DNA from: Hansschlegelia zhihuaiae
GTDB taxonomy: Bacteria; Pseudomonadota; Alphaproteobacteria; Rhizobiales; Methylopilaceae
Direction: 5' to 3'
DNA length: 53,261 nucleotides
Assembly: GCF_004103825.1 (NCBI RefSeq)
Contig: NZ_RYFI01000002.1
Location: 273,515 to 326,775, forward strand
Shown here in pieces: positions 1-53,261 of this stretch. Within the stretch, counting starts at the first letter, position 1, and each line of letters begins with the position of its first letter. A program made the position numbers and the translations under genes. The notes under the pieces were generated by a model. It was not told the DNA's origin. It did no database searches and was given only the letters and a program-made list of their open reading frames with translations.

Positions 1-51
1 TTCGACGTATCGCCAGACCATCAAGCGGCGCACACGCACCGGACGACGACC

Positions 52-1104
52 ATGACCGATCTTCTCAACGTCGCGATCCTCGGGGCTTCCGGCTACACCG
101 GCGCGGAGCTCGTGCGCCTGCTGTCGCGCCACCCCCGCGTGGCGATCACGGCGCTGACGGCCGACCGGAAGGCCGGCCACGCGATGGCCGACGTCTTTCC
201 GCAATTCGCCGCGCTCGAGCTCCCGAAGCTCACCACCATCGACGAGGTCGACGTCGATGCGGTCGACCTCGTCTTCTGCGCGCTGCCGCATGGAACGACC
301 CAGCAGGTCATCGCGGAGCTCTTCGAGACGAAGCCGTCGCTCAAGGTCGTCGATCTCTCAGCCGATTTCCGTCTGGCCGATCCGGACGCTTACGAGACCT
401 GGTACGGCCATCCGCACCATGCGCTCGAGCTGCAAAGCGAGGCCGTGTTCGGCGTGAGCGAGCTCTATCGCGACGAGATCAAGGGCGCGCGGCTCGTCGC
501 CAATCCCGGCTGCCATTCGACGACCTCGATCCTGCCGATCGTCCCGCTGCTGCGGGAGCAGCTCATCGACGCGGACGCGATCTCGATTGTGTCCGCGACT
601 GGCATGTCGGGGGCGGGCAGGGCGGCCAAGGAGGAGATGCTGTTCTCCGAGGTGTCGGAGGGCGTCCATGCCTATGGGGTGGGCAAGCACCGGCACACTT
701 CCGAGCTCGACCAGGAGTTCGACAAGGCCGCCGGACGGCCCTCGCGCGCGACCTTCACGCCGCTGCTAATCCCGATGAACCGCGGCATCTACGCCACCAT
801 CACCGTGACGCTTTCGGGCGGCGCGACCGCCGAGGCGCTCCACGCCGCGCTGCAGACCGCCTATTGGGGCGAGCCCTTCGTGACGGTGCTGCCCTTCGGC
901 AAGGTCCCGCAGTCCCGCCATGTGCGGGGCTCCAACAGCGTTCAGCTCGGCGTCATGGCCGACCGCGGGCCGGATCGGGCGATCGTGATCTCCACCCTCG
1001 ACAACCTCGTGAAGGGCGCATCGGGGCAGGCGGTCCAGAATATGAACCTGGTCGCGGGTTTCGAAGAAACCGATGGGCTCGCGCAGCTCGGACTGTTTCC
1101 GTAG
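52..1104 (+). CDS. argC: N-acetyl-gamma-glutamyl-phosphate reductase
   Basis: This enzyme reduces N-acetyl-glutamyl phosphate to the semialdehyde with NADPH, the third step of cytosolic arginine synthesis. The 350-residue product has the N-terminal nucleotide-binding motif GASGYTGAEL at about residues 11-20 and the active-site motif NPGCHSTT, with the catalytic cysteine at residue 154. Its length is normal for the long ArgC form. The ATG at 52 is followed at once by the conserved N-terminal strand. The 51 bases upstream show no gene. The next gene is a tiny membrane-protein ORF about 150 bases downstream, so argC is probably the last gene of a unit that starts outside the window. Nothing unusual was seen. 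Confidence 0.95.
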   Translation: MTDLLNVAILGASGYTGAELVRLLSRHPRVAITALTADRKAGHAMADVFPQFAALELPKLTTIDEVDVDAVDLVFCALPHGTTQQVIAELFETKPSLKVVDLSADFRLADPDAYETWYGHPHHALELQSEAVFGVSELYRDEIKGARLVANPGCHSTTSILPIVPLLREQLIDADAISIVSATGMSGAGRAAKEEMLFSEVSEGVHAYGVGKHRHTSELDQEFDKAAGRPSRATFTPLLIPMNRGIYATITVTLSGGATAEALHAALQTAYWGEPFVTVLPFGKVPQSRHVRGSNSVQLGVMADRGPDRAIVISTLDNLVKGASGQAVQNMNLVAGFEETDGLAQLGLFP

Positions 1105-1255
1105 CGGCCAGCGCGCCTCAACGTCACGCGCTCGTCACTTCGCCGAAGGGCTGGCGAGGGCTTGACGCCATACAGGCCATGGGTTTGACGCGGATCAAGG
1201 CGCAACGCGGCCCCCGCCCGGCATCGTGGATCCTGTTCAAACGGGAACCACTCCA

Positions 1256-1381
1256 ATGCCGGTCGAATCGGTCTTCATCATCTGCGGGATACTTTCCGCG
1301 TTCACCATTTTCGCGGCGACGCTCGCATACAGCATGAGCCGCTCAGCCAAGCCGCGCCCGCGGGCGCGGCTCACGCCTTGA
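1256..1381 (+). CDS. small single-pass membrane protein (41 aa)
   Basis: This short ORF encodes 41 residues. Residues 5-25 form one hydrophobic segment ([20 protein letters not shown]), followed by a basic Arg/Lys/Pro-rich tail, which fits a single-pass inner-membrane protein with a cytoplasmic C terminus. A weak purine-rich site (GGGAACC) lies upstream of the ATG. The stop codon runs 11 bases into the convergent end of the PHA synthase gene. Small proteins of this shape are common as unnamed ORFs in Hyphomicrobiales, and I know no function for them. The alternative is a chance ORF, but the clean membrane segment and the basic tail argue against that. Confidence 0.55.
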
Positions 1382-3551
1382 CCTTCACATAACTCCCCGG
1401 CGCGTCCTCGATCCCCGGGTAGGGGCCGTCGCCCGGAACGCGCGCCGCGACCATCGTGGCGTCCATCGCGGCGAGCCAAGCGCGCCAGTCCGGCCACCAG
1501 GAGCCCGGCTTCTCCTCGGCGTGGTCGAGCCAATGCTCGAGCTCGCCCTTGGGCTCTTCGCCGACCCAGTGCTGGTACTTCATCTTGGCCGGCGGGTTCA
1601 CGACGCCGGCGATGTGGCCGGAGCCCGCGAGCACGAAGCGCACCGGGCCCCCGAACAGCTGCGCGCCCAGGAACACCGACCTCGCCGGCGCGATGTGGTC
1701 CTCCTTGGTGGCGAGTTCGTAGACCGGGACCGTCACCTTCTTGAGATCCAGCAGTTCGCCGAGGATCTCCATGCGGCCGCGCGCGAGGTCGTTGTTGAGG
1801 TAGCAGCCGCGCAGATAGAAGGAATGGTTTGCGGCCGGCATCCGCGTCGCGTCGGAGTTCCAGTAGAGCAGGTCGAACGGGAACGGCGCCTTCCCCTTGA
1901 GGTAATTATTCACGAGGTAGGGGAAGATCATGTCGTTCGAGCGGATCATGTTGAAGGCGTTCGCCATGCTGGCGCCCTCGAGATAGCCGGCCTCGGCCAT
2001 CTTGGCCTCGACGGCGGCGACCTGCGCCTCGTCGACGAACACCTTGAGGTCGCCGGCGTGGGTGAAGTCGACCTGGGTGGTCAGCAGCGTGGCGCTGGCG
2101 ACCCGACTGTCGCCGGCGGCCGCCATATAGGCGAGCGTCACGGCGAGCAGGGTGCCGCCGACGCAGTAGCCGACCGCGTCGACCTGGTCGGTCCCGCAGA
2201 TCTCGCGCGCGACATCGACGGCCTTTAGGATGCCGTCGCGCATGTAATGGTCAAAGCTCAGGCCGGCGTGGCGGGCGTCCGGGTTGACCCACGAGACGCA
2301 GAACACCGTAAGACCCTGCTCGACCGCCCAGCGGATCATGCTCTTCTCGGGCGTGAGGTCGAGCACGTAGAACTTGTTGATCCAGGGCGGCACGATCAGG
2401 ACGGGCCGCGTGCGGACCATCTCGGTCGCTGGCGCGTACTGGATCAGCTCGAACAGATCGTTGCGGAACACGACCTTGCCGGGCGTGACCGCGAGGTTGC
2501 GGCCGACCTCGAAGCCCGTCCGGTCGGTCTGACGGATGCGCAGGTCGCCTTTGCCGGCGTCGATGTCCTCCGCCAGCATCTGCATGCCGCGCACGAGGTT
2601 CTCGCCCTTCGAGGCGAGGGTCTCGCGGATGAGCTCGGGATTGGTCGGCAGGAAGTTCGAGGGCGAGGCCGCGTTTGACAGCAGCTTCACATAGAACGCC
2701 GCCTTGTGACGCGTGTGCGGATCGAGGTCCTCGGCCTCCTCGACCATCCGGTCGGCCCAGCGCGAGGCGTGAAGATAGGCCTGCCGCAGGAAGTCGAAGA
2801 CCGGGTGCTCGGTCCATTCCGGATCCTTGAAGCGAGGGTCCTTTGGGTCGGGCTTGATGGTCGGCTCGACCTCCTCGCCCGAGAGCCGCTTCATCGTGCC
2901 GGCCCAGAGCGATAGGAAGTCGCCCGTGAAGGCGCGCTGCGCCTCGGCGACCCGCCCGGGGTCCGCCAGCCAGCGTTCCGCCACCTGGCCGAGCGTGCGG
3001 GCGATGTCGGCGACCTGCGCGCCGTCAGTCGGCTTGCGGGCGCCTTCCTCGCGCGGGCGCAGATAGGCGGTCACCGCCTTGCCGCTCTCCTCCCAGAGGC
3101 GCGCCATGTTGGAGGCGAACTGCTCGACCTCGGGCGTCAGGAACGGGTGGGCGGCCTCGGCCCCAGGCGCCGAGCCGGGCGCATCTCCGGGCGGGGCCGA
3201 CACTTCAGGCTTGGGCTGCGCGGCGGGCTCGGGCTGCGGGGCAGGCTTGGCGGCGACTGGCTCTTCGACCTTTGGTTTCGCAGACGCTTGACGACGCCGG
3301 GGGGCGGGCGACGCCGCGCCACTGATCTTCGCGGCGCCCGTCGCGGGCTTGGCGGCCGGCTTGCGAGTCGCGCCCGCCTTACTGGTCGCGACGGCGGCCT
3401 TCTTCGGCGTCTCGACAGCGGCCTTCTTCAGCGAAGCGCGGCCCTTGCCTCGGCCGCCCTTGGCGCGCGTCGATCTCGATGTCTCAGACTCCGTAGGCGG
3501 CGTCTCGGCGTCGGCCGGCTCAGGCGTTCGTCTGAGGGCGCTTCGACCCAT
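1371..3551 (-). CDS. phaC: class I poly(3-hydroxyalkanoate) synthase with long basic N-terminal tail
   Basis: The enzyme polymerises (R)-3-hydroxyacyl-CoA into carbon-storage granules. From the ATG at 3551 the product has 726 residues. The PHA synthase lipase-like box GYCVGG holds the catalytic cysteine at about residue 463. The other triad members are Asp618 in the TKEDHIAP context and His646 in GSGHIAG. The conserved NPP-K-W region follows. Class I enzymes are usually near 590 residues. The excess is a tail of about 135 residues rich in Lys, Ala, Pro and Arg that resembles histone H1 or PhaF-like tails. The reading frame stays open upstream to 3668, but that extra sequence looks non-coding, so I took the start before GRSALRR. 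No phasin or phaAB gene is adjacent. Confidence 0.93.
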
Positions 3552-3733
3552 AAGGCGCGGTTCTCCCAAAAAGGCGCCCGCGGTTGCGATGGGCGGTCCC
3601 AGGTCGGTCCGCGGGTTGCTTCGTAGCGTCGTGACGTGACAATAGGCTGTCGCGCCGCGACGCGCCATGGTCGAGCCGCCAAAACTCGTCTCGGCGAATC
3701 GGGCGCCTCATCTTTCCGTGCGGGACCCTTCCG

Positions 3734-3967
3734 GTGAAGACCAGCTTTCGCATGATCGTCTGCCTGACGGCGACCGCCGCCGCGCTGCTTTCGGGCTGCG
3801 GCCCCTACGGCCTGAAGGGCGACCGCGGCCTGCCGCCGCCTCCCGCCACGGTCGCCTATCCGAACCTCAACGAGATTCCGGCCGATCGCGGCCGTCAGCT
3901 GAAGAGCGCGACCGAACAGGAGCGCCTGAAGGCGGATCTCCTCGCCCGCAAGCGCGCGCCGCGCTAG
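3734..3967 (+). CDS. small lipoprotein
   Basis: The 77-residue product begins with a short basic stretch (K2, R6), a hydrophobic core and a lipobox (LLSG followed by Cys at about residue 22), so it should be lipid-modified and anchored in the periplasm. The mature part starts CGPYGLKGDRGLPPPP and is then mostly charged and helical. The start is GTG at 3734; an ATG at 3752 is possible but would lose the positive n-region. It is divergent from phaC. The GCG-G-L-PP pattern after the cysteine loosely recalls LptM-type lipoproteins, but I would not assign a function on that. Confidence 0.7.
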   Translation: MKTSFRMIVCLTATAAALLSGCGPYGLKGDRGLPPPPATVAYPNLNEIPADRGRQLKSATEQERLKADLLARKRAPR

Positions 3968-3980
3968 AGCTGCCCGGCCG

Positions 3981-4973
3981 TCAGATCAGCGAGACGTCGC
4001 CGATCTGGAAGTCGTCGACACTGACATTCTGGAGCATGATCTCGGCCGAGCCGAAGGTCAGCACGGTGTAGCCGTCCGTGCCTTCGATCTTGAGGCTTCC
4101 ATTCTCGAGCAGGTCTTCGACCGAGGTCTGTCCGGGCCGGGCGACGTCGAGTTCGATGCTGTCGGCCCCCACCTTGAAATCCCCGACCTGCGCCTGCACG
4201 GGCCCGCGCGTCAGCACGAGCGTATCGTGACCCTTGCCGGTCGTCACATAGTCGACGCCGCCGTCGAACAGGAAGACGTCGTCACCCGCTCCGCCGTCGA
4301 GGCCGTTCTTGCCGGCGCCGCCGGCAAGCGTGTCGTCGCCCCCGCCGCCGAACAGCACGTCGTCGCCCTTACCGCCGTTCAGGCGGTCGACGCCGTCTCT
4401 GCCATAGATCGCGTCGGCGCCTGCGCCGCCGGCGAGGACGTCATCGCCGGCGGCGCCGGTGATGAAATCCTTTCCGGCCCCGCCCTGGACCCGGTCGTCG
4501 CCGATCCCGCCGTAGAGAGCGTCGTCGCCCGCGTCGCCGAAGATCGCGTCGTCGCCGCGGCCGCCATAGATCGAATCCTCGCCCTTGCCGCCCGACAGCC
4601 CGTCGCCCCCGATGCTGCCGACGATCTGGTCCGCGCCGCGCGAGCCGAAGACGCCCTCGATCGACAGCAGGACGTCGGCCTCGTCGCCGAAGACCGCGCT
4701 TAGCGTCGAAAGATTGATCACGCCGCCCGCGGCGTGGTCGCCGAAGTCGGCGACGTCGATCCCGTCGCCACCGTCGAGCGTGTCGTCGCCGTCGCCGCCG
4801 ATCAGCGTGTCCGCTCCGCCTTTCCCTTCCAGCAGGTCGTCGCCGGCGAGGCCGCGGAGCTTCTCGCCCTTGTCCGTGCCGGCGATTTCGTCGTCGCCCG
4901 AACCCGGTTCGTCGGAGGCGAGGCCGGCGAGGGGATCGTGTCGCACTGAGTCGAAAAGGACATGCGCCATCAT
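3981..4973 (-). CDS. RTX-repeat calcium-binding secreted protein
   Basis: The 330-residue product contains many nonapeptide repeats of the GGxGxDxUx type, for example GGDGDDTLDGG and GGAGDDVFLF, from about residue 40 to 235. These fold as calcium-binding parallel beta-rolls in type I-secreted proteins. There is no N-terminal signal peptide, as expected for that pathway, and the C terminus (about 90 residues) is non-repetitive and could carry the secretion signal. No catalytic domain is visible, so it may be a structural or adhesin-like surface protein. No type I secretion genes are adjacent. It starts at the double ATG at 4973/4970 and diverges from the aminotransferase gene. The short gap of 13 bases to the convergent lipoprotein gene leaves little room for terminators. 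Confidence 0.85.
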   Translation of the reverse strand: MMAHVLFDSVRHDPLAGLASDEPGSGDDEIAGTDKGEKLRGLAGDDLLEGKGGADTLIGGDGDDTLDGGDGIDVADFGDHAAGGVINLSTLSAVFGDEADVLLSIEGVFGSRGADQIVGSIGGDGLSGGKGEDSIYGGRGDDAIFGDAGDDALYGGIGDDRVQGGAGKDFITGAAGDDVLAGGAGADAIYGRDGVDRLNGGKGDDVLFGGGGDDTLAGGAGKNGLDGGAGDDVFLFDGGVDYVTTGKGHDTLVLTRGPVQAQVGDFKVGADSIELDVARPGQTSVEDLLENGSLKIEGTDGYTVLTFGSAEIMLQNVSVDDFQIGDVSLI

Positions 4974-5208
4974 CCGTCTCCCAGACGCGCCGCCTAACCG
5001 ACGACGAAGGTTTTATGAAAAGTCTCTCCGAGACCTTTGACGGGACCTCCGGACAGGGTCAAAAGCTTTCGCCGGGTAACGTAAACGGGCGAGCGGCCGC
5101 CATTCGGCGTGCGCAACCGCCCGAATCCGCCCATGATGGGGCCGTAGGATACGGCCTCCGCCGAATCACGGGCCGCCATGTCGGCCGCCCGAAACACCGA
5201 TCACGACC

Positions 5209-6426
5209 ATGACCGAGTTCCATTCCGTCCGCCGGCTTCCGCCTTACGTTTTCGAGCAGGTGAACCGCGTGAAGGCCGCCGCCCGCAAGGCCGGGGCCGA
5301 CATCATCGACCTCGGCATGGGAAACCCCGACCTGCCGACGCCAGAGCACATCAACGCCAAGCTGATCGAGGCGGTGACGAAGCCGCGGACCAACCGCTAC
5401 TCGACCTCGAAGGGCATCCCTGGTCTTCGGAAGGCGCAGGCGGCCTATTACGCCCGCCGTTTCGGCGTGAAGCTCGATCCCGACACGCAGGTCGTCGCGA
5501 CGCTCGGCTCGAAGGAGGGCTTCGCCAATATGGCGCAAGCCATCACGGCGCCGGGCGACGTCGTTCTCGCGCCCAATCCGAGCTATCCGATCCACGCCTT
5601 CGGCTTCCTGATGGCAGGCGGCGTGATCCGCAACGTGCCGGCGACGCCGGGGCCGGACTATTTCCGCGCGCTCGAGCGCGCGGTGATGCACTCGATCCCG
5701 AAGCCGATCGCGATCATCACCTGCTATCCATCGAACCCGACGGCCGAGGTCGCGGATCTCGACTTCTACAAGGACGTGGTGCGCTTCGCGAAGCAGCACG
5801 ACCTCTTCGTGCTTTCGGATCTCGCCTATTCGGAGATCTATTTCGACGACAACCCGCCGCCCTCGATCCTGCAGGCGCCCGGCGCCTTCGACGTCGCAGT
5901 CGAGTTCACCTCGCTCTCCAAGACCTATTCGATGCCCGGCTGGCGCGTCGGCTTCGCGGTCGGCAACGAGCGGTTGATCGCGGCGCTGGCGCGCGTGAAG
6001 TCCTATCTCGACTATGGAGCCTACACGCCGATCCAAGTGGCGGCCTCGGCCGCGCTGAACGGTCCGGACGACTGCATCGCCGAGGCGCGCGAGATCTACA
6101 AGAGGCGCCGCGACGTAATGGTGGACTCGTTCGGCCGCGCCGGTTTCCCGGTGCCGTCGCCACGGGCCTCGATGTTCGCCTGGGCGCCGATCCCGGAGAA
6201 GTTCCGGCCGCTGGGGAGCCTCGAATTCTCGAAGCTCCTGGTCGAGAAGGCGTCGGTCGCGGTCGCGCCCGGCATCGGCTTCGGCGAGCATGGCGACGAG
6301 TTCGTGCGGATCGCGCTGGTCGAGAACGAGCACCGCATCCGGCAGGCCGCGCGCTCCATCCGCCGCTTCCTTGAAACCGCGGACGAGACGTTGCACAACG
6401 TCGTCCCGCTCGCCGCGGCCCGGTAG
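5209..6426 (+). CDS. PLP-dependent class I/II aminotransferase (AlaC-like)
   Basis: The 405-residue protein is a fold-type I aminotransferase. It shows the N-terminal IIDLGMGNPDLPTPEH region, the cofactor-contacting YPSNPTAE and LSDLAYSEIYF motifs, the PLP lysine in SLSKTYSMPGWRVG, and a late arginine in FVRIALVEN that binds the substrate carboxylate. The closest recognised subfamily is AlaC/glutamate-pyruvate aminotransferase, often labelled LL-diaminopimelate aminotransferase in automatic annotations. It sits just upstream of homoserine dehydrogenase, a frequent Hyphomicrobiales arrangement suggesting a role in alanine or aspartate-family amino acid supply. A repeat-containing gap of about 230 bases separates the two, so co-transcription is uncertain. 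Confidence 0.85.
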   Translation: MTEFHSVRRLPPYVFEQVNRVKAAARKAGADIIDLGMGNPDLPTPEHINAKLIEAVTKPRTNRYSTSKGIPGLRKAQAAYYARRFGVKLDPDTQVVATLGSKEGFANMAQAITAPGDVVLAPNPSYPIHAFGFLMAGGVIRNVPATPGPDYFRALERAVMHSIPKPIAIITCYPSNPTAEVADLDFYKDVVRFAKQHDLFVLSDLAYSEIYFDDNPPPSILQAPGAFDVAVEFTSLSKTYSMPGWRVGFAVGNERLIAALARVKSYLDYGAYTPIQVAASAALNGPDDCIAEAREIYKRRRDVMVDSFGRAGFPVPSPRASMFAWAPIPEKFRPLGSLEFSKLLVEKASVAVAPGIGFGEHGDEFVRIALVENEHRIRQAARSIRRFLETADETLHNVVPLAAAR

Positions 6427-6483
6427 GCGTCCTTCCGGCCACGGCTTCTCGATCCAAGAAGCCACTGCTGCATCGACGTAGCT

Positions 6484-6535
6484 GCGTGCTTCGAGACGCC
6501 TTGGGCGCAGGCGCCCAAGGCACCTCAGCATGAGG
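6484..6535 (+). repeat. Rhizobiales-type intergenic palindromic repeat, copy 1
   Basis: This copy begins GCGTGCTTCGAGACGCC, has a central inverted repeat (CCTTGGGCGC / GCGCCCAAGG) and ends CCTCAGCATGAGGA. It matches the general layout of the short palindromic elements scattered between genes in Hyphomicrobiales (RIME/RPE-like). It lies in the gap before hom. Confidence 0.7.
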
Positions 6536-6561
6536 AGCTTTCGTCTTGGCATCCTCAACAG

Positions 6562-6607
6562 TCCTCATGCCGAGGAGCCGGCCGCAGGCTGGCGTTCTGA
6601 AGCACGC
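6562..6607 (-). repeat. Rhizobiales-type intergenic palindromic repeat, copy 2 (inverted)
   Basis: On the minus strand this copy reads GCGTGCTTC...CTCGGCATGAGGA, the same ends as copy 1 but in opposite orientation and with a different centre. The open frame running through it into hom translates as a typical repeat-derived peptide (SPHAEEPAAG), which is why the hom start is placed downstream of it. Confidence 0.7.
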
Positions 6608-6658
6608 AGGCGGGACCTCCCATTCTCTTTCTTCAACGCGGTCGGACGGAACAGCCTG

Positions 6659-7969
6659 ATGGCGGAATCCTTGAGGGTCGGCGTCGCCGGCCTCGGCACT
6701 GTCGGCGCCTCGGTGGTGCGCGTGCTCTCGGAAAAGGCCGACGCCATCGCGGCGAGGGCGGGGCGCCCCGTCATGGTCACCGCCGTCTCGGCGCGAGACA
6801 AGGGCCGTGACCGCGGCCTTAAGCTCGACGGCGTCGCCTGGCACATGGATCCGAGCCAGCTCGCGCGCTCCAACGACGTCGATCTCGTTGTCGAACTGAT
6901 CGGCGGCGCGAACGGCGCCGCGCGCGCCTGCGTCGAGACCGCGATCGAGCGCGGACGCCCCGTCGTCACCGCCAACAAGGCGCTTCTGGCCAAGCACGGC
7001 GTGGCGATCGCGAAAGCGGCCGAGAAGGCGGGCGTAGCCGTCGGCTTCGAGGCGGCCGTCGCGGGCGGCGTGCCTGTCGTGAAGACGCTGCGCGAAGCAC
7101 TCGCGGGCAACGACGTCAGCCGGGTCTTCGGCATCCTGAACGGCACGTGCAATTACATACTGACGCGCATGGAGCGCGACCGGATCGGCTTCGCCGAGTG
7201 CCTGGCGGAAGCCCAGCGCCTCGGCTATGCGGAGGCCGATCCGACCTTCGACGTCGGCGGTTTCGACGCCGCGCACAAGCTTGCGCTGCTCACCACGCTC
7301 GCCTTCGGGGTCGAGACCGACGCCGACGGCATCTATGTCGAGGGCATCACCTCGATCACGCCCTTCGACCTGCAGATGGCCGAGGAGCTAGGCTACCGCG
7401 TGAAGCTGCTCGGCGTGACGACCAGGGGCGAGGGCGGCATCGAGCAGCGGGTCCACCCGTCGATGCTGCCGAAGGACAGCGCCATCGCGAGGGTCGACGG
7501 CGTCACCAACGCGGTTGAGATCGACGGCGACGTGGTGGGCGCCTTGGTGCTGGCCGGTCCCGGCGCGGGCGGCGACGCCACGGCCTCAGCGGTGATCGCC
7601 GACATCGTCGACATTGCGCGCGGCGTTCGTAGGCCGGTCTTCGGCATTCCGGCGGAGCAGCTCGCTGCGCCGAAGCGCGCGCCGATGCAGACCCATCAAG
7701 GGGGGTACTACATCCGTCTGTCGGTGATCGACCGGCCGGGCGCGGCGGCCGCGATCGCCACGCGGATGGCAGAGCAGAGCATCTCGCTTCGCTCTATCGT
7801 GCAGCGCGGACGCGAACCTGATTTCGATCGGCCGAGTTCCGAACCTGTCGCAGTGGTGTTGATTACCTATGCGACGAACGAAGCGGCGCTTCGCCGAGCG
7901 CTGGACGCGATCGAAGCGGACGGGCATATCGATGGCGCGCCTCAGGTGATCCGAATCGAAAAGCGCTGA
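6659..7969 (+). CDS. hom: homoserine dehydrogenase
   Basis: The enzyme reduces aspartate semialdehyde to homoserine, the branch point to threonine and methionine. The 436-residue product has the dinucleotide-binding motif GVAGLGTVGASVV near the N terminus, the catalytic region with ANKALLAKHG and the GILNGTCNYI motif, and a C-terminal ACT domain (YYIRLSVIDRPGA, about residues 350-365) that should mediate threonine feedback. I chose the ATG at 6659 because the open frame upstream only translates the palindromic repeat. glpX follows after about 40 bases, the usual order in Hyphomicrobiales. Confidence 0.95.
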   Translation: MAESLRVGVAGLGTVGASVVRVLSEKADAIAARAGRPVMVTAVSARDKGRDRGLKLDGVAWHMDPSQLARSNDVDLVVELIGGANGAARACVETAIERGRPVVTANKALLAKHGVAIAKAAEKAGVAVGFEAAVAGGVPVVKTLREALAGNDVSRVFGILNGTCNYILTRMERDRIGFAECLAEAQRLGYAEADPTFDVGGFDAAHKLALLTTLAFGVETDADGIYVEGITSITPFDLQMAEELGYRVKLLGVTTRGEGGIEQRVHPSMLPKDSAIARVDGVTNAVEIDGDVVGALVLAGPGAGGDATASAVIADIVDIARGVRRPVFGIPAEQLAAPKRAPMQTHQGGYYIRLSVIDRPGAAAAIATRMAEQSISLRSIVQRGREPDFDRPSSEPVAVVLITYATNEAALRRALDAIEADGHIDGAPQVIRIEKR

Positions 7970-8008
7970 CGGCGAGCTGCGCGCAACGACGCGCAAGAGG
8001 ACACGCCA

Positions 8009-9052
8009 ATGCCGAAGTCGAACGCGGCGAAGTCGTCGGTGGCGCCCATCAAGGGCGTTCGCCGGTCTCCCGTCACGCCGGGGGAGATGATCGATCGGTC
8101 GCTGACCATCGAGATCGTCAGGGTCACGGAGCGCGCCGCGGTGGCGGCCGCGCGGCATCGCGGACGCGGCGACGAGCGCGCCGCCGACCAGGCCGCGGTC
8201 GACGCCATGCGTCGGGAGCTCAACCGGCTCGCGATCCACGGCACCGTGGTGATCGGCGAGGGCGAGCGCGACCACGCCCCGATGCTGTTCATCGGCGAGG
8301 AGGTCGGCGACCAGTCGGGGCCGCGGGTCGACATCGCGCTCGACCCGCTCGAAGGCGTCACGCTCTGCGCCAAGGCGCAGGCCAACGCCATCGCCGTGAT
8401 CGCCGTCGCGGAGCCCGGCACGCTGCTGCAGGCTCCCGACGTGTACATGAACAAGATCGCGATCGGCCCGGACTATCCCGCGGACACGGTCCACCTCGAC
8501 AATGAGCCCGGCCTCAACATCCGCCGGCTCGCGAACGCCAAGGGCGTTCCGGTGTCGGATATCACCGCCTGCATCCTCGACCGGCCGCGCCACGCCCGCC
8601 TGATCGACGCGGTGCGCGACGCCGGCGCCGCCATCCGGCTGATCACCGACGGCGACATCTCCGGCGTGATCGACGCGACTCGGCCGGACGAGACCGGCGT
8701 CGACATCTATCTCGGGCTCGGCGGCGCCCCCGAGGGCGTGCTCGCCGCCGCGGCGCTGAAATGCATGGGCGGCTTCATGCAGGGCCGCCTCGTGCTGGAC
8801 GACGCCGACAGCCGCCGCCGCGCGGCGGAGCTTGGGATCAAGGATCCCGACCGCATCTACGGCATCGGGGAGATGGCGCGCGGCGACGTGCTGTTCTCCG
8901 CGACCGGCGTCACGGATGGCGGGCTGCTCTCCGGCGTCCGCTTCTCCGGAAGCTCGGTGTTCACCGAGACGCTGGTGATGCGGTCGTCGACGCGCACGAC
9001 CCGGCGCATCAGCGCCGAGCACCGCATGACGGAGAAGTTTCACCTCGAGTAA
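8009..9052 (+). CDS. glpX: class II fructose-1,6-bisphosphatase
   Basis: GlpX hydrolyses fructose-1,6-bisphosphate to fructose-6-phosphate in gluconeogenesis and, in autotrophs, the Calvin cycle. The 347-residue product has the metal-binding region GEGERDHAPMLFIGEEVG, the DPLEGV motif (usually DPIEGT) at about residues 111-116, and the LITDGDISG and GLGGAPEGVL motifs of the phosphate-binding core. It lies between hom and recJ, probably in one transcription unit (gap of 39 bases after hom). The extended N terminus (about 15 basic residues) is slightly longer than in E. coli. Confidence 0.95.
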   Translation: MPKSNAAKSSVAPIKGVRRSPVTPGEMIDRSLTIEIVRVTERAAVAAARHRGRGDERAADQAAVDAMRRELNRLAIHGTVVIGEGERDHAPMLFIGEEVGDQSGPRVDIALDPLEGVTLCAKAQANAIAVIAVAEPGTLLQAPDVYMNKIAIGPDYPADTVHLDNEPGLNIRRLANAKGVPVSDITACILDRPRHARLIDAVRDAGAAIRLITDGDISGVIDATRPDETGVDIYLGLGGAPEGVLAAAALKCMGGFMQGRLVLDDADSRRRAAELGIKDPDRIYGIGEMARGDVLFSATGVTDGGLLSGVRFSGSSVFTETLVMRSSTRTTRRISAEHRMTEKFHLE

Positions 9053-9164
9053 GGCGCGGTTCCCTGTGGACGGCGCAGGATCGGATTGGCGCGGGGCGTC
9101 TCTCCGGCTACGACCGACGCATGAACCCGCGCGACCGAATCGACCGGCGACGTGGCGCGACGCC

Positions 9165-10994
9165 GTGACGGCCGCACTCGCCTTCACGCTGCGCGTCGAC
9201 GGCGAGGCCGCCTTTCTCGGCGTGGAGCGCTCGCTGACCGGCCGCGTCTGGCGCGACCGGCTTGACCTTCGAGGCCGCGCCTCCGCGGCCGAGATCGGAC
9301 GCGACCACGGCCTGTCCGATCTGCTGGCGCGCGTCATGGCCGGGCGCGGCGTCGCAAGCGCGGAAGCCGAGGCCCACCTCAGCCCCTCCATCCGCGCCCT
9401 GATGCCGGATCCGGACATGCTGACTGGCATGACCGCCGCCGCCGTCCGTATCGCCGACGCCGCCCAACGCGGCGAGGACGTCGCGATTTTTGGCGACTAT
9501 GACGTCGACGGCGCGACCTCGACGGCGCTCGCCGCGGGCTTCCTCCGCGAGGCGGGCGCGCGGGTCGTGACGCACATCCCCGACAGGATCTTCGAGGGTT
9601 ACGGCCCCAACGTCGCCGCGATCGACGGTCTGGCCGACGCCGGGGCGACGCTGCTCGTGACCGTGGACTGCGGCTCGACCAGCCTCGACGCGCTGGCGCA
9701 CGCCCGCGCGCGCGGGCTCGACGTCATCGTCATCGATCATCATCAGGTCGGCGCCAGCCTGCCGGACGCCGTGGCCGTGGTGAACCCCAACCGGCAGGAC
9801 GATCTGTCGGGCCTCGGACATCTCGCGGCCTGCGGCGTGGTGTTCATGACGCTGGTGGCGACGACCCGCGAGCTCAGGCGCCGCGGCTTCTGGGCCGCGC
9901 GCGGCGGCGAGCCGGATCTGCTCGCGGGCCTCGACCTGGTTGCGCTCGGCACCGTCGCGGACGTCGTGCCGCTCAAGGGCCTGAACCGCGCCTTCGTGGC
10001 CAAGGGCCTGATCGCGCTCAGGGCGCGACGCAGGCTCGGCCTCGCGGCGCTGATGGATGCGAGCCGGCTCGACGGGCCGGCGACGCCCTATCATCTCGGC
10101 TTCCTGCTCGGGCCCCGCATCAACGCAGGCGGCCGGGTCGGCGACGCCGGGCTCGGCTGCCGCCTGATGCTGACCGACGACGAGACCGAGGCCTGCGCGA
10201 TCGCCGCCGAACTCGACCGGTTGAACGGCGAGCGCCAAGCGATCGAGCGCGCGACTCTCGCCGAGGCCGAGGCGGAGGCGAACGCCGCGTTGGGGCCTGA
10301 CGGGGAGGGCTCCTCGGTCGCGGTCGTCTCGGGCGCCGGTTGGCACCCAGGCGTTGTCGGGCTGGTGGCCTCGCGGCTGAAGGAGAGGTTCCACCGGCCG
10401 GCCTTCGCCATCGCGGTCGCGCCCGACGGGACCGGGACCGGCTCGGGACGGTCGATCCCCGGCGTCGACCTCGGCGCGGCGGTCCGCGCCGCGGTCGAGC
10501 AGGGGCTTCTGGTGAAGGGCGGCGGCCACGCGATGGCGGCCGGCGTCACCATCGACGGCAGCCGGCTCGGCGCGTTCCGCGGCTTCCTCGAGGAGCGGCT
10601 CGCCGCCTCGGTCGCCGTCGCGCGCGGCGACCGTTCGCTGAAGGTCGACGCGGCGCTGACCGCGGCGGCCGCCACGCCCGCGCTCGTCCGAGAGCTCGAA
10701 CGGGCCGGCCCCTTCGGCGCCGGCGCGCCGGAGCCGGTGCTCGCGCTTGCCGGACACACGGTCGCCTCCGCCGACGTGGTGGGCCAGGGCCATGTGCGGA
10801 TGAGGCTGAGGGCCGGCGACGGCGCGAGCGTCGGGGCGATCGCGTTCCGGGCGGCGGAGACGGAGCTCGGCCGCGCGCTGATCTCGCGGCGCGGGGCGCG
10901 GATCCACGCGGCCGGCGCGCTCGGCGTCGACCGCTGGGGCGGCGCGGAGCGCGCCTGCCTGCGCGTGATCGACGCCGCCGCCTCGGACGGATAG
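9165..10994 (+). CDS. recJ: single-stranded-DNA-specific exonuclease RecJ
   Basis: RecJ degrades single-stranded DNA 5' to 3' in recombination and mismatch repair. The product (609 residues from the GTG at 9165) carries the DHH-family motifs: FGDYDVDG, VTVDCGS and IDHHQ in the catalytic half, then HPGVVGLVASRLKERF and GGHAMAAG of the DHHA1 domain, and an OB-fold region at the C terminus. The frame is open back to 9066. I preferred the GTG because homologous sequence starts shortly before FLGVERSLTGR, but no strong ribosome-binding site decides it. Confidence 0.9.
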   Translation: MTAALAFTLRVDGEAAFLGVERSLTGRVWRDRLDLRGRASAAEIGRDHGLSDLLARVMAGRGVASAEAEAHLSPSIRALMPDPDMLTGMTAAAVRIADAAQRGEDVAIFGDYDVDGATSTALAAGFLREAGARVVTHIPDRIFEGYGPNVAAIDGLADAGATLLVTVDCGSTSLDALAHARARGLDVIVIDHHQVGASLPDAVAVVNPNRQDDLSGLGHLAACGVVFMTLVATTRELRRRGFWAARGGEPDLLAGLDLVALGTVADVVPLKGLNRAFVAKGLIALRARRRLGLAALMDASRLDGPATPYHLGFLLGPRINAGGRVGDAGLGCRLMLTDDETEACAIAAELDRLNGERQAIERATLAEAEAEANAALGPDGEGSSVAVVSGAGWHPGVVGLVASRLKERFHRPAFAIAVAPDGTGTGSGRSIPGVDLGAAVRAAVEQGLLVKGGGHAMAAGVTIDGSRLGAFRGFLEERLAASVAVARGDRSLKVDAALTAAAATPALVRELERAGPFGAGAPEPVLALAGHTVASADVVGQGHVRMRLRAGDGASVGAIAFRAAETELGRALISRRGARIHAAGALGVDRWGGAERACLRVIDAAASDG

Positions 10995-11116
10995 CGGCGC
11001 CGTCCGATGCGCGCTTGTTTCGGCGCAGCGGGACGCCACGTGTTCTTCATGTTTGTGATGTTGGTCTGTCGCGAGTCGCTGCGGCCGGACCGCCAGCGGC
11101 TGGCGCCTGGAGTCCC

Positions 11117-11794
11117 GTGACAGATCTCGCCCCTTCCTCGCCGTCCGCCCCGAACGACGCCCAAGGCGAGAGCCCGCCGCCGCGGCGCGGGTTCTCCGAC
11201 GTGCTGCACGAGCTCGCCAACTCCGATCGGGAGCGGGTGAGCGTGGGTTCGATCCTGCAGGCCTTCGGCGACCGCGCCTTCGGCGCGTTGCTGCTGGTCT
11301 TCGCGCTGCCCAACGCTCTGCCGATGCCGCCCGGCACCTCCGCCGTGCTCGGCGCGCCGATCGTCTTCATCGCCTTCCAGCTGATGATCGGGAGGCCGGT
11401 GCTCTGGCTGCCGCGCTTCATCACCGAGCGCTCGATGCGCCGGGAGGATTTCGCGACGCTCGCGGCCAAGATCGATCCGTGGGTCCGGAAGCTCGAGCGG
11501 CTGCTGAAGCCCAGGGCGCAGCTCCTGACCACGCCCTTCGCCGACCGGCTCACCGGCGCGGCCTGTTTCGCGCTCTCTATCGTGCTCGCGCTGCCGATTC
11601 CCCTCGGCAACATGCCGCCGGCGATCGCCATAACGGCCTTCGCGCTCGGCATGATCGAGAGCGACGGGGTAGCGATCGGCGCCGGTTGGCTCGGCGCCAT
11701 TGCGAGCTTCATAATTCTCGCCGGCTTCTGGGCGGTGGTCACGACCGGCTTCCAATATTTCGCCGGGCCGCTGCTGCGCCTTTTCGGCGCGTGA
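11117..11794 (+). CDS. ExoD-family membrane protein
   Basis: The product has 225 residues from a GTG start with a GGAG motif four bases upstream. After a polar N terminus of about 25 residues it has the ExoD core, including FALPNALPMPPGTSAVLGAP and a second related half (ALPIPLGNMPPAIAI), with four or five hydrophobic segments. ExoD was first described in Sinorhizobium meliloti as affecting exopolysaccharide and alkali tolerance; its molecular role is not settled. It follows recJ by about 120 bases on the same strand and is followed by a terminator-like hairpin and a tRNA gene. Confidence 0.85.
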   Translation: MTDLAPSSPSAPNDAQGESPPPRRGFSDVLHELANSDRERVSVGSILQAFGDRAFGALLLVFALPNALPMPPGTSAVLGAPIVFIAFQLMIGRPVLWLPRFITERSMRREDFATLAAKIDPWVRKLERLLKPRAQLLTTPFADRLTGAACFALSIVLALPIPLGNMPPAIAITAFALGMIESDGVAIGAGWLGAIASFIILAGFWAVVTTGFQYFAGPLLRLFGA

Positions 11795-11817
11795 TCGGGC
11801 GCCGCGCGACGGCTTGC

Positions 11818-11839
11818 GGGGGTCCCCGAACCCCCTTAT
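11818..11839 (+). terminator. terminator-like hairpin after the ExoD gene
   Basis: GGGGGT (11818-11823) and ACCCCC (11830-11835) form a perfect 6-bp stem with a 6-base loop followed by TTAT. It lies between the ExoD stop codon and tRNA-Glu. The short T stretch makes it a modest candidate. Confidence 0.45.
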
Positions 11840-11855
11840 GACGTGCCTCGCGCAC

Positions 11856-11930
11856 GCGCCCTTCGTCTATCGGTTAGGACGTCAGCCTTTCACGCTGGAG
11901 AGACGGGTTCGACTCCCGTAGGGCGCGCCA
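11856..11930 (+). tRNA. tRNA-Glu (anticodon UUC)
   Basis: A 75-base cloverleaf is visible. The acceptor arm GCGCCCT (11856-11862) pairs with AGGGCGC (11920-11926), followed by the discriminator G and an encoded CCA. The anticodon loop CTTTCAC gives anticodon TTC, reading glutamate codons. The T arm contains GGTTCGACTCC. Confidence 0.97.
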
Positions 11931-12187
11931 GACTTCAGGCCACGTCGAACAAAGCTCCGAACACGAAGAAGCATCGTGTGCGCCGTTCGTCCCGCGCAGC
12001 TAGGGCGATGCGTAGCCCTTCGGCGCGACCGCTCCCGATTTTCCTGCGCCAAGAAAGCCTTCCGCCAGTCCATAATGTCGCCATAGGGGACGCCCGTTCG
12101 TTTGGGCCGCCCGCGAGCGGATTCGCGCCTTCGACCTGCGCGGCTACATGGCTCTGCTCGAGCGGGAAAGCGCCCGCCAGCCGGCCA

Positions 12188-13107
12188 ATGACTGAGACTG
12201 ATCCTCGCACAGTCGTCCTCGTCGTCGACGACAGCCCCGACACGCTCGCGATGCTGAATGCTGCGCTGGAGCGGATCGGCGCCGTCGTGCTGGTCGCGAC
12301 CGACGGACAACGGGCGCTCGCGTCCCTCGAGCAGGTCGTTCCCGACCTCATTCTGCTCGACGCCGTCATGCCCGGCATGGACGGGTTCGAGACATGCCGG
12401 CGTCTGAAGAAGCTGCCCGCGCTCGCCGACGTCCCCGTGATCTTCATGACGGGCCTGAAGGAGACCGACCGGATCGTCGAGGGGCTCGAGGCGGGCGGCG
12501 TCGACTACGTCACCAAGGCGATCGTGATCGACGAACTGCTCGCTCGCATCCGCGTGCATGTCGGAAACGCCCGCCTGTCGCGCAGCGCGCGCGCGCGGCG
12601 CTCGACACTACCGGACGCTTTTTGCTCGCGGCTGATCCTGCCGGACGTCTGCTGTGGTCGACGCCGCAAGCGAACCGCCTGCCCGCCATGGCTGACCCGG
12701 GGGCTGCGGGCGACGACCCGGTGCTGCCGGCCGCCGTCGCGAGGTGGCTCGCCGCTTGGGGCGACGGCCGCGGCGAGCATGCGCCGGCGAGCCTCCAGAT
12801 CGGCGCCGGCGGACGCTCGCTCACAATCGCCTATGTCGGACGGGCGGACCGGGACGAGCTGCTGCTGCGGATCACCGAAGACGGCGCGGCCGACCACGCG
12901 GCGTTGTTCCGCGAGAGGTTCGGCGTGACGGCGCGCGAAGCCGAGGTCCTGCTATGGATCGCCCGCGGAAAGTCCAACCGCGACGTCGGAGAGATCCTCG
13001 GCATGAGCCCGCGCACGGTGAACAAGCACCTTGAGCAGATCTATGTGAAGCTCGGCGTCGAGAACCGCGCCGCCGCGACCGCCGCGGCCGTCCGGGCGCT
13101 GCAATGA
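12188..13107 (+). pseudogene. response regulator (REC + LuxR-type HTH) split by a 2-base frameshift
   Basis: The ATG at 12188 opens a receiver domain with acidic pocket VVDDSPD, phosphoacceptor Asp58 in LILLDAVMPGMDG, then FMTGL and the lysine in YVTKA. The frame should continue as ARAALDTTGRFLLAADP into a LuxR-family helix-turn-helix ending at 13107 (VTAREAEVLLWIARG, SPRTVNKHLEQIYVKL), but that part is in another frame. The switch falls in a (GC)6 tract at 12585-12596; removing one GC unit restores one continuous protein of about 305 residues. As written, the receiver domain runs into an out-of-frame tail ending at 12928. The HTH part could be translated alone only from an internal start near 12688. 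It could be a true mutation, a slippage-switchable gene or a sequencing error. No histidine kinase is adjacent. Confidence 0.8.
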
Positions 13108-13128
13108 CGGATCCGTGGGAGCCGCGGT

Positions 13129-13479
13129 TCAACCGCCGGCGAGTCGGACGGCGGCGAAGCGACCGACGCTGAGCCCGTGCATCTCCCTGAGGCGCGCGCC
13201 GCTGGCGCCGCGGCCGCTCTCGTCCGCGGAGGGCGGCAGACAGTCGGCTGAGCGCGCGGACAGCCCGGCGAGCAATCGCCGCAGCTCGTTGTTCTCCTGC
13301 CGGAGCGCCTTCAGCTGCCGGACGCCTGAGGGCGTCAAGCCGCCGAACTTGCGCTTCCATCGATAGAAGGTCCGCACCGAAACGTGGGCGTCGGCGCAGA
13401 TCGTGTCGATCGACACGCCTCGTGACGCCTCGTCCAGCAGCAGCGCGATCTCCTCGTCCGTCAAACGTGACGCGGCCAT
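13129..13479 (-). CDS. IS3-OrfA-like helix-turn-helix protein without OrfB
   Basis: The 116-residue product resembles the DNA-binding OrfA subunit of IS3/IS911 transposases. It has an N-terminal helix-turn-helix (LTDEEIALLLDEASRG through VSVRTFYRWKRKFGG) followed by a leucine-heptad region (LKALRQENNELRRLLAGL, about residues 57-74) for dimerisation. The last 40 residues are unlike OrfA. No OrfB with a DDE domain follows, no terminal inverted repeats were found, and the codon use matches its neighbours. It may therefore be a domesticated regulator rather than an active transposase. It converges on the frameshifted response regulator. Confidence 0.65.
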   Translation of the reverse strand: MAASRLTDEEIALLLDEASRGVSIDTICADAHVSVRTFYRWKRKFGGLTPSGVRQLKALRQENNELRRLLAGLSARSADCLPPSADESGRGASGARLREMHGLSVGRFAAVRLAGG

Positions 13480-13500
13480 GTCGCATACCTCGCGTCATTT

Positions 13501-13517
13501 CGCCCAATGACTGGGCG
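13501..13517. promoter_or_regulatory. palindrome upstream of the OrfA-like gene
   Basis: CGCCCA and TGGGCG form perfect 6-base arms around ATGAC, about 20 bases upstream of the OrfA-like start codon at 13479. The position suits an operator, possibly for the gene's own product. It is an inference from symmetry only. The rest of the 13480-13811 gap holds no gene that I can support. Confidence 0.35.
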
Positions 13518-13675
13518 TGCACAATCTGTCGGCAGAATGAGCCGATAGGGCGGCGCTGACAACCGGCCTTGGCGGTCCGTCATCTCATCCTCGCCGATCG
13601 CCGCGCCGGAAGAGATTCAACCCGATGACCATGCGGTCGCGCGTCCACGCGAACGGCTGGGCGCCAGGACGCGGA

Positions 13676-13689
13676 TGTCAATTTTGACA
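13676..13689. promoter_or_regulatory. perfect palindrome upstream of the urt-type operon
   Basis: TGTCAATTTTGACA is a perfect 14-base palindrome 122 bases before the transporter's first start codon. Its right half also reads as a TTGACA -35 element for plus-strand transcription, so a bound regulator would compete with RNA polymerase. No NtrC-type or clear sigma-54 element was recognised in the same gap. Confidence 0.45.
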
Positions 13690-13811
13690 AAGGTCCCGCC
13701 TCGTCGGCCGGGCGCCCAATCGCTGCGCTCGGCGCGCGCTTATTTGGCCTTGCCGCCCCTCCGGCGGGGCCGTCAGCTTCAAGGGACGAAATCCTCAGAA
13801 GGCGAGGGGCG

Positions 13812-15062
13812 ATGAGCGCGTTCGATCGCAGAACCTTCCTCAAGACCACGGCCGGCGCGGCCGCCGGAGCGATCCTGCCGCTCGCGGCGCCGCCGCTGAT
13901 CCGCTCCGCCCGCGCTGCCGGGACGGTCAAGCTCGGCTGCCTGTTCTCCTCCTCGGGCACGATGGCCAATCTGGAGGGACGGCTCAATTTCGTGGCCGGG
14001 ATGGCCGCCGAGGAGATCAACGCCGCGGGCGGCGTCAACGGCTCCACGATCGAGGTCGTGACCTCCGACCCCGCCTCGGACTGGCCGCTCTACGCCCAGG
14101 TCGGCCGCCAGATGCTGGCGGAGACCAAGGTCGCGGCGCTGTTCGGCTGTTGGACCTCGGTGTCGCGCAAGTCGGTGCTGCCGGTCGTAGAGCAGAATGA
14201 CGGACTGCTGTTCTACCCGCTCCACTTCGAGGGCGACGAGAACTCCAAGAACGTCGTCTACGTGAACTCGCCGCCCGCGAGCTCCGTGCTGCCCGCGGTC
14301 GACTATCTGATGAGCCCGGACGGCGTCGAGGCGAAGCGCTTCTTCATGCTCGGCTCCGACTATGTCTGGCCGCGCAAGATCAACAAGCAGCTCAAGGGCT
14401 ACTGGAAGACCAAGGGCATCGACGAGAGCGCCTGGAAGGAGGAGTACGTTCCCTTCTCCTTCTCGAACTTCCAGACTCTGGTGAACCAGATCCGCGCCTT
14501 CGCCGACGCTCCGGGCGGCAAGCTGGTCGTGGTGCTCACCGTGGTCGGCTCCTCGATCCCGGACTTCATGCGCGAATTCGCGAACCAGGGCATCTCGTCC
14601 TCCGACGTGCCGGTGCTCGGCCTCGACATGGTGGAGGCCGACCTCGAAGGCCTCGACACCCAGAAGCTGGTCGGCCACCTCAACTGCTGGGCCTATCTGC
14701 AGCAGGCCAAGGGCGAGGCCAACCAGCAGTTCCTGAAACGCTGGGCCGGCTATGTCGGCAAGACCAAGGCGCCGTTCCGGCCGGACGTCGCGATCGACCC
14801 GATGGTGTCGACCTACGACGCTGTCCATCTCTGGGCGATGGCCGCGAAGAAGGCGGGCTCGTTCGACGCGCCGGAGGTGCGCAAGGCGTTCGGCGGGCTG
14901 AGTTTCGACTGCCCCTCGGGCTACAAGATCGGCATGACGGCCGAAAACAACTACGTGTCCCGCGGCGTGTTCATCGGCTCGGTGAACGAAAGCCAAGGCT
15001 TCGACGTGCTCTGGCAGTCCGAAGACACACCGAAGCCCGTCCCGATGAGCCAGTACGGCTGA
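13812..15062 (+). CDS. urtA: urea/short-chain amide ABC transporter, substrate-binding protein
   Basis: This periplasmic binding protein captures urea or a short amide for the permease encoded downstream. The 416-residue product starts with a twin-arginine signal (DRRTFLK, hydrophobic core, cleavage near ARAA). It continues with the UrtA/FmdD-type receptor fold (KLGCLFSSSGTMANLEG, FGCWTSVSRKSVLPV, NGLLFYPLHFEG-like and GSDYVWPRKINK segments). It is the first gene of a tight operon ending in a formamidase-family gene. Context therefore allows either urea (UrtA) or formamide/acetamide (FmdD) as the ligand; no urease genes are in the window, which favours amides. Confidence 0.85.
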   Translation: MSAFDRRTFLKTTAGAAAGAILPLAAPPLIRSARAAGTVKLGCLFSSSGTMANLEGRLNFVAGMAAEEINAAGGVNGSTIEVVTSDPASDWPLYAQVGRQMLAETKVAALFGCWTSVSRKSVLPVVEQNDGLLFYPLHFEGDENSKNVVYVNSPPASSVLPAVDYLMSPDGVEAKRFFMLGSDYVWPRKINKQLKGYWKTKGIDESAWKEEYVPFSFSNFQTLVNQIRAFADAPGGKLVVVLTVVGSSIPDFMREFANQGISSSDVPVLGLDMVEADLEGLDTQKLVGHLNCWAYLQQAKGEANQQFLKRWAGYVGKTKAPFRPDVAIDPMVSTYDAVHLWAMAAKKAGSFDAPEVRKAFGGLSFDCPSGYKIGMTAENNYVSRGVFIGSVNESQGFDVLWQSEDTPKPVPMSQYG

Positions 15063-15082
15063 GGCGCAGGGAAGGGCGTTCG

Positions 15083-16687
15083 ATGCGGTGGCGCGGGGTC
15101 CTTGCGGGCCTGATCGCGGTGGTCGCGGCGTGCTCGCCCGCGGCCGCGCTCGATCGCGCGAGCGTCGCCGCCCGGGCCTGCGGCGGCGCGTCCGGTATGA
15201 CCGACGCGGCGAATGCGATGGTCGCCAGCCTCCCCGACGCCTCCGTCGAGGACGCCCGATGGGTCGCGACGTTCTCGAACGCCGCGATCGAGCGGACCCT
15301 GCGATGCGGCGCGGGCGCGCCCACCATCGCCGCGCCGGAGGGCGCACGCGACGCGGCGAGCCTCCGGCCGGGCGCGCCGGCGGACGGCTCGCCGCCGCTG
15401 CTGAGCCTGAAGAACCGCCCGCTGTTCGAGACCGTCCGCGCCGCCGCCACCCTGCTTGCAGGCCCGACCGCCGCCGAACGCGCCGGCGCTCTCACGGCGC
15501 TGGAGCGGCGCGCCGGCTCGCTGCCGCCCGAGCTTTTCGAGCGCGCGGCGGAGGCCGAGACCGACCCTGCGCTGAAGGAGCGTGTTCTGGGCGTCGGCCA
15601 GGCCGCGCTTCTCAACTCGCCAGACATGGCCAAACGCCTCGCCGCGATCCAGCGTATCGCGGCGACGCCCGACCGCCGCGCGCTCACTCAGATCGCCGCG
15701 CTGAAAGGCGATCCCGCCTATGGCGAGGACCCGGCCTTCAGGGCCGCGGTCGATGCGGCCGTAGGTTCGATCGAGCGGTGGCTCGCCGTCTCGAACGCGC
15801 TCAACGTATTCTACAATGGCCTGTCCTTCGCCTCGATCCTGTTCATGGCCTCGGCGGGGCTTGCGATCATCTTCGGGCTGATGGGGGTGATCAACCTCGC
15901 CCAAGGCGAGTTCATCATGATCGGCGCCTATGTCGCCTACGCCGTGCAGGAGGCGATGCGGGCGGCCGCGCCCGGCCTGCTCGACTGGTACCTGATCGCG
16001 GCGATCCCCGTCGTGTTCCTGGTCACGGCCGGCGTCGGGATCGCCGTCGAGGCGACCATCGTGCGCCGGCTCTACACCCGGCCACTGATGACGCTGCTCG
16101 CGACCTGGGCGGTGAGCCTGCTCATCGTGAACCTCGTGCGCGTCGCGATCGGAACGCAGAACCTCCAATTCGTGACGCCGTCCTACATCTCCGGCGGGCG
16201 GCTGGTGACGGGCGATTTCATCGTCACCTGGAACCGGCTGTTCGCGATCGTCTTCGCGGCCGTCACCCTTGCGCTGACCTGGTTCGTGCTGAAGAAGACG
16301 CCGCTCGGGCTGAACATCCGCGCCGTCACGCAGAACCGCGCCATGGCCGGCTGCGTCGGCATCGCCACCCGCCGCGTCGACATGATGGCTTTCGGGTTCG
16401 GCTCCGGGCTCGCAGGCCTCGCCGGCCTCGCGCTCTGCCCGATCTACAGCGTGAATCCGCAGATGGGGTCGAACTTCATCGTCGACAGCTTCATGGTGGT
16501 CGTGCTCGGCGGCGTCGGCACGCTCGCCGGCACGGTCATCGCCGCGCTCGGGGTCGGCCAGATCAACGTGCTGATCGAGCCGCTCTACGGCGCTGTCGCC
16601 GCCAAGGTGATCGTCCTGCTGATGATCATCGCCTTCCTGCAATGGCGGCCGGAGGGGCTCTACGCGGTGAAAGGCCGGCGCAAATGA
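15083..16687 (+). CDS. urtB: urea/amide ABC transporter permease, extended UrtB type
   Basis: The 534-residue product is an inner-membrane permease of the LivH class. It has a signal peptide (RWRGVLAGLIAVVAACSPAAAL) and an extra periplasmic, Ala-rich region up to about residue 230, as is usual for UrtB. A membrane part of about 300 residues follows, with the LivH hallmark GLMGVINLAQGEFIMIGAY and several helices ending near WRPEGLYAVKGRR. The stop codon overlaps the next start (ATGA), so translation of the two permeases is coupled. Confidence 0.9.
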   Translation: MRWRGVLAGLIAVVAACSPAAALDRASVAARACGGASGMTDAANAMVASLPDASVEDARWVATFSNAAIERTLRCGAGAPTIAAPEGARDAASLRPGAPADGSPPLLSLKNRPLFETVRAAATLLAGPTAAERAGALTALERRAGSLPPELFERAAEAETDPALKERVLGVGQAALLNSPDMAKRLAAIQRIAATPDRRALTQIAALKGDPAYGEDPAFRAAVDAAVGSIERWLAVSNALNVFYNGLSFASILFMASAGLAIIFGLMGVINLAQGEFIMIGAYVAYAVQEAMRAAAPGLLDWYLIAAIPVVFLVTAGVGIAVEATIVRRLYTRPLMTLLATWAVSLLIVNLVRVAIGTQNLQFVTPSYISGGRLVTGDFIVTWNRLFAIVFAAVTLALTWFVLKKTPLGLNIRAVTQNRAMAGCVGIATRRVDMMAFGFGSGLAGLAGLALCPIYSVNPQMGSNFIVDSFMVVVLGGVGTLAGTVIAALGVGQINVLIEPLYGAVAAKVIVLLMIIAFLQWRPEGLYAVKGRRK

Positions 16688-17787
16688 GCGCGGCCAAGCG
16701 CAGCCTGCTCGCCCGGGCGCTCGACGACCGCATCTTCGTCGCGGTGACGTCGGCGGTCGCGACCGTGCTGCTGGCCGCGGCCGCCTGGCCCGGGCTCTCG
16801 GACTACCGCGCCAACATCGTCGGGCAGCTCGCCTGTTTCGCCCTGCTCGCCGTCGCGCTCGACCTGATCTGGGGCTATGCCGGGATCCTGAGCCTCGGCC
16901 ACGGACTGTTCTTCGCGATCGGCGGCTACGTCGCCGGCATGCATCTGCTGGAGCATTCCGTCGCCGTCACCGGGATCACCCCGGACATCGTCCAGTTCAT
17001 GGGATGGAAGGCGCTGCCCGGCTGGTGGGGACCGCTCGAAAGCTTCCCCGTAGCGCTCGCCGCGGCGCTCGGCGTCGCCTTTGTGGTCGCGTTCCTGTTC
17101 GGCTGGGTGTCGTTTCGGTCCCGCGTCGGCGGCGTCTATTTCGCGATCATCACGCAGGCGCTCACCTATGTCGCGATGCTGCTGATGTTCCGCAACGACA
17201 CCGGCTTCGGCGGCAACAACGGCATGACCGGCTTCCAGGCGATCTTCGGAGTTCCGTTCCAATCGCCGGGAGTCGCGCGTGGGCTCGCCGTCGCTTCGCT
17301 CGCCTCGCTCGTCGCGGCGCTGGTCGGATGCCGCCTGCTGACGATCGGCCGGTTCGGCCGCCTGCTGGTCGCGACCCGCGACGACGAGGTCAGGCTCCGC
17401 TCGCTCGGCTACGAGACGCTCCGGCTGAAGCTCGCTGTCTGGTGCGTCTCCGCGGTCCTCGCCGCCGTCGCCGGCCTGCTCTACGCGCCGCAGGTCGGCA
17501 TCATCAATCCGCGCGTCCTCTCCCCCGACCTCTCGATCGAGATCGCGGTCTGGTGCGCGATCGGCGGCCGCGGCCGGCTCGCAGGCGCGGTGATCGGCGC
17601 GGCGCTCGTCAACGCCCTCAAGTTCTCGCTTTCGGCGACGCTGCCGGATCTCTGGCCCTTCGTGCTGGCCGGCCTCGTCATCCTGGTCGCGCTGATCTTC
17701 CCCAACGGCCTGTTGGACATCGGCCGGTGGCGGCCGACCTTGCTGTCCCGAGCCGGCGCCCTCCAGCCGAGGGACGCGACGCCATGA
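16684..17787 (+). CDS. urtC: urea/amide ABC transporter permease, UrtC type
   Basis: The second permease subunit has 367 residues from the ATG at 16684 and belongs to the LivM class. It shows the typical segments DLIWGYAGILSLGHGLFFAIGGY, RVGGVYFAIITQALTY and ARLRSLGY-like EVRLRSLGYET. It has about eight to ten hydrophobic segments. The start overlaps the urtB stop by four bases and its own stop overlaps the ATP-binding subunit in the same way. This arrangement favours balanced synthesis of the complex. Confidence 0.9.
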   Translation: MSAAKRSLLARALDDRIFVAVTSAVATVLLAAAAWPGLSDYRANIVGQLACFALLAVALDLIWGYAGILSLGHGLFFAIGGYVAGMHLLEHSVAVTGITPDIVQFMGWKALPGWWGPLESFPVALAAALGVAFVVAFLFGWVSFRSRVGGVYFAIITQALTYVAMLLMFRNDTGFGGNNGMTGFQAIFGVPFQSPGVARGLAVASLASLVAALVGCRLLTIGRFGRLLVATRDDEVRLRSLGYETLRLKLAVWCVSAVLAAVAGLLYAPQVGIINPRVLSPDLSIEIAVWCAIGGRGRLAGAVIGAALVNALKFSLSATLPDLWPFVLAGLVILVALIFPNGLLDIGRWRPTLLSRAGALQPRDATP

Positions 17788-18494
17788 CGGTCGCCGTGCT
17801 GGTCGAGGGGCTGACCGTCGAGTTTGGCCGCTTCCGCGCGATCGACGACCTCTCGCTCGCGATCGACTATGGCGAGGTCCGCGCCGTCATCGGACCGAAC
17901 GGCGCTGGCAAGACGACGCTGCTCGACGTCATTTCGGGCGTCAGCCGCGCCCGGACCGGCCGCGTCCTGTTCGACGAACGCTTGGAGCTCACCCGGACGA
18001 GCGAGGCGGCGATCGCGCGCGCCGGCGTGCGCCGGAAGTTCCAGAAGCCGAGCGTGTTTGAGGCGCTCACCGTGCGCGACAATGTCGAGATCGGCGCCGG
18101 CGGGGCGCGCGACGCGGCGGCGAGAGACCGGATCGCGGCGACGCTCGAGACTGTCGGGCTCGCGGCCGAGGCCGACCGGCTCGCCGGCGAACTCGCCCAC
18201 GGACAGAAGCAGTGGCTCGAGATCGCCATGGTGGTGGTCTCGGAGCCGAAGGTGCTGATGCTCGACGAGCCCGTGGCGGGCCTCACCGACGAGGAGACCG
18301 AGCGGACCGCGGCGCTCGTCCGCCGGCTCAGGACGCCCGGGCGCGCCATCGTGGTCGTCGAGCACGACATGGATTTCGTCGAGACGATCGCCGACCGCGT
18401 CACCGTCCTCCACGAGGGCCGCACCCTGTTCGAGGGTTCGATGGCGCGCGCCCGCGCCGACGCCCGCGTCGTCGACGTCTATCTCGGGCGGTGA
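17784..18494 (+). CDS. urtD: urea/amide ABC transporter ATP-binding protein, UrtD type
   Basis: The 236-residue ATPase is the LivG-class subunit. It has Walker A GPNGAGKTT (about residues 38-46), signature motif LAHGQKQWLEIA, Walker B VLMLDEPVAG and the switch histidine in VEHDMDFV. The RRKFQKPSVFE segment is characteristic of LivG/UrtD ATPases. The start overlaps the urtC stop, and the LivF-class ATPase follows after four bases. Confidence 0.92.
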   Translation: MTVAVLVEGLTVEFGRFRAIDDLSLAIDYGEVRAVIGPNGAGKTTLLDVISGVSRARTGRVLFDERLELTRTSEAAIARAGVRRKFQKPSVFEALTVRDNVEIGAGGARDAAARDRIAATLETVGLAAEADRLAGELAHGQKQWLEIAMVVVSEPKVLMLDEPVAGLTDEETERTAALVRRLRTPGRAIVVVEHDMDFVETIADRVTVLHEGRTLFEGSMARARADARVVDVYLGR

Positions 18495-18498
18495 CGCG

Positions 18499-19191
18499 AT
18501 GAAGCTCGCCGTCCGCGAACTCGACCAGCACTATGGCGGCGCCCAGGCGCTGCGGAAGGTCTCGTTCGAGGTGGCTCCGGGACAGTGCCTCGCGATCCTC
18601 GGCCGCAACGGCGCCGGCAAGTCGACGCTGTTGAAATGCCTCGCCGGCGCCCTGCCCGCCTCGCGCGGGGCGATCGAGTTCGACGGCGTCGACATGACCG
18701 GCGCGCCGAGCCATCGCCGCTCGCGCGCCGGCTTCGGCTATGTGCCGCAGGGCCGCGAGATCTTCGCCGAGCTCAGCGTGAAGGAGAACCTGATCGCCGC
18801 CGCCCGCCCTCATGGCGCGGCGACCGAGGCGACCTTCGAGGAAGTTTACGGCCTTTTCCCCGTCCTGCGCGAGATGGCGGGACGGCGCGGAGGCGCGCTC
18901 TCCGGCGGCCAGCAGCAGCAGCTCGCGCTCGCCCGGGCGCTCGTCACGAGGCCCGCTCTGCTCGCGCTCGACGAGCCGACGGAAGGCGTCCAGCCCTCGA
19001 TCGTCCAGCTGATCGAGACCGTGCTGGCGGACCTGAAGGGCAGGCTCTCCATCGTACTGGTCGAGCAGTATCTCGATTTCGCGACCGCGGTCGCCGACCG
19101 ATTTCTCGTGCTCTCCCGCGGCCGCGTGGTCGACGAAGGCGGGCGCGCGGAGATGAGCCGGGAGCGGCTCTCGAAATTCATGTCCGTCTGA
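18499..19191 (+). CDS. urtE: urea/amide ABC transporter ATP-binding protein, UrtE type
   Basis: This is the second ATPase, LivF class, with 230 residues. It has Walker A GRNGAGKST, the Q-loop region GYVPQGREIFAEL, signature LSGGQQQQLALARAL and Walker B LLALDEPTEGVQPS. It should pair with the UrtD-type subunit under the two permeases. It follows urtD by four bases, and the formamidase-family gene begins 25 bases downstream behind a strong ribosome-binding site, so all six genes look like one transcript. Confidence 0.92.
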   Translation: MKLAVRELDQHYGGAQALRKVSFEVAPGQCLAILGRNGAGKSTLLKCLAGALPASRGAIEFDGVDMTGAPSHRRSRAGFGYVPQGREIFAELSVKENLIAAARPHGAATEATFEEVYGLFPVLREMAGRRGGALSGGQQQQLALARALVTRPALLALDEPTEGVQPSIVQLIETVLADLKGRLSIVLVEQYLDFATAVADRFLVLSRGRVVDEGGRAEMSRERLSKFMSV

Positions 19192-19216
19192 ACAACAGGG
19201 AAGGGAGGCGCCCGTC

Positions 19217-20155
19217 ATGGCCCGTCACCACACGATCTCGTCCGCGCCGGAGAACATGGTCTGGGGCTATCTCGATTCGGCGCTCGAGCCGGTCGCGCGG
19301 GTCGCCTCGGGCGACACTGTCACTCTCACGTCTTTCCCCGCCGGGGGAAAGGAATACCTGCCGCCCGACCGCTCAAAGGTCCCAGCCGACTACATGGCCG
19401 CGCTCGATGCGCTGACCCAGGGCGGCGGCCCGCACTTCATCACCGGCCCGGTCTATGTCGAGGGCGCGGAGCCCGGCGACACGCTCCAGGTCGACATCCT
19501 CGAGGCGAAGCCCACCATGGACTGGGGCTTCGTCGCGATCCTGCCGCTGCTCGGCGCGCTGCCGGACGAGTTCACCGACTACGAGACCATCCATCCGGCG
19601 ATCGACGCCGCCAAGGGCGTCTGCGCGCTCCCCTGGGGGGTCGAAGTGCCGCTCGACCCGTTCTTCGGCATCATGGGCGTCGCGCCGCCGCCCGCCTGGG
19701 GCCGCTGCGGCTCGCCGGTGCCGCGTGCCTTCGGCGGCAACATGGACAACAAGGAGCTGAAGCCTGGCGTGACGCTCTACCTGCCGGTCTTCAACAAGGG
19801 CGCGCTGTTCTTCGCCGGCGACGGCCATGGCGTGCAGGGCGATGGCGAGGTCTGCATCACGGCGCTCGAAATGGGCATCGAGGGCACGTTCCGCCTCACC
19901 GTCCGCAAGGATGTCGCGATCGACTTCCCCTTCGCGGAGAGCGAGACGCATCTCATGTCGATCGGCCTCGACGAGGACCTGGACGACGCCGCAAAGCAGG
20001 CCATTCGCGAGATGGTGCGCCACGTCTGCCAGCGATCGAACCTCACCCGGAACGAGGCCTACATGCTGTGCTCGCTCGCCGGGAATCTGCGCGTCACCCA
20101 GGTGGTGGACGGCAACAAGGGCGTCCACATGATGCTGCCGAAATCCGCGATCTGA
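19217..20155 (+). CDS. fmdA: formamidase/acetamidase family hydrolase
   Basis: The 312-residue product belongs to the FmdA/AmdA family, which hydrolyses formamide or acetamide to ammonia and the acid. Recognisable segments are SAPENMVWGYLDSALEPVA at the start, the GPVYVEGAEPGDTLQVDIL core, the GIMGVAPP and GGNMDNKEL motifs and the acidic GDGHGVQGDGEVCITALE loop. A good ribosome-binding site (GGGAAGGGAGG) precedes the ATG. As the last gene of the transporter operon it implies import of short amides for nitrogen, as in the fmd cluster of Methylophilus. Formamide versus acetamide cannot be decided from sequence alone. Confidence 0.9.
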   Translation: MARHHTISSAPENMVWGYLDSALEPVARVASGDTVTLTSFPAGGKEYLPPDRSKVPADYMAALDALTQGGGPHFITGPVYVEGAEPGDTLQVDILEAKPTMDWGFVAILPLLGALPDEFTDYETIHPAIDAAKGVCALPWGVEVPLDPFFGIMGVAPPPAWGRCGSPVPRAFGGNMDNKELKPGVTLYLPVFNKGALFFAGDGHGVQGDGEVCITALEMGIEGTFRLTVRKDVAIDFPFAESETHLMSIGLDEDLDDAAKQAIREMVRHVCQRSNLTRNEAYMLCSLAGNLRVTQVVDGNKGVHMMLPKSAI

Positions 20156-20168
20156 GCGGGCCTCGCGA

Positions 20169-21431
20169 TCAGGGCAAAGGCGGCGCGGAGGCGATCAGCG
20201 GGACGACGGCGCAAAAATCCTTCGCGGTCGCGAGCAGCGGCAGGTCGGCTCCGGGACGCCCGACCAACTGCAGGCCGAGCGGCAGTCCGGACGGCGACAG
20301 ACCGACCGGGAGCGAGACCGCCGGAGCGTCGAGCACGGTCCAGGGCGCGCAGAACCTCGCGTCGCCCGTGCTGGCGAGTCCGGCCGGCGCCTCCCCGATC
20401 GCGGGCACGGCGAGAAGCGCGTCATAGCCTTTCATCCGCTCGGAAAACGCCTGGCGGCGATCGCTCTGGACCGCGAGCGCGTCGCGATAGGCCGCCTCCG
20501 AGGTCGCGCGGCCGGCGTCGACGAGGGCGGTCAGGTGGCCGCTCATCATGTCCGGCTTCACCTCCCGAAGCTCGCCGAAGATCTGCGCAGCCTCATAGGC
20601 GATGAGGGTGTCGGCGATCGCCGGGATCCGCTCCAGCATGTCGGACGCCTCGACCGGTTCGATGATCGCGCCGGCATCGGCAAGACTGCGGCGTGTGGCG
20701 TCGAAGAGCGCCGCCTGATCCGGGCTGACGACGTCGTTGGGCGGCGCAAGGGCCGCAAGGCGCAACGGCTCCGAGCCTGCTCTCGCCGAGGGCTTCGCCT
20801 CGGTCAGCAACGCGAAGGCGGTCTCGACGTCCCCCACCGCGCGGGCGAACAGGCCGACATGATCGAGCGCGCCGCACAAGGGATGAACGCCCCCTCGCGG
20901 CAGGGCGCCGAAGCTCGGCTTGAAGCCGACCACGCCGCAGAAGGCCGCCGGCCGTATCACAGAGCCGAGGGTCTGGGTGCCGAGCGCGAGCGTCACGATC
21001 CCCGCCGCCACGGCGGCCGCCGACCCGCTCGACGAGCCGCCCGGCGTGTGGCCGCGGTTCCAGGGGTTGCGGGTCGGTCCGGGATGGCGCCAGGCGAATT
21101 CGGTGGTGACGGTCTTGCCGAGCACGGTCGCGCCGAGCGCCCGCAGCCGCGAGACGATCTCGGCGTCCGCAGTCGGCCGGTGGCCGGCGTGGATCGGCGA
21201 GCCATAGGCGGTCGGCATGTCGGCGGTGTCGATCAGGTCCTTCACGCCGACCGTGACGCCGGCGAGCGGGCCGGAACCGGCCGCCGGCGCGCTCTCCGGC
21301 AGATGCGCGAAGGCGCACAGTTCGGGCTCGAGCGCGCAGGCGCGCTCCCAGAGCGGGGTCACGAGGCCTTGAGGGTCCGCGCCGCCGGCGATCGCGGCCT
21401 GAATCTCGGCGATGGTTCCAGCTTTGGGCAT
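20169..21431 (-). CDS. amidase-signature family hydrolase
   Basis: The 420-residue enzyme has the amidase signature fold with a Ser-cisSer-Lys triad. The lysine is Lys64 in VGVKDLIDTADMPT, the cis-serine lies in GGSSSGSAAA (131-140), and the nucleophile is probably Ser157 in GTQTLGSVIRPA. These enzymes cleave amides to acid plus ammonia. It is not GatA of the tRNA amidotransferase, since no gatB or gatC is near and it is shorter. It follows the branched-chain-type transporter genes by 20 bases and is the last gene of that minus-strand operon, converging on fmdA with only 13 bases between the stop codons. Confidence 0.88.
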   Translation of the reverse strand: MPKAGTIAEIQAAIAGGADPQGLVTPLWERACALEPELCAFAHLPESAPAAGSGPLAGVTVGVKDLIDTADMPTAYGSPIHAGHRPTADAEIVSRLRALGATVLGKTVTTEFAWRHPGPTRNPWNRGHTPGGSSSGSAAAVAAGIVTLALGTQTLGSVIRPAAFCGVVGFKPSFGALPRGGVHPLCGALDHVGLFARAVGDVETAFALLTEAKPSARAGSEPLRLAALAPPNDVVSPDQAALFDATRRSLADAGAIIEPVEASDMLERIPAIADTLIAYEAAQIFGELREVKPDMMSGHLTALVDAGRATSEAAYRDALAVQSDRRQAFSERMKGYDALLAVPAIGEAPAGLASTGDARFCAPWTVLDAPAVSLPVGLSPSGLPLGLQLVGRPGADLPLLATAKDFCAVVPLIASAPPLP

Positions 21432-21451
21432 GGCGGTCCTTGCTCGTCGGG

Positions 21452-22201
21452 TCAGACGCTGAGGTGGCGGAGCACGCGGTCCCGCGCTTCGGCTTCGGCG
21501 ACGCCCTCGTCGTCGATTTCGCCGAGCTTCAGCACCGCCCAGCGATCGGAGACGCGGAGCGCGAAATCAAGGTTCTGCTCCACGATCAGCATGCTGGCGC
21601 CGCTCGCCGCGCGCTCCTCGGCCAGCGCATTGGCGATGCGGTCCACCACAGAAGGCTGCAGGCCCTCGGAAATCTCGTCGATCAGCAGCAGGCGGGGTTT
21701 CAGCATCAGCGCGCGGGTGAGGATCAGCATCTTCTGCTCGCCGCCCGACAGCGTGCCGGCGCGCTGAGAGAGCCGGTCCTTCAGGAACGGGAAGTGCCCG
21801 AAGGCGCGCTCCAGCGCCTCCGGCAAGAGGCGGTCGCTCGACAGCGCGAGCCGCAGATTGTCCCGAACCGTCAGATCCTGGAACAGCGGCTGCTCCTGCG
21901 GCGCGTAGCCGACGCCGAGCGCGACGAGTTTCGCGGGAGCGAGGCCCGCGGTCGAGGCGCCGTCGATCGATATGGCTCCGCCGCGGAGCGCCACCATGCC
22001 GAGGATTGTCTTCAGCAGCGTGGTCTTGCCCATGCCGTTCTTGCCGAGCAGCGCGACGATCTCGCCGGGCCGCACCCGAAGCGACACGCCCTTGACGATC
22101 GAGACCGCGCCGTAGCCGCTGGCGACCTCATCGAGGGCGAGGTCGCCGCCGGCCGGCGCCTCGGCCCGCCGAGCCGCTTCAGCCATCCGAGCCTCAGCCA
22201 T
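21452..22201 (-). CDS. branched-chain-type ABC transporter ATP-binding protein (LivF class)
   Basis: The 249-residue ATPase shows Walker A GKNGMGKTT, signature LSGGEQKML and a Walker B region LLLIDEISEGLQPS, where the common DEP is DEI, while the catalytic glutamate is kept. The ORGCYAPQEQPLF-like Q-loop (GVGYAPQEQPLF) fits LivF. Its start overlaps the end of the upstream permease-ATPase fusion by eight bases, so the two are translationally coupled. The likely cargo is an amide or nitrile, judging from the flanking nitrilase and amidase. Confidence 0.9.
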   Translation of the reverse strand: MAEARMAEAARRAEAPAGGDLALDEVASGYGAVSIVKGVSLRVRPGEIVALLGKNGMGKTTLLKTILGMVALRGGAISIDGASTAGLAPAKLVALGVGYAPQEQPLFQDLTVRDNLRLALSSDRLLPEALERAFGHFPFLKDRLSQRAGTLSGGEQKMLILTRALMLKPRLLLIDEISEGLQPSVVDRIANALAEERAASGASMLIVEQNLDFALRVSDRWAVLKLGEIDDEGVAEAEARDRVLRHLSV

Positions 22202-24002
22202 GGGCGGCGCCCGAATAGATGGTCCGGACCAGCTCGGAGCCGACCACCTCCTCGACTGTGCCGTCGAGGGCGAGCCGCCCCTGATGCAGCACCACGATGC
22301 GCGACGAGATCTCGCGCACGAAGTCGAGGTCGTGCTCGACCAGCACGGCGGCGACGCCGAGCTCGCCGGTCAGGGCCTTCAGCGCCGCGCCGATCGTGGT
22401 GCGCTCGGCCTTGGTGAGGCCCGCCGTCGGCTCGTCGAGGAGAATGAGCCGCGGCTCGAGCGCGACCACCATGGCGAGCTCGAGAGCCTGCTTCTGGCCG
22501 TGGGAGAGCAGGCGGGCCGGTTCGGCCAGCATGCGGTCGAGCCCGGTCATGCGCAGCACGTTCAGGGCGGCCTGCGGCAGCCCGATCGTCTCGGCGCGGC
22601 CGATCGGGCTCAATCCGTCGTGCGAGGCGCGGGCGAGCAGCAGGCAGTCGGCTACGGTCAGGCTCTCGAACACGCTCGCGACCTGGAATTTGCGGCCGAC
22701 GCCGAGCGCGACGATGCGGTTGGGCGTCAGGCCGGCGGTCGAGACGCCGCCGATCGAGACCGCGCCCTTGAACGGCTCCGTTCCGTCGCTCAGGCAGCGC
22801 ATCAGCGTGGTCTTGCCGGCGCCGTTCGGGCCGACGAGGCTGACGAGCTCGCCGGCCCGGACCTCGAGGTCGATGTTTTCGAGCACGGTCAGGCTGCCAT
22901 AGGACTTGGCGAGGCCCTCGATCGTCAGAAGCGGCGCGCCGGCCCCGTCCGCTGCGGGACGGGAGGACCTCGCGACCAGCCGTGGCGTGAAGCCGGCCGA
23001 TCGCCCGATCGGAAGCGCGCTCCAGACGCGGCGCGCGATCTCCGCGAGGCCGCCGGGCAGCAGAATGATGACGGCGACGAAGGTCGCGCCAAGCAGGAGC
23101 TGCCACAGGAACGGCAGATCGCCCGAGAGGTTCGCGGCGAGATAGTCGATGGCGACCGTGCCGAGGACCGGCCCGAGCAGCGTGCCGCGGCCGCCGAGCG
23201 CGACCCAGATGACGAGTTCGGTGCCGAACAGGAAGCCCGCGTTCTCGGGAGCCACCACGGAGGAGGCGTTGGCGAAGATGAAGCCCGCGAGCCCCGCCAC
23301 GCCCGCAAGCGCCGCGGTGAGCGCGATCTGCAGCCGCTTGGGGCTCAGGCCGAGATAGGCGCAGCGCGCGTCGTTGTCCCTGACCGCGACGAGCGCGCGT
23401 CCCGCGTCGGAACGCACGAAGACCCAGGCGGCGAGCGTCGCCGCCACCAATGCGAAGGCCGAGAGCCGGAAAAAGCCTTCGAGCTCGAGCGGCAGCACCT
23501 CGAAGCCCACGAGGCCGCTGCTCGAGCCGGTCCATTCGCCGCCGGAATAGATCAGCTGCGTGACGACGATCGGCAGGACGAGCGAGATGACCGAGGCGTA
23601 GAGCGCGGTCGAGCGGTGGTAGAAGGAGAGCCATCCGACCGCGAGGCCGAGCGCCGCCGGCGCGACGACGGCGAGTGCGAGCGCCACCGCCATCCATTCC
23701 GGGGTCGCGCCGAGATAGCTCAGCGCCATGGCGGTCGCGTAGGCGCCGACGCCGAAGAACGCCGCTTGCCCGAAGGTGAGGATCCCGGTGAAGCCCCACA
23801 ACAGGTCGACGGTGACGGCGAGAGTCGCATAGATCATCGAGCGGGTCAGGACGTTGACCGCGAAGGCGTCGAGGACGAGCGGCGCCGCCCAGAGAGCCGC
23901 GGCCGCGAGCGCAGCGACGACGAAGGGCGCCGCTCGCGACAGGCGTGGACGCCCACGCTCGGCCGATCCGGAGAGCCCGATCGCGGAAGCGTCCTCAGGC
24001 AC
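22194..24002 (-). CDS. ABC transporter permease fused to ATP-binding domain (LivM-LivG)
   Basis: One 602-residue polypeptide combines a LivM-class permease and a LivG-class ATPase. The permease covers residues 1 to about 325, with DLLWGFTGILTFGQAAFFGVGAY and several helices. The ATPase covers about residue 350 to the end, with Walker A GPNGAGKTT, signature LSHGQKQALEL and Walker B LILLDEPTAGLT. The linker is a basic, Pro/Ala-rich stretch. Such fusions are known in this transporter family but are less common than separate genes, and the plus-strand unit in this same window keeps them separate. It overlaps livH and livF by eight bases each. Confidence 0.92.
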   Translation of the reverse strand: MPEDASAIGLSGSAERGRPRLSRAAPFVVAALAAAALWAAPLVLDAFAVNVLTRSMIYATLAVTVDLLWGFTGILTFGQAAFFGVGAYATAMALSYLGATPEWMAVALALAVVAPAALGLAVGWLSFYHRSTALYASVISLVLPIVVTQLIYSGGEWTGSSSGLVGFEVLPLELEGFFRLSAFALVAATLAAWVFVRSDAGRALVAVRDNDARCAYLGLSPKRLQIALTAALAGVAGLAGFIFANASSVVAPENAGFLFGTELVIWVALGGRGTLLGPVLGTVAIDYLAANLSGDLPFLWQLLLGATFVAVIILLPGGLAEIARRVWSALPIGRSAGFTPRLVARSSRPAADGAGAPLLTIEGLAKSYGSLTVLENIDLEVRAGELVSLVGPNGAGKTTLMRCLSDGTEPFKGAVSIGGVSTAGLTPNRIVALGVGRKFQVASVFESLTVADCLLLARASHDGLSPIGRAETIGLPQAALNVLRMTGLDRMLAEPARLLSHGQKQALELAMVVALEPRLILLDEPTAGLTKAERTTIGAALKALTGELGVAAVLVEHDLDFVREISSRIVVLHQGRLALDGTVEEVVGSELVRTIYSGAAHG

Positions 24003-24828
24003 GGGAGAAGCCTTTCGGGCTGATGCGGAGCGTGACCGCCGCCAACACGGCGATCGCGATGCTGCCGAAAATCGGGCTGACGAAGGCGCTGATCAGCACC
24101 TGCGCCGCGCCGAAGACCAGACAGGCCGCGGCGAGCGCGAGGAAGGACGCGTTCGACACCATCACCAGCATGAAGGCGCCGATCAGCCAGCCGACGCCCA
24201 TATTCGGGTCGACGCTGGCGAGCGGGGTGAGCAGCACGCCCGCAAGCGAAGCGAGGCCGGCGCCGATCATGAAGGTGACGAACCGCACGCGCGCGGTGTC
24301 GATGCCGAGGCCGCGGGCCAGCGCCTCGTTCATGATGACGGCGCGCGCCGAAAGGCCGAGACGCGTCCCTTCGATCGTGAACGCGAACGCCGCCCCGATG
24401 ACGAGCGCGGCCCCGAGCGCCACGAGCCGATACGCCGAGTAGTCGACGCCAAGGAGCTGGACGGCGCCGGGAAGCAGGTTCGGGGTGAACTGGACGTCGC
24501 GGCCGAAGCCGAGTGTGATGAGCTGGCCGATTACGATGCCGAGCCCCCAAGTGGCGAGGATCGCGTCGAGCGGCCGGCGATAGAGCGGCCGGATGATGAA
24601 GAGCTCCGCGAGCCCTCCGAGGGCCGCGCCCACGACGAAGGCGAGCGGCGCCGCCGCCCAGGGATTCAGGCCGAGCTTGGCGGCGACCACGGCGCAATAG
24701 GCGCCGATGGTGATCCAGGCGCCGTGCGCGAAGTTGATGATCTTCAGCACGCCGAAGATCGCGAGCAGGCCGATCGACGTCACGAAGAGGATCGCGGCCG
24801 TGGTCAGCACGTCGAGGATGAGGAGCAT
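23995..24828 (-). CDS. branched-chain-type ABC transporter permease (LivH class)
   Basis: The 277-residue permease has the LivH hallmark IFGVLKIINFAHGAWITIGAY near the N terminus and about eight hydrophobic segments, with the conserved GLGIDTARVRFVTFMIG region in the loop between the two halves. It partners with the LivM-LivG fusion encoded immediately downstream (8-base overlap). The substrate-binding protein gene lies 58 bases upstream. Confidence 0.9.
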   Translation of the reverse strand: MLLILDVLTTAAILFVTSIGLLAIFGVLKIINFAHGAWITIGAYCAVVAAKLGLNPWAAAPLAFVVGAALGGLAELFIIRPLYRRPLDAILATWGLGIVIGQLITLGFGRDVQFTPNLLPGAVQLLGVDYSAYRLVALGAALVIGAAFAFTIEGTRLGLSARAVIMNEALARGLGIDTARVRFVTFMIGAGLASLAGVLLTPLASVDPNMGVGWLIGAFMLVMVSNASFLALAAACLVFGAAQVLISAFVSPIFGSIAIAVLAAVTLRISPKGFSRA

Positions 24829-24886
24829 CGCGCCCTCCGAGGCCGCAGGACGCCGCGTTCCGCCCGGAAGCGGGGCGCCTGTCAGG

Positions 24887-26041
24887 TCACTTTAGCTTCG
24901 GGCACTGCTCGCCGGGGTCGACGTCCTTGAAGGCGCTGATGACCTTCACGGAGCCGTCGCCCTGCACCTGGCCGAGATACATCGTCAGCGGGGCATGGTG
25001 CTGCTTGTTCATGCTGATCGTCCCGCGCGGGCCGATGAAGCTTACCGTCGGCAGCGCCTCGAGCACCTTGGCGGTCTCGGTCCCGCCAGCCTTCTCGACC
25101 GCCGCCTTGTAGAGGTAGATCGCCTCGTATTGCGGCACCGACAGGTCGTTCGGCGTCTTGAGGCCGGCGCCGAACTTTTTCTCCATGGCGGCGAGAAAGG
25201 CCTTGTTCTCCGCACTGTCGACGCCGGTGACGTAGGACGCCGAAAGGTAGATGCCTTCAGCGTCCGCGCCCATGCTCTTGGCCGTGCCCTCGTCGACCGC
25301 GAGATTGGCGTAAGGCAGCGAGACGCCGGCGCCGCGCAGCTGTTTGGTGAGCGTGACGTTCGGGGCGCCGCCGGCCGTCGAGGTGATCAGCGCGTCGGGC
25401 TTGGCCTCCTTCAGCTTGGAGATGATCGCGGTCCAGTCGCTGCCGTCCATCGGCAGGTACTCTTCGCCCACGATCTTGCCCCCGGTCTTTTCGATGTACT
25501 GGCGCGTGAAGGCCAGCATGCCGCGCCCGAAGGCGTAGTCGCTGCCGATCAGGAAATAGGTCTTGGCGCCCTTCTCCTTGGCGAAGGCGTCGACCACCGG
25601 CGGCACCTGCTGCTCCGGCACCCAGGCGTTGACGAACAGATTCTTGTTGCAGGAGCGGCCCTCGTAGAACGAGGTGTAGATGTACGGCGTCCTGCCCTTC
25701 GTGACGGCCGGCAGCCCGGCGTTGCGGGCCGCGCTGGTCTCCATCGAAATCAGCACGTCGACCTTCTTCTGATAGATCAGCGAGTCGAAGGCCTTCTGGG
25801 CGCCGGCCGCGCCGGAAGCGTCGTCCGCGACCTCGAGCTTGAGCTGCCGACCGAGCACGCCGCCCTTCGCATTGATCTCCTCGACCGCAAGTTCGGCCGA
25901 TTGCACCACGGATGGCGCGACGACGCTGTTCGCGCCCGACAGGCCGACCGGAACGCCGATGACGATCGGGTCCTCGGCGCGCGCCGGCGAAACGGCGAGG
26001 ACAAGCGCCGCTGCGGCGCCGATGAGATGACGCTTGGACAT
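24887..26041 (-). CDS. branched-chain-type ABC transporter substrate-binding protein
   Basis: The 384-residue protein has a Sec signal peptide (MSKRHLIGAAAALVLAVSPARA) and a type I periplasmic-binding fold: IVIGVPVGLSGANSVVAPS, INAKGGVLGRQLKLEVADD and TYFLIGSDYAFGRGM. It resembles amide- or urea-binding receptors (AmiC/UrtA-like) as well as LivJ, and the neighbouring nitrilase and amidase suggest a nitrogen-bearing amide as ligand rather than a branched-chain amino acid. It is the second gene of the minus-strand operon. Confidence 0.88.
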   Translation of the reverse strand: MSKRHLIGAAAALVLAVSPARAEDPIVIGVPVGLSGANSVVAPSVVQSAELAVEEINAKGGVLGRQLKLEVADDASGAAGAQKAFDSLIYQKKVDVLISMETSAARNAGLPAVTKGRTPYIYTSFYEGRSCNKNLFVNAWVPEQQVPPVVDAFAKEKGAKTYFLIGSDYAFGRGMLAFTRQYIEKTGGKIVGEEYLPMDGSDWTAIISKLKEAKPDALITSTAGGAPNVTLTKQLRGAGVSLPYANLAVDEGTAKSMGADAEGIYLSASYVTGVDSAENKAFLAAMEKKFGAGLKTPNDLSVPQYEAIYLYKAAVEKAGGTETAKVLEALPTVSFIGPRGTISMNKQHHAPLTMYLGQVQGDGSVKVISAFKDVDPGEQCPKLK

Positions 26042-26090
26042 GGGTGAGTCGGGCTCCTCGGAAATGGCGGTCGGCGGAAAAGGGACGGGG

Positions 26091-26936
26091 TCAGCCGTAG
26101 ACGTCGGTGCGGCGATCGCGCAGGACGTTGTTGAACTCGTTGAGGTCCTTGCGGCCCGCCTCGGCGAGGTCGATAACCGCGGTGACGGTCTCGGGCCGGT
26201 CCTTGCTCGCCGGGCCTGCGAGCGTCCAGCCTTTGGCGTCGATGATCAGGCTCTGGCCCTCGAAGGGCTGGCCGCGCTCCACCCCCACGCGGTCGGCGCA
26301 GGCGATGAAGATCCCGTTCGAATGCGCCGCCGCCCGATGCAGGATGTTGGCCATGGCGGCCTCGCCGGCCGGCTGGTCCGGCATCGGCACCCAGTTGGTC
26401 GGGACGCAGACGATCTCGGCGCCGCCGAGCGCGAGCTGGCGGAACGTCTCCGGAAACCAGCCGTCGTAGCAGATCGCGACGCCGATCTTCCCGAGCGCGG
26501 TCTCGAACACCGGAAAGCCGAGATCGCCCTTCTCGAAGAACACGTTCTCGCGGTGCCAGAGATGCGATTTGCGGTAGACGCCGATGAAGCCCTCCGGTCC
26601 CGCCACGACGGCGGAGTTGAACAGCGCGTCGCCGGCCCGCTCCGCGATCCCCGCCACGATGTGGACGCCGAGTTCGGCCGCGAGCGCCAGCCACGCGCGG
26701 CAGGACGGGCCGTCCGGCACGGGCTCGGCGAGAGAGCGCGCCTCCTCCGTCGTGTCGAACACGTAACCGGTGTTGGCGAGCTCCGGGAGGACGATCAGCC
26801 GGCTGCCGGTAGCCGCTGCGGCGCGGACCAGCTCCGACGCCCGCGCGACATTGGCGTCAACCGCCCCGATCCGGGGCTCGAACTGAATGCAGGAGACCTG
26901 TAACCGCGGGCGAGTGGGAGCAATCTCTTCTATCAT
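26091..26936 (-). CDS. carbon-nitrogen hydrolase (nitrilase superfamily)
   Basis: The 281-residue protein has the nitrilase Glu-Lys-Cys triad: Glu52 in LPELANTGY, Lys123 in GVYRKSHLWHRE and Cys156 in AICYDGWFPE. The family hydrolyses amides, N-carbamoyl compounds or nitriles. The length fits the amidase or N-carbamoyl branches better than true nitrilases of about 330 residues, but the substrate cannot be named. The frame is open to a TTG at 26954; I chose the ATG at 26936, which has GGAA five bases upstream. It is the first gene of the operon with the LIV-type transporter and amidase, and sits behind a structured leader. Confidence 0.88.
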   Translation of the reverse strand: MIEEIAPTRPRLQVSCIQFEPRIGAVDANVARASELVRAAAATGSRLIVLPELANTGYVFDTTEEARSLAEPVPDGPSCRAWLALAAELGVHIVAGIAERAGDALFNSAVVAGPEGFIGVYRKSHLWHRENVFFEKGDLGFPVFETALGKIGVAICYDGWFPETFRQLALGGAEIVCVPTNWVPMPDQPAGEAAMANILHRAAAHSNGIFIACADRVGVERGQPFEGQSLIIDAKGWTLAGPASKDRPETVTAVIDLAEAGRKDLNEFNNVLRDRRTDVYG

Positions 26937-27085
26937 GCTGGTTCCAAAACACAAAAATCCTCTGGACGCGGAAGTTATCCGCAGACCAGAGGCTCCAAAG
27001 CCAAGATGAGACGTAACAATCCTGCTGTCAGGCGATCTTGTCTGAAGCGGTTACGATAGCCCCGAATGCTCAGGCTGCAAGGCGA
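26937..27085 (-). promoter_or_regulatory. structured 5' leader, candidate riboswitch/attenuator of the nitrilase operon
   Basis: Read on the minus strand, this leader has several exact pairings. CGTAAC/GTTACG joins 27050-27055 with 27012-27017. A small hairpin CCTG/CAGG lies inside it (27021-27032). ATCTTG/CAAGAT joins 27035-27040 with 27002-27007 and crosses the first helix, giving a pseudoknot-like or switching topology. GGCT/AGCC (26991-27002) overlaps the upstream arm of the terminal hairpin. No leader-peptide ORF was found. The layout is that of an RNA that chooses between read-through and termination. I recognised no known riboswitch class; guanidine (ykkC) consensus blocks were not seen. 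Confidence 0.5.
26953..26992 (-). terminator. intrinsic terminator just upstream of the nitrilase start codon
   Basis: CCTCTGG/CCAGAGG (26986-26992 with 26959-26965) and an inner GCGGA/TCCGC pair (26968-26972 with 26978-26982) form a GC-rich hairpin. On the minus strand it is followed directly by ATTTTTG. It ends about 17 bases before the ATG at 26936, leaving no room for a separate promoter, so it should act inside the leader as an attenuator. Confidence 0.65.
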
Positions 27086-27166
27086 TAATTAAAGCAAAGG
27101 ATGCTTTGATCGTTGCCTTTCGGCCAACGAGATGTGCAGGCCAAGCCCGCTCATCGCTCGTGGGCG

Positions 27167-27241
27167 GCGACCACGCTTTCGGCGACGCTCGTCATCGGCA
27201 CACGCGCCGCGGCCGCCCGGTCCCTCAGCAAGCCGATCTCC
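27167..27241 (+). other. gap between divergent-facing units; possible decayed HAMP-linker fragment
   Basis: The stretch from 27086 to 27296 contains no convincing gene. One plus-strand frame reads TLSATLVIGTRAAAARSLSKPIS, which resembles the end of a transmembrane helix running into a HAMP domain, as in chemoreceptors. Nothing recognisable lies on either side, so it may be a remnant or a coincidence. Confidence 0.2.
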
Positions 27242-27296
27242 AAGCGCAGCGCCCGCCGCCAGCGTCAGCTGGTTGCTGGTCGGCTCAAGAATAAGC

Positions 27297-27419
27297 CTAT
27301 GAAAAATAAGCGTGTATCAAATATCCAACGCCGAACACTATGACCAACACTATGATCGTGGTGGAGGCCGCCGGCCATGTCTTCTCGTCTCTGGAATTGA
27401 GATCGTTGTCCTCGGTCAT
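27297..27419 (-). CDS. small single-pass membrane protein coupled to an RND pump (40 aa)
   Basis: This 40-residue ORF begins at an ATG that overlaps the RND transporter stop codon (ATGA), a typical sign of translational coupling. The first 17 residues are polar and acidic ([15 protein letters not shown]), then [22 protein letters not shown] forms one membrane helix to the C terminus. The size, topology and genetic linkage recall AcrZ, the small helix that binds AcrB in E. coli, but there is no clear sequence similarity that I can see. The role as a pump accessory is inferred. Confidence 0.65.
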
Positions 27420-30400
27420 CCCGTTCGCCCCTCTGTTGTGGCGTCGGCTGAGACAGCGGGTCCCGGTGCAGCCTGAGGTTTTGGCTTGGTGGACGGCCGC
27501 AGCCTTTCGCGGATCGCCTGGAAGAACACGTAGAGCGGCGGGATGACGAAGATCCCGAACAGCGAGGCGGCGATCATGCCGCCGAACACCGGCGAGCCGA
27601 CGTCGCGCCGGGCGAGCTGTGACGCTCCGTGCGCGATCACCAGCGGAAGCAGGCCGAGGATGAACGCGAAGGACGTCATCATCACCGGCCGGAAGCGGAG
27701 CCGCGCTCCCTCCGTGGCCGCCTCCAGCAACGGGACGCCGCGTTCGCGCTGCTCCTTGGCGAACTCGACGATCAGGATGCCGTTCTTCGCCGCGAGGCCG
27801 ATCAGCACGATCATGCCGATCTGCGCGTAGACGTCGAGGGTCAGCTTGCCGAGCACGAGCGCCGCGAAGGCGCCCAGGATGCCGACGGTAACCGAAAGCA
27901 GGACCGGCACGGGGATCGACCAGCTCTCGTAGAGCGCGACAAGGAACAGGAAGGCGAACAGCACCGCGAAGGCGAGGATGATGGGCGTCTTGCCCTCGGC
28001 CCGTTTCTCCTGGAACGCGGTGTCGGTCCATTCGCCGGCGTAGCCTTGCGGCAGCGAGCGCTTCGCGACCTGCTCCATGGCGGCCAGCGCCTCGCCGGAG
28101 GAGACGCCGGGCGCCGGGCCGCCCTGCAGCGTGACGGCGCGCAAATTGTTGTAGCGGATGAGCGCCGGCGGCCCGACCTCGACCTTGATCTCCAGCAGGC
28201 TCCTCAATGGCACCATCTTGCCTTCGGAGCTGCGGACGTTGATGCGGTAGATGTCGTCGACGGCCGCGCGGTCCGCCGCCTCGGCCTGGAGCTGGACCTG
28301 CCAGGTCCTGCCGAACAGGTTGAAGTCGTTGGCGTAGTAGCCGCCGAGCGCCGCCTGCAGCGCCTGGAACACGTCCTGCAGCTTGACGCCGAGGATCTGC
28401 ACCTTGTCGCGGTCGATCTCGAGATAGATCGAGGGGTTGGTGGCCGAGAAGGTGCTGAAGACGCGCGACAGCTTCGGCTCCTGATTGGCCGCGATGGCGA
28501 GGCCGCGCACCACCTGCGCGAGCGCTTTCGGGTCGCCGCCGCGCAGATCCTCAAGCACGTAGGAGAACCCGCCTCCCGTGCCGAGGCCGATGATCGGGGG
28601 CGGGGCGATCGGCACGACCACGCCGCCATGGATCTGCGCGAACTTGCCCGCTAGGCCGCGCATCACCGCGGCGGCGCCCATCGATGGATCCTTGCGCTCC
28701 TCGAAGGACTTGAGCGTCACGACCATGAAGCCGGAGTTCGACTGGGAATAATTGTCGATGAAATTGAGGCCGACGACCGACGTGTAGTCGGCTATGGCGT
28801 GCTCGGATTTCAAGATCTCCTCGGCCTGCCGAACGACGTCGAGCGTCCGGCCGACCGCGGCGCCGTCCGGCAACTGGACCACGACGAAGAAGGCGCCCTG
28901 GTCGTCCTCCGGCAGGAAGCCGGTCGGCGTCATCCTGGACAGCGCCGCGACGCCGAAGCCGCAGACCGCGACGAGGACGATGCCGAGGATCGAGACGCGG
29001 ACGATCTTGCCCACCACCCAGCCGTAGCCGTCGCGCACATGGTCGATGCTCCGCATCACATAGCCCATGACGCCGCGGCGCGGGCCATGATGCGGCTTGA
29101 GGAGCACGCCGCAGAGCGCCGGCGAGAGCGTCAGCGCGTTGATCGCCGACAGCACCATCGAGACCACGACGGTGACGGCGAACTGGCGGAAGAGCTCGCC
29201 CGCGATGCCCGGGATGAAGGCGACCGGCACGAACACTGACAGGAGCACGAGCGTGATCGCGATGATCGGCGCCGTTATCTCGGCCATCGCGATCTTGGTG
29301 GCTTCCGCGGGCGTGAGCTCCGGGCGCTCCTCCATCACCCGCTCGACGTTCTCCACCACGACGATCGCGTCGTCGACCACGATGCCGATAGCCAGCACCA
29401 CGGCGAGGAGGGAGACGGAGTTGGCCGAATAGCCGATCGCGTTCAGGACGATGAAGGCGCCGATCAGGCTGACGGGCACCGCAAGCGTCGGGATCAGCGT
29501 CGCGCGGAAGCTCCCGAGGAACAGGAAGACCACGATCACGACCAGCACGAAGGCTTCGATCAGCGTCTTCTTGACCTCGTCGATTGTCGCGGTGATGAAG
29601 GCGGTCGGGTCGTAGGTCACTTTCCATTCGAGGTCTTCGGGGAAGCTGGGCGCGAGCTGCTCGATCTGCTTGCGGACAGCGGTAAGCGTCGCGATCGCGT
29701 TCGCGCCCGGCGCCTGATAGAGCGCGATCACCGAGGCCGCCGCGCCGCCGAGCCGCGTGTCCCGATCGAGGTTGCTGGCGCCCAGCTCGACCCTCGCCAC
29801 GTCGCCCAGCCGAAGGATCGAGCCGTCGGGATTCGTGCGCAGCACGATCTTCGAGAACTCTTCGGGCGAGGCGAGGCGCCCCTTGGTCTGGATGCTGAGC
29901 TGGAGCTGCTGGTCGTCGGCGATCGGCCGCCCGCCGATCCGCCCGACCGCCGCCTGCACGTTCTGCGCCTGGATAGCCCCGATGACGTCCCCGGTCGTGA
30001 GATTGAGGCCGGTCAGCTTGTCGAGCTCGACCCAGACCCGCATCGAATAGTCCTGCGGGCCCCAGAGAGTGGCGTCGCCGACGCCCGCAGTGCTCTTGAT
30101 GCGGTCGAGCAGATTGATGGTGACGTAGTTGGACAGGAACAGCGGGTCGTGCGTGCCCTTCGGCGAATACAACGCCACCACGCCGAGCAGCGCCGACGAT
30201 TTCTTCTTGACCGTCACGCCCTGCCGCTGGACATCCGTAGGCAGTTTCGACAGTGCGATCTGGACGCGGTTGTTGACGTTGACCGAATTGATGTCGGGAT
30301 CGGTGCCGAGCTCGAAGGAAACGAGGAGGGTGTAGCTGCCGTCATTGCCGCTCACGCTCTTCATGTAGATCATCTTGTCGACGCCCACGATCTGGGCCTC

Positions 30401-30598
30401 GATCGGCTGCGCCACCGTCGCGTCGACCACGCTTGCGGACGCGCCCGGATAGAGGGTCGTCACCGAGACCTGGGGCGGCACGATGTCGGGATATTGCGCG
30501 ACCGGGATCGCGAGCAGAGACAGGAGCCCGGCGATCGTCGTGACGATCGCGATGACGATGGCGAGGCGCGGTCGATCGACGAAGACCGAGGAAAGCAT
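27416..30598 (-). CDS. RND efflux transporter, hydrophobe/amphiphile type (AcrB/MexB-like)
   Basis: The 1060-residue inner-membrane proton/drug antiporter has the full HAE-1 layout. There is an N-terminal helix ([21 protein letters not shown]), two large periplasmic loops and 12 membrane helices. The proton-relay pair is present in [17 protein letters not shown]. The C terminus is a cytoplasmic Pro/Lys-rich tail. It should form a trimer with the adaptor encoded just upstream (3-base gap) and an outer-membrane channel encoded elsewhere, since none is present here. The family exports drugs, dyes, bile salts or solvents; the substrate is not predictable. Confidence 0.95.
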
Positions 30599-30601
30599 GC
30601 C

Positions 30602-31726
30602 TCACATTCCCTTCGCGGAAGCCCTGGCCGGGCTTGCGCGCACCGGCGCTCCCTGACGGACGGTCTGCAGGCCCTCGACGATGATCTGCTCGCCGCCCGA
30701 CAACCCCTCCTCGACGATCGCGTCGACGCCCGCGTCGCCGCCGAGCTTCACGCGCTTCGTAACGGCCTTGCCGTCCTCGACCGCGAAGACGTAGACGCCG
30801 GCCTGATCGGCGATCAGCGCCGCCTGGGGGACCACCACCTTTTCCTGCGGCTGCCCGGCCTCGAGCGCGACGCGGACGAACTGCCCGTCGGTGAGGGCGC
30901 CGGCCGGGTTCGGGATCCTGGCGCGGACCAGCAGCGTGTCCGTGCCCCGGTCGACGCTGACGTCGACGAAGTCGATCTGACCGAGCTGGTCATAGAGCGA
31001 GTCGTCGGCGAACCGCAGCCGCACCTTGATCGATTTGGGGTCCGGCCGCTTGCCGGCCTGGGCGCTCTTCAGGAACTCCCGCTGGCTGACCGGAAAGACC
31101 ACATACATCGGGTCCTGGCTGACGATCGTGGTCAGGACGCCGCTGTCGGGCCCGACGACGTTGCCCTTCGTCACCGCCGTACGGCCGATCCGTCCGCGGA
31201 TGGGCGACTTGATGTCCGTGTAACCGAGATTGGTCTGCGCCGTCTTGAGGTTCGCCTCGTCCGAGAGGATCGAGCCTTCGGTCTGCTGTTTCTGCGCCCG
31301 CGCCTGATCCCGCGCGACGACCGTTCCCGCGTTCTTGGCGACCAGGTCCTCGGCCCGCTGAAGCTGGATGATCGCGAGCGCGTTCGCCGCCTGGCTGATG
31401 TCGATCGCGCCCTCGGCCTTCTGGACCTCGGCCTGATACTGGGCCTGTTCGATCTTGTAGAGCGGCGCGCCGGGCTCCACGACGTCGCCCTCCTTGAACA
31501 GGACGTCCTCAAGGAAGCCGACGACGCGTGCCCGGACCTCGACCTTCTCGACGCCCTCTATCCGCCCCACGAAGTCGAGCGACTTGCTGATCGGCTTGCG
31601 CTCCGCCGCGACGGTCCCGACCGACGGAGTCGCTGGAGCGCTTGTTTGACCTCGGGCTGATCCGATCCCGCCATTCAGAGCGAGCGCGGCCGTCAAGAGC
31701 CCTGCAAGAGCGTCGATCGCGCGCAT
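30602..31726 (-). CDS. RND efflux periplasmic adaptor (membrane fusion protein)
   Basis: The 374-residue adaptor has a signal peptide (RAIDALAGLLTAALALNGG, then SARG), no lipobox cysteine, and the standard order of beta-barrel, lipoyl halves and alpha-helical hairpin. Recognisable pieces are VGRIEGVEKVEVRARVVGFL, KEGDVVEPGAPLYKIE and YTDIKSPIRGRIGRTAVTKG. It bridges the RND pump to an outer-membrane channel. It is the first gene of the pump operon. No TetR- or MarR-type regulator gene is adjacent. Confidence 0.93.
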   Translation of the reverse strand: MRAIDALAGLLTAALALNGGIGSARGQTSAPATPSVGTVAAERKPISKSLDFVGRIEGVEKVEVRARVVGFLEDVLFKEGDVVEPGAPLYKIEQAQYQAEVQKAEGAIDISQAANALAIIQLQRAEDLVAKNAGTVVARDQARAQKQQTEGSILSDEANLKTAQTNLGYTDIKSPIRGRIGRTAVTKGNVVGPDSGVLTTIVSQDPMYVVFPVSQREFLKSAQAGKRPDPKSIKVRLRFADDSLYDQLGQIDFVDVSVDRGTDTLLVRARIPNPAGALTDGQFVRVALEAGQPQEKVVVPQAALIADQAGVYVFAVEDGKAVTKRVKLGGDAGVDAIVEEGLSGGEQIIVEGLQTVRQGAPVRASPARASAKGM

Positions 31727-31796
31727 TGAGCCTGTCTTACGCCAAGAGGGTCCCCGGGGAGACTAGCGGCCGCGCCGCGGCGCGGGCGCACGAGAC

Positions 31797-31815
31797 TGTA
31801 ACCGAAACAGTAACC
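31797..31815. promoter_or_regulatory. direct repeat upstream of the efflux operon
   Basis: TGTAACC (31797-31803) and AGTAACC (31809-31815) are two near-identical half-sites spaced 12 bases start to start, about 70-90 bases upstream of the adaptor start codon. They could be regulator half-sites. The rest of the 31727-31949 gap shows nothing firm. Confidence 0.3.
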
Positions 31816-31949
31816 GCGAAGCCGTGCGTCAGCGCTCGGATCGAACGGGATTTGTCCGGGGCGCGGATCTGTTGGAGAACGCCCGCTCAAGGCAGACGGA
31901 TGCGCCCCCGGCGACTATGCTGGGAGAGCCGGCCCGACGACACGACCCC

Positions 31950-33386
31950 TCATTCCGGAGGCGTGGTCTCCGGCGCCGGCTCGGCGGGCTCGGCGGCGGC
32001 GCTCTCGACAGGCTTGGCGCGCGCCGTGGCGGCGCGCGCCTTTCGGGAAAGGCGGCTGGCGAACTCGACATAGGAGGCCTCGCCCGGCCGCAACGCCATG
32101 GCGCGTCCGATGCGGTCGAGCGCCTCGGTCAGCCGTCCGTCGGCGTGCTCGAGCTGAGCCAGCCGGAATTGCGCGGCCGCCAGGTCCGGCGCGCGCTCGA
32201 CCGCCGAGACGAGCGCGGCGCGCGCCTCGTCGCGAAGCCCTGCGCGCAGCAGCAGATGGCCGAGATGGGTGGCGAAGCCGGCATGGTCGGGCGCCTTCTC
32301 GGCGGCCTCGCGGGCTGCGGCCAGCGCCTCCTCGGCGCGGTCCCCTGCGAGCGCCTCGCGGCTCCGCGCGAAGGCGGCCTGCGCCACGGGATCGGGGCGT
32401 TTCGGCGCAGCCGGTTCGGTCGCGGGCGCCGCGGCCTGGCGGGGCTTTGCGGGCGGCGCGGGCGCGAGACGCGCGGCCGCCTGCTCGGCGACCGAGCGAA
32501 TGCGGCCGAGGTCGCGTTCAAGCCCGGCGACAAGTTGCTCGATCGCGGCGAAATGCTGCGCGAAGGGCGCCGAGCACCGCGCGAAGTCGGCCGCGACCGC
32601 GTCGAGCGTCGCTTCGTCGCCGTCTGTCCGGCCCTCGGCCGCATATCGCGCGAGCGTCTCCCACACGACGTTGAACCAAGGCGCGAGGGCGTCGAGCTCG
32701 CTCTTGCGGTCTGCGTCTCCGGCGTGATGCCGGAGGCTGGGCTTGATGTGCTCCGCCAGACGCTCCGAGACGGCGTCGGCTGTCCAGCTCTCTCCGAGAA
32801 CTTCGCCGACCCTGACGAGCGTCGCATAGGGATCGGTGAGAAGAGCGTCGTAATCGATGAATACGCGCGGCACGTCCCGCGTCGCCGCCTCGGCGTCGAG
32901 CATGTGCCTCAGCCATAGCAAGGCCGCCTTGTCGAAGCCGATGCCGTTCCGGATCTCCAGGGAGCGCCAGACCGCCGTCGGACGACGCACCACGACAATC
33001 GCAAAAACCTCGCTGTCGAAGGACTGCAGCAGGTCGCGCCAGAACCCCACGGCGCGGCAATTGCGTGGATCCTTGACGGTGAACAGCGACGCCGCGCCGA
33101 ATTCGTCATCGAGATGCTTAAGAAGCTTCTCGCGGATGGCGGCGAGTTCGTCGTCCGGCGCGGCCGAAAGGTCAAGCGGGCGCCAGTCGTGCCAGAATGA
33201 TCCGCAAGCCTGGAGCAGCTCCTCCATGGCGTTCAGGATCGGGCGGGATTCGTAATAGCCGCCTGCGTTGTTGCGTCCGGGGCCGACCAGCTGTGTGCCG
33301 ACGGTCGCGCCCATCCGGTCGAGCGCGCCGGCCATCGCCGACGTTCCGCTGCGGTGCATCCCGAGGACCAGCAAGGCTTTGCGCAT
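31950..33386 (-). CDS. sulfotransferase-like protein with C-terminal TPR region
   Basis: The 478-residue product starts with VLGMHRSGTSAMAGAL, the 5'-phosphosulfate-binding loop of PAPS-dependent sulfotransferases. The second cofactor motif is present as VVVRRPTAVWRSLEIRNG, and TVKDPRNCRAVGFW is also typical. After about residue 290 there is an Ala/Pro-rich linker. Two or three TPR-like helical repeats follow (residues about 330-450, including EEALAAAREAAEKAPDHAG and RLAQLEHADGRLTEALDRIG). It probably sulfates a glycan or small molecule, with TPRs docking a partner; the acceptor is unknown. The frame is open upstream to 33710, but the ATG at 33386 starts exactly at the conserved strand. It is divergent from the P450 gene. 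Confidence 0.8.
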   Translation of the reverse strand: MRKALLVLGMHRSGTSAMAGALDRMGATVGTQLVGPGRNNAGGYYESRPILNAMEELLQACGSFWHDWRPLDLSAAPDDELAAIREKLLKHLDDEFGAASLFTVKDPRNCRAVGFWRDLLQSFDSEVFAIVVVRRPTAVWRSLEIRNGIGFDKAALLWLRHMLDAEAATRDVPRVFIDYDALLTDPYATLVRVGEVLGESWTADAVSERLAEHIKPSLRHHAGDADRKSELDALAPWFNVVWETLARYAAEGRTDGDEATLDAVAADFARCSAPFAQHFAAIEQLVAGLERDLGRIRSVAEQAAARLAPAPPAKPRQAAAPATEPAAPKRPDPVAQAAFARSREALAGDRAEEALAAAREAAEKAPDHAGFATHLGHLLLRAGLRDEARAALVSAVERAPDLAAAQFRLAQLEHADGRLTEALDRIGRAMALRPGEASYVEFASRLSRKARAATARAKPVESAAAEPAEPAPETTPPE

Positions 33387-33558
33387 GAGTTTTCTTAGAC
33401 GTCTCGCGCATGCGGCGTAAAGCGGATCGGAGCGGCTCCGCCGATCGCGCCGTCGACGCAATTGAGGGCCTTGTGGAACTCCTCTAGCATCCCGGCGCGG
33501 CGTCCCGGGAGGACGCGCTTGGCCGCGGGCGCCCGAGGGCGCACGGGAGGGGGCTGGC

Positions 33559-34797
33559 ATGGGCGCGTATCTCGACCGCATCGACGCCGCGCCGGCGAGC
33601 GAGCGCTGGCGGCTGGTTCGCGGACTGATGTATGGCGAACCACAGCCCTTCTTCGCGGAGCTGCGCGCCGAGCGCCCCGTTCTCGAACTGCCCGACCTGA
33701 CCATCGTCACCCGTTTCGCCGACTGCGCGCTGACGCTGCGGCGCCACCAGGATTTCGGCGTCGACCTCTACCGCCCGAAGCAGGGCGACTATTTCATGGC
33801 GCAGGACGACACCGCCGATCATTGGCGGGACAAGTCCATCATGCGGGCGATCCTCGATTTCGAGCAGGTCCCAAGAATGCGCGCGCATGTCGGCGACACG
33901 GCCCGCGACATTCTACGGGAGGCCGGCGGCGCGATCGACGCGCCGAAGCGGCTGACGCGCGCGGTCCCGATCTCGCTGGTGAAGACCTTTTTCGGCTTCG
34001 ACGACGCCGATGACGAGCAGCTGTTCGACTGGTCCTACTGGAACCAGCAGGACGCCTTTCACAACCAGTTCTTCGACGCGATCGTCACGCCCGACCCCCA
34101 GAAGATCGTGCGCGAGCGCGAGCGCGCCAACACCGAGCTCGCGCTGTTCACGGCGCGGGTGATGGCGAAACGGTCGGTCGCGGTGAAGCTCGGCTTCGGC
34201 GGCGACGACTCGATCTCGCGGCTGATCCACCTGTCCTTCAGCGGCGGCGTGAACTTCCCGCTCAAGAAGGTGCTGTTCAACGCCGGCGGCCTGCTGATCG
34301 GCGCGGTGGAGACCACATCGCACGCCGTCAACAACGCGCTCGCCGAACTCCTGAAACGGCCGGACGTCCTCGACCGCGCCCGCGCCGCGGCCGCGTCGCC
34401 GGACGCGCAGGCCTTCGACGGCTTCGTGTTCGAAGCGCTGCGTTTCAACCCGGCCTTCCCCTATTTCTTCCGCACCTGTCATCGCCGGACGGTGATGAGC
34501 GCCGGCACGCCCGAGGCGCGCGCCGTGGAGCCGAACGCGACCGTGCTCGCCGTGACCCATAGCGCGATGTTCGACGAGGCGGCGTTCGAGGAGCCGGATC
34601 GGTTCGACGAGGCCCGGTCGCAGGCCGACGCCTTCACCTTCGGGCAGGGCCTGCACGAATGCCTCGGCCGGGTGATCGCCCAGGCGATGATCCCGGAGGT
34701 CGTGCGCCAGTGCCTGCTGCTGCCGAACCTTCGGGCCGAAGGACCGGTGCGTTTTGAAGGCGGCGTGCCGGAATCGTTCCCGCTGCGCTGGGGATAG
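33559..34797 (+). CDS. cytochrome P450
   Basis: The 412-residue soluble bacterial P450 has the heme-ligand motif FGQGLHECLG with the axial cysteine at about residue 368, the K-helix EALR (FEALRFNP), the PDRF-type meander (EPDRFDEA) and the I-helix threonine in GAVETTSHA. The I-helix has Glu before Thr (ETT), which is seen in several families. No ferredoxin or reductase gene is adjacent, so electrons must come from elsewhere. It cannot be placed in a named CYP family by eye. It diverges from the sulfotransferase gene, with about 170 bases between start codons, so a joint modification pathway is possible. Confidence 0.93.
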   Translation: MGAYLDRIDAAPASERWRLVRGLMYGEPQPFFAELRAERPVLELPDLTIVTRFADCALTLRRHQDFGVDLYRPKQGDYFMAQDDTADHWRDKSIMRAILDFEQVPRMRAHVGDTARDILREAGGAIDAPKRLTRAVPISLVKTFFGFDDADDEQLFDWSYWNQQDAFHNQFFDAIVTPDPQKIVRERERANTELALFTARVMAKRSVAVKLGFGGDDSISRLIHLSFSGGVNFPLKKVLFNAGGLLIGAVETTSHAVNNALAELLKRPDVLDRARAAAASPDAQAFDGFVFEALRFNPAFPYFFRTCHRRTVMSAGTPEARAVEPNATVLAVTHSAMFDEAAFEEPDRFDEARSQADAFTFGQGLHECLGRVIAQAMIPEVVRQCLLLPNLRAEGPVRFEGGVPESFPLRWG

Positions 34798-34916
34798 GGA
34801 TGTCGCGAAGGAACTGCGGCCTTTGCGATCAGAGCGACTTGCAACGGTCACAGGTCCCGATCACTTTCGCGGCTCCCGCCGCAAGCCGCGCGCGCGGAAA
34901 CACGGCGAGGCCGACC

Positions 34917-35567
34917 ATGTCGTTGAAAAAATTGGCGCTCGGCGCGGCGGCGGCCGCGTTGGCCTGCGGCGCAGCGCTGGCTGGGGAGACGTCGACCCGG
35001 ATCATCGAGATCATCGGCGAGCGCCAGACCTCCCCGCAGGCGCCGGCCGGAACCCCCGCCGTGGCGGTCTACAAAAAGAAGCCGTGCGGCTCGAAGGCGG
35101 ACGAGTTCTATTGCGGGCGGGTGTTCCGCGCGATGAAGGAGAGTTCGCTCGCCTATCGCGGGACGCCGCTCAGCGTGACGGCGGATACGAGTTCGGACGT
35201 GCTTGTGAGCTGGAGCGGCCTAGTCTACTGCGAGATGAAGAACGAGCCCGCAGGCAAGGGAACCGACCCGTCGAAGATCGAGTTCGTGGTCGATCTCGCC
35301 ATCCAGGACGGAACCTCGAATACGATCGTCGTCGGCGAAGAGGGATCGACGCGCATCGGCTCGCGCGAGCGGCCGAGCCGCGACGATGTCGACGACGGGG
35401 ATTACTCGGTCTTCCGCTACTATCCTATCTCGCTGACCCGCGCCTATGTGAAGCGGAAGACCAGTTCGGAGAGCTACCATCTGAACCTCACGGCCGACAT
35501 CCGGACCGGCTACGGCTTCTGCGACGTGAGAGGCGGGTCGATGACCGCCGTCGTGGTCAACGGCTGA
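34917..35567 (+). CDS. secreted protein of unknown function
   Basis: The 216-residue product has a Sec signal peptide (MSLKKLALGAAAAALACGAA, cleavage near ALAG) and a mature part with four cysteines (residues 57, 66, 105 and 202) that could form two disulfides in the periplasm. Residues 131-141 read DGTSNTIVVGE, a string that also occurs in planctomycete-type DUF1559 prepilin-like proteins, but no type IV pilin N terminus is present. The frame is open back to 34800; I chose the ATG at 34917 because it opens the signal peptide. It sits between the P450 and an AceK-like gene. I do not recognise a family. Confidence 0.7.
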   Translation: MSLKKLALGAAAAALACGAALAGETSTRIIEIIGERQTSPQAPAGTPAVAVYKKKPCGSKADEFYCGRVFRAMKESSLAYRGTPLSVTADTSSDVLVSWSGLVYCEMKNEPAGKGTDPSKIEFVVDLAIQDGTSNTIVVGEEGSTRIGSRERPSRDDVDDGDYSVFRYYPISLTRAYVKRKTSSESYHLNLTADIRTGYGFCDVRGGSMTAVVVNG

Positions 35568-35624
35568 GGCTCGCGACGGAAGTCAGGCTATCGTCCCGAG
35601 GCCGCTTTCTGCAGTCTTCGCAGG

Positions 35625-37496
35625 ATGAGCGACGCCAGGAACGGTTGGGTCGACGCCTTATCGCGGCGTGGCGACGGGACGGAGGAGGAGGTCACGGTCG
35701 ATCTCTCCGACCTCTATGGCGCTATCGATCGCGAGGAACGCATCTCGGTCGTGGCGCGGCTCGTCCATGCGGCGTTCGACGAATACTATCGCGAGTCCCG
35801 CGCCATTCCACTCGAGGTGAAGGCGGCGTTCGAAACGCGACGCTGGCCCGACATCGTCGCTTTCTCGAAGAACCGGCTCGCGCGCTATTCGGTCGGCGTC
35901 GAGCGGATCATCGAGGATCTCAAATCCGGCGCGCCGGAGCTGAAGCGCGACGAAGCTTTCTGGAAGGCGCTCGAGGCCAGATATTTGAAGTTGATCGAGG
36001 GCCGCTACGAGGCCGATCTGGCCTTTGCGTTCCTTTATTCGATCCGGCGCGAGCTGTTCGAGGACGTCTGGAAGCCGGCGGTCTACGCCGCCACGGCCGC
36101 CGAGGGACTGGTCCATCCCGCGAACGTCCTGCGTCGCTTCGAGACCACGATGCCGATGCGCGGCGCGGTGATCGCCGAGGTCCTGGACGTCGCGGGCTTC
36201 TCCGCCCCCTGGCGCGACAAGACGACGGACGCGCGACTCGCGGCCATGGAGATCAACCGAACCCTGTTGCGCGTCGGCTGCGACGACGGCGAGCGCCTCA
36301 CGGTCGAGATGGTGGAAGCCGGCTTCTACCGAAACCGCGGCGCCTATCTGCTCGGACGGATACTGAGCGAGGGCAGGGCGCCGATCCCGTTGCTGATCGC
36401 CGTGCTCAACAACCCGCACGGCCTTTATGTCGACGCCGTCCTGATGGAGTCAGACCAGCTCCAATACGTGTTCTCCTCGACGCTCGCGAATTTCCACGTC
36501 ACGAATCCGCGCTACCACGAGCTCGCGACCTTCCTGCACGAGCTGATGCCGAAGCGTCCGCTCGGCACGCACTATTCGACGATCGGCTTCAACCATGTCG
36601 GCAAGCGCGCGATCATGGATGAGATCGCCTCCGAGCACGGCAGGAGCGGCGAACGCTTCACGACCGCCGCGGGGTTCCGCGGCACTGTCGCGATCGGCTT
36701 CTCGGCGCCGTCCTCGGCCTATGTGCTGAAAGTCATCCGCGACAGGCCGACCGAGGGCTACAAATGGGGCTCCTTCGCCGGCGTCGACGCGGTGCTCGAC
36801 AAGTACCGGCTGGTGCATGACGCCGACCGCGCCGGCTCGATGCTCGACAACGTGCTCTATTCGAACGTCACGCTGAGGCGCGAGCTGTTCTCCGACGCGC
36901 TTCTCGAGGAGCTGCTGGCGGACGCCTCGAAGACGGTGAGCCCGCATGGCGACGAGGTGCTGTTCCGACACCTCATCGTGCAGATGAAGATGATCCCGCT
37001 GACGATCTATCTCGATCAGGCCGGCCCTGACGACCGCCGGCGCGCCGTGCTCAGCCTCGGCGACTGCATCAAGAACAATGCGGCCGTGAACATCTTCAAC
37101 AAGGATCTCGACGGCCGGAACTACGGCGTCTCGCCGATCGGCCGCGTCTATTTGTTCGACTATGACGCGGTCGAACCGCTGACCGAGGTGAAGATCCGCA
37201 CCAATGTGGGCCGCGAGGAGGGCGAGGAGGACGTCCCGGACTGGTTCTTCGAGGACGGCACGGTGTTCCTGCCCGAGGAGATGATGACGGGCCTCAGAAT
37301 CAACGATCCGGAGCTTCGTCGGCTGTTCAAGACCGCTCACCCCCAGTTGATGAGCGTCGACTACTGGGAGGGCATGCAGCGGGCGCTCTGCGAGGGCAAG
37401 GTGCCGATGGTGCGCTCCTATCCCAGCGAACGCCGGCTCCACCGCCACGTCCTCAAGGTCTATGGCGGGGCGGGGACGAAGGACGCGGCCGAATGA
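35625..37496 (+). CDS. aceK: isocitrate dehydrogenase kinase/phosphatase-like protein (AceK)
   Basis: AceK phosphorylates isocitrate dehydrogenase to divert carbon into the glyoxylate bypass and also removes the phosphate. The 623-residue product (E. coli AceK has 578) shows the family's N-terminal regulatory half and a kinase-like half: RGTVAIGFSAPSSAYVLKVIRDRP with the ATP-binding lysine, the catalytic loop NIFNKDLDGRNYGV and the metal-binding Asp in YLFDYDAVEP. In E. coli the loop is GDMLFKNFG, so the Asp and Asn are kept while the Lys is Arg here. No isocitrate lyase or malate synthase gene is adjacent, unlike the enteric aceBAK operon. Its target in this genome is inferred. Confidence 0.85.
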   Translation: MSDARNGWVDALSRRGDGTEEEVTVDLSDLYGAIDREERISVVARLVHAAFDEYYRESRAIPLEVKAAFETRRWPDIVAFSKNRLARYSVGVERIIEDLKSGAPELKRDEAFWKALEARYLKLIEGRYEADLAFAFLYSIRRELFEDVWKPAVYAATAAEGLVHPANVLRRFETTMPMRGAVIAEVLDVAGFSAPWRDKTTDARLAAMEINRTLLRVGCDDGERLTVEMVEAGFYRNRGAYLLGRILSEGRAPIPLLIAVLNNPHGLYVDAVLMESDQLQYVFSSTLANFHVTNPRYHELATFLHELMPKRPLGTHYSTIGFNHVGKRAIMDEIASEHGRSGERFTTAAGFRGTVAIGFSAPSSAYVLKVIRDRPTEGYKWGSFAGVDAVLDKYRLVHDADRAGSMLDNVLYSNVTLRRELFSDALLEELLADASKTVSPHGDEVLFRHLIVQMKMIPLTIYLDQAGPDDRRRAVLSLGDCIKNNAAVNIFNKDLDGRNYGVSPIGRVYLFDYDAVEPLTEVKIRTNVGREEGEEDVPDWFFEDGTVFLPEEMMTGLRINDPELRRLFKTAHPQLMSVDYWEGMQRALCEGKVPMVRSYPSERRLHRHVLKVYGGAGTKDAAE

Positions 37497-37730
37497 CGCG
37501 AACGTCTTCCGGCGGAGCCAACCGTCTCAGTGATCGCGCCGAATACTGCCCGCACGCTAGGCAAATGACGCTTTCGTGGGCATTTTTCTTAGAGTAGATG
37601 CGAATATGTTGAGCGCTACGAAGGCGAGATTGCCTCCACGCCTGAAATAAATCGGCGAAAGCGAGAACTTTTTACTCCGAATTTATGCGCTGCAGCATAA
37701 CCTGCCGCCTCGGGTTTCAGAGTGATCGCC

Positions 37731-39767
37731 ATGGAACGTTGGTTGAAGGATTTCGCCGGTTTGACCTCCGACTGGTTCTGGGAGATCGACGCCGCGCGGA
37801 GACTGGTCTTTCTGTCGGAAAACGCCGGAGCGATCTCCGGCCGGACGACCTCGGACTTGCTGGGTCGCGAGCGCGCCGCAGTGATGGGCGACGCGGCCGA
37901 CTGGACCGAGTACCACGCCGCGATCGCCGAACTGCGCGAGATCCGCGACTTTCTGTTTCCCTATGATCACCCGGACGGCCGCCGGCGCTGGTTCGAGCTC
38001 AGCGGCGCCCCTGTATTCGACGCAGCGGGAGGCTTCGTCGGCTATCGCGGCGTCGGCTCCGACGTCACCGCCCAGCAGGAGGCGCGCGCCGAGCTCGCCG
38101 AGCAGCTCCGCCGCTTCGACGCCGCGCTCGAGAACATGAGCCAGGGGCTGTGCATGTTCGACGCGGATTCGCGGCTCGTCGTCGTGAACAACCGCTATTG
38201 CGACATGTTCGGCCTCAACCGCAACGTGCTGCGCGTCGGCATGACCCAGCGCGAGATCGTCGAGGAACTGGTCAGCCTCGGGCGCTACAAGCAGGGCCTG
38301 ACCGTCGACAAGCTGTGCGAGGGAACCCGCACCTCGCTTGCGATCGACCACGCGACGCCCGTCCATCGCGAGCTCGCGGACGGCCGCGTGATCGCCGTCA
38401 GCCATCGCCCGATGGAGGGAGGCGGCTGGGTCGCGACCTTCGAGGACGTCACCGAGCGCCGCCGCAACGAAGCGCGCATCGCCCATATGGCGCGCCACGA
38501 CGCCCTGACGGACCTTCCGAACCGGGTCGCCCTGCGCGAGGCGGGCGGCGAAGCTCAGCCCGGGAGCGCGGGCCGACTCGCGGTGCTCTGTCTCGACCTC
38601 GACCGATTCAAGGCGGTGAACGACGCGCACGGCCATTCGGTCGGCGACAAGCTGCTGCGCGCGATCGCCGACCGCCTGAGGGCGAGCATCCGCGACGTCG
38701 ACCTCGTGGTCCGGCTCGGCGGCGACGAATTCGCGGTTCTCAACGCCGTCCACGACGAGGCGGCGGCGCTTGCGCTCGCCAACCGACTGATCGGCGTCGT
38801 GAGCGGGCCCTACGATCTCGGCGGCATCGCGGTCCAGATCGGCGCCAGCGTCGGGGTGGCGCTCGACGCCGACGGCGCGTGCGACGTCGAACGGCTGCTC
38901 AAGAACGCCGACATGGCCCTCTACCACGCCAAGTCGCTCGGCCGCGGCGCGGCATGCGTGTTTGATCCGGCGATGGACGACAGCGCGCAGGCCAGGATGG
39001 CGCTCGAACGCGATCTTCGCGAGGCGCTCGCGACCGACGCCTTCGAGTTGCACTACCAGCCGCTCATCGAGCTCGACGGCGACGAGGTGAAGGGATTCGA
39101 GGCGCTGGTGCGCTGGCGGCACCCGCAGAGGGGGCTGATCAGCCCGGCGACGTTCATCCCCCTCGCGGAGGAGACCGGGATCATCATCCAGCTCGGCGAA
39201 TGGATCCTGAACCAGGCGTGCCGTGAGGCCGCCGGCTGGCCGAGCGACGTCAGCATCGCGGTCAATGTGTCGGCCATCCAGCTCCGCCACCGCGGCTTCG
39301 CCCAGACCGTGCTGCTCGCCCTCGCCGGCAGCGGGCTGAAGCCAGAGCGGCTCGAGCTCGAGATCACCGAGAGCGTGCTGCTCGACGACACCGAAGCCAA
39401 TCTCCAGACGCTGCACCTGCTGCGGAGCATGGGCATCCGCATCGCCATGGACGATTTCGGCACCGGCTACTCGTCGCTCAGCTATCTGCGCCGCTTCCCC
39501 TTCGACAAGATCAAGATCGACCAGTCGTTCCTGCGGAACTCCGACGAGTCGGCCGAAGGGGCGGCGATCATCCGCGCCTTGGTCGGGCTCGGGGCGTCGC
39601 TCGGCATCACGACGCTGGTCGAAGGCGTCGAGACCGAGGACGAACTCGCGGCCGTGCGGGCGCAGGGCGCGCAGCAGGTGCAGGGCTTCCTGTTCAGCGC
39701 GCCACGGCCCGCAAGCGAAGTCGCGCCTTTCTTCGACGCCAACCGCAAGCGGGCGGCCGCGGCCTGA
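37731..39767 (+). CDS. PAS-PAS-GGDEF-EAL cyclic-di-GMP protein
   Basis: The 678-residue protein has two PAS-like sensor domains (about 1-125 and 130-245), a GGDEF domain (about 255-410) and an EAL domain (about 425-670). The cyclase motif RLGGDEF is intact, and an inhibitory-site RxxD (RDVD) lies five residues before it. The EAL part keeps FEALVRW, NVSAIQL, LEITES, DDFGTGYSS, the IKIDQSF lysine and VEGVET, so both synthesis and hydrolysis of c-di-GMP are possible. There is no membrane segment, so it is cytosolic. The ATG at 37731 was preferred to the GTG at 37722. A second EAL gene follows on the same strand. Confidence 0.93.
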   Translation: MERWLKDFAGLTSDWFWEIDAARRLVFLSENAGAISGRTTSDLLGRERAAVMGDAADWTEYHAAIAELREIRDFLFPYDHPDGRRRWFELSGAPVFDAAGGFVGYRGVGSDVTAQQEARAELAEQLRRFDAALENMSQGLCMFDADSRLVVVNNRYCDMFGLNRNVLRVGMTQREIVEELVSLGRYKQGLTVDKLCEGTRTSLAIDHATPVHRELADGRVIAVSHRPMEGGGWVATFEDVTERRRNEARIAHMARHDALTDLPNRVALREAGGEAQPGSAGRLAVLCLDLDRFKAVNDAHGHSVGDKLLRAIADRLRASIRDVDLVVRLGGDEFAVLNAVHDEAAALALANRLIGVVSGPYDLGGIAVQIGASVGVALDADGACDVERLLKNADMALYHAKSLGRGAACVFDPAMDDSAQARMALERDLREALATDAFELHYQPLIELDGDEVKGFEALVRWRHPQRGLISPATFIPLAEETGIIIQLGEWILNQACREAAGWPSDVSIAVNVSAIQLRHRGFAQTVLLALAGSGLKPERLELEITESVLLDDTEANLQTLHLLRSMGIRIAMDDFGTGYSSLSYLRRFPFDKIKIDQSFLRNSDESAEGAAIIRALVGLGASLGITTLVEGVETEDELAAVRAQGAQQVQGFLFSAPRPASEVAPFFDANRKRAAAA

Positions 39768-39884
39768 CCGTCGGCAGGCAGGTCCGACCCGGCCTGATCG
39801 CCGCCGGTAGGGGTAACCGGATAGCAAGGCTTGCGGCCGCAGTCTCTGGGACAGCGCTTTCTCTCAGCGCGACGGGAGACCGCA

Positions 39885-40679
39885 ATGCCGCTCGGCGACG
39901 AATCCCTCGATCTGCTCGCCTCGGCCGGATGCGCGGGGTGCCGCGGCCCGTTCGGCGTCGAACTCACCATGGCGTTCCAGCCGATCGTCGACGTCACCGA
40001 CGGATCGATCTTCGCCTATGAGGCGCTGGTGCGGGGCGTCGACGGTTCGGGGGCCGGCGCCGTGATGTCGAAGGTCACGCATGACAACCGCTTCGCCTTC
40101 GACCAGCTCTGCCGCCGCCGCGCCGTCGAACTCGCCGCCCGTCTGGGCATGACCACGCGCGTCAGCATCAACTTCATGCCGAACGCGGTCTATCAGCCGG
40201 AGCTCTGCCTCGGCACGACGCTTGCGGCCGCCCGCCGCTCGAACTTCCCGATCGACCGCATCATGTTCGAGGTCACCGAGGGCGAGCGCGTCGAGGACCG
40301 GCCGCACCTCGTCAACATCCTGAACGAATACAAGCGGCAGGGATTCACCACCGCGATCGACGATTTCGGCGCCGGCCATTCGGGCCTCAACCTACTGGCC
40401 GAGTTCCAGCCGGACGTCGTGAAGCTCGATATGGACCTCGTCCGGGGCATCGACACGAGCCGGGCGAGGCAGGCCATCGTCAACTGCGTGACGCGGCTCG
40501 CTTACGCCCTCGACATCGCGGTCGTGGCCGAAGGGGTGGAGACCCGCGACGAGCTCGCCGCCCTCCGCCGGCTCGGGATCAAGCTGATCCAGGGCTACCT
40601 GCTCGCAAAGCCGGCGTTCGAGGCCCTGCCCGCCATCGACGCCGCCGCGCTCAAGACGCGCCGGCGCGCTGCAGCCTGA
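39885..40679 (+). CDS. stand-alone EAL domain phosphodiesterase
   Basis: The 264-residue protein is almost entirely an EAL domain. Catalytic elements are all present: YEALVRG, INFMPNAVY, MFEVTEGERV, AIDDFGAGHSG, VKLDMDLVRGID, VAEGVET and IQGYLLAKP, so it should hydrolyse c-di-GMP. The N terminus carries a CxxC pair (Cys16 and Cys19), which might bind metal or sense redox state. The ATG at 39885 has a GGGAG site nine bases upstream. It follows the GGDEF-EAL gene by 117 bases on the same strand. Confidence 0.88.
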   Translation: MPLGDESLDLLASAGCAGCRGPFGVELTMAFQPIVDVTDGSIFAYEALVRGVDGSGAGAVMSKVTHDNRFAFDQLCRRRAVELAARLGMTTRVSINFMPNAVYQPELCLGTTLAAARRSNFPIDRIMFEVTEGERVEDRPHLVNILNEYKRQGFTTAIDDFGAGHSGLNLLAEFQPDVVKLDMDLVRGIDTSRARQAIVNCVTRLAYALDIAVVAEGVETRDELAALRRLGIKLIQGYLLAKPAFEALPAIDAAALKTRRRAAA

Positions 40680-40711
40680 GACGTCGCCGGAGCCGTTCTT
40701 GAAACTTCGCC

Positions 40712-41641
40712 TCAGGCGAACTTCGCGCCCTTCTCCAGCCCCGCGGCCTTGGCGTACTCGCCGGCCGGCGCCTTTTTGTCGCCCTCGGCCTGCACGCGCG
40801 TGACCTTGAACCTCCCGTCGGCGCAGACGACCTGGAAGCCGTCGTCCTCGACGACGACGATCTCGCCGAGTTTGCCGCCAATCTCCTTCGGGGTCTTGGC
40901 GGGGAGGGGGGTCGCGTCGAAGATCTTGAGCGTCTGGCCGTTCAGCGTCGTCCAGGCGCCGGGGGCGGGGTTGCAGCCGCGGATCAGCCGGTCGATCTGC
41001 TCCCAAGGCTTGCCCCAGTCGATCTTGGCGTTTCCAGCGCGGCAGAGGCCCTCATAGGTGGCCTTGTCCTCGTCCTGTTTGATCCTGGGAGCCTTGCCGG
41101 CCTTCACGAGGTCGACGGACTCCAGCATCGCCTCGACGCCCATCGGAAACAGCCGGTCGAAATACACCGAGCCCAGCGTGTCTTTCGGACCGATCTCAGT
41201 GGTCTTCTGGAGGAGCACATCGCCGGTGTCGAGGCCGTCGTCGGGCCAGAAGATCGACAGCCCGGTCTCTGTCTCGCCCTTGATGATCGGCCAGTTGATC
41301 GCGGAGGCTCCGCGATAGGCGGGCAGCAGGGACGGATGATACTGGATCGAGCCGTGGGTCGGGATGTTGAGGAAGGCCGAGGGCACGAACAGCGTCACGA
41401 AGGCCATGACCTGCAGGTCCGGCTTCAGCGCCCGGAATTCCTCATGGACCGCCTCGTCCTTGTAGGAGGACGGCTGGCGCACCTCGAGGCCGGCGGCGAG
41501 CGCCGCCTCCTTCAGGGGATCGGCCTTCTGGCCCTCCTTCTCGGGCGCGACATAGACGGCGACGACTTCTTCGCCGCGGGCGAGCAGCGCCTCGAGCACC
41601 GCCTTGCCGAAGGCCTGCTGTCCATGGACCACGATGCGCAT
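40712..41641 (-). CDS. formyltransferase/10-formyl-THF hydrolase-domain protein
   Basis: The 309-residue protein belongs to the Fmt-like formyltransferase fold but matches the hydrolase domain of eukaryotic 10-formyl-THF dehydrogenase (ALDH1L1) better than methionyl-tRNA formyltransferase. The stretches YHPSLLPAYRGASAINW, SIFWPDDGLDTGDVLLQK and KAPRIKQDEDKATYEG are of that type. The catalytic pair corresponds to His102 and Asp138, each four lower than the H106/D142 of ALDH1L1. A C-terminal FMT_C-like domain follows; the carrier and aldehyde dehydrogenase domains are absent. Next to oxc and frc it could release formate from 10-formyl-THF or handle the formyl group of formyl-CoA. The function is inferred. 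A terminator-like hairpin lies between it and frc. Confidence 0.75.
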   Translation of the reverse strand: MRIVVHGQQAFGKAVLEALLARGEEVVAVYVAPEKEGQKADPLKEAALAAGLEVRQPSSYKDEAVHEEFRALKPDLQVMAFVTLFVPSAFLNIPTHGSIQYHPSLLPAYRGASAINWPIIKGETETGLSIFWPDDGLDTGDVLLQKTTEIGPKDTLGSVYFDRLFPMGVEAMLESVDLVKAGKAPRIKQDEDKATYEGLCRAGNAKIDWGKPWEQIDRLIRGCNPAPGAWTTLNGQTLKIFDATPLPAKTPKEIGGKLGEIVVVEDDGFQVVCADGRFKVTRVQAEGDKKAPAGEYAKAAGLEKGAKFA

Positions 41642-41681
41642 GAGGCGTCTCCCTGTCGTTAGAAGTCTTCTTTAATGAAAT

Positions 41682-41709
41682 GGCCCCGCCGTCCTGCGAC
41701 GGCGGGGCC
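41682..41709 (-). terminator. terminator-like hairpin after frc
   Basis: GGCCCCGCCGTC (41682-41693) and GACGGCGGGGCC (41698-41709) form a perfect 12-bp stem with a 4-base loop, followed on the minus strand by ATTTCATT. It lies between the frc stop and the formyltransferase-like start, so the last gene may depend on read-through or have its own promoter. Confidence 0.65.
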
Positions 41710-41732
41710 GATGCGTCAACCGCAGGCTGGAA

Positions 41733-43013
41733 TCACTCGGCCGCGAGCTTGCTCACCTGGCCGACCGCGCCCGAATTCTCGATCTCGGCGACTTCGTTGT
41801 CGTTGTAGCCGAGCACGTCCTTGAGGATCTCAGCCGTGTGCTCGCCCAGCAGCGGCGAACGCGTGACCTCGGTCTTCGAGTTCGACAGCTTGATCGGGTT
41901 GCCGACTGACAGATACTTGCCGCGGGTCGGATGATCGACCTCGACGACGGTGCCGGTCGCGCGCAGCGACTCGTCCTCGGCGATCTCTTTCATCGACAGG
42001 ATCGGACCGCAGGGGATGTCGTACTCGTTGAGGATGTCCATGGCCTCGAACTTGTCGTGCTTCATGGTCCACGCCTCGATGCGCGTGAAGATCTCGTTCA
42101 GGTGCGGCAGCCGCGCCTTCGGCGTGGCGTAGCCCGGATCGGTCTTCCAGCCCGGTTCGCCGATGATGTCGCAGATCGGCTCCCAGACCGCGGCCTGGGT
42201 GATGAAGTAGATGTAGGCGTTGGGATCGTGCTCCCAGCCCTTGCACTTCAGGATGCGGCCGGGCTGGCCGCCGCCCGAGTCGTTGCCGGCGCGCGGAGTG
42301 GCGTCGCCGAACGCGATCCCCTCGCCGAACTGGCTGTACTCCTTGAGCGGGCCGTGGGCGAGGCGCTGCTGGTCGCGCAGCTTGACGCGGCAGAGGTTCA
42401 GCACGCCGTCCTGCATGGCGCAGTCGACCCGCTGGCCTTCGCCCGAATGGGTGCGGTGGTAGAGCGCCGTGACGATGCCGAGCGCGAGATGCAGGCCGGT
42501 GCCCGAATCGCCGATCTGGGCGCCCGTCACCATCGGCAGATCGTCGCGCCAGCCGGTGGTCGAGGCCGAGCCGCCGGCGCATTGCGCGACGTTCTCATAG
42601 ACCTTGCAGTCCTGGTAGCGGCCGGGGCCGAAGCCCTTCACCGAGGCCACGATCAGCTTCGGGTTCGCCTCGTGCAGCTTCTCCCAGGAGAAGCCCATGC
42701 GGGCGAGCGCGCCGGGCGCGAAGTTCTCGACCAGCACGTCGCACTCCTTGACCAGCCGCCAGAGCACTTCCTTGCCCTTCGGGTTCTTGGTGTCGATCGT
42801 GATCGAGCGCTTGTTGTGGTTCAGCATCGTGAAATAGAGGCTGTCCACGTCGGGGATGTCCTGCAGCTGCTGGCGCGTCGCGTCGCCGGCGCCGGGGCGC
42901 TCGACCTTGATGACGTCCGCGCCGAACCAGGCGAGCAGCTGGGTGCAGGTCGGGCCCGACTGGACATGGGTGAAGTCCAGGATGCGGACGCCTTCGAGAG
43001 CCTTCTCGGCCAT
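41733..43013 (-). CDS. frc: formyl-CoA:oxalate CoA-transferase
   Basis: Frc moves CoA from formyl-CoA to oxalate, making oxalyl-CoA and formate. The 426-residue product is a class III CoA-transferase of the length known for Oxalobacter Frc (428). The catalytic aspartate is at the same number, Asp169, in [10 protein letters not shown]. The flexible glycine loop is GGGQ at about 247-250, and the N terminus [18 protein letters not shown] is typical. The start at 43013 has a strong GGGAGGAA site. It lies downstream of oxc on the same strand, 108 bases away, across a hairpin. Together the two enzymes form the oxalate decarboxylation cycle. Confidence 0.95.
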
Positions 43014-43070
43014 TTGGGTTTCCTCCCTTGAGGTCGGGGTGCGGCGCGCCGCTCCTGTCCGCGACCCGAT

Positions 43071-43109
43071 AAAAAAGACGATGGCGGCGCGCCGCAAGGG
43101 CGCGCCGCC
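43071..43109 (-). terminator. hairpin with T-run between oxc and frc
   Basis: GGCGGCGCGCC (43083-43093) and GGCGCGCCGCC (43099-43109) form a perfect 11-bp stem with a 5-base loop. On the minus strand a run of six T (43076-43071) follows after six bases. The gap makes termination likely to be partial, which could set oxc above frc expression. Confidence 0.5.
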
Positions 43110-43121
43110 GACGCGTTCAAA

Positions 43122-44867
43122 TCACTTGTACATCGTCTGGTTCTTGGTGCCCGGCGCGTACTCGTTCGGGTCGACCCAGATGTTGACCACGGCCGACTTG
43201 CCGGTCTTGGCGATCGCCTCGCGGGCGCGCAGCAGAGCCGGCTGGATCTCGGAGGCCTCGCGCACCTCCTCGCCATGGTTGCCGAGCATGTGGGCGAACT
43301 TCGAGAACTCGACGTCGCCGAGCTTGTTGGCGATGTCGCCGCGCTCCTCGCCATACTTGGCGAGCTGGCCGTAGCGGATCTGGTTCATGGCCGAGTTGTT
43401 GCCGATGACGGCGAGATACGGCGCGTTGAACCGGTCGCAGGTCTCCATGTCGAAGGCGGTCATCGAGAACGCGCCGTCGCCGTAGTAGCAGAGCACTTCC
43501 TTCTCCGGGTTCGCGACCTTGGCCGCGAGCGCGAAGCCGGTGCCGACGCCGAGAGAGCCGAGCGCGCCCGGATCCATCCACTGGCCGGGATTGCGCGGAC
43601 GCACCGCCTGGGCCGAGATCGTCACGACGTCGCCGCCGTCGCCGATATAGACCGTGTTGTCGGCCAGGAACTCGTTGAGCTCGTAGGCGACGCGGTAGGG
43701 GTGGATCGGGCTCTGGTCCGACTTCAGCAGCGGCAGAACCTTGTCATAGGCGACCTTCTCGGCCTCCTGGAGCTGCTTCATCCACTCCTGGCGCTTCTGG
43801 CGCTTGTCGTTCTTGAGGCGGCCGGACGCGGCCTCGAGCACGGCCTTGAGCACCGCGCCGGGATCGCCCGCGATGCCGAGATCCACGTCACGGTTCTTGC
43901 CGACCATGTTGTAGCCCTGATCGATCTGCACGAGGCAGGGCACGTTGATGCGCTTGCCGTAGCCCATGCGGAAGTCGAACGGCGTGCCGACGATGACCAC
44001 CACATCCGCTTTCGCGAAGGCGAGCGAGCGGGTGCGGTCGAAGTGGTGCGGGTCGCCGGGCGGCAGCAGGCCGCGCGAGGCGCCGTTGAAGTAGCCCGGG
44101 ACGTCGAGGCCGCGGAGCAGGGCGATCGCGTCCTCATGGCCGCGCGACGACCAGACCTGCTGGCCGAGCAGGATAGCGGGGCGCTCGGCGTTGACCAGGA
44201 TGTCGGCGAGCTTCTCGATGTCGGCCGGATCGCCGATCGACTTGACCGAGGCGCGGTAGTGGCCGGGCTTCGGCAGCACCGCCTTGTCGAGCGCGATCTC
44301 GCGGTCGAGCACGTCGCGCGGGATCTCGAGATAGGACGGGCCGTAGGCGCCGGCGAAGGATTCGCGGGCCGCCATCGAGACCATGTCGGCGATGCGCTCG
44401 GTCGACATGACGGTCGAGGCGAACTTGGTGATCGGCTTCATCATGTCGACATGCGGCAGGTCCTGCAGGCCCTGCTGCTTCCACTGGACGAGCGCCGACT
44501 GGCCGCCGATGTGCAGCACCGGGCTCTCGGAGCGGAACGCGGTCGCGATGCCGGTCACCGCGTTGGTGCAGCCGGGACCGGCGGTCGTGACGACGCAGCC
44601 GAGCTTGCCGGTCTGGCGGGCGTAGCCGTCGGCGGCGTGGGCCGCGACCTGCTCGTGGCGGACGTCGATGATGCGGATGCCCTCGTCGATGCAGCCGTCA
44701 TAGATGTCGATGATGTGGCCGCCGCACAGCGTGAAGATCGTGTCGACGCCCTCGGCCTTGAGCGCCTTGGCGACCAGATGGCCGCCCGAGATGACGCTGC
44801 CGTCCTTGGTCTTGCGGGCGAGGGTGTCTTCGGCAGTTGAGACGGCAGGCTTGACCGCGACGTTCAT
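43122..44867 (-). CDS. oxc: oxalyl-CoA decarboxylase
   Basis: Oxc is a thiamine-diphosphate enzyme that converts oxalyl-CoA to formyl-CoA and CO2. The 581-residue product has the N-terminal ThDP glutamate in DVRHEQVAAHAADGYAR and the cofactor motif YYGDGAFSMTAFDMETC followed about 25 residues later by GNNS. The central domain carries the ADP-like nucleotide region seen in Oxc. The C terminus (PNEYAPGTKNQTMYK) resembles the lid segment known from Oxalobacter Oxc. The gene lies 39 bases downstream of the GntR regulator and upstream of frc, so these probably form one operon. Confidence 0.95.
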   Translation of the reverse strand: MNVAVKPAVSTAEDTLARKTKDGSVISGGHLVAKALKAEGVDTIFTLCGGHIIDIYDGCIDEGIRIIDVRHEQVAAHAADGYARQTGKLGCVVTTAGPGCTNAVTGIATAFRSESPVLHIGGQSALVQWKQQGLQDLPHVDMMKPITKFASTVMSTERIADMVSMAARESFAGAYGPSYLEIPRDVLDREIALDKAVLPKPGHYRASVKSIGDPADIEKLADILVNAERPAILLGQQVWSSRGHEDAIALLRGLDVPGYFNGASRGLLPPGDPHHFDRTRSLAFAKADVVVIVGTPFDFRMGYGKRINVPCLVQIDQGYNMVGKNRDVDLGIAGDPGAVLKAVLEAASGRLKNDKRQKRQEWMKQLQEAEKVAYDKVLPLLKSDQSPIHPYRVAYELNEFLADNTVYIGDGGDVVTISAQAVRPRNPGQWMDPGALGSLGVGTGFALAAKVANPEKEVLCYYGDGAFSMTAFDMETCDRFNAPYLAVIGNNSAMNQIRYGQLAKYGEERGDIANKLGDVEFSKFAHMLGNHGEEVREASEIQPALLRAREAIAKTGKSAVVNIWVDPNEYAPGTKNQTMYK

Positions 44868-44906
44868 GGCGATTTCCTCCAGTGTTCTCGTTTCGGCTTT
44901 TTACGG

Positions 44907-45593
44907 TCAGTCGATCGCGACGAAGCGGTCGACATGCTCGCGAAGCTTGAGCGTGTGTTCGCGCACAAGACGCTCGGCTCTTTCGCCGTTTCTCGCCTCA
45001 AGCGCCTCGACGATGTCCTTGTGATCGACGATCGACCTGCGGGCGCGGTCGCGCTCGAAGATCGTGCGCCGCCGGATCGCGCGGACATGAGTGAACAATC
45101 CGTTGGCCATGTCGGCGATCATCTTGCAGCGCGACAGCGCGATGATCGCCTGATGGAAACGGATGTTGACGTCGGAATATTCGAACATGTGCGAACCGAC
45201 GTCGCCGGCGCTGAAACCGTCGACGAGTTCGTGGAGCGCGGCGATCTCCTCGTCGGCGGCGACCTCGACCGCGAGCCGCGCCGCCATGCTCTCGAGCGCG
45301 GCCCAGACCGCGATCATCTCCAGCATCTCGGCCTTGGTCTTGCGGGCGATGTAGATTCCCCGACGCGGCACGATCCGCACGAGACCTTCCTGCTCGAGCT
45401 GAGCCAGCGCCTCCCGGAGCGGCGTGCGGCTGACGCCGAACCGCAGAGACAAAGCGCGCTCGTCAAGTCGGAGCTGCGCCTCGTCGTCATAGATGTTCAT
45501 GCCCGCGATCGCGCTCTTCAGCGCCTCGTAGGCGCGCGCCTTCAGGCTCGGCGCCTCGTCGATCGGCCTAATGTCTAAATCGGCGTTCGCCAT
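44907..45593 (-). CDS. GntR-family (FadR/FCD subfamily) transcriptional regulator
   Basis: The 228-residue protein has an N-terminal winged helix-turn-helix (LKARAYEALKSAIAGM, LDERALSLRFGVSRTPLREALAQLEQEGLV) and a C-terminal FCD ligand domain with metal-binding histidines (VNIRFHQAII, REHTLKLREHV). FCD regulators usually sense small organic acids, so oxalate, oxalyl-CoA or formyl-CoA are reasonable effectors. The ATG at 45593 was chosen over upstream frame extension. It is divergent from the transporter genes and upstream of oxc. Two copies of a TGG-CCA type operator lie in the intergenic region and one before the acyl-CoA synthetase gene. Confidence 0.9.
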   Translation of the reverse strand: MANADLDIRPIDEAPSLKARAYEALKSAIAGMNIYDDEAQLRLDERALSLRFGVSRTPLREALAQLEQEGLVRIVPRRGIYIARKTKAEMLEMIAVWAALESMAARLAVEVAADEEIAALHELVDGFSAGDVGSHMFEYSDVNIRFHQAIIALSRCKMIADMANGLFTHVRAIRRRTIFERDRARRSIVDHKDIVEALEARNGERAERLVREHTLKLREHVDRFVAID

Positions 45594-45642
45594 GATATGC
45601 CTTACGCCAGACTGGCGGGCCGTTTTCGGCCTCCGTGGTTCT

Positions 45643-45652
45643 TGGCATACCA
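45643..45652. promoter_or_regulatory. putative GntR operator, site 1
   Basis: TGGCATACCA is palindromic in its outer arms (TGG/CCA) and has the form typical of FadR-subfamily GntR sites. It lies 50 bases upstream of the gntR start codon in the divergent promoter region. Confidence 0.55.
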
Positions 45653-45700
45653 TACATCCAGCCAATAACCCGACGCAACAGGCGATTTTGGGCCCTTTTT

Positions 45701-45716
45701 GTTGCTGCAGTGCAAC
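45701..45716. promoter_or_regulatory. inverted repeat in the gntR/tctA divergent region
   Basis: GTTGC and GCAAC form 5-base arms around TGCAGT between the two putative GntR sites. It might be an additional regulator site or a chance palindrome. Confidence 0.25.
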
Positions 45717-45730
45717 ATAAAAAAGGCATA

Positions 45731-45740
45731 TTGCATACCA
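45731..45740. promoter_or_regulatory. putative GntR operator, site 2
   Basis: TTGCATACCA matches site 1 at nine of ten positions. It lies 91 bases upstream of the tctA start codon and is preceded by another GGCATA half-site. Confidence 0.5.
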
Positions 45741-45830
45741 GCTGCGCTCGGCTTAGCCTGTCGGGCAAAAGCGGCCAGGATCGGACTCGAATGTCCGGCC
45801 GAAAGACCGTCACAATGGGTGGAGGAACGC

Positions 45831-47345
45831 GTGGAGGACTTCAGCTCCCTTATGGGCGGCTTCGCCGTCGCCATCTCGGGATACAACATCCTGCTGATGG
45901 TCGTCGGCATCCTGCTCGGCGTCATCATCGGCGTGCTGCCAGGTCTCGGCGGCGCGAACGGCGTCGCGATTCTTCTCCCGCTCACCTTCGGCATGGATCC
46001 GACCTCCGCGATCATCATGCTGACGAGCATCTACTGGGGCGCGCTGTTCGGCGGGGCGATCACCTCAATCCTGTTCAACATCCCGGGCGAACCGTGGTCG
46101 GTGGCCACCACCTTTGACGGCCACCCGATGGCGCAGAAAGGCAAGGCCGACGAGGCCCTGGTCGGCGCCTTCACTTCGTCCTTCGTCGGCGCGATCTTCG
46201 CCGTCGTCCTGATCACCTTCCTGGCGCCGGTGATCGCGAAATTCGCGCTGAGGTTCGGCCCGGCGGAATTCTTCGCGGTCCAGTTCCTGACTTTCGCGAG
46301 CTTCCTCGGCATGGGTCGAGGCTCGGCGATGAAGACGCTGGCCTCGATGTGCCTGGGCTTCGCGCTCGCCTCCGTCGGCCTCGACGGCGTCACCGGGACG
46401 CTGCGCCTGACCTTCGGCTATGACGAGCTGCTGAACGGCTTCAAGTTCCTCGTCGCGGTCATCGGGCTGTTCGGCATCGGCGAGATTCTATCGTCGATGG
46501 AGGAGGGGCTCGCCTTCCGCGGCGCCGCCGCGAAGCTCAAGATGGACGCCGTGATCCGGACCTGGCGGCAGTTGCCGCGGATGGCCGTCACCTTCTTGCG
46601 CAGCTGCATCGTCGGCTCCTGGATGGGCATCACGCCCGGCGGCGCCACCCCGGCCTCGTTCATGGGCTACGGCCTCGCGAAGCGGTTCTCGCGGAACGGC
46701 CGGAACTTCGGCAAGGGCGAGCTCGAGGGCGTCGTCGCGCCCGAGACGGCCGCGCACGCCGCCGGCACCGCGGCGATGCTTCCGATGCTAACGCTCGGCA
46801 TTCCCGGGTCGCCGACCGCGGCGGTGCTGCTCGGCGGCCTGCTGATCTGGGGCCTGCAGCCCGGACCGCTGCTCTTCGTCGAGCAGAAGGAGTTCGTCTG
46901 GGGTCTGATCGCCTCAATGTATATGGGCAACGTGGTCGGCCTCGTGATCGTGCTGACATGCGTGCCGCTGTTCGCCGCGATCCTGCGGGTGCCGTTCTCG
47001 ATCATCGCGCCCGCCATTGTCGTGGTCTGCGCGATCGGCGCCTACACCGTGAACAACTCGATGTTCGACGTGTGGATGATGCTGGTGTTCGGCGTGATGG
47101 GCTACCTGTTCACGAAGCTCGGCTATCCGCTGCCGCCTCTGGTGCTGGCGCTGGTGCTCGGCGATCAGGCTGAAAGCTCGTTCCGTCAGGCCATGCTCAC
47201 GTCGCAGGGCGACGTGACGGTGTTCTGGCACAACTGGCTGTCGGGCGGCATCATGACGCTCGGCGTGATCCTCGCCCTGTGGCCGCTGGTCTCCATGCTG
47301 CTGGGCAAGAAAGAAGGCGACGACAAGGTCACGACCACCGCCTAA
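45831..47345 (+). CDS. tctA: tripartite tricarboxylate transporter, large permease (TctA)
   Basis: The 504-residue membrane protein is the large subunit of a TTT-family secondary transporter driven by an ion gradient and fed by a periplasmic binding protein. It shows the duplicated TctA motifs VIIGVLPGLGGANGVAILLPLTFG and SWMGITPGGATPASFMGYGLAKR, and about eleven or twelve helices. The start is a GTG at 45831 behind GGAGGA. The two other subunits follow, in the order A-C-B rather than the common C-B-A. Its place between gntR and oxlT points to oxalate or a related dicarboxylate as cargo, which is inferred from context. Confidence 0.9.
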   Translation: MEDFSSLMGGFAVAISGYNILLMVVGILLGVIIGVLPGLGGANGVAILLPLTFGMDPTSAIIMLTSIYWGALFGGAITSILFNIPGEPWSVATTFDGHPMAQKGKADEALVGAFTSSFVGAIFAVVLITFLAPVIAKFALRFGPAEFFAVQFLTFASFLGMGRGSAMKTLASMCLGFALASVGLDGVTGTLRLTFGYDELLNGFKFLVAVIGLFGIGEILSSMEEGLAFRGAAAKLKMDAVIRTWRQLPRMAVTFLRSCIVGSWMGITPGGATPASFMGYGLAKRFSRNGRNFGKGELEGVVAPETAAHAAGTAAMLPMLTLGIPGSPTAAVLLGGLLIWGLQPGPLLFVEQKEFVWGLIASMYMGNVVGLVIVLTCVPLFAAILRVPFSIIAPAIVVVCAIGAYTVNNSMFDVWMMLVFGVMGYLFTKLGYPLPPLVLALVLGDQAESSFRQAMLTSQGDVTVFWHNWLSGGIMTLGVILALWPLVSMLLGKKEGDDKVTTTA

Positions 47346-47423
47346 GTGCTGCATCGCAACCGATGCCGTTCCGGGTGAAATCAACAAGCCGCGAAAACAG
47401 CGGCGATTCTGGGAGGACTGCGC

Positions 47424-48446
47424 ATGCTTGCTAAGACACTGAGGTCAACCGCGCTCAAGCTCGGCGCAGCCTGCGCTCTGATGGCCGGACTGGTTCCCGG
47501 CGTCGCCAACGCCTGGGAGCCGACCAAGGCCGTCACTTTCATCATCCCGGCGGGCACCGGCGGCGGCGCCGACCAGATGGCGCGCTTCATCCAGGGCGTG
47601 ATCCAGAAGAACAACCTGATGGACAAGCCCGTCGTCGTCATCAACAAGGGCGGCGGCGCAGGCGCCGAAGGCTTCATCGAGATGAAGGCGTCGAAAGCCG
47701 ATCCCCACAAGATCATCATCACGCTTTCGAACCTGTTCACGACCCCGCTCGGCACTGGCGCGCCCTTCAACTGGAAGGACATGAAGCCGGTTTCGATGCT
47801 CGCGCTCGACCAATTCGTCCTGTGGACCAACGCCGAGAAGAACTATCCCGACGCCAAGGCCTATGTCGACGCGGTGAAGGCCGCGCCGGACCGGCAGTTC
47901 AAGATGGGCGGCACCGGCTCCAAGCAGGAAGACCAGATCATCACCGCCGCGATCGAGAAGCAGCTCGACGGCAAGCACTTCACCTATGTGCCCTATGACG
48001 GCGGCGGCAAGGTCGCGGTCCAACTGGTCGGCGGCCACGTCGATTCGAGCGTCAACAACCCGATCGAGGCGGTCGCGCAGTGGCGCGGCAAGCAACTGAA
48101 GCCGCTCTGCATCTTTGACTCGAAGCGCTCGACCTACACCGACAAGGTGACGGACGACATGGCGTGGAGCGACATCCCGACCTGCATGGAGTCTGGTCTC
48201 CCGGTCGAGTACCAGATGCTGCGCGGCATCTTCACGACCTCGGGCGCGACCGACGAGCAGGTCCAGTTCTATGTCGATCTGTTCAAGAAAGTCCGCGAGA
48301 CCGAGGACTGGAAGGAGTTCATGAAGAAGGGCGCCTTCAACCAGACCACGATGTCCGGGCCCGAGTTCGAGAAGTGGCTGACCGCCGCCGAGGCCAAGCA
48401 CAAGGAGCTCATGCAGGGCGCCGGCTTCCTGGCCGCGAGCCAGTGA
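47424..48446 (+). CDS. tctC: tripartite tricarboxylate transporter, substrate-binding protein (TctC/Bug)
   Basis: The 340-residue periplasmic protein has a signal peptide (LRSTALKLGAACALMAGLVPGVANA) and the TctC/Bug fold that grips carboxylates with backbone amides. Family landmarks are AVTFIIPAGTGGGADQMARF, VVVINKGGGAGAEG and the GGTGSKQEDQ loop. It delivers substrate to TctA/TctB. It follows tctA by 78 bases behind a GGGAGGA site. Confidence 0.9.
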   Translation: MLAKTLRSTALKLGAACALMAGLVPGVANAWEPTKAVTFIIPAGTGGGADQMARFIQGVIQKNNLMDKPVVVINKGGGAGAEGFIEMKASKADPHKIIITLSNLFTTPLGTGAPFNWKDMKPVSMLALDQFVLWTNAEKNYPDAKAYVDAVKAAPDRQFKMGGTGSKQEDQIITAAIEKQLDGKHFTYVPYDGGGKVAVQLVGGHVDSSVNNPIEAVAQWRGKQLKPLCIFDSKRSTYTDKVTDDMAWSDIPTCMESGLPVEYQMLRGIFTTSGATDEQVQFYVDLFKKVRETEDWKEFMKKGAFNQTTMSGPEFEKWLTAAEAKHKELMQGAGFLAASQ

Positions 48447-48499
48447 GCCCGGCCTGACCTTGGGCTGAACAAGCGATCCGCGGAGGCGACAAGAACGTC

Positions 48500-49027
48500 A
48501 TGAGCGACATCACCGAACCGACCCCCGAAGAACGTGATGAGCCGGCGCTCGTGAGCATGAGGACGGCCGACATCGTGGTCGCCTGCCTGTTCCTCGTCGC
48601 CTCCGCGATCGTGATCTCCGACAGCATCCGTCTCGGCTTCCACTGGAAGCCGAACGAAGGCCCCGCGCCGGGCTATTTCCCGTTCTACATCGCAGTCGCG
48701 ATGGCGATCGCCAGCGCGATCAACCTCGCCCGCGCCGTGATCTCGAAATCCGAGGCCGACGAGACGCTCACCACCAGGACCGGCGTGTTCCGCATGTCGG
48801 CGATCTTCGTCCCGGCGGTGATCTATGTCCTCGCGACAAGCTATATCGGGATCTATGTCGCGTCCGCGATCTACATCGCGGCCTTCATGTATTTCTTCGG
48901 CAAGTTCGCCATCTGGAAGGCGCTCGCCGTAGCGCTCACGATCTCCTTCGTGAGCTTCATGATGTTCGAAGTGTGGTTCCTCGTTCCGCTCCCCAAGGGG
49001 CCGGTCGAGGCCGCTTTCGGCTTCTGA
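48500..49027 (+). CDS. tctB: tripartite tricarboxylate transporter, small permease (TctB)
   Basis: The 175-residue membrane protein has four hydrophobic segments in the TctB arrangement: VVACLFLVASAIVI, YFPFYIAVAMAIASAI, AIFVPAVIYVLATSYIGIY and a C-terminal helix. The conserved GPAPGYFPF loop after helix 1 is typical of the family. It completes the three-part transporter and follows tctC by 53 bases. Confidence 0.9.
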   Translation: MSDITEPTPEERDEPALVSMRTADIVVACLFLVASAIVISDSIRLGFHWKPNEGPAPGYFPFYIAVAMAIASAINLARAVISKSEADETLTTRTGVFRMSAIFVPAVIYVLATSYIGIYVASAIYIAAFMYFFGKFAIWKALAVALTISFVSFMMFEVWFLVPLPKGPVEAAFGF

Positions 49028-49111
49028 TCCGACGGCTCTTCTGAGCCGCCCCGGGCCGTCGACGACAAGCCGGCGACCGCTGACATCGTAAACAGTGCCA
49101 GGAGGCGTTTC

Positions 49112-50431
49112 ATGGGAACGCTCAGCGACGGCGCGCGCCCGGAGGCGCGCGTCAGCGACACCTATCGCTGGATGCAGCTCGCCATCGGCGTGATCTGCAT
49201 GGTGATGATCGCGAACCTGCAATATGGCTGGACGTTCTTCGTCCCCGACATCCAGGAGAAATTCGGCTGGGATCGCGCGTCGATCCAATGGGCGTTCACG
49301 CTGTTCGTGCTGTTCGAGACCTGGCTGGTGCCGATCGAGGGCTGGGCCGTGGACGAATACGGCCCCCGGGTCGTGGTGATCTTCGGCGGGCTGATGTGCG
49401 GCGTCGGCTGGGTGATCAACGGGATCGCAAGCTCGCTGCCGATGCTCTACACCGGCCAGGTGATCGCCGGCGTCGGCGCGGGCGCGGTCTACGGCACATG
49501 CGTCGCGAGCGCGCTCAAATGGTTTCCTGACAAGCGCGGCCTCGCGGCCGGCATCACGGCGGCCGGCTTCGGCGCGGGCTCCGCGCTCACCGTCGCGCCG
49601 ATCCAAGCCACGATCGCAAGCGCCGGATACCAATCGGCGTTCATCTATTTCGGCGTCGGGCAGGCGGCGATCATCATGCTGATGTCGCTGTTCCTGGTTT
49701 CGCCGAAAGCCGGCCAGACTCCGGCTCCGACGGTCTCGGCCAAAATCGTGCAGACCCGGCGGGACTACAGCCCGCGCGCGGTGCTCAAGCATCCGATCTT
49801 CTGGCTGATGTACTTCATGTTCGTGATCGTCGGCGCCGGCGGCCTGATGGTCACCGCGAACCTGAAGCCGATCGCCGCCGACCTCCACATCGACAAGGTC
49901 TCGGTCACGCTGATCGGGCTGACGATGACCACCGTGACCTTCGCGGCCACGATCGACCGCATCCTGAACGGCCTGACGCGACCCTTCTTTGGATGGATCT
50001 CCGACCGCATCGGCCGCGAGAACACGATGTTCATCGCCTTCGGGATCGAGGGCGTCGGCATCTACATGCTCTATCTCTGGGGCCACGACCCGATCTGGTT
50101 CGTGATCCTGTCGGGCCTCGTGTTCTTCGCCTGGGGCGAGATCTACTCGCTGTTCCCCTCGACCTGCACCGACACCTTCGGCGCCAAGTTCGCCGGCGCC
50201 AACGCCGGCCTGCTCTACACGGCCAAGGGCACCGCCGCGCTGCTGGTGCCGTTCGCCAACATGCTTCAGTCGTCGAGCGGCTCCTGGGACGGCGTCTTCC
50301 TGATCGCCGCCGGCGCCAACATCCTGGCCTCGCTGCTCGCGATCTTCGTGCTGAAGCCCTGGCGCCGCAGCGTCGTGGCCAACGCCCGCATCGAACACCG
50401 CGGCGCGCCCGTCGGCGCGCCCGCCGAGTGA
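49112..50431 (+). CDS. major facilitator, oxalate/formate antiporter family (OxlT-like)
   Basis: The 439-residue protein has 12 membrane helices and the OxlT family signature, including YGWTFFVPDIQEKFGW in helix 1 and TLFVLFETWLVPIEGW in helix 2. The positively charged residues that bind oxalate in Oxalobacter OxlT have likely counterparts: the arginine in NGLTRPFFGW and the lysine in LLYTAKGTAA. It would exchange external oxalate for internal formate, the product of the Frc-Oxc cycle. It lies 84 bases after tctB and ends at a strong hairpin. Confidence 0.88.
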   Translation: MGTLSDGARPEARVSDTYRWMQLAIGVICMVMIANLQYGWTFFVPDIQEKFGWDRASIQWAFTLFVLFETWLVPIEGWAVDEYGPRVVVIFGGLMCGVGWVINGIASSLPMLYTGQVIAGVGAGAVYGTCVASALKWFPDKRGLAAGITAAGFGAGSALTVAPIQATIASAGYQSAFIYFGVGQAAIIMLMSLFLVSPKAGQTPAPTVSAKIVQTRRDYSPRAVLKHPIFWLMYFMFVIVGAGGLMVTANLKPIAADLHIDKVSVTLIGLTMTTVTFAATIDRILNGLTRPFFGWISDRIGRENTMFIAFGIEGVGIYMLYLWGHDPIWFVILSGLVFFAWGEIYSLFPSTCTDTFGAKFAGANAGLLYTAKGTAALLVPFANMLQSSSGSWDGVFLIAAGANILASLLAIFVLKPWRRSVVANARIEHRGAPVGAPAE

Positions 50432-50437
50432 CCTCGC

Positions 50438-50466
50438 GCGGGCCGGGACGCCTCGTCCCGGCCCGC
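50438..50466 (+). terminator. strong hairpin after the OxlT-like gene
   Basis: GCGGGCCGGGACG (50438-50450) and CGTCCCGGCCCGC (50454-50466) are perfect 13-base arms with a 3-base loop. There is no T-run, so it may act as a 3' stabiliser or a factor-assisted terminator for the tct-oxlT transcript. Confidence 0.6.
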
Positions 50467-50605
50467 TGCTCCCGACGCCGGATCCGCTCCGGCGCGCATT
50501 CCAAGTAATCGACGGGCCGATACCGGTCGGGCCGAAGCATTTCTGCGTCCAACGGCTGCGTCGACGAGATCCGGAAAGATTTCTTGCCGAAACAGCCGAG
50601 CGGCC

Positions 50606-50632
50606 TTGACAGCGCCCTGAACTGGTATGCCA
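50606..50632 (+). promoter_or_regulatory. promoter with third putative GntR operator before the acyl-CoA synthetase
   Basis: A TTGACA -35 element lies at 50606-50611. TGGTATGCCA at 50623-50632, the exact reverse complement of site 1 near gntR, falls where the -10 region should be. A regulator bound here would block polymerase, which fits repression relieved by an oxalate-derived effector. Confidence 0.5.
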
Positions 50633-50731
50633 AATGCCAATGCAAGGGCCGAGATACGATCCGGCGCGCCGCCGTCATGCGCTGCGCCTGCCGGAGGTCC
50701 GACGAAAAGCGCCCGCAAGGAGGGACCGCCC

Positions 50732-52912
50732 ATGACCGTGACCCAATTCGCCGCTTCCGCGCCCTCCCGGCGCGCCGACAATGAAAGCGCAGCCGTCCGC
50801 AAGGTGCTGGACGGCGTCCGCGCCGACGGCCGCACGGCGCTGACCGCGCCCGAAGCCAAGATCGTCTGCGACGCCTACGGCATTCCGCTGCCCAAGGAGG
50901 GCCTCGCGACCTCGGCCGAGCAGGCCTCGCGCCTCGCCTCGTCGATCGGCTACCCGGTGGTGATGAAGATCGTCTCCGCCGACATCCTGCATAAGACCGA
51001 CGCCGGCGGCGTCATCGTGGGCGTCAAGTCCGACGGAGACGCCCGTTCGGCCTATGACACGATCCTCGCCAACGCCAGGCGCTACAAGGCCGACGCCAAG
51101 ATCGAGGGCGTCCAGATCCAGCAGATGCTGCCCTCCGGCGCGATCGAGACGCTGGTCGGCGCGATCACCGATCCCTCCTTCGGCAAGCTGATCGCCTTCG
51201 GCCTCGGCGGCGTGCTGGTCGAGGTGCTGAAGGACCTGACCTTCCGCCTCGCGCCGGTCAGCCACGAACAGGCGCTCGGCATGCTTTCCTCCATCAAGGC
51301 CCAGGAGATGCTGGACGGCGTGCGCGGCTCCGCGGCCGTCAATCGCGAGGCGCTCGCCGACATCCTGGTCAACGTCTCGGCGCTGCTCGAGGATTTCCCC
51401 GAGATCGAGGAGCTCGACCTCAACCCGGTGTTCGCGACCGACAAATTCGCGACCGCGGTCGACGCCCGGATCGTCTGCAATTTCGAGGCGCGCAAGGAGC
51501 GTTATCGCCCCGACCAGGGCGCGATCGTCACGGCGATGAACCGCATCTTCCACCCGAAGGCGGTCGCAGTGATCGGCGCCTCCAACGAGGCCGGCAAGAT
51601 CGGCAACTCGGTGATGAAGAACCTGATCAATGGCGGCTACAAGGGCGTCATTGTCCCGGTGCACCCCAAGGCAGAAGAGATCGAGGGCACCAAGGCCTAC
51701 AAGTCCGTGCTCGACTATGACGGCGAGGTCGACGTCGCGGTGTTCGCGGTGCCGGCGAAGTTCTGCGTCGGCGCGATGGACGAGGTCGGCCGCAAGGGCA
51801 TTCCCGGCGCGGTGATGATCCCGTCGGGCTTCGCCGAGACCGACAACCAGCCGCTGCAGGACGAGCTGCTCGAGACCGCCCGCAAGCACGACGTCCGGAT
51901 CATGGGTCCGAACATCTACGGCTTCTACTACACGCCGGAAAACCTCTGCGCGACCTTCTGCACGGCGTTCAACGTCAAGGGCAAGGCGGCGCTGTCGTCG
52001 CAGTCCGGCGGCGTCGGCATGTCGATCATCGGCTTCGCCCGCTCGACCAAGATGGGCGTCTCCTCGATCGTCGGCCTCGGCAACAAATCCGACATCGACG
52101 AGGACGATCTGCTCACCTTTTTCGAGCAGGACCCGAACACCGACCTGATCGCGATGCATTGCGAGGACCTGAAGGACGGCCGCTCCTTCGCCGAGGTCGC
52201 GAGCCGCGTCTCGAAGAAAAAGCCCGTCATCATGCTGAAGGCCGGCCGCACGGCCTATGGCGCGAAGGCTGCGGCGAGCCACACCGGCGCGCTCGCGGGC
52301 AACGACAAGATCTATGACGACGTGCTGAAGGCCTCGGGCGTGATCCGCGCGCCGTCGCTGCGCGGCATGCTGGAGATGGCCCGCGGCGTGCAGGTCCTGC
52401 CGGCGCCGAAGGGCGAGAACGTGCTGATCATCACGGGCGCCGGCGGTTCGGGCGTGCTGCTGTCCGACGCCTGCTTCGACAACGGGCTGACGCTGATGAA
52501 GATGCCCGAGGATCTGGACGCGGCATTCCGCAAATTCATCCCGCCCTTCGGCGCAGCCGGCAATCCGGTCGATATCACCGGCGGCGAGCCGCCCGTGACC
52601 TATCAGAACACGGTCCGGCTCGGGCTCGAGGACGACCGCATCCACGCGCTGATCCTCGGCTACTGGCACACGATCGTGACGCCGCCGTTGGTGTTCGCCG
52701 ACAAGATGATCGAGGTCGTGACCGAGGCGCGCGCCAAGGGCGTCGACAAGCCGATCGTCGCGTCGCTGGTCGGTGACGTCGAGGTCGAGGCGGCCTGCGA
52801 GAAGCTCTACGACCACGGCGTCGTGGCCTACCCCTACACGACCGAGACGCCGGTCGAGGTGCTGGGCGCGAAGTACAAGTGGGCCCGCGCGGCCGGCCTC
52901 ATCAAGGGCTGA
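50732..52912 (+). CDS. NDP-forming acyl-CoA synthetase (acetate-CoA ligase family)
   Basis: The 726-residue protein joins both halves of an ADP-forming acyl-CoA synthetase. Residues about 20-260 are an ATP-grasp domain (GYPVVMKIVSADILHKTDAGGV, LDLNPVFA). Residues about 270-400 are a CoA-binding Rossmann domain (VAVIGASNEAGKIGNSV), followed by ligase domains with the phosphohistidine at about His517 in ASHTGALAG. The order beta-then-alpha is the reverse of many archaeal and eukaryotic members. The usual GPNCLG motif reads GPNIYGFYY here. The ATG at 50732 follows AAGGAGGG. With a shared operator and oxalate neighbours it may make oxalyl-CoA or formyl-CoA; that is inferred. Confidence 0.88.
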   Translation: MTVTQFAASAPSRRADNESAAVRKVLDGVRADGRTALTAPEAKIVCDAYGIPLPKEGLATSAEQASRLASSIGYPVVMKIVSADILHKTDAGGVIVGVKSDGDARSAYDTILANARRYKADAKIEGVQIQQMLPSGAIETLVGAITDPSFGKLIAFGLGGVLVEVLKDLTFRLAPVSHEQALGMLSSIKAQEMLDGVRGSAAVNREALADILVNVSALLEDFPEIEELDLNPVFATDKFATAVDARIVCNFEARKERYRPDQGAIVTAMNRIFHPKAVAVIGASNEAGKIGNSVMKNLINGGYKGVIVPVHPKAEEIEGTKAYKSVLDYDGEVDVAVFAVPAKFCVGAMDEVGRKGIPGAVMIPSGFAETDNQPLQDELLETARKHDVRIMGPNIYGFYYTPENLCATFCTAFNVKGKAALSSQSGGVGMSIIGFARSTKMGVSSIVGLGNKSDIDEDDLLTFFEQDPNTDLIAMHCEDLKDGRSFAEVASRVSKKKPVIMLKAGRTAYGAKAAASHTGALAGNDKIYDDVLKASGVIRAPSLRGMLEMARGVQVLPAPKGENVLIITGAGGSGVLLSDACFDNGLTLMKMPEDLDAAFRKFIPPFGAAGNPVDITGGEPPVTYQNTVRLGLEDDRIHALILGYWHTIVTPPLVFADKMIEVVTEARAKGVDKPIVASLVGDVEVEAACEKLYDHGVVAYPYTTETPVEVLGAKYKWARAAGLIKG

Positions 52913-53092
52913 CCGCCGGCCGACGCCGAGCTTCCCCTCGTCCGCCGATCCCGGACGCCGCCTTCCCGACAATCGGGCGGCGTCCGCGAGGGTCCGCCGC
53001 TCTCCCGGGCGGACGCGCGGCAGCCGCCGCGCCGGACGAGGGGTCTTTTCGGCTCGCTGTAAGAACAGAAACGTCTTGAGGAACGTCCGCCG

Positions 53093-53261
53093 ATGAACAT
53101 CCACGAATATCAGGCGAAGGCATTGCTTCGCGACTACGGCGCCCCGGTGCCGAACGGTTTTCCGATCTTCGAGGCCGGGGAGGCCGAGAATGCGGCGAAC
53201 GCGCTTGGCGGCCCTGTGTGGGTTGTGAAGTCACAGATTCATGCGGGGGGCCGCGGCAAGG
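53093..53261 (+). CDS. sucC: succinyl-CoA synthetase beta subunit, N-terminal part (cut by window end)
   Basis: The first 56 codons read [21 protein letters not shown] and then [14 protein letters not shown], the N-terminal ATP-grasp start of the SucC family. The [14 protein letters not shown] form matches SucC of Alphaproteobacteria better than malate-CoA ligase MtkA, but the fragment is too short to exclude the latter. It follows the acyl-CoA synthetase gene by 180 bases on the same strand. The remainder lies outside the window. Confidence 0.8.

Follow-up and report, generated by a model that had tools for sequence, protein, structure and literature searches.

The leader of the nitrilase operon in the window (the whole stretch of 53,261 nucleotides of Hansschlegelia zhihuaiae DNA that was analysed) is a real attenuator and not a riboswitch, and is most likely an orphaned, default-off relic of an ANTAR attenuator. 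From its sequence we hold with good confidence that an AmiR-type ANTAR antitermination leader was the ancestor of the region, which would no longer be inducible by this route. We call it an attenuator because its conserved form in relatives has covarying hairpins and a terminator, and default-off behavior is expected because in the window the regulatory partner and its binding hairpins are damaged while the terminator is intact. The leader precedes an operon encoding the following proteins:

26091 to 26936, minus strand: CN-hydrolase ("nitrilase"), first gene of the operon (PF00795, 186 bits)
24887 to 26041, minus strand: ABC substrate-binding protein (PF13458)
23995 to 24828, minus strand: ABC permease (PF02653)
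22194 to 24002, minus strand: ABC permease fused to an ATPase (PF02653 and PF00005)
21452 to 22201, minus strand: ABC ATPase (PF00005)
20169 to 21431, minus strand: amidase (PF01425)

None of the operon proteins had an NCBIfam equivalog above cut-off. The dN/dS of the nitrilase is 0.15–0.25 between the window and seven relatives, compared with 0.10–0.28 among the relatives, and the operon seems to be still under selection. At 13812-20155, on the plus strand of the window and convergent with the nitrilase operon, lies another ABC transporter cluster of the amide/urea type, whose last gene encodes an FmdA-type formamidase; the region upstream of this cluster showed no comparable leader.

Related loci were collected by a scan of named genomes, from which the best 80 of 426 were retained; these include loci of Methylopila, Hansschlegelia, Methylobacterium, Ancylobacter, Bradyrhizobium and Achromobacter. 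Upstream of the nitrilase the relatives carry tandem hairpins with mostly six-base loops, preceded by an open frame with an ANTAR-like end. An anchor pattern was found in 67 loci, and alignments were picked by hand from those 67: one of 23 close relatives plus the window (A3) and one of 29 loci with the window excluded (A5). Ancylobacter-type and betaproteobacterial leaders (A4) were excluded from the covariation count because their P1 hairpin differs or misaligns. Across the 29 A5 sequences the two tandem hairpins P1 and P2 and the terminator downstream of them all have covarying stems. Standard pairs occupy 98.6% of cells, 7 pairs changed on both sides compared with a shuffled mean of 4.1 (1 of 500 shuffles was as high), and double changes occur in 39 cells compared with 11.6 in shuffles (0 of 500), while pairing falls to 39–52% when the partners are offset by as many as 3 columns. 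A third hairpin, P3 (GGCUNUGNAGCC), shares bases with the terminator arm. All of its cells (100%) pair in the 29 relatives, but its sequence is almost constant and therefore yields no covariation signal.

A covariance model (R1) built from the 29 A5 leaders, with the window left out, matched 71 of the 80 loci (best 80 of 426) at E≤0.01. Five congeners score 106.3–113.2 bits with R1 compared with 73.4 bits for the window, whose genome holds no second match at E<1, and congeners without the nitrilase gave two weak matches of 22.7 and 22.0 bits. We considered and rejected a multi-gene regulon: among 199 genomes of the order, 11 had an R1 match (E≤0.001), one each, all 11 beside nitrilase matches (stricter filters). 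At family level, 6 of 18 genomes (counting that of the window) have a homologue of the nitrilase; at order level the figure is 28 of 297.

The gene order in relatives is amiC-amiR, then the leader, then the CN-hydrolase/ABC/amidase operon, and a Rhizobium leguminosarum plasmid record, compared by its genes only, has the same order with an annotated ANTAR protein. The relatives' upstream gene scores 116.1 bits for AmiR_N and 43.8 bits for ANTAR, and its product matches the PDB structure of AmiR (1qo0); their AmiC has a periplasmic-binding fold and matches AmiC structures 1pea and 1qnl, the best match being 8tg1. Because the hairpins covary, and because tblastn with Methylopila capsulata AmiR and AmiC places both genes upstream in 56 of the 80 loci with the leader present in all 56 (27 of them outside the R1 training set; best 80 of 426 loci), the relatives' leader is, by these sequence criteria, an AmiR-type (ANTAR) antitermination leader. 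A leader is found without AmiC-AmiR in 15 of the same best 80 loci and neither is found in 9; no AmiR occurs anywhere in the fetched flanks of these 24. An adjacent AmiR is thus not essential to leader function, as those 15 loci do without one.

By analogy with AmiC/AmiR, NasR and EutV, the terminator in the relatives would form by default. AmiC would sense an amide-like compound and release AmiR, which would bind the tandem loop hairpins while the leader is being transcribed and favor P3; P3 would then block the overlapping terminator, and RNA polymerase would enter the CN-hydrolase/ABC/amidase operon. This antitermination scheme is drawn from portions of PMC3369931, PMC8934654, PMC7496416, PMC8164766 and PMC3795266.

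The corresponding region of the window contains the following features:

27116 to 27231, minus strand: amiR remnant, the last ~39 codons of an ANTAR protein in two reading frames (tblastn)
27053 to 27080, minus strand: promoter-like block TTGCAG-N16-TATCGT, with a block at the same place in relatives
27058 to 27053, minus strand: −10-like box TATCGT, conserved in relatives
27055 to 27050 with 27017 to 27012, minus strand: first crossing helix, CGTAAC/GTTACG, exact 6 bp
27040 to 27035 with 27007 to 27002, minus strand: second crossing helix, CAAGAT/ATCTTG, exact 6 bp
26950 to 27047, minus strand: leader as matched by R1 (73.4 bits, E 7e-17)
27030 to 27043, minus strand: damaged P1 hairpin AGAC-AAGATC-GCCT (relatives GGGC-ARGRTT-GCCC)
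27013 to 27028, minus strand: damaged P2 hairpin ACAGC-AGGATT-GTTAC (relatives mostly GCAGC-AGGATT-GCTGC)
26991 to 27002, minus strand: P3 hairpin GGCTTTGGAGCC, its 3′ arm overlapping the 5′ arm of the terminator
26953 to 26992, minus strand: intrinsic terminator CCTCTGG...CCAGAGG with an inner GCGGA/TCCGC stem (26992 to 26959), then ATTTTT (26958 to 26953); its pairs covary in relatives
26941 to 26945, minus strand: ribosome site, GGAAC here and GGAGC in all 23 close relatives

The terminator that the first-pass annotation had placed close before the start codon is present, with ATTTTT 16 bases from the ATG at 26936, and the further helix it had seen overlapping the terminator arm proved to be P3. 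The terminator folds beyond chance (45 nt, z −5.3, 0 of 200 shuffles), and a pattern-based terminator scan of 25500-28500 missed it; the fold of the entire 164-nt stretch is no stronger than that of its shuffles (z −0.96, 33 of 200). A TTGNNN-N16-TANNNT block stands in the same position in 23 of 23 close relatives and in the window, which is a raw count with no chance control, and TATCGT is exact in 20 of the 23. A sigma-70 promoter scan of 25500-28500 under stricter rules listed none. The promoter-like block predicts a transcript start near 27046.

Decay of the window's copy is evident at the regulator genes and at the hairpins. No amiC lies upstream of the leader, and the amiR remnant is recovered with a relative's AmiR (tblastn, E 4e-11) as residues 188–219, matched at 75% with an in-frame stop, and residues 213–226, matched at 100% in another frame. 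Genes for an RND efflux pump and a membrane-fusion protein (27419-31726, minus strand) occupy the position that amiC-amiR has in relatives. The window's genome, which is 97.5% complete, contains no fuller AmiR orthologue (best matches 28% on contig C4 and 24% on contig C1), and its best AmiC match is 41%, on contig C4; it keeps two other ANTAR genes. Of the 9 pairs of P1 and P2, the window has 3 broken, and all 9 are intact in every one of the 23 close relatives. P1 has an A-C mismatch in its stem, and its isolated fold is 0.0 kcal/mol compared with −7.0 in a relative; P2 has 2 of 5 pairs broken and an isolated fold of −0.8 kcal/mol compared with −8.0 in a relative. Differences from the relatives' majority number 9 in 31 positions of P1-P2 (0–7 in relatives) and 6 in 50 positions of P3-terminator (2–15 in relatives). 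Set against L055, L054, L052 and L073, the window has a higher density of changes in P1-P2 than in P3-terminator (Fisher p 0.003, 0.013, 0.032 and 0.028, uncorrected), and this excess is unclear against L050 (p 0.067, uncorrected). Both intact P1/P2 stems and a cognate AmiC-AmiR pair, which mark a working leader, are missing from the window, and the promoter-like block, P3 and the terminator are all kept. We picture a history in which amiC and most of amiR would have been lost beside the RND-pump operon, P1 and P2 would have become mispaired and the ribosome site weakened, and the promoter, P3 and the terminator would have stayed. The low dN/dS of the nitrilase fits poorly with an operon that is silent for good, unless amiC-amiR disappeared recently or transcription comes from another promoter or from read-through. 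Any one of four things could account for this low value: a recent loss, read-through, an unseen promoter, or help from another ANTAR protein.

It is conceivable, though we think it unlikely, that what now preserves the terminator is mainly its use in ending transcripts of the upstream RND-pump operon and that regulation is gone. The RND operon is upstream on the same strand, the terminator is almost unchanged while P1 and P2 have drifted, and no further terminator on the minus strand came out of the scan of 25500-28500, although that scan also missed this one. However, the terminator predates the arrangement, since the same one stands behind amiR in relatives. This reading is in any case compatible with the relic explanation and not opposed to it.

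We give a lower probability to a still-working ANTAR attenuator served in trans by the AmiR paralogue of contig C4 or the NasT-like protein of contig C1. Such service would make use of the two ANTAR genes in the genome, of P3 and of the one loop (AGGATT) that is retained, and it would agree with the low nitrilase dN/dS and with the 15 of the best 80 loci whose leader has no adjacent AmiR. The broken stems of P1 and P2, which have almost no stability, argue against it, as does the C4 protein, whose identity to the lost AmiR is only 28%; moreover, the A-first loops near the C4 gene are AAGGCT and AAAGCT on 4-bp stems, unlike those of the window.

The first-pass annotation had proposed a riboswitch or attenuator with two exact 6-bp helices in crossing, pseudoknot-like order. 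Both helices were found on the minus strand together with the terminator, so that part of the observation stands. Their crossing order is at chance level: one or more pairs of exact 6-bp helices in crossing order turn up in 488 of 2000 dinucleotide shuffles of 26937-27085. For CAAGAT/ATCTTG, 77.8% of cells across 24 sequences pair, the same as the shuffled mean, and 1 of its 6 pairs is absent in 20 of the 24. Because the CGTAAC arm shares bases with the conserved −10-like box TATCGT, it would lie upstream of the transcript start and is probably outside the transcript, 5′ of its start. Compensatory changes do exist in homologues but are located in helices other than the two named, and the predicted start falls downstream of one of the named helix arms. 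An Rfam search of the window gave a tRNA elsewhere only, raising E up to 5 added two chance snoRNA matches at 27147-27199 with the leader still without a match, and the leader family was unmatched in a search of 15 relatives' loci. An Rfam-family riboswitch was rejected on this absence of a described aptamer in the window and the 15 loci. We also rejected the idea that the decayed leader has acquired a new fold that needs no regulator, as the leader's upstream half is at shuffle level (z −0.49 and −0.27); the whole 97-nt leader has a z of −2.80, which we put down to the terminator. The window does contain a terminator and crossing helices. A pseudoknotted riboswitch that binds a metabolite is nevertheless very improbable, since the helices are unconserved and at chance level with one arm inside the −10 box, the upstream half folds like shuffles, no Rfam riboswitch matches, AmiC-AmiR genes adjoin the leader in relatives, and a protein regulator explains the conserved hairpins there. 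The attenuator half of the earlier interpretation is the one retained.

Among known ANTAR systems, the AmiC-AmiR amidase control of Pseudomonas aeruginosa is similar in that homologous sensor and antiterminator genes adjoin an amide-hydrolysing operon in the relatives, and the amiE leader, likened here by description, has short loop hairpins and a terminator. It differs in that the operon of the relatives comprises a CN-hydrolase, a urea/branched-chain-type ABC transporter and an amidase, and in that their amiC-amiR lies upstream of the leader, with both genes lost from the window. As described in parts of PMC3795266, PMC5424462 and PMC6759348, alphaproteobacterial NasS-NasT leaders likewise have a regulator pair just upstream, leader hairpins with a terminator, and nitrogen genes downstream. 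Unlike the present case, NasS-NasT senses nitrate/nitrite, and the NasT-like gene of the window's genome, so named from its neighbor genes, is on contig C1 and not at the leader.

The dual-hexaloop code of EutV/NasR targets, as given in portions of PMC3369931, requires A1 and G4 in both loops, with eut linkers of 5–12 nt and a harmful effect of 3 nt; a portion of PMC8164766 admits ANTAR linkers of 2–25 nt. Compared with the motif so described, the nitrilase leaders share tandem short stems, mostly hexanucleotide loops with A usually first, a closing C-G pair, a last hairpin that overlaps the terminator, and a P2-P3 spacing of mostly ~10 nt, which is inside the eut range. They differ from it in having three hairpins, in a P1-P2 distance that is only 1 nt for most members of the close group, in a terminator-overlapping P3 loop of U-N-U-G-N-A instead of A1, and in a position 4 that is often A or T in P1/P2. 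Position 1 was A in 67 and position 4 was G in 42 of 96 automated picks (72 loci, some picks being alternative hairpins), so the A1/G4 code does not hold in both loops, and P3 loops mostly start with U. By analogy, we regard the nitrilase leaders as a modest variant that would be ANTAR-like in its working and has true ANTAR regulator genes, not as a strict A1/G4 match. Loop lengths of P2 and P3 tend to agree, with 6/6 in 53, 7/7 in 11 and mixed lengths in 5 of 69 loci. The 7/7 loops are confined to Achromobacter/Bordetella (L093, L095, L097, L098, L100, L102, L106, L109, L116, L121 and L127), and no AmiR was found in the fetched flanks of these loci. The joint change of loop length, possibly one event, hints that the same protein reads P2 and P3.

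We tentatively propose, as an idea somewhat short of an even chance, that the nitrilase leaders form an uncatalogued three-hairpin ANTAR branch with a relaxed loop code, in which P1 would be accessory, P2 would be the loop hairpin and P3 would be set against the terminator, with P2 and P3 read by one protein. The window would then amount to a natural experiment: its regulator disappeared, the hairpins that bind the protein drifted, and the terminator persisted. A literature search found no paper on the nitrilase leader; the supplementary tables of PMC3369931 were outside its scope, so absence from print is not implied. The riboswitch guess is replaced by a testable protein-RNA switch, and a leader model is available that Rfam does not match. 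These leaders suggest that the A1/G4 loop rule in searches for ANTAR targets may overlook whole branches. The window illustrates how an ANTAR switch may decay after loss of its regulator, and raises the question of how a still-conserved operon gets expressed.

A separate locus on contig C4 (L130, 9924-10017, plus strand and facing strand) carries a pair of leader-like stretches that diverge from each other, with T-runs and with hairpins whose hexaloops begin with A (gagcAAGGCTgctc, gagcAAAGCTgctc). One stretch precedes a nitrile hydratase beta gene (PF21006/PF02211), and the other precedes an amiC-like gene that is followed by an ANTAR gene. A leader between this ANTAR gene and the next gene was rejected, as no A-first hexaloop on a stem of at least 4 pairs occurs there; hairpins of that kind are found upstream of the C4 amiC and, on the other strand, of the nitrile hydratase beta gene. 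R1 weakly matches the stretch before the nitrile hydratase beta gene (18.4 bits, E 0.044).
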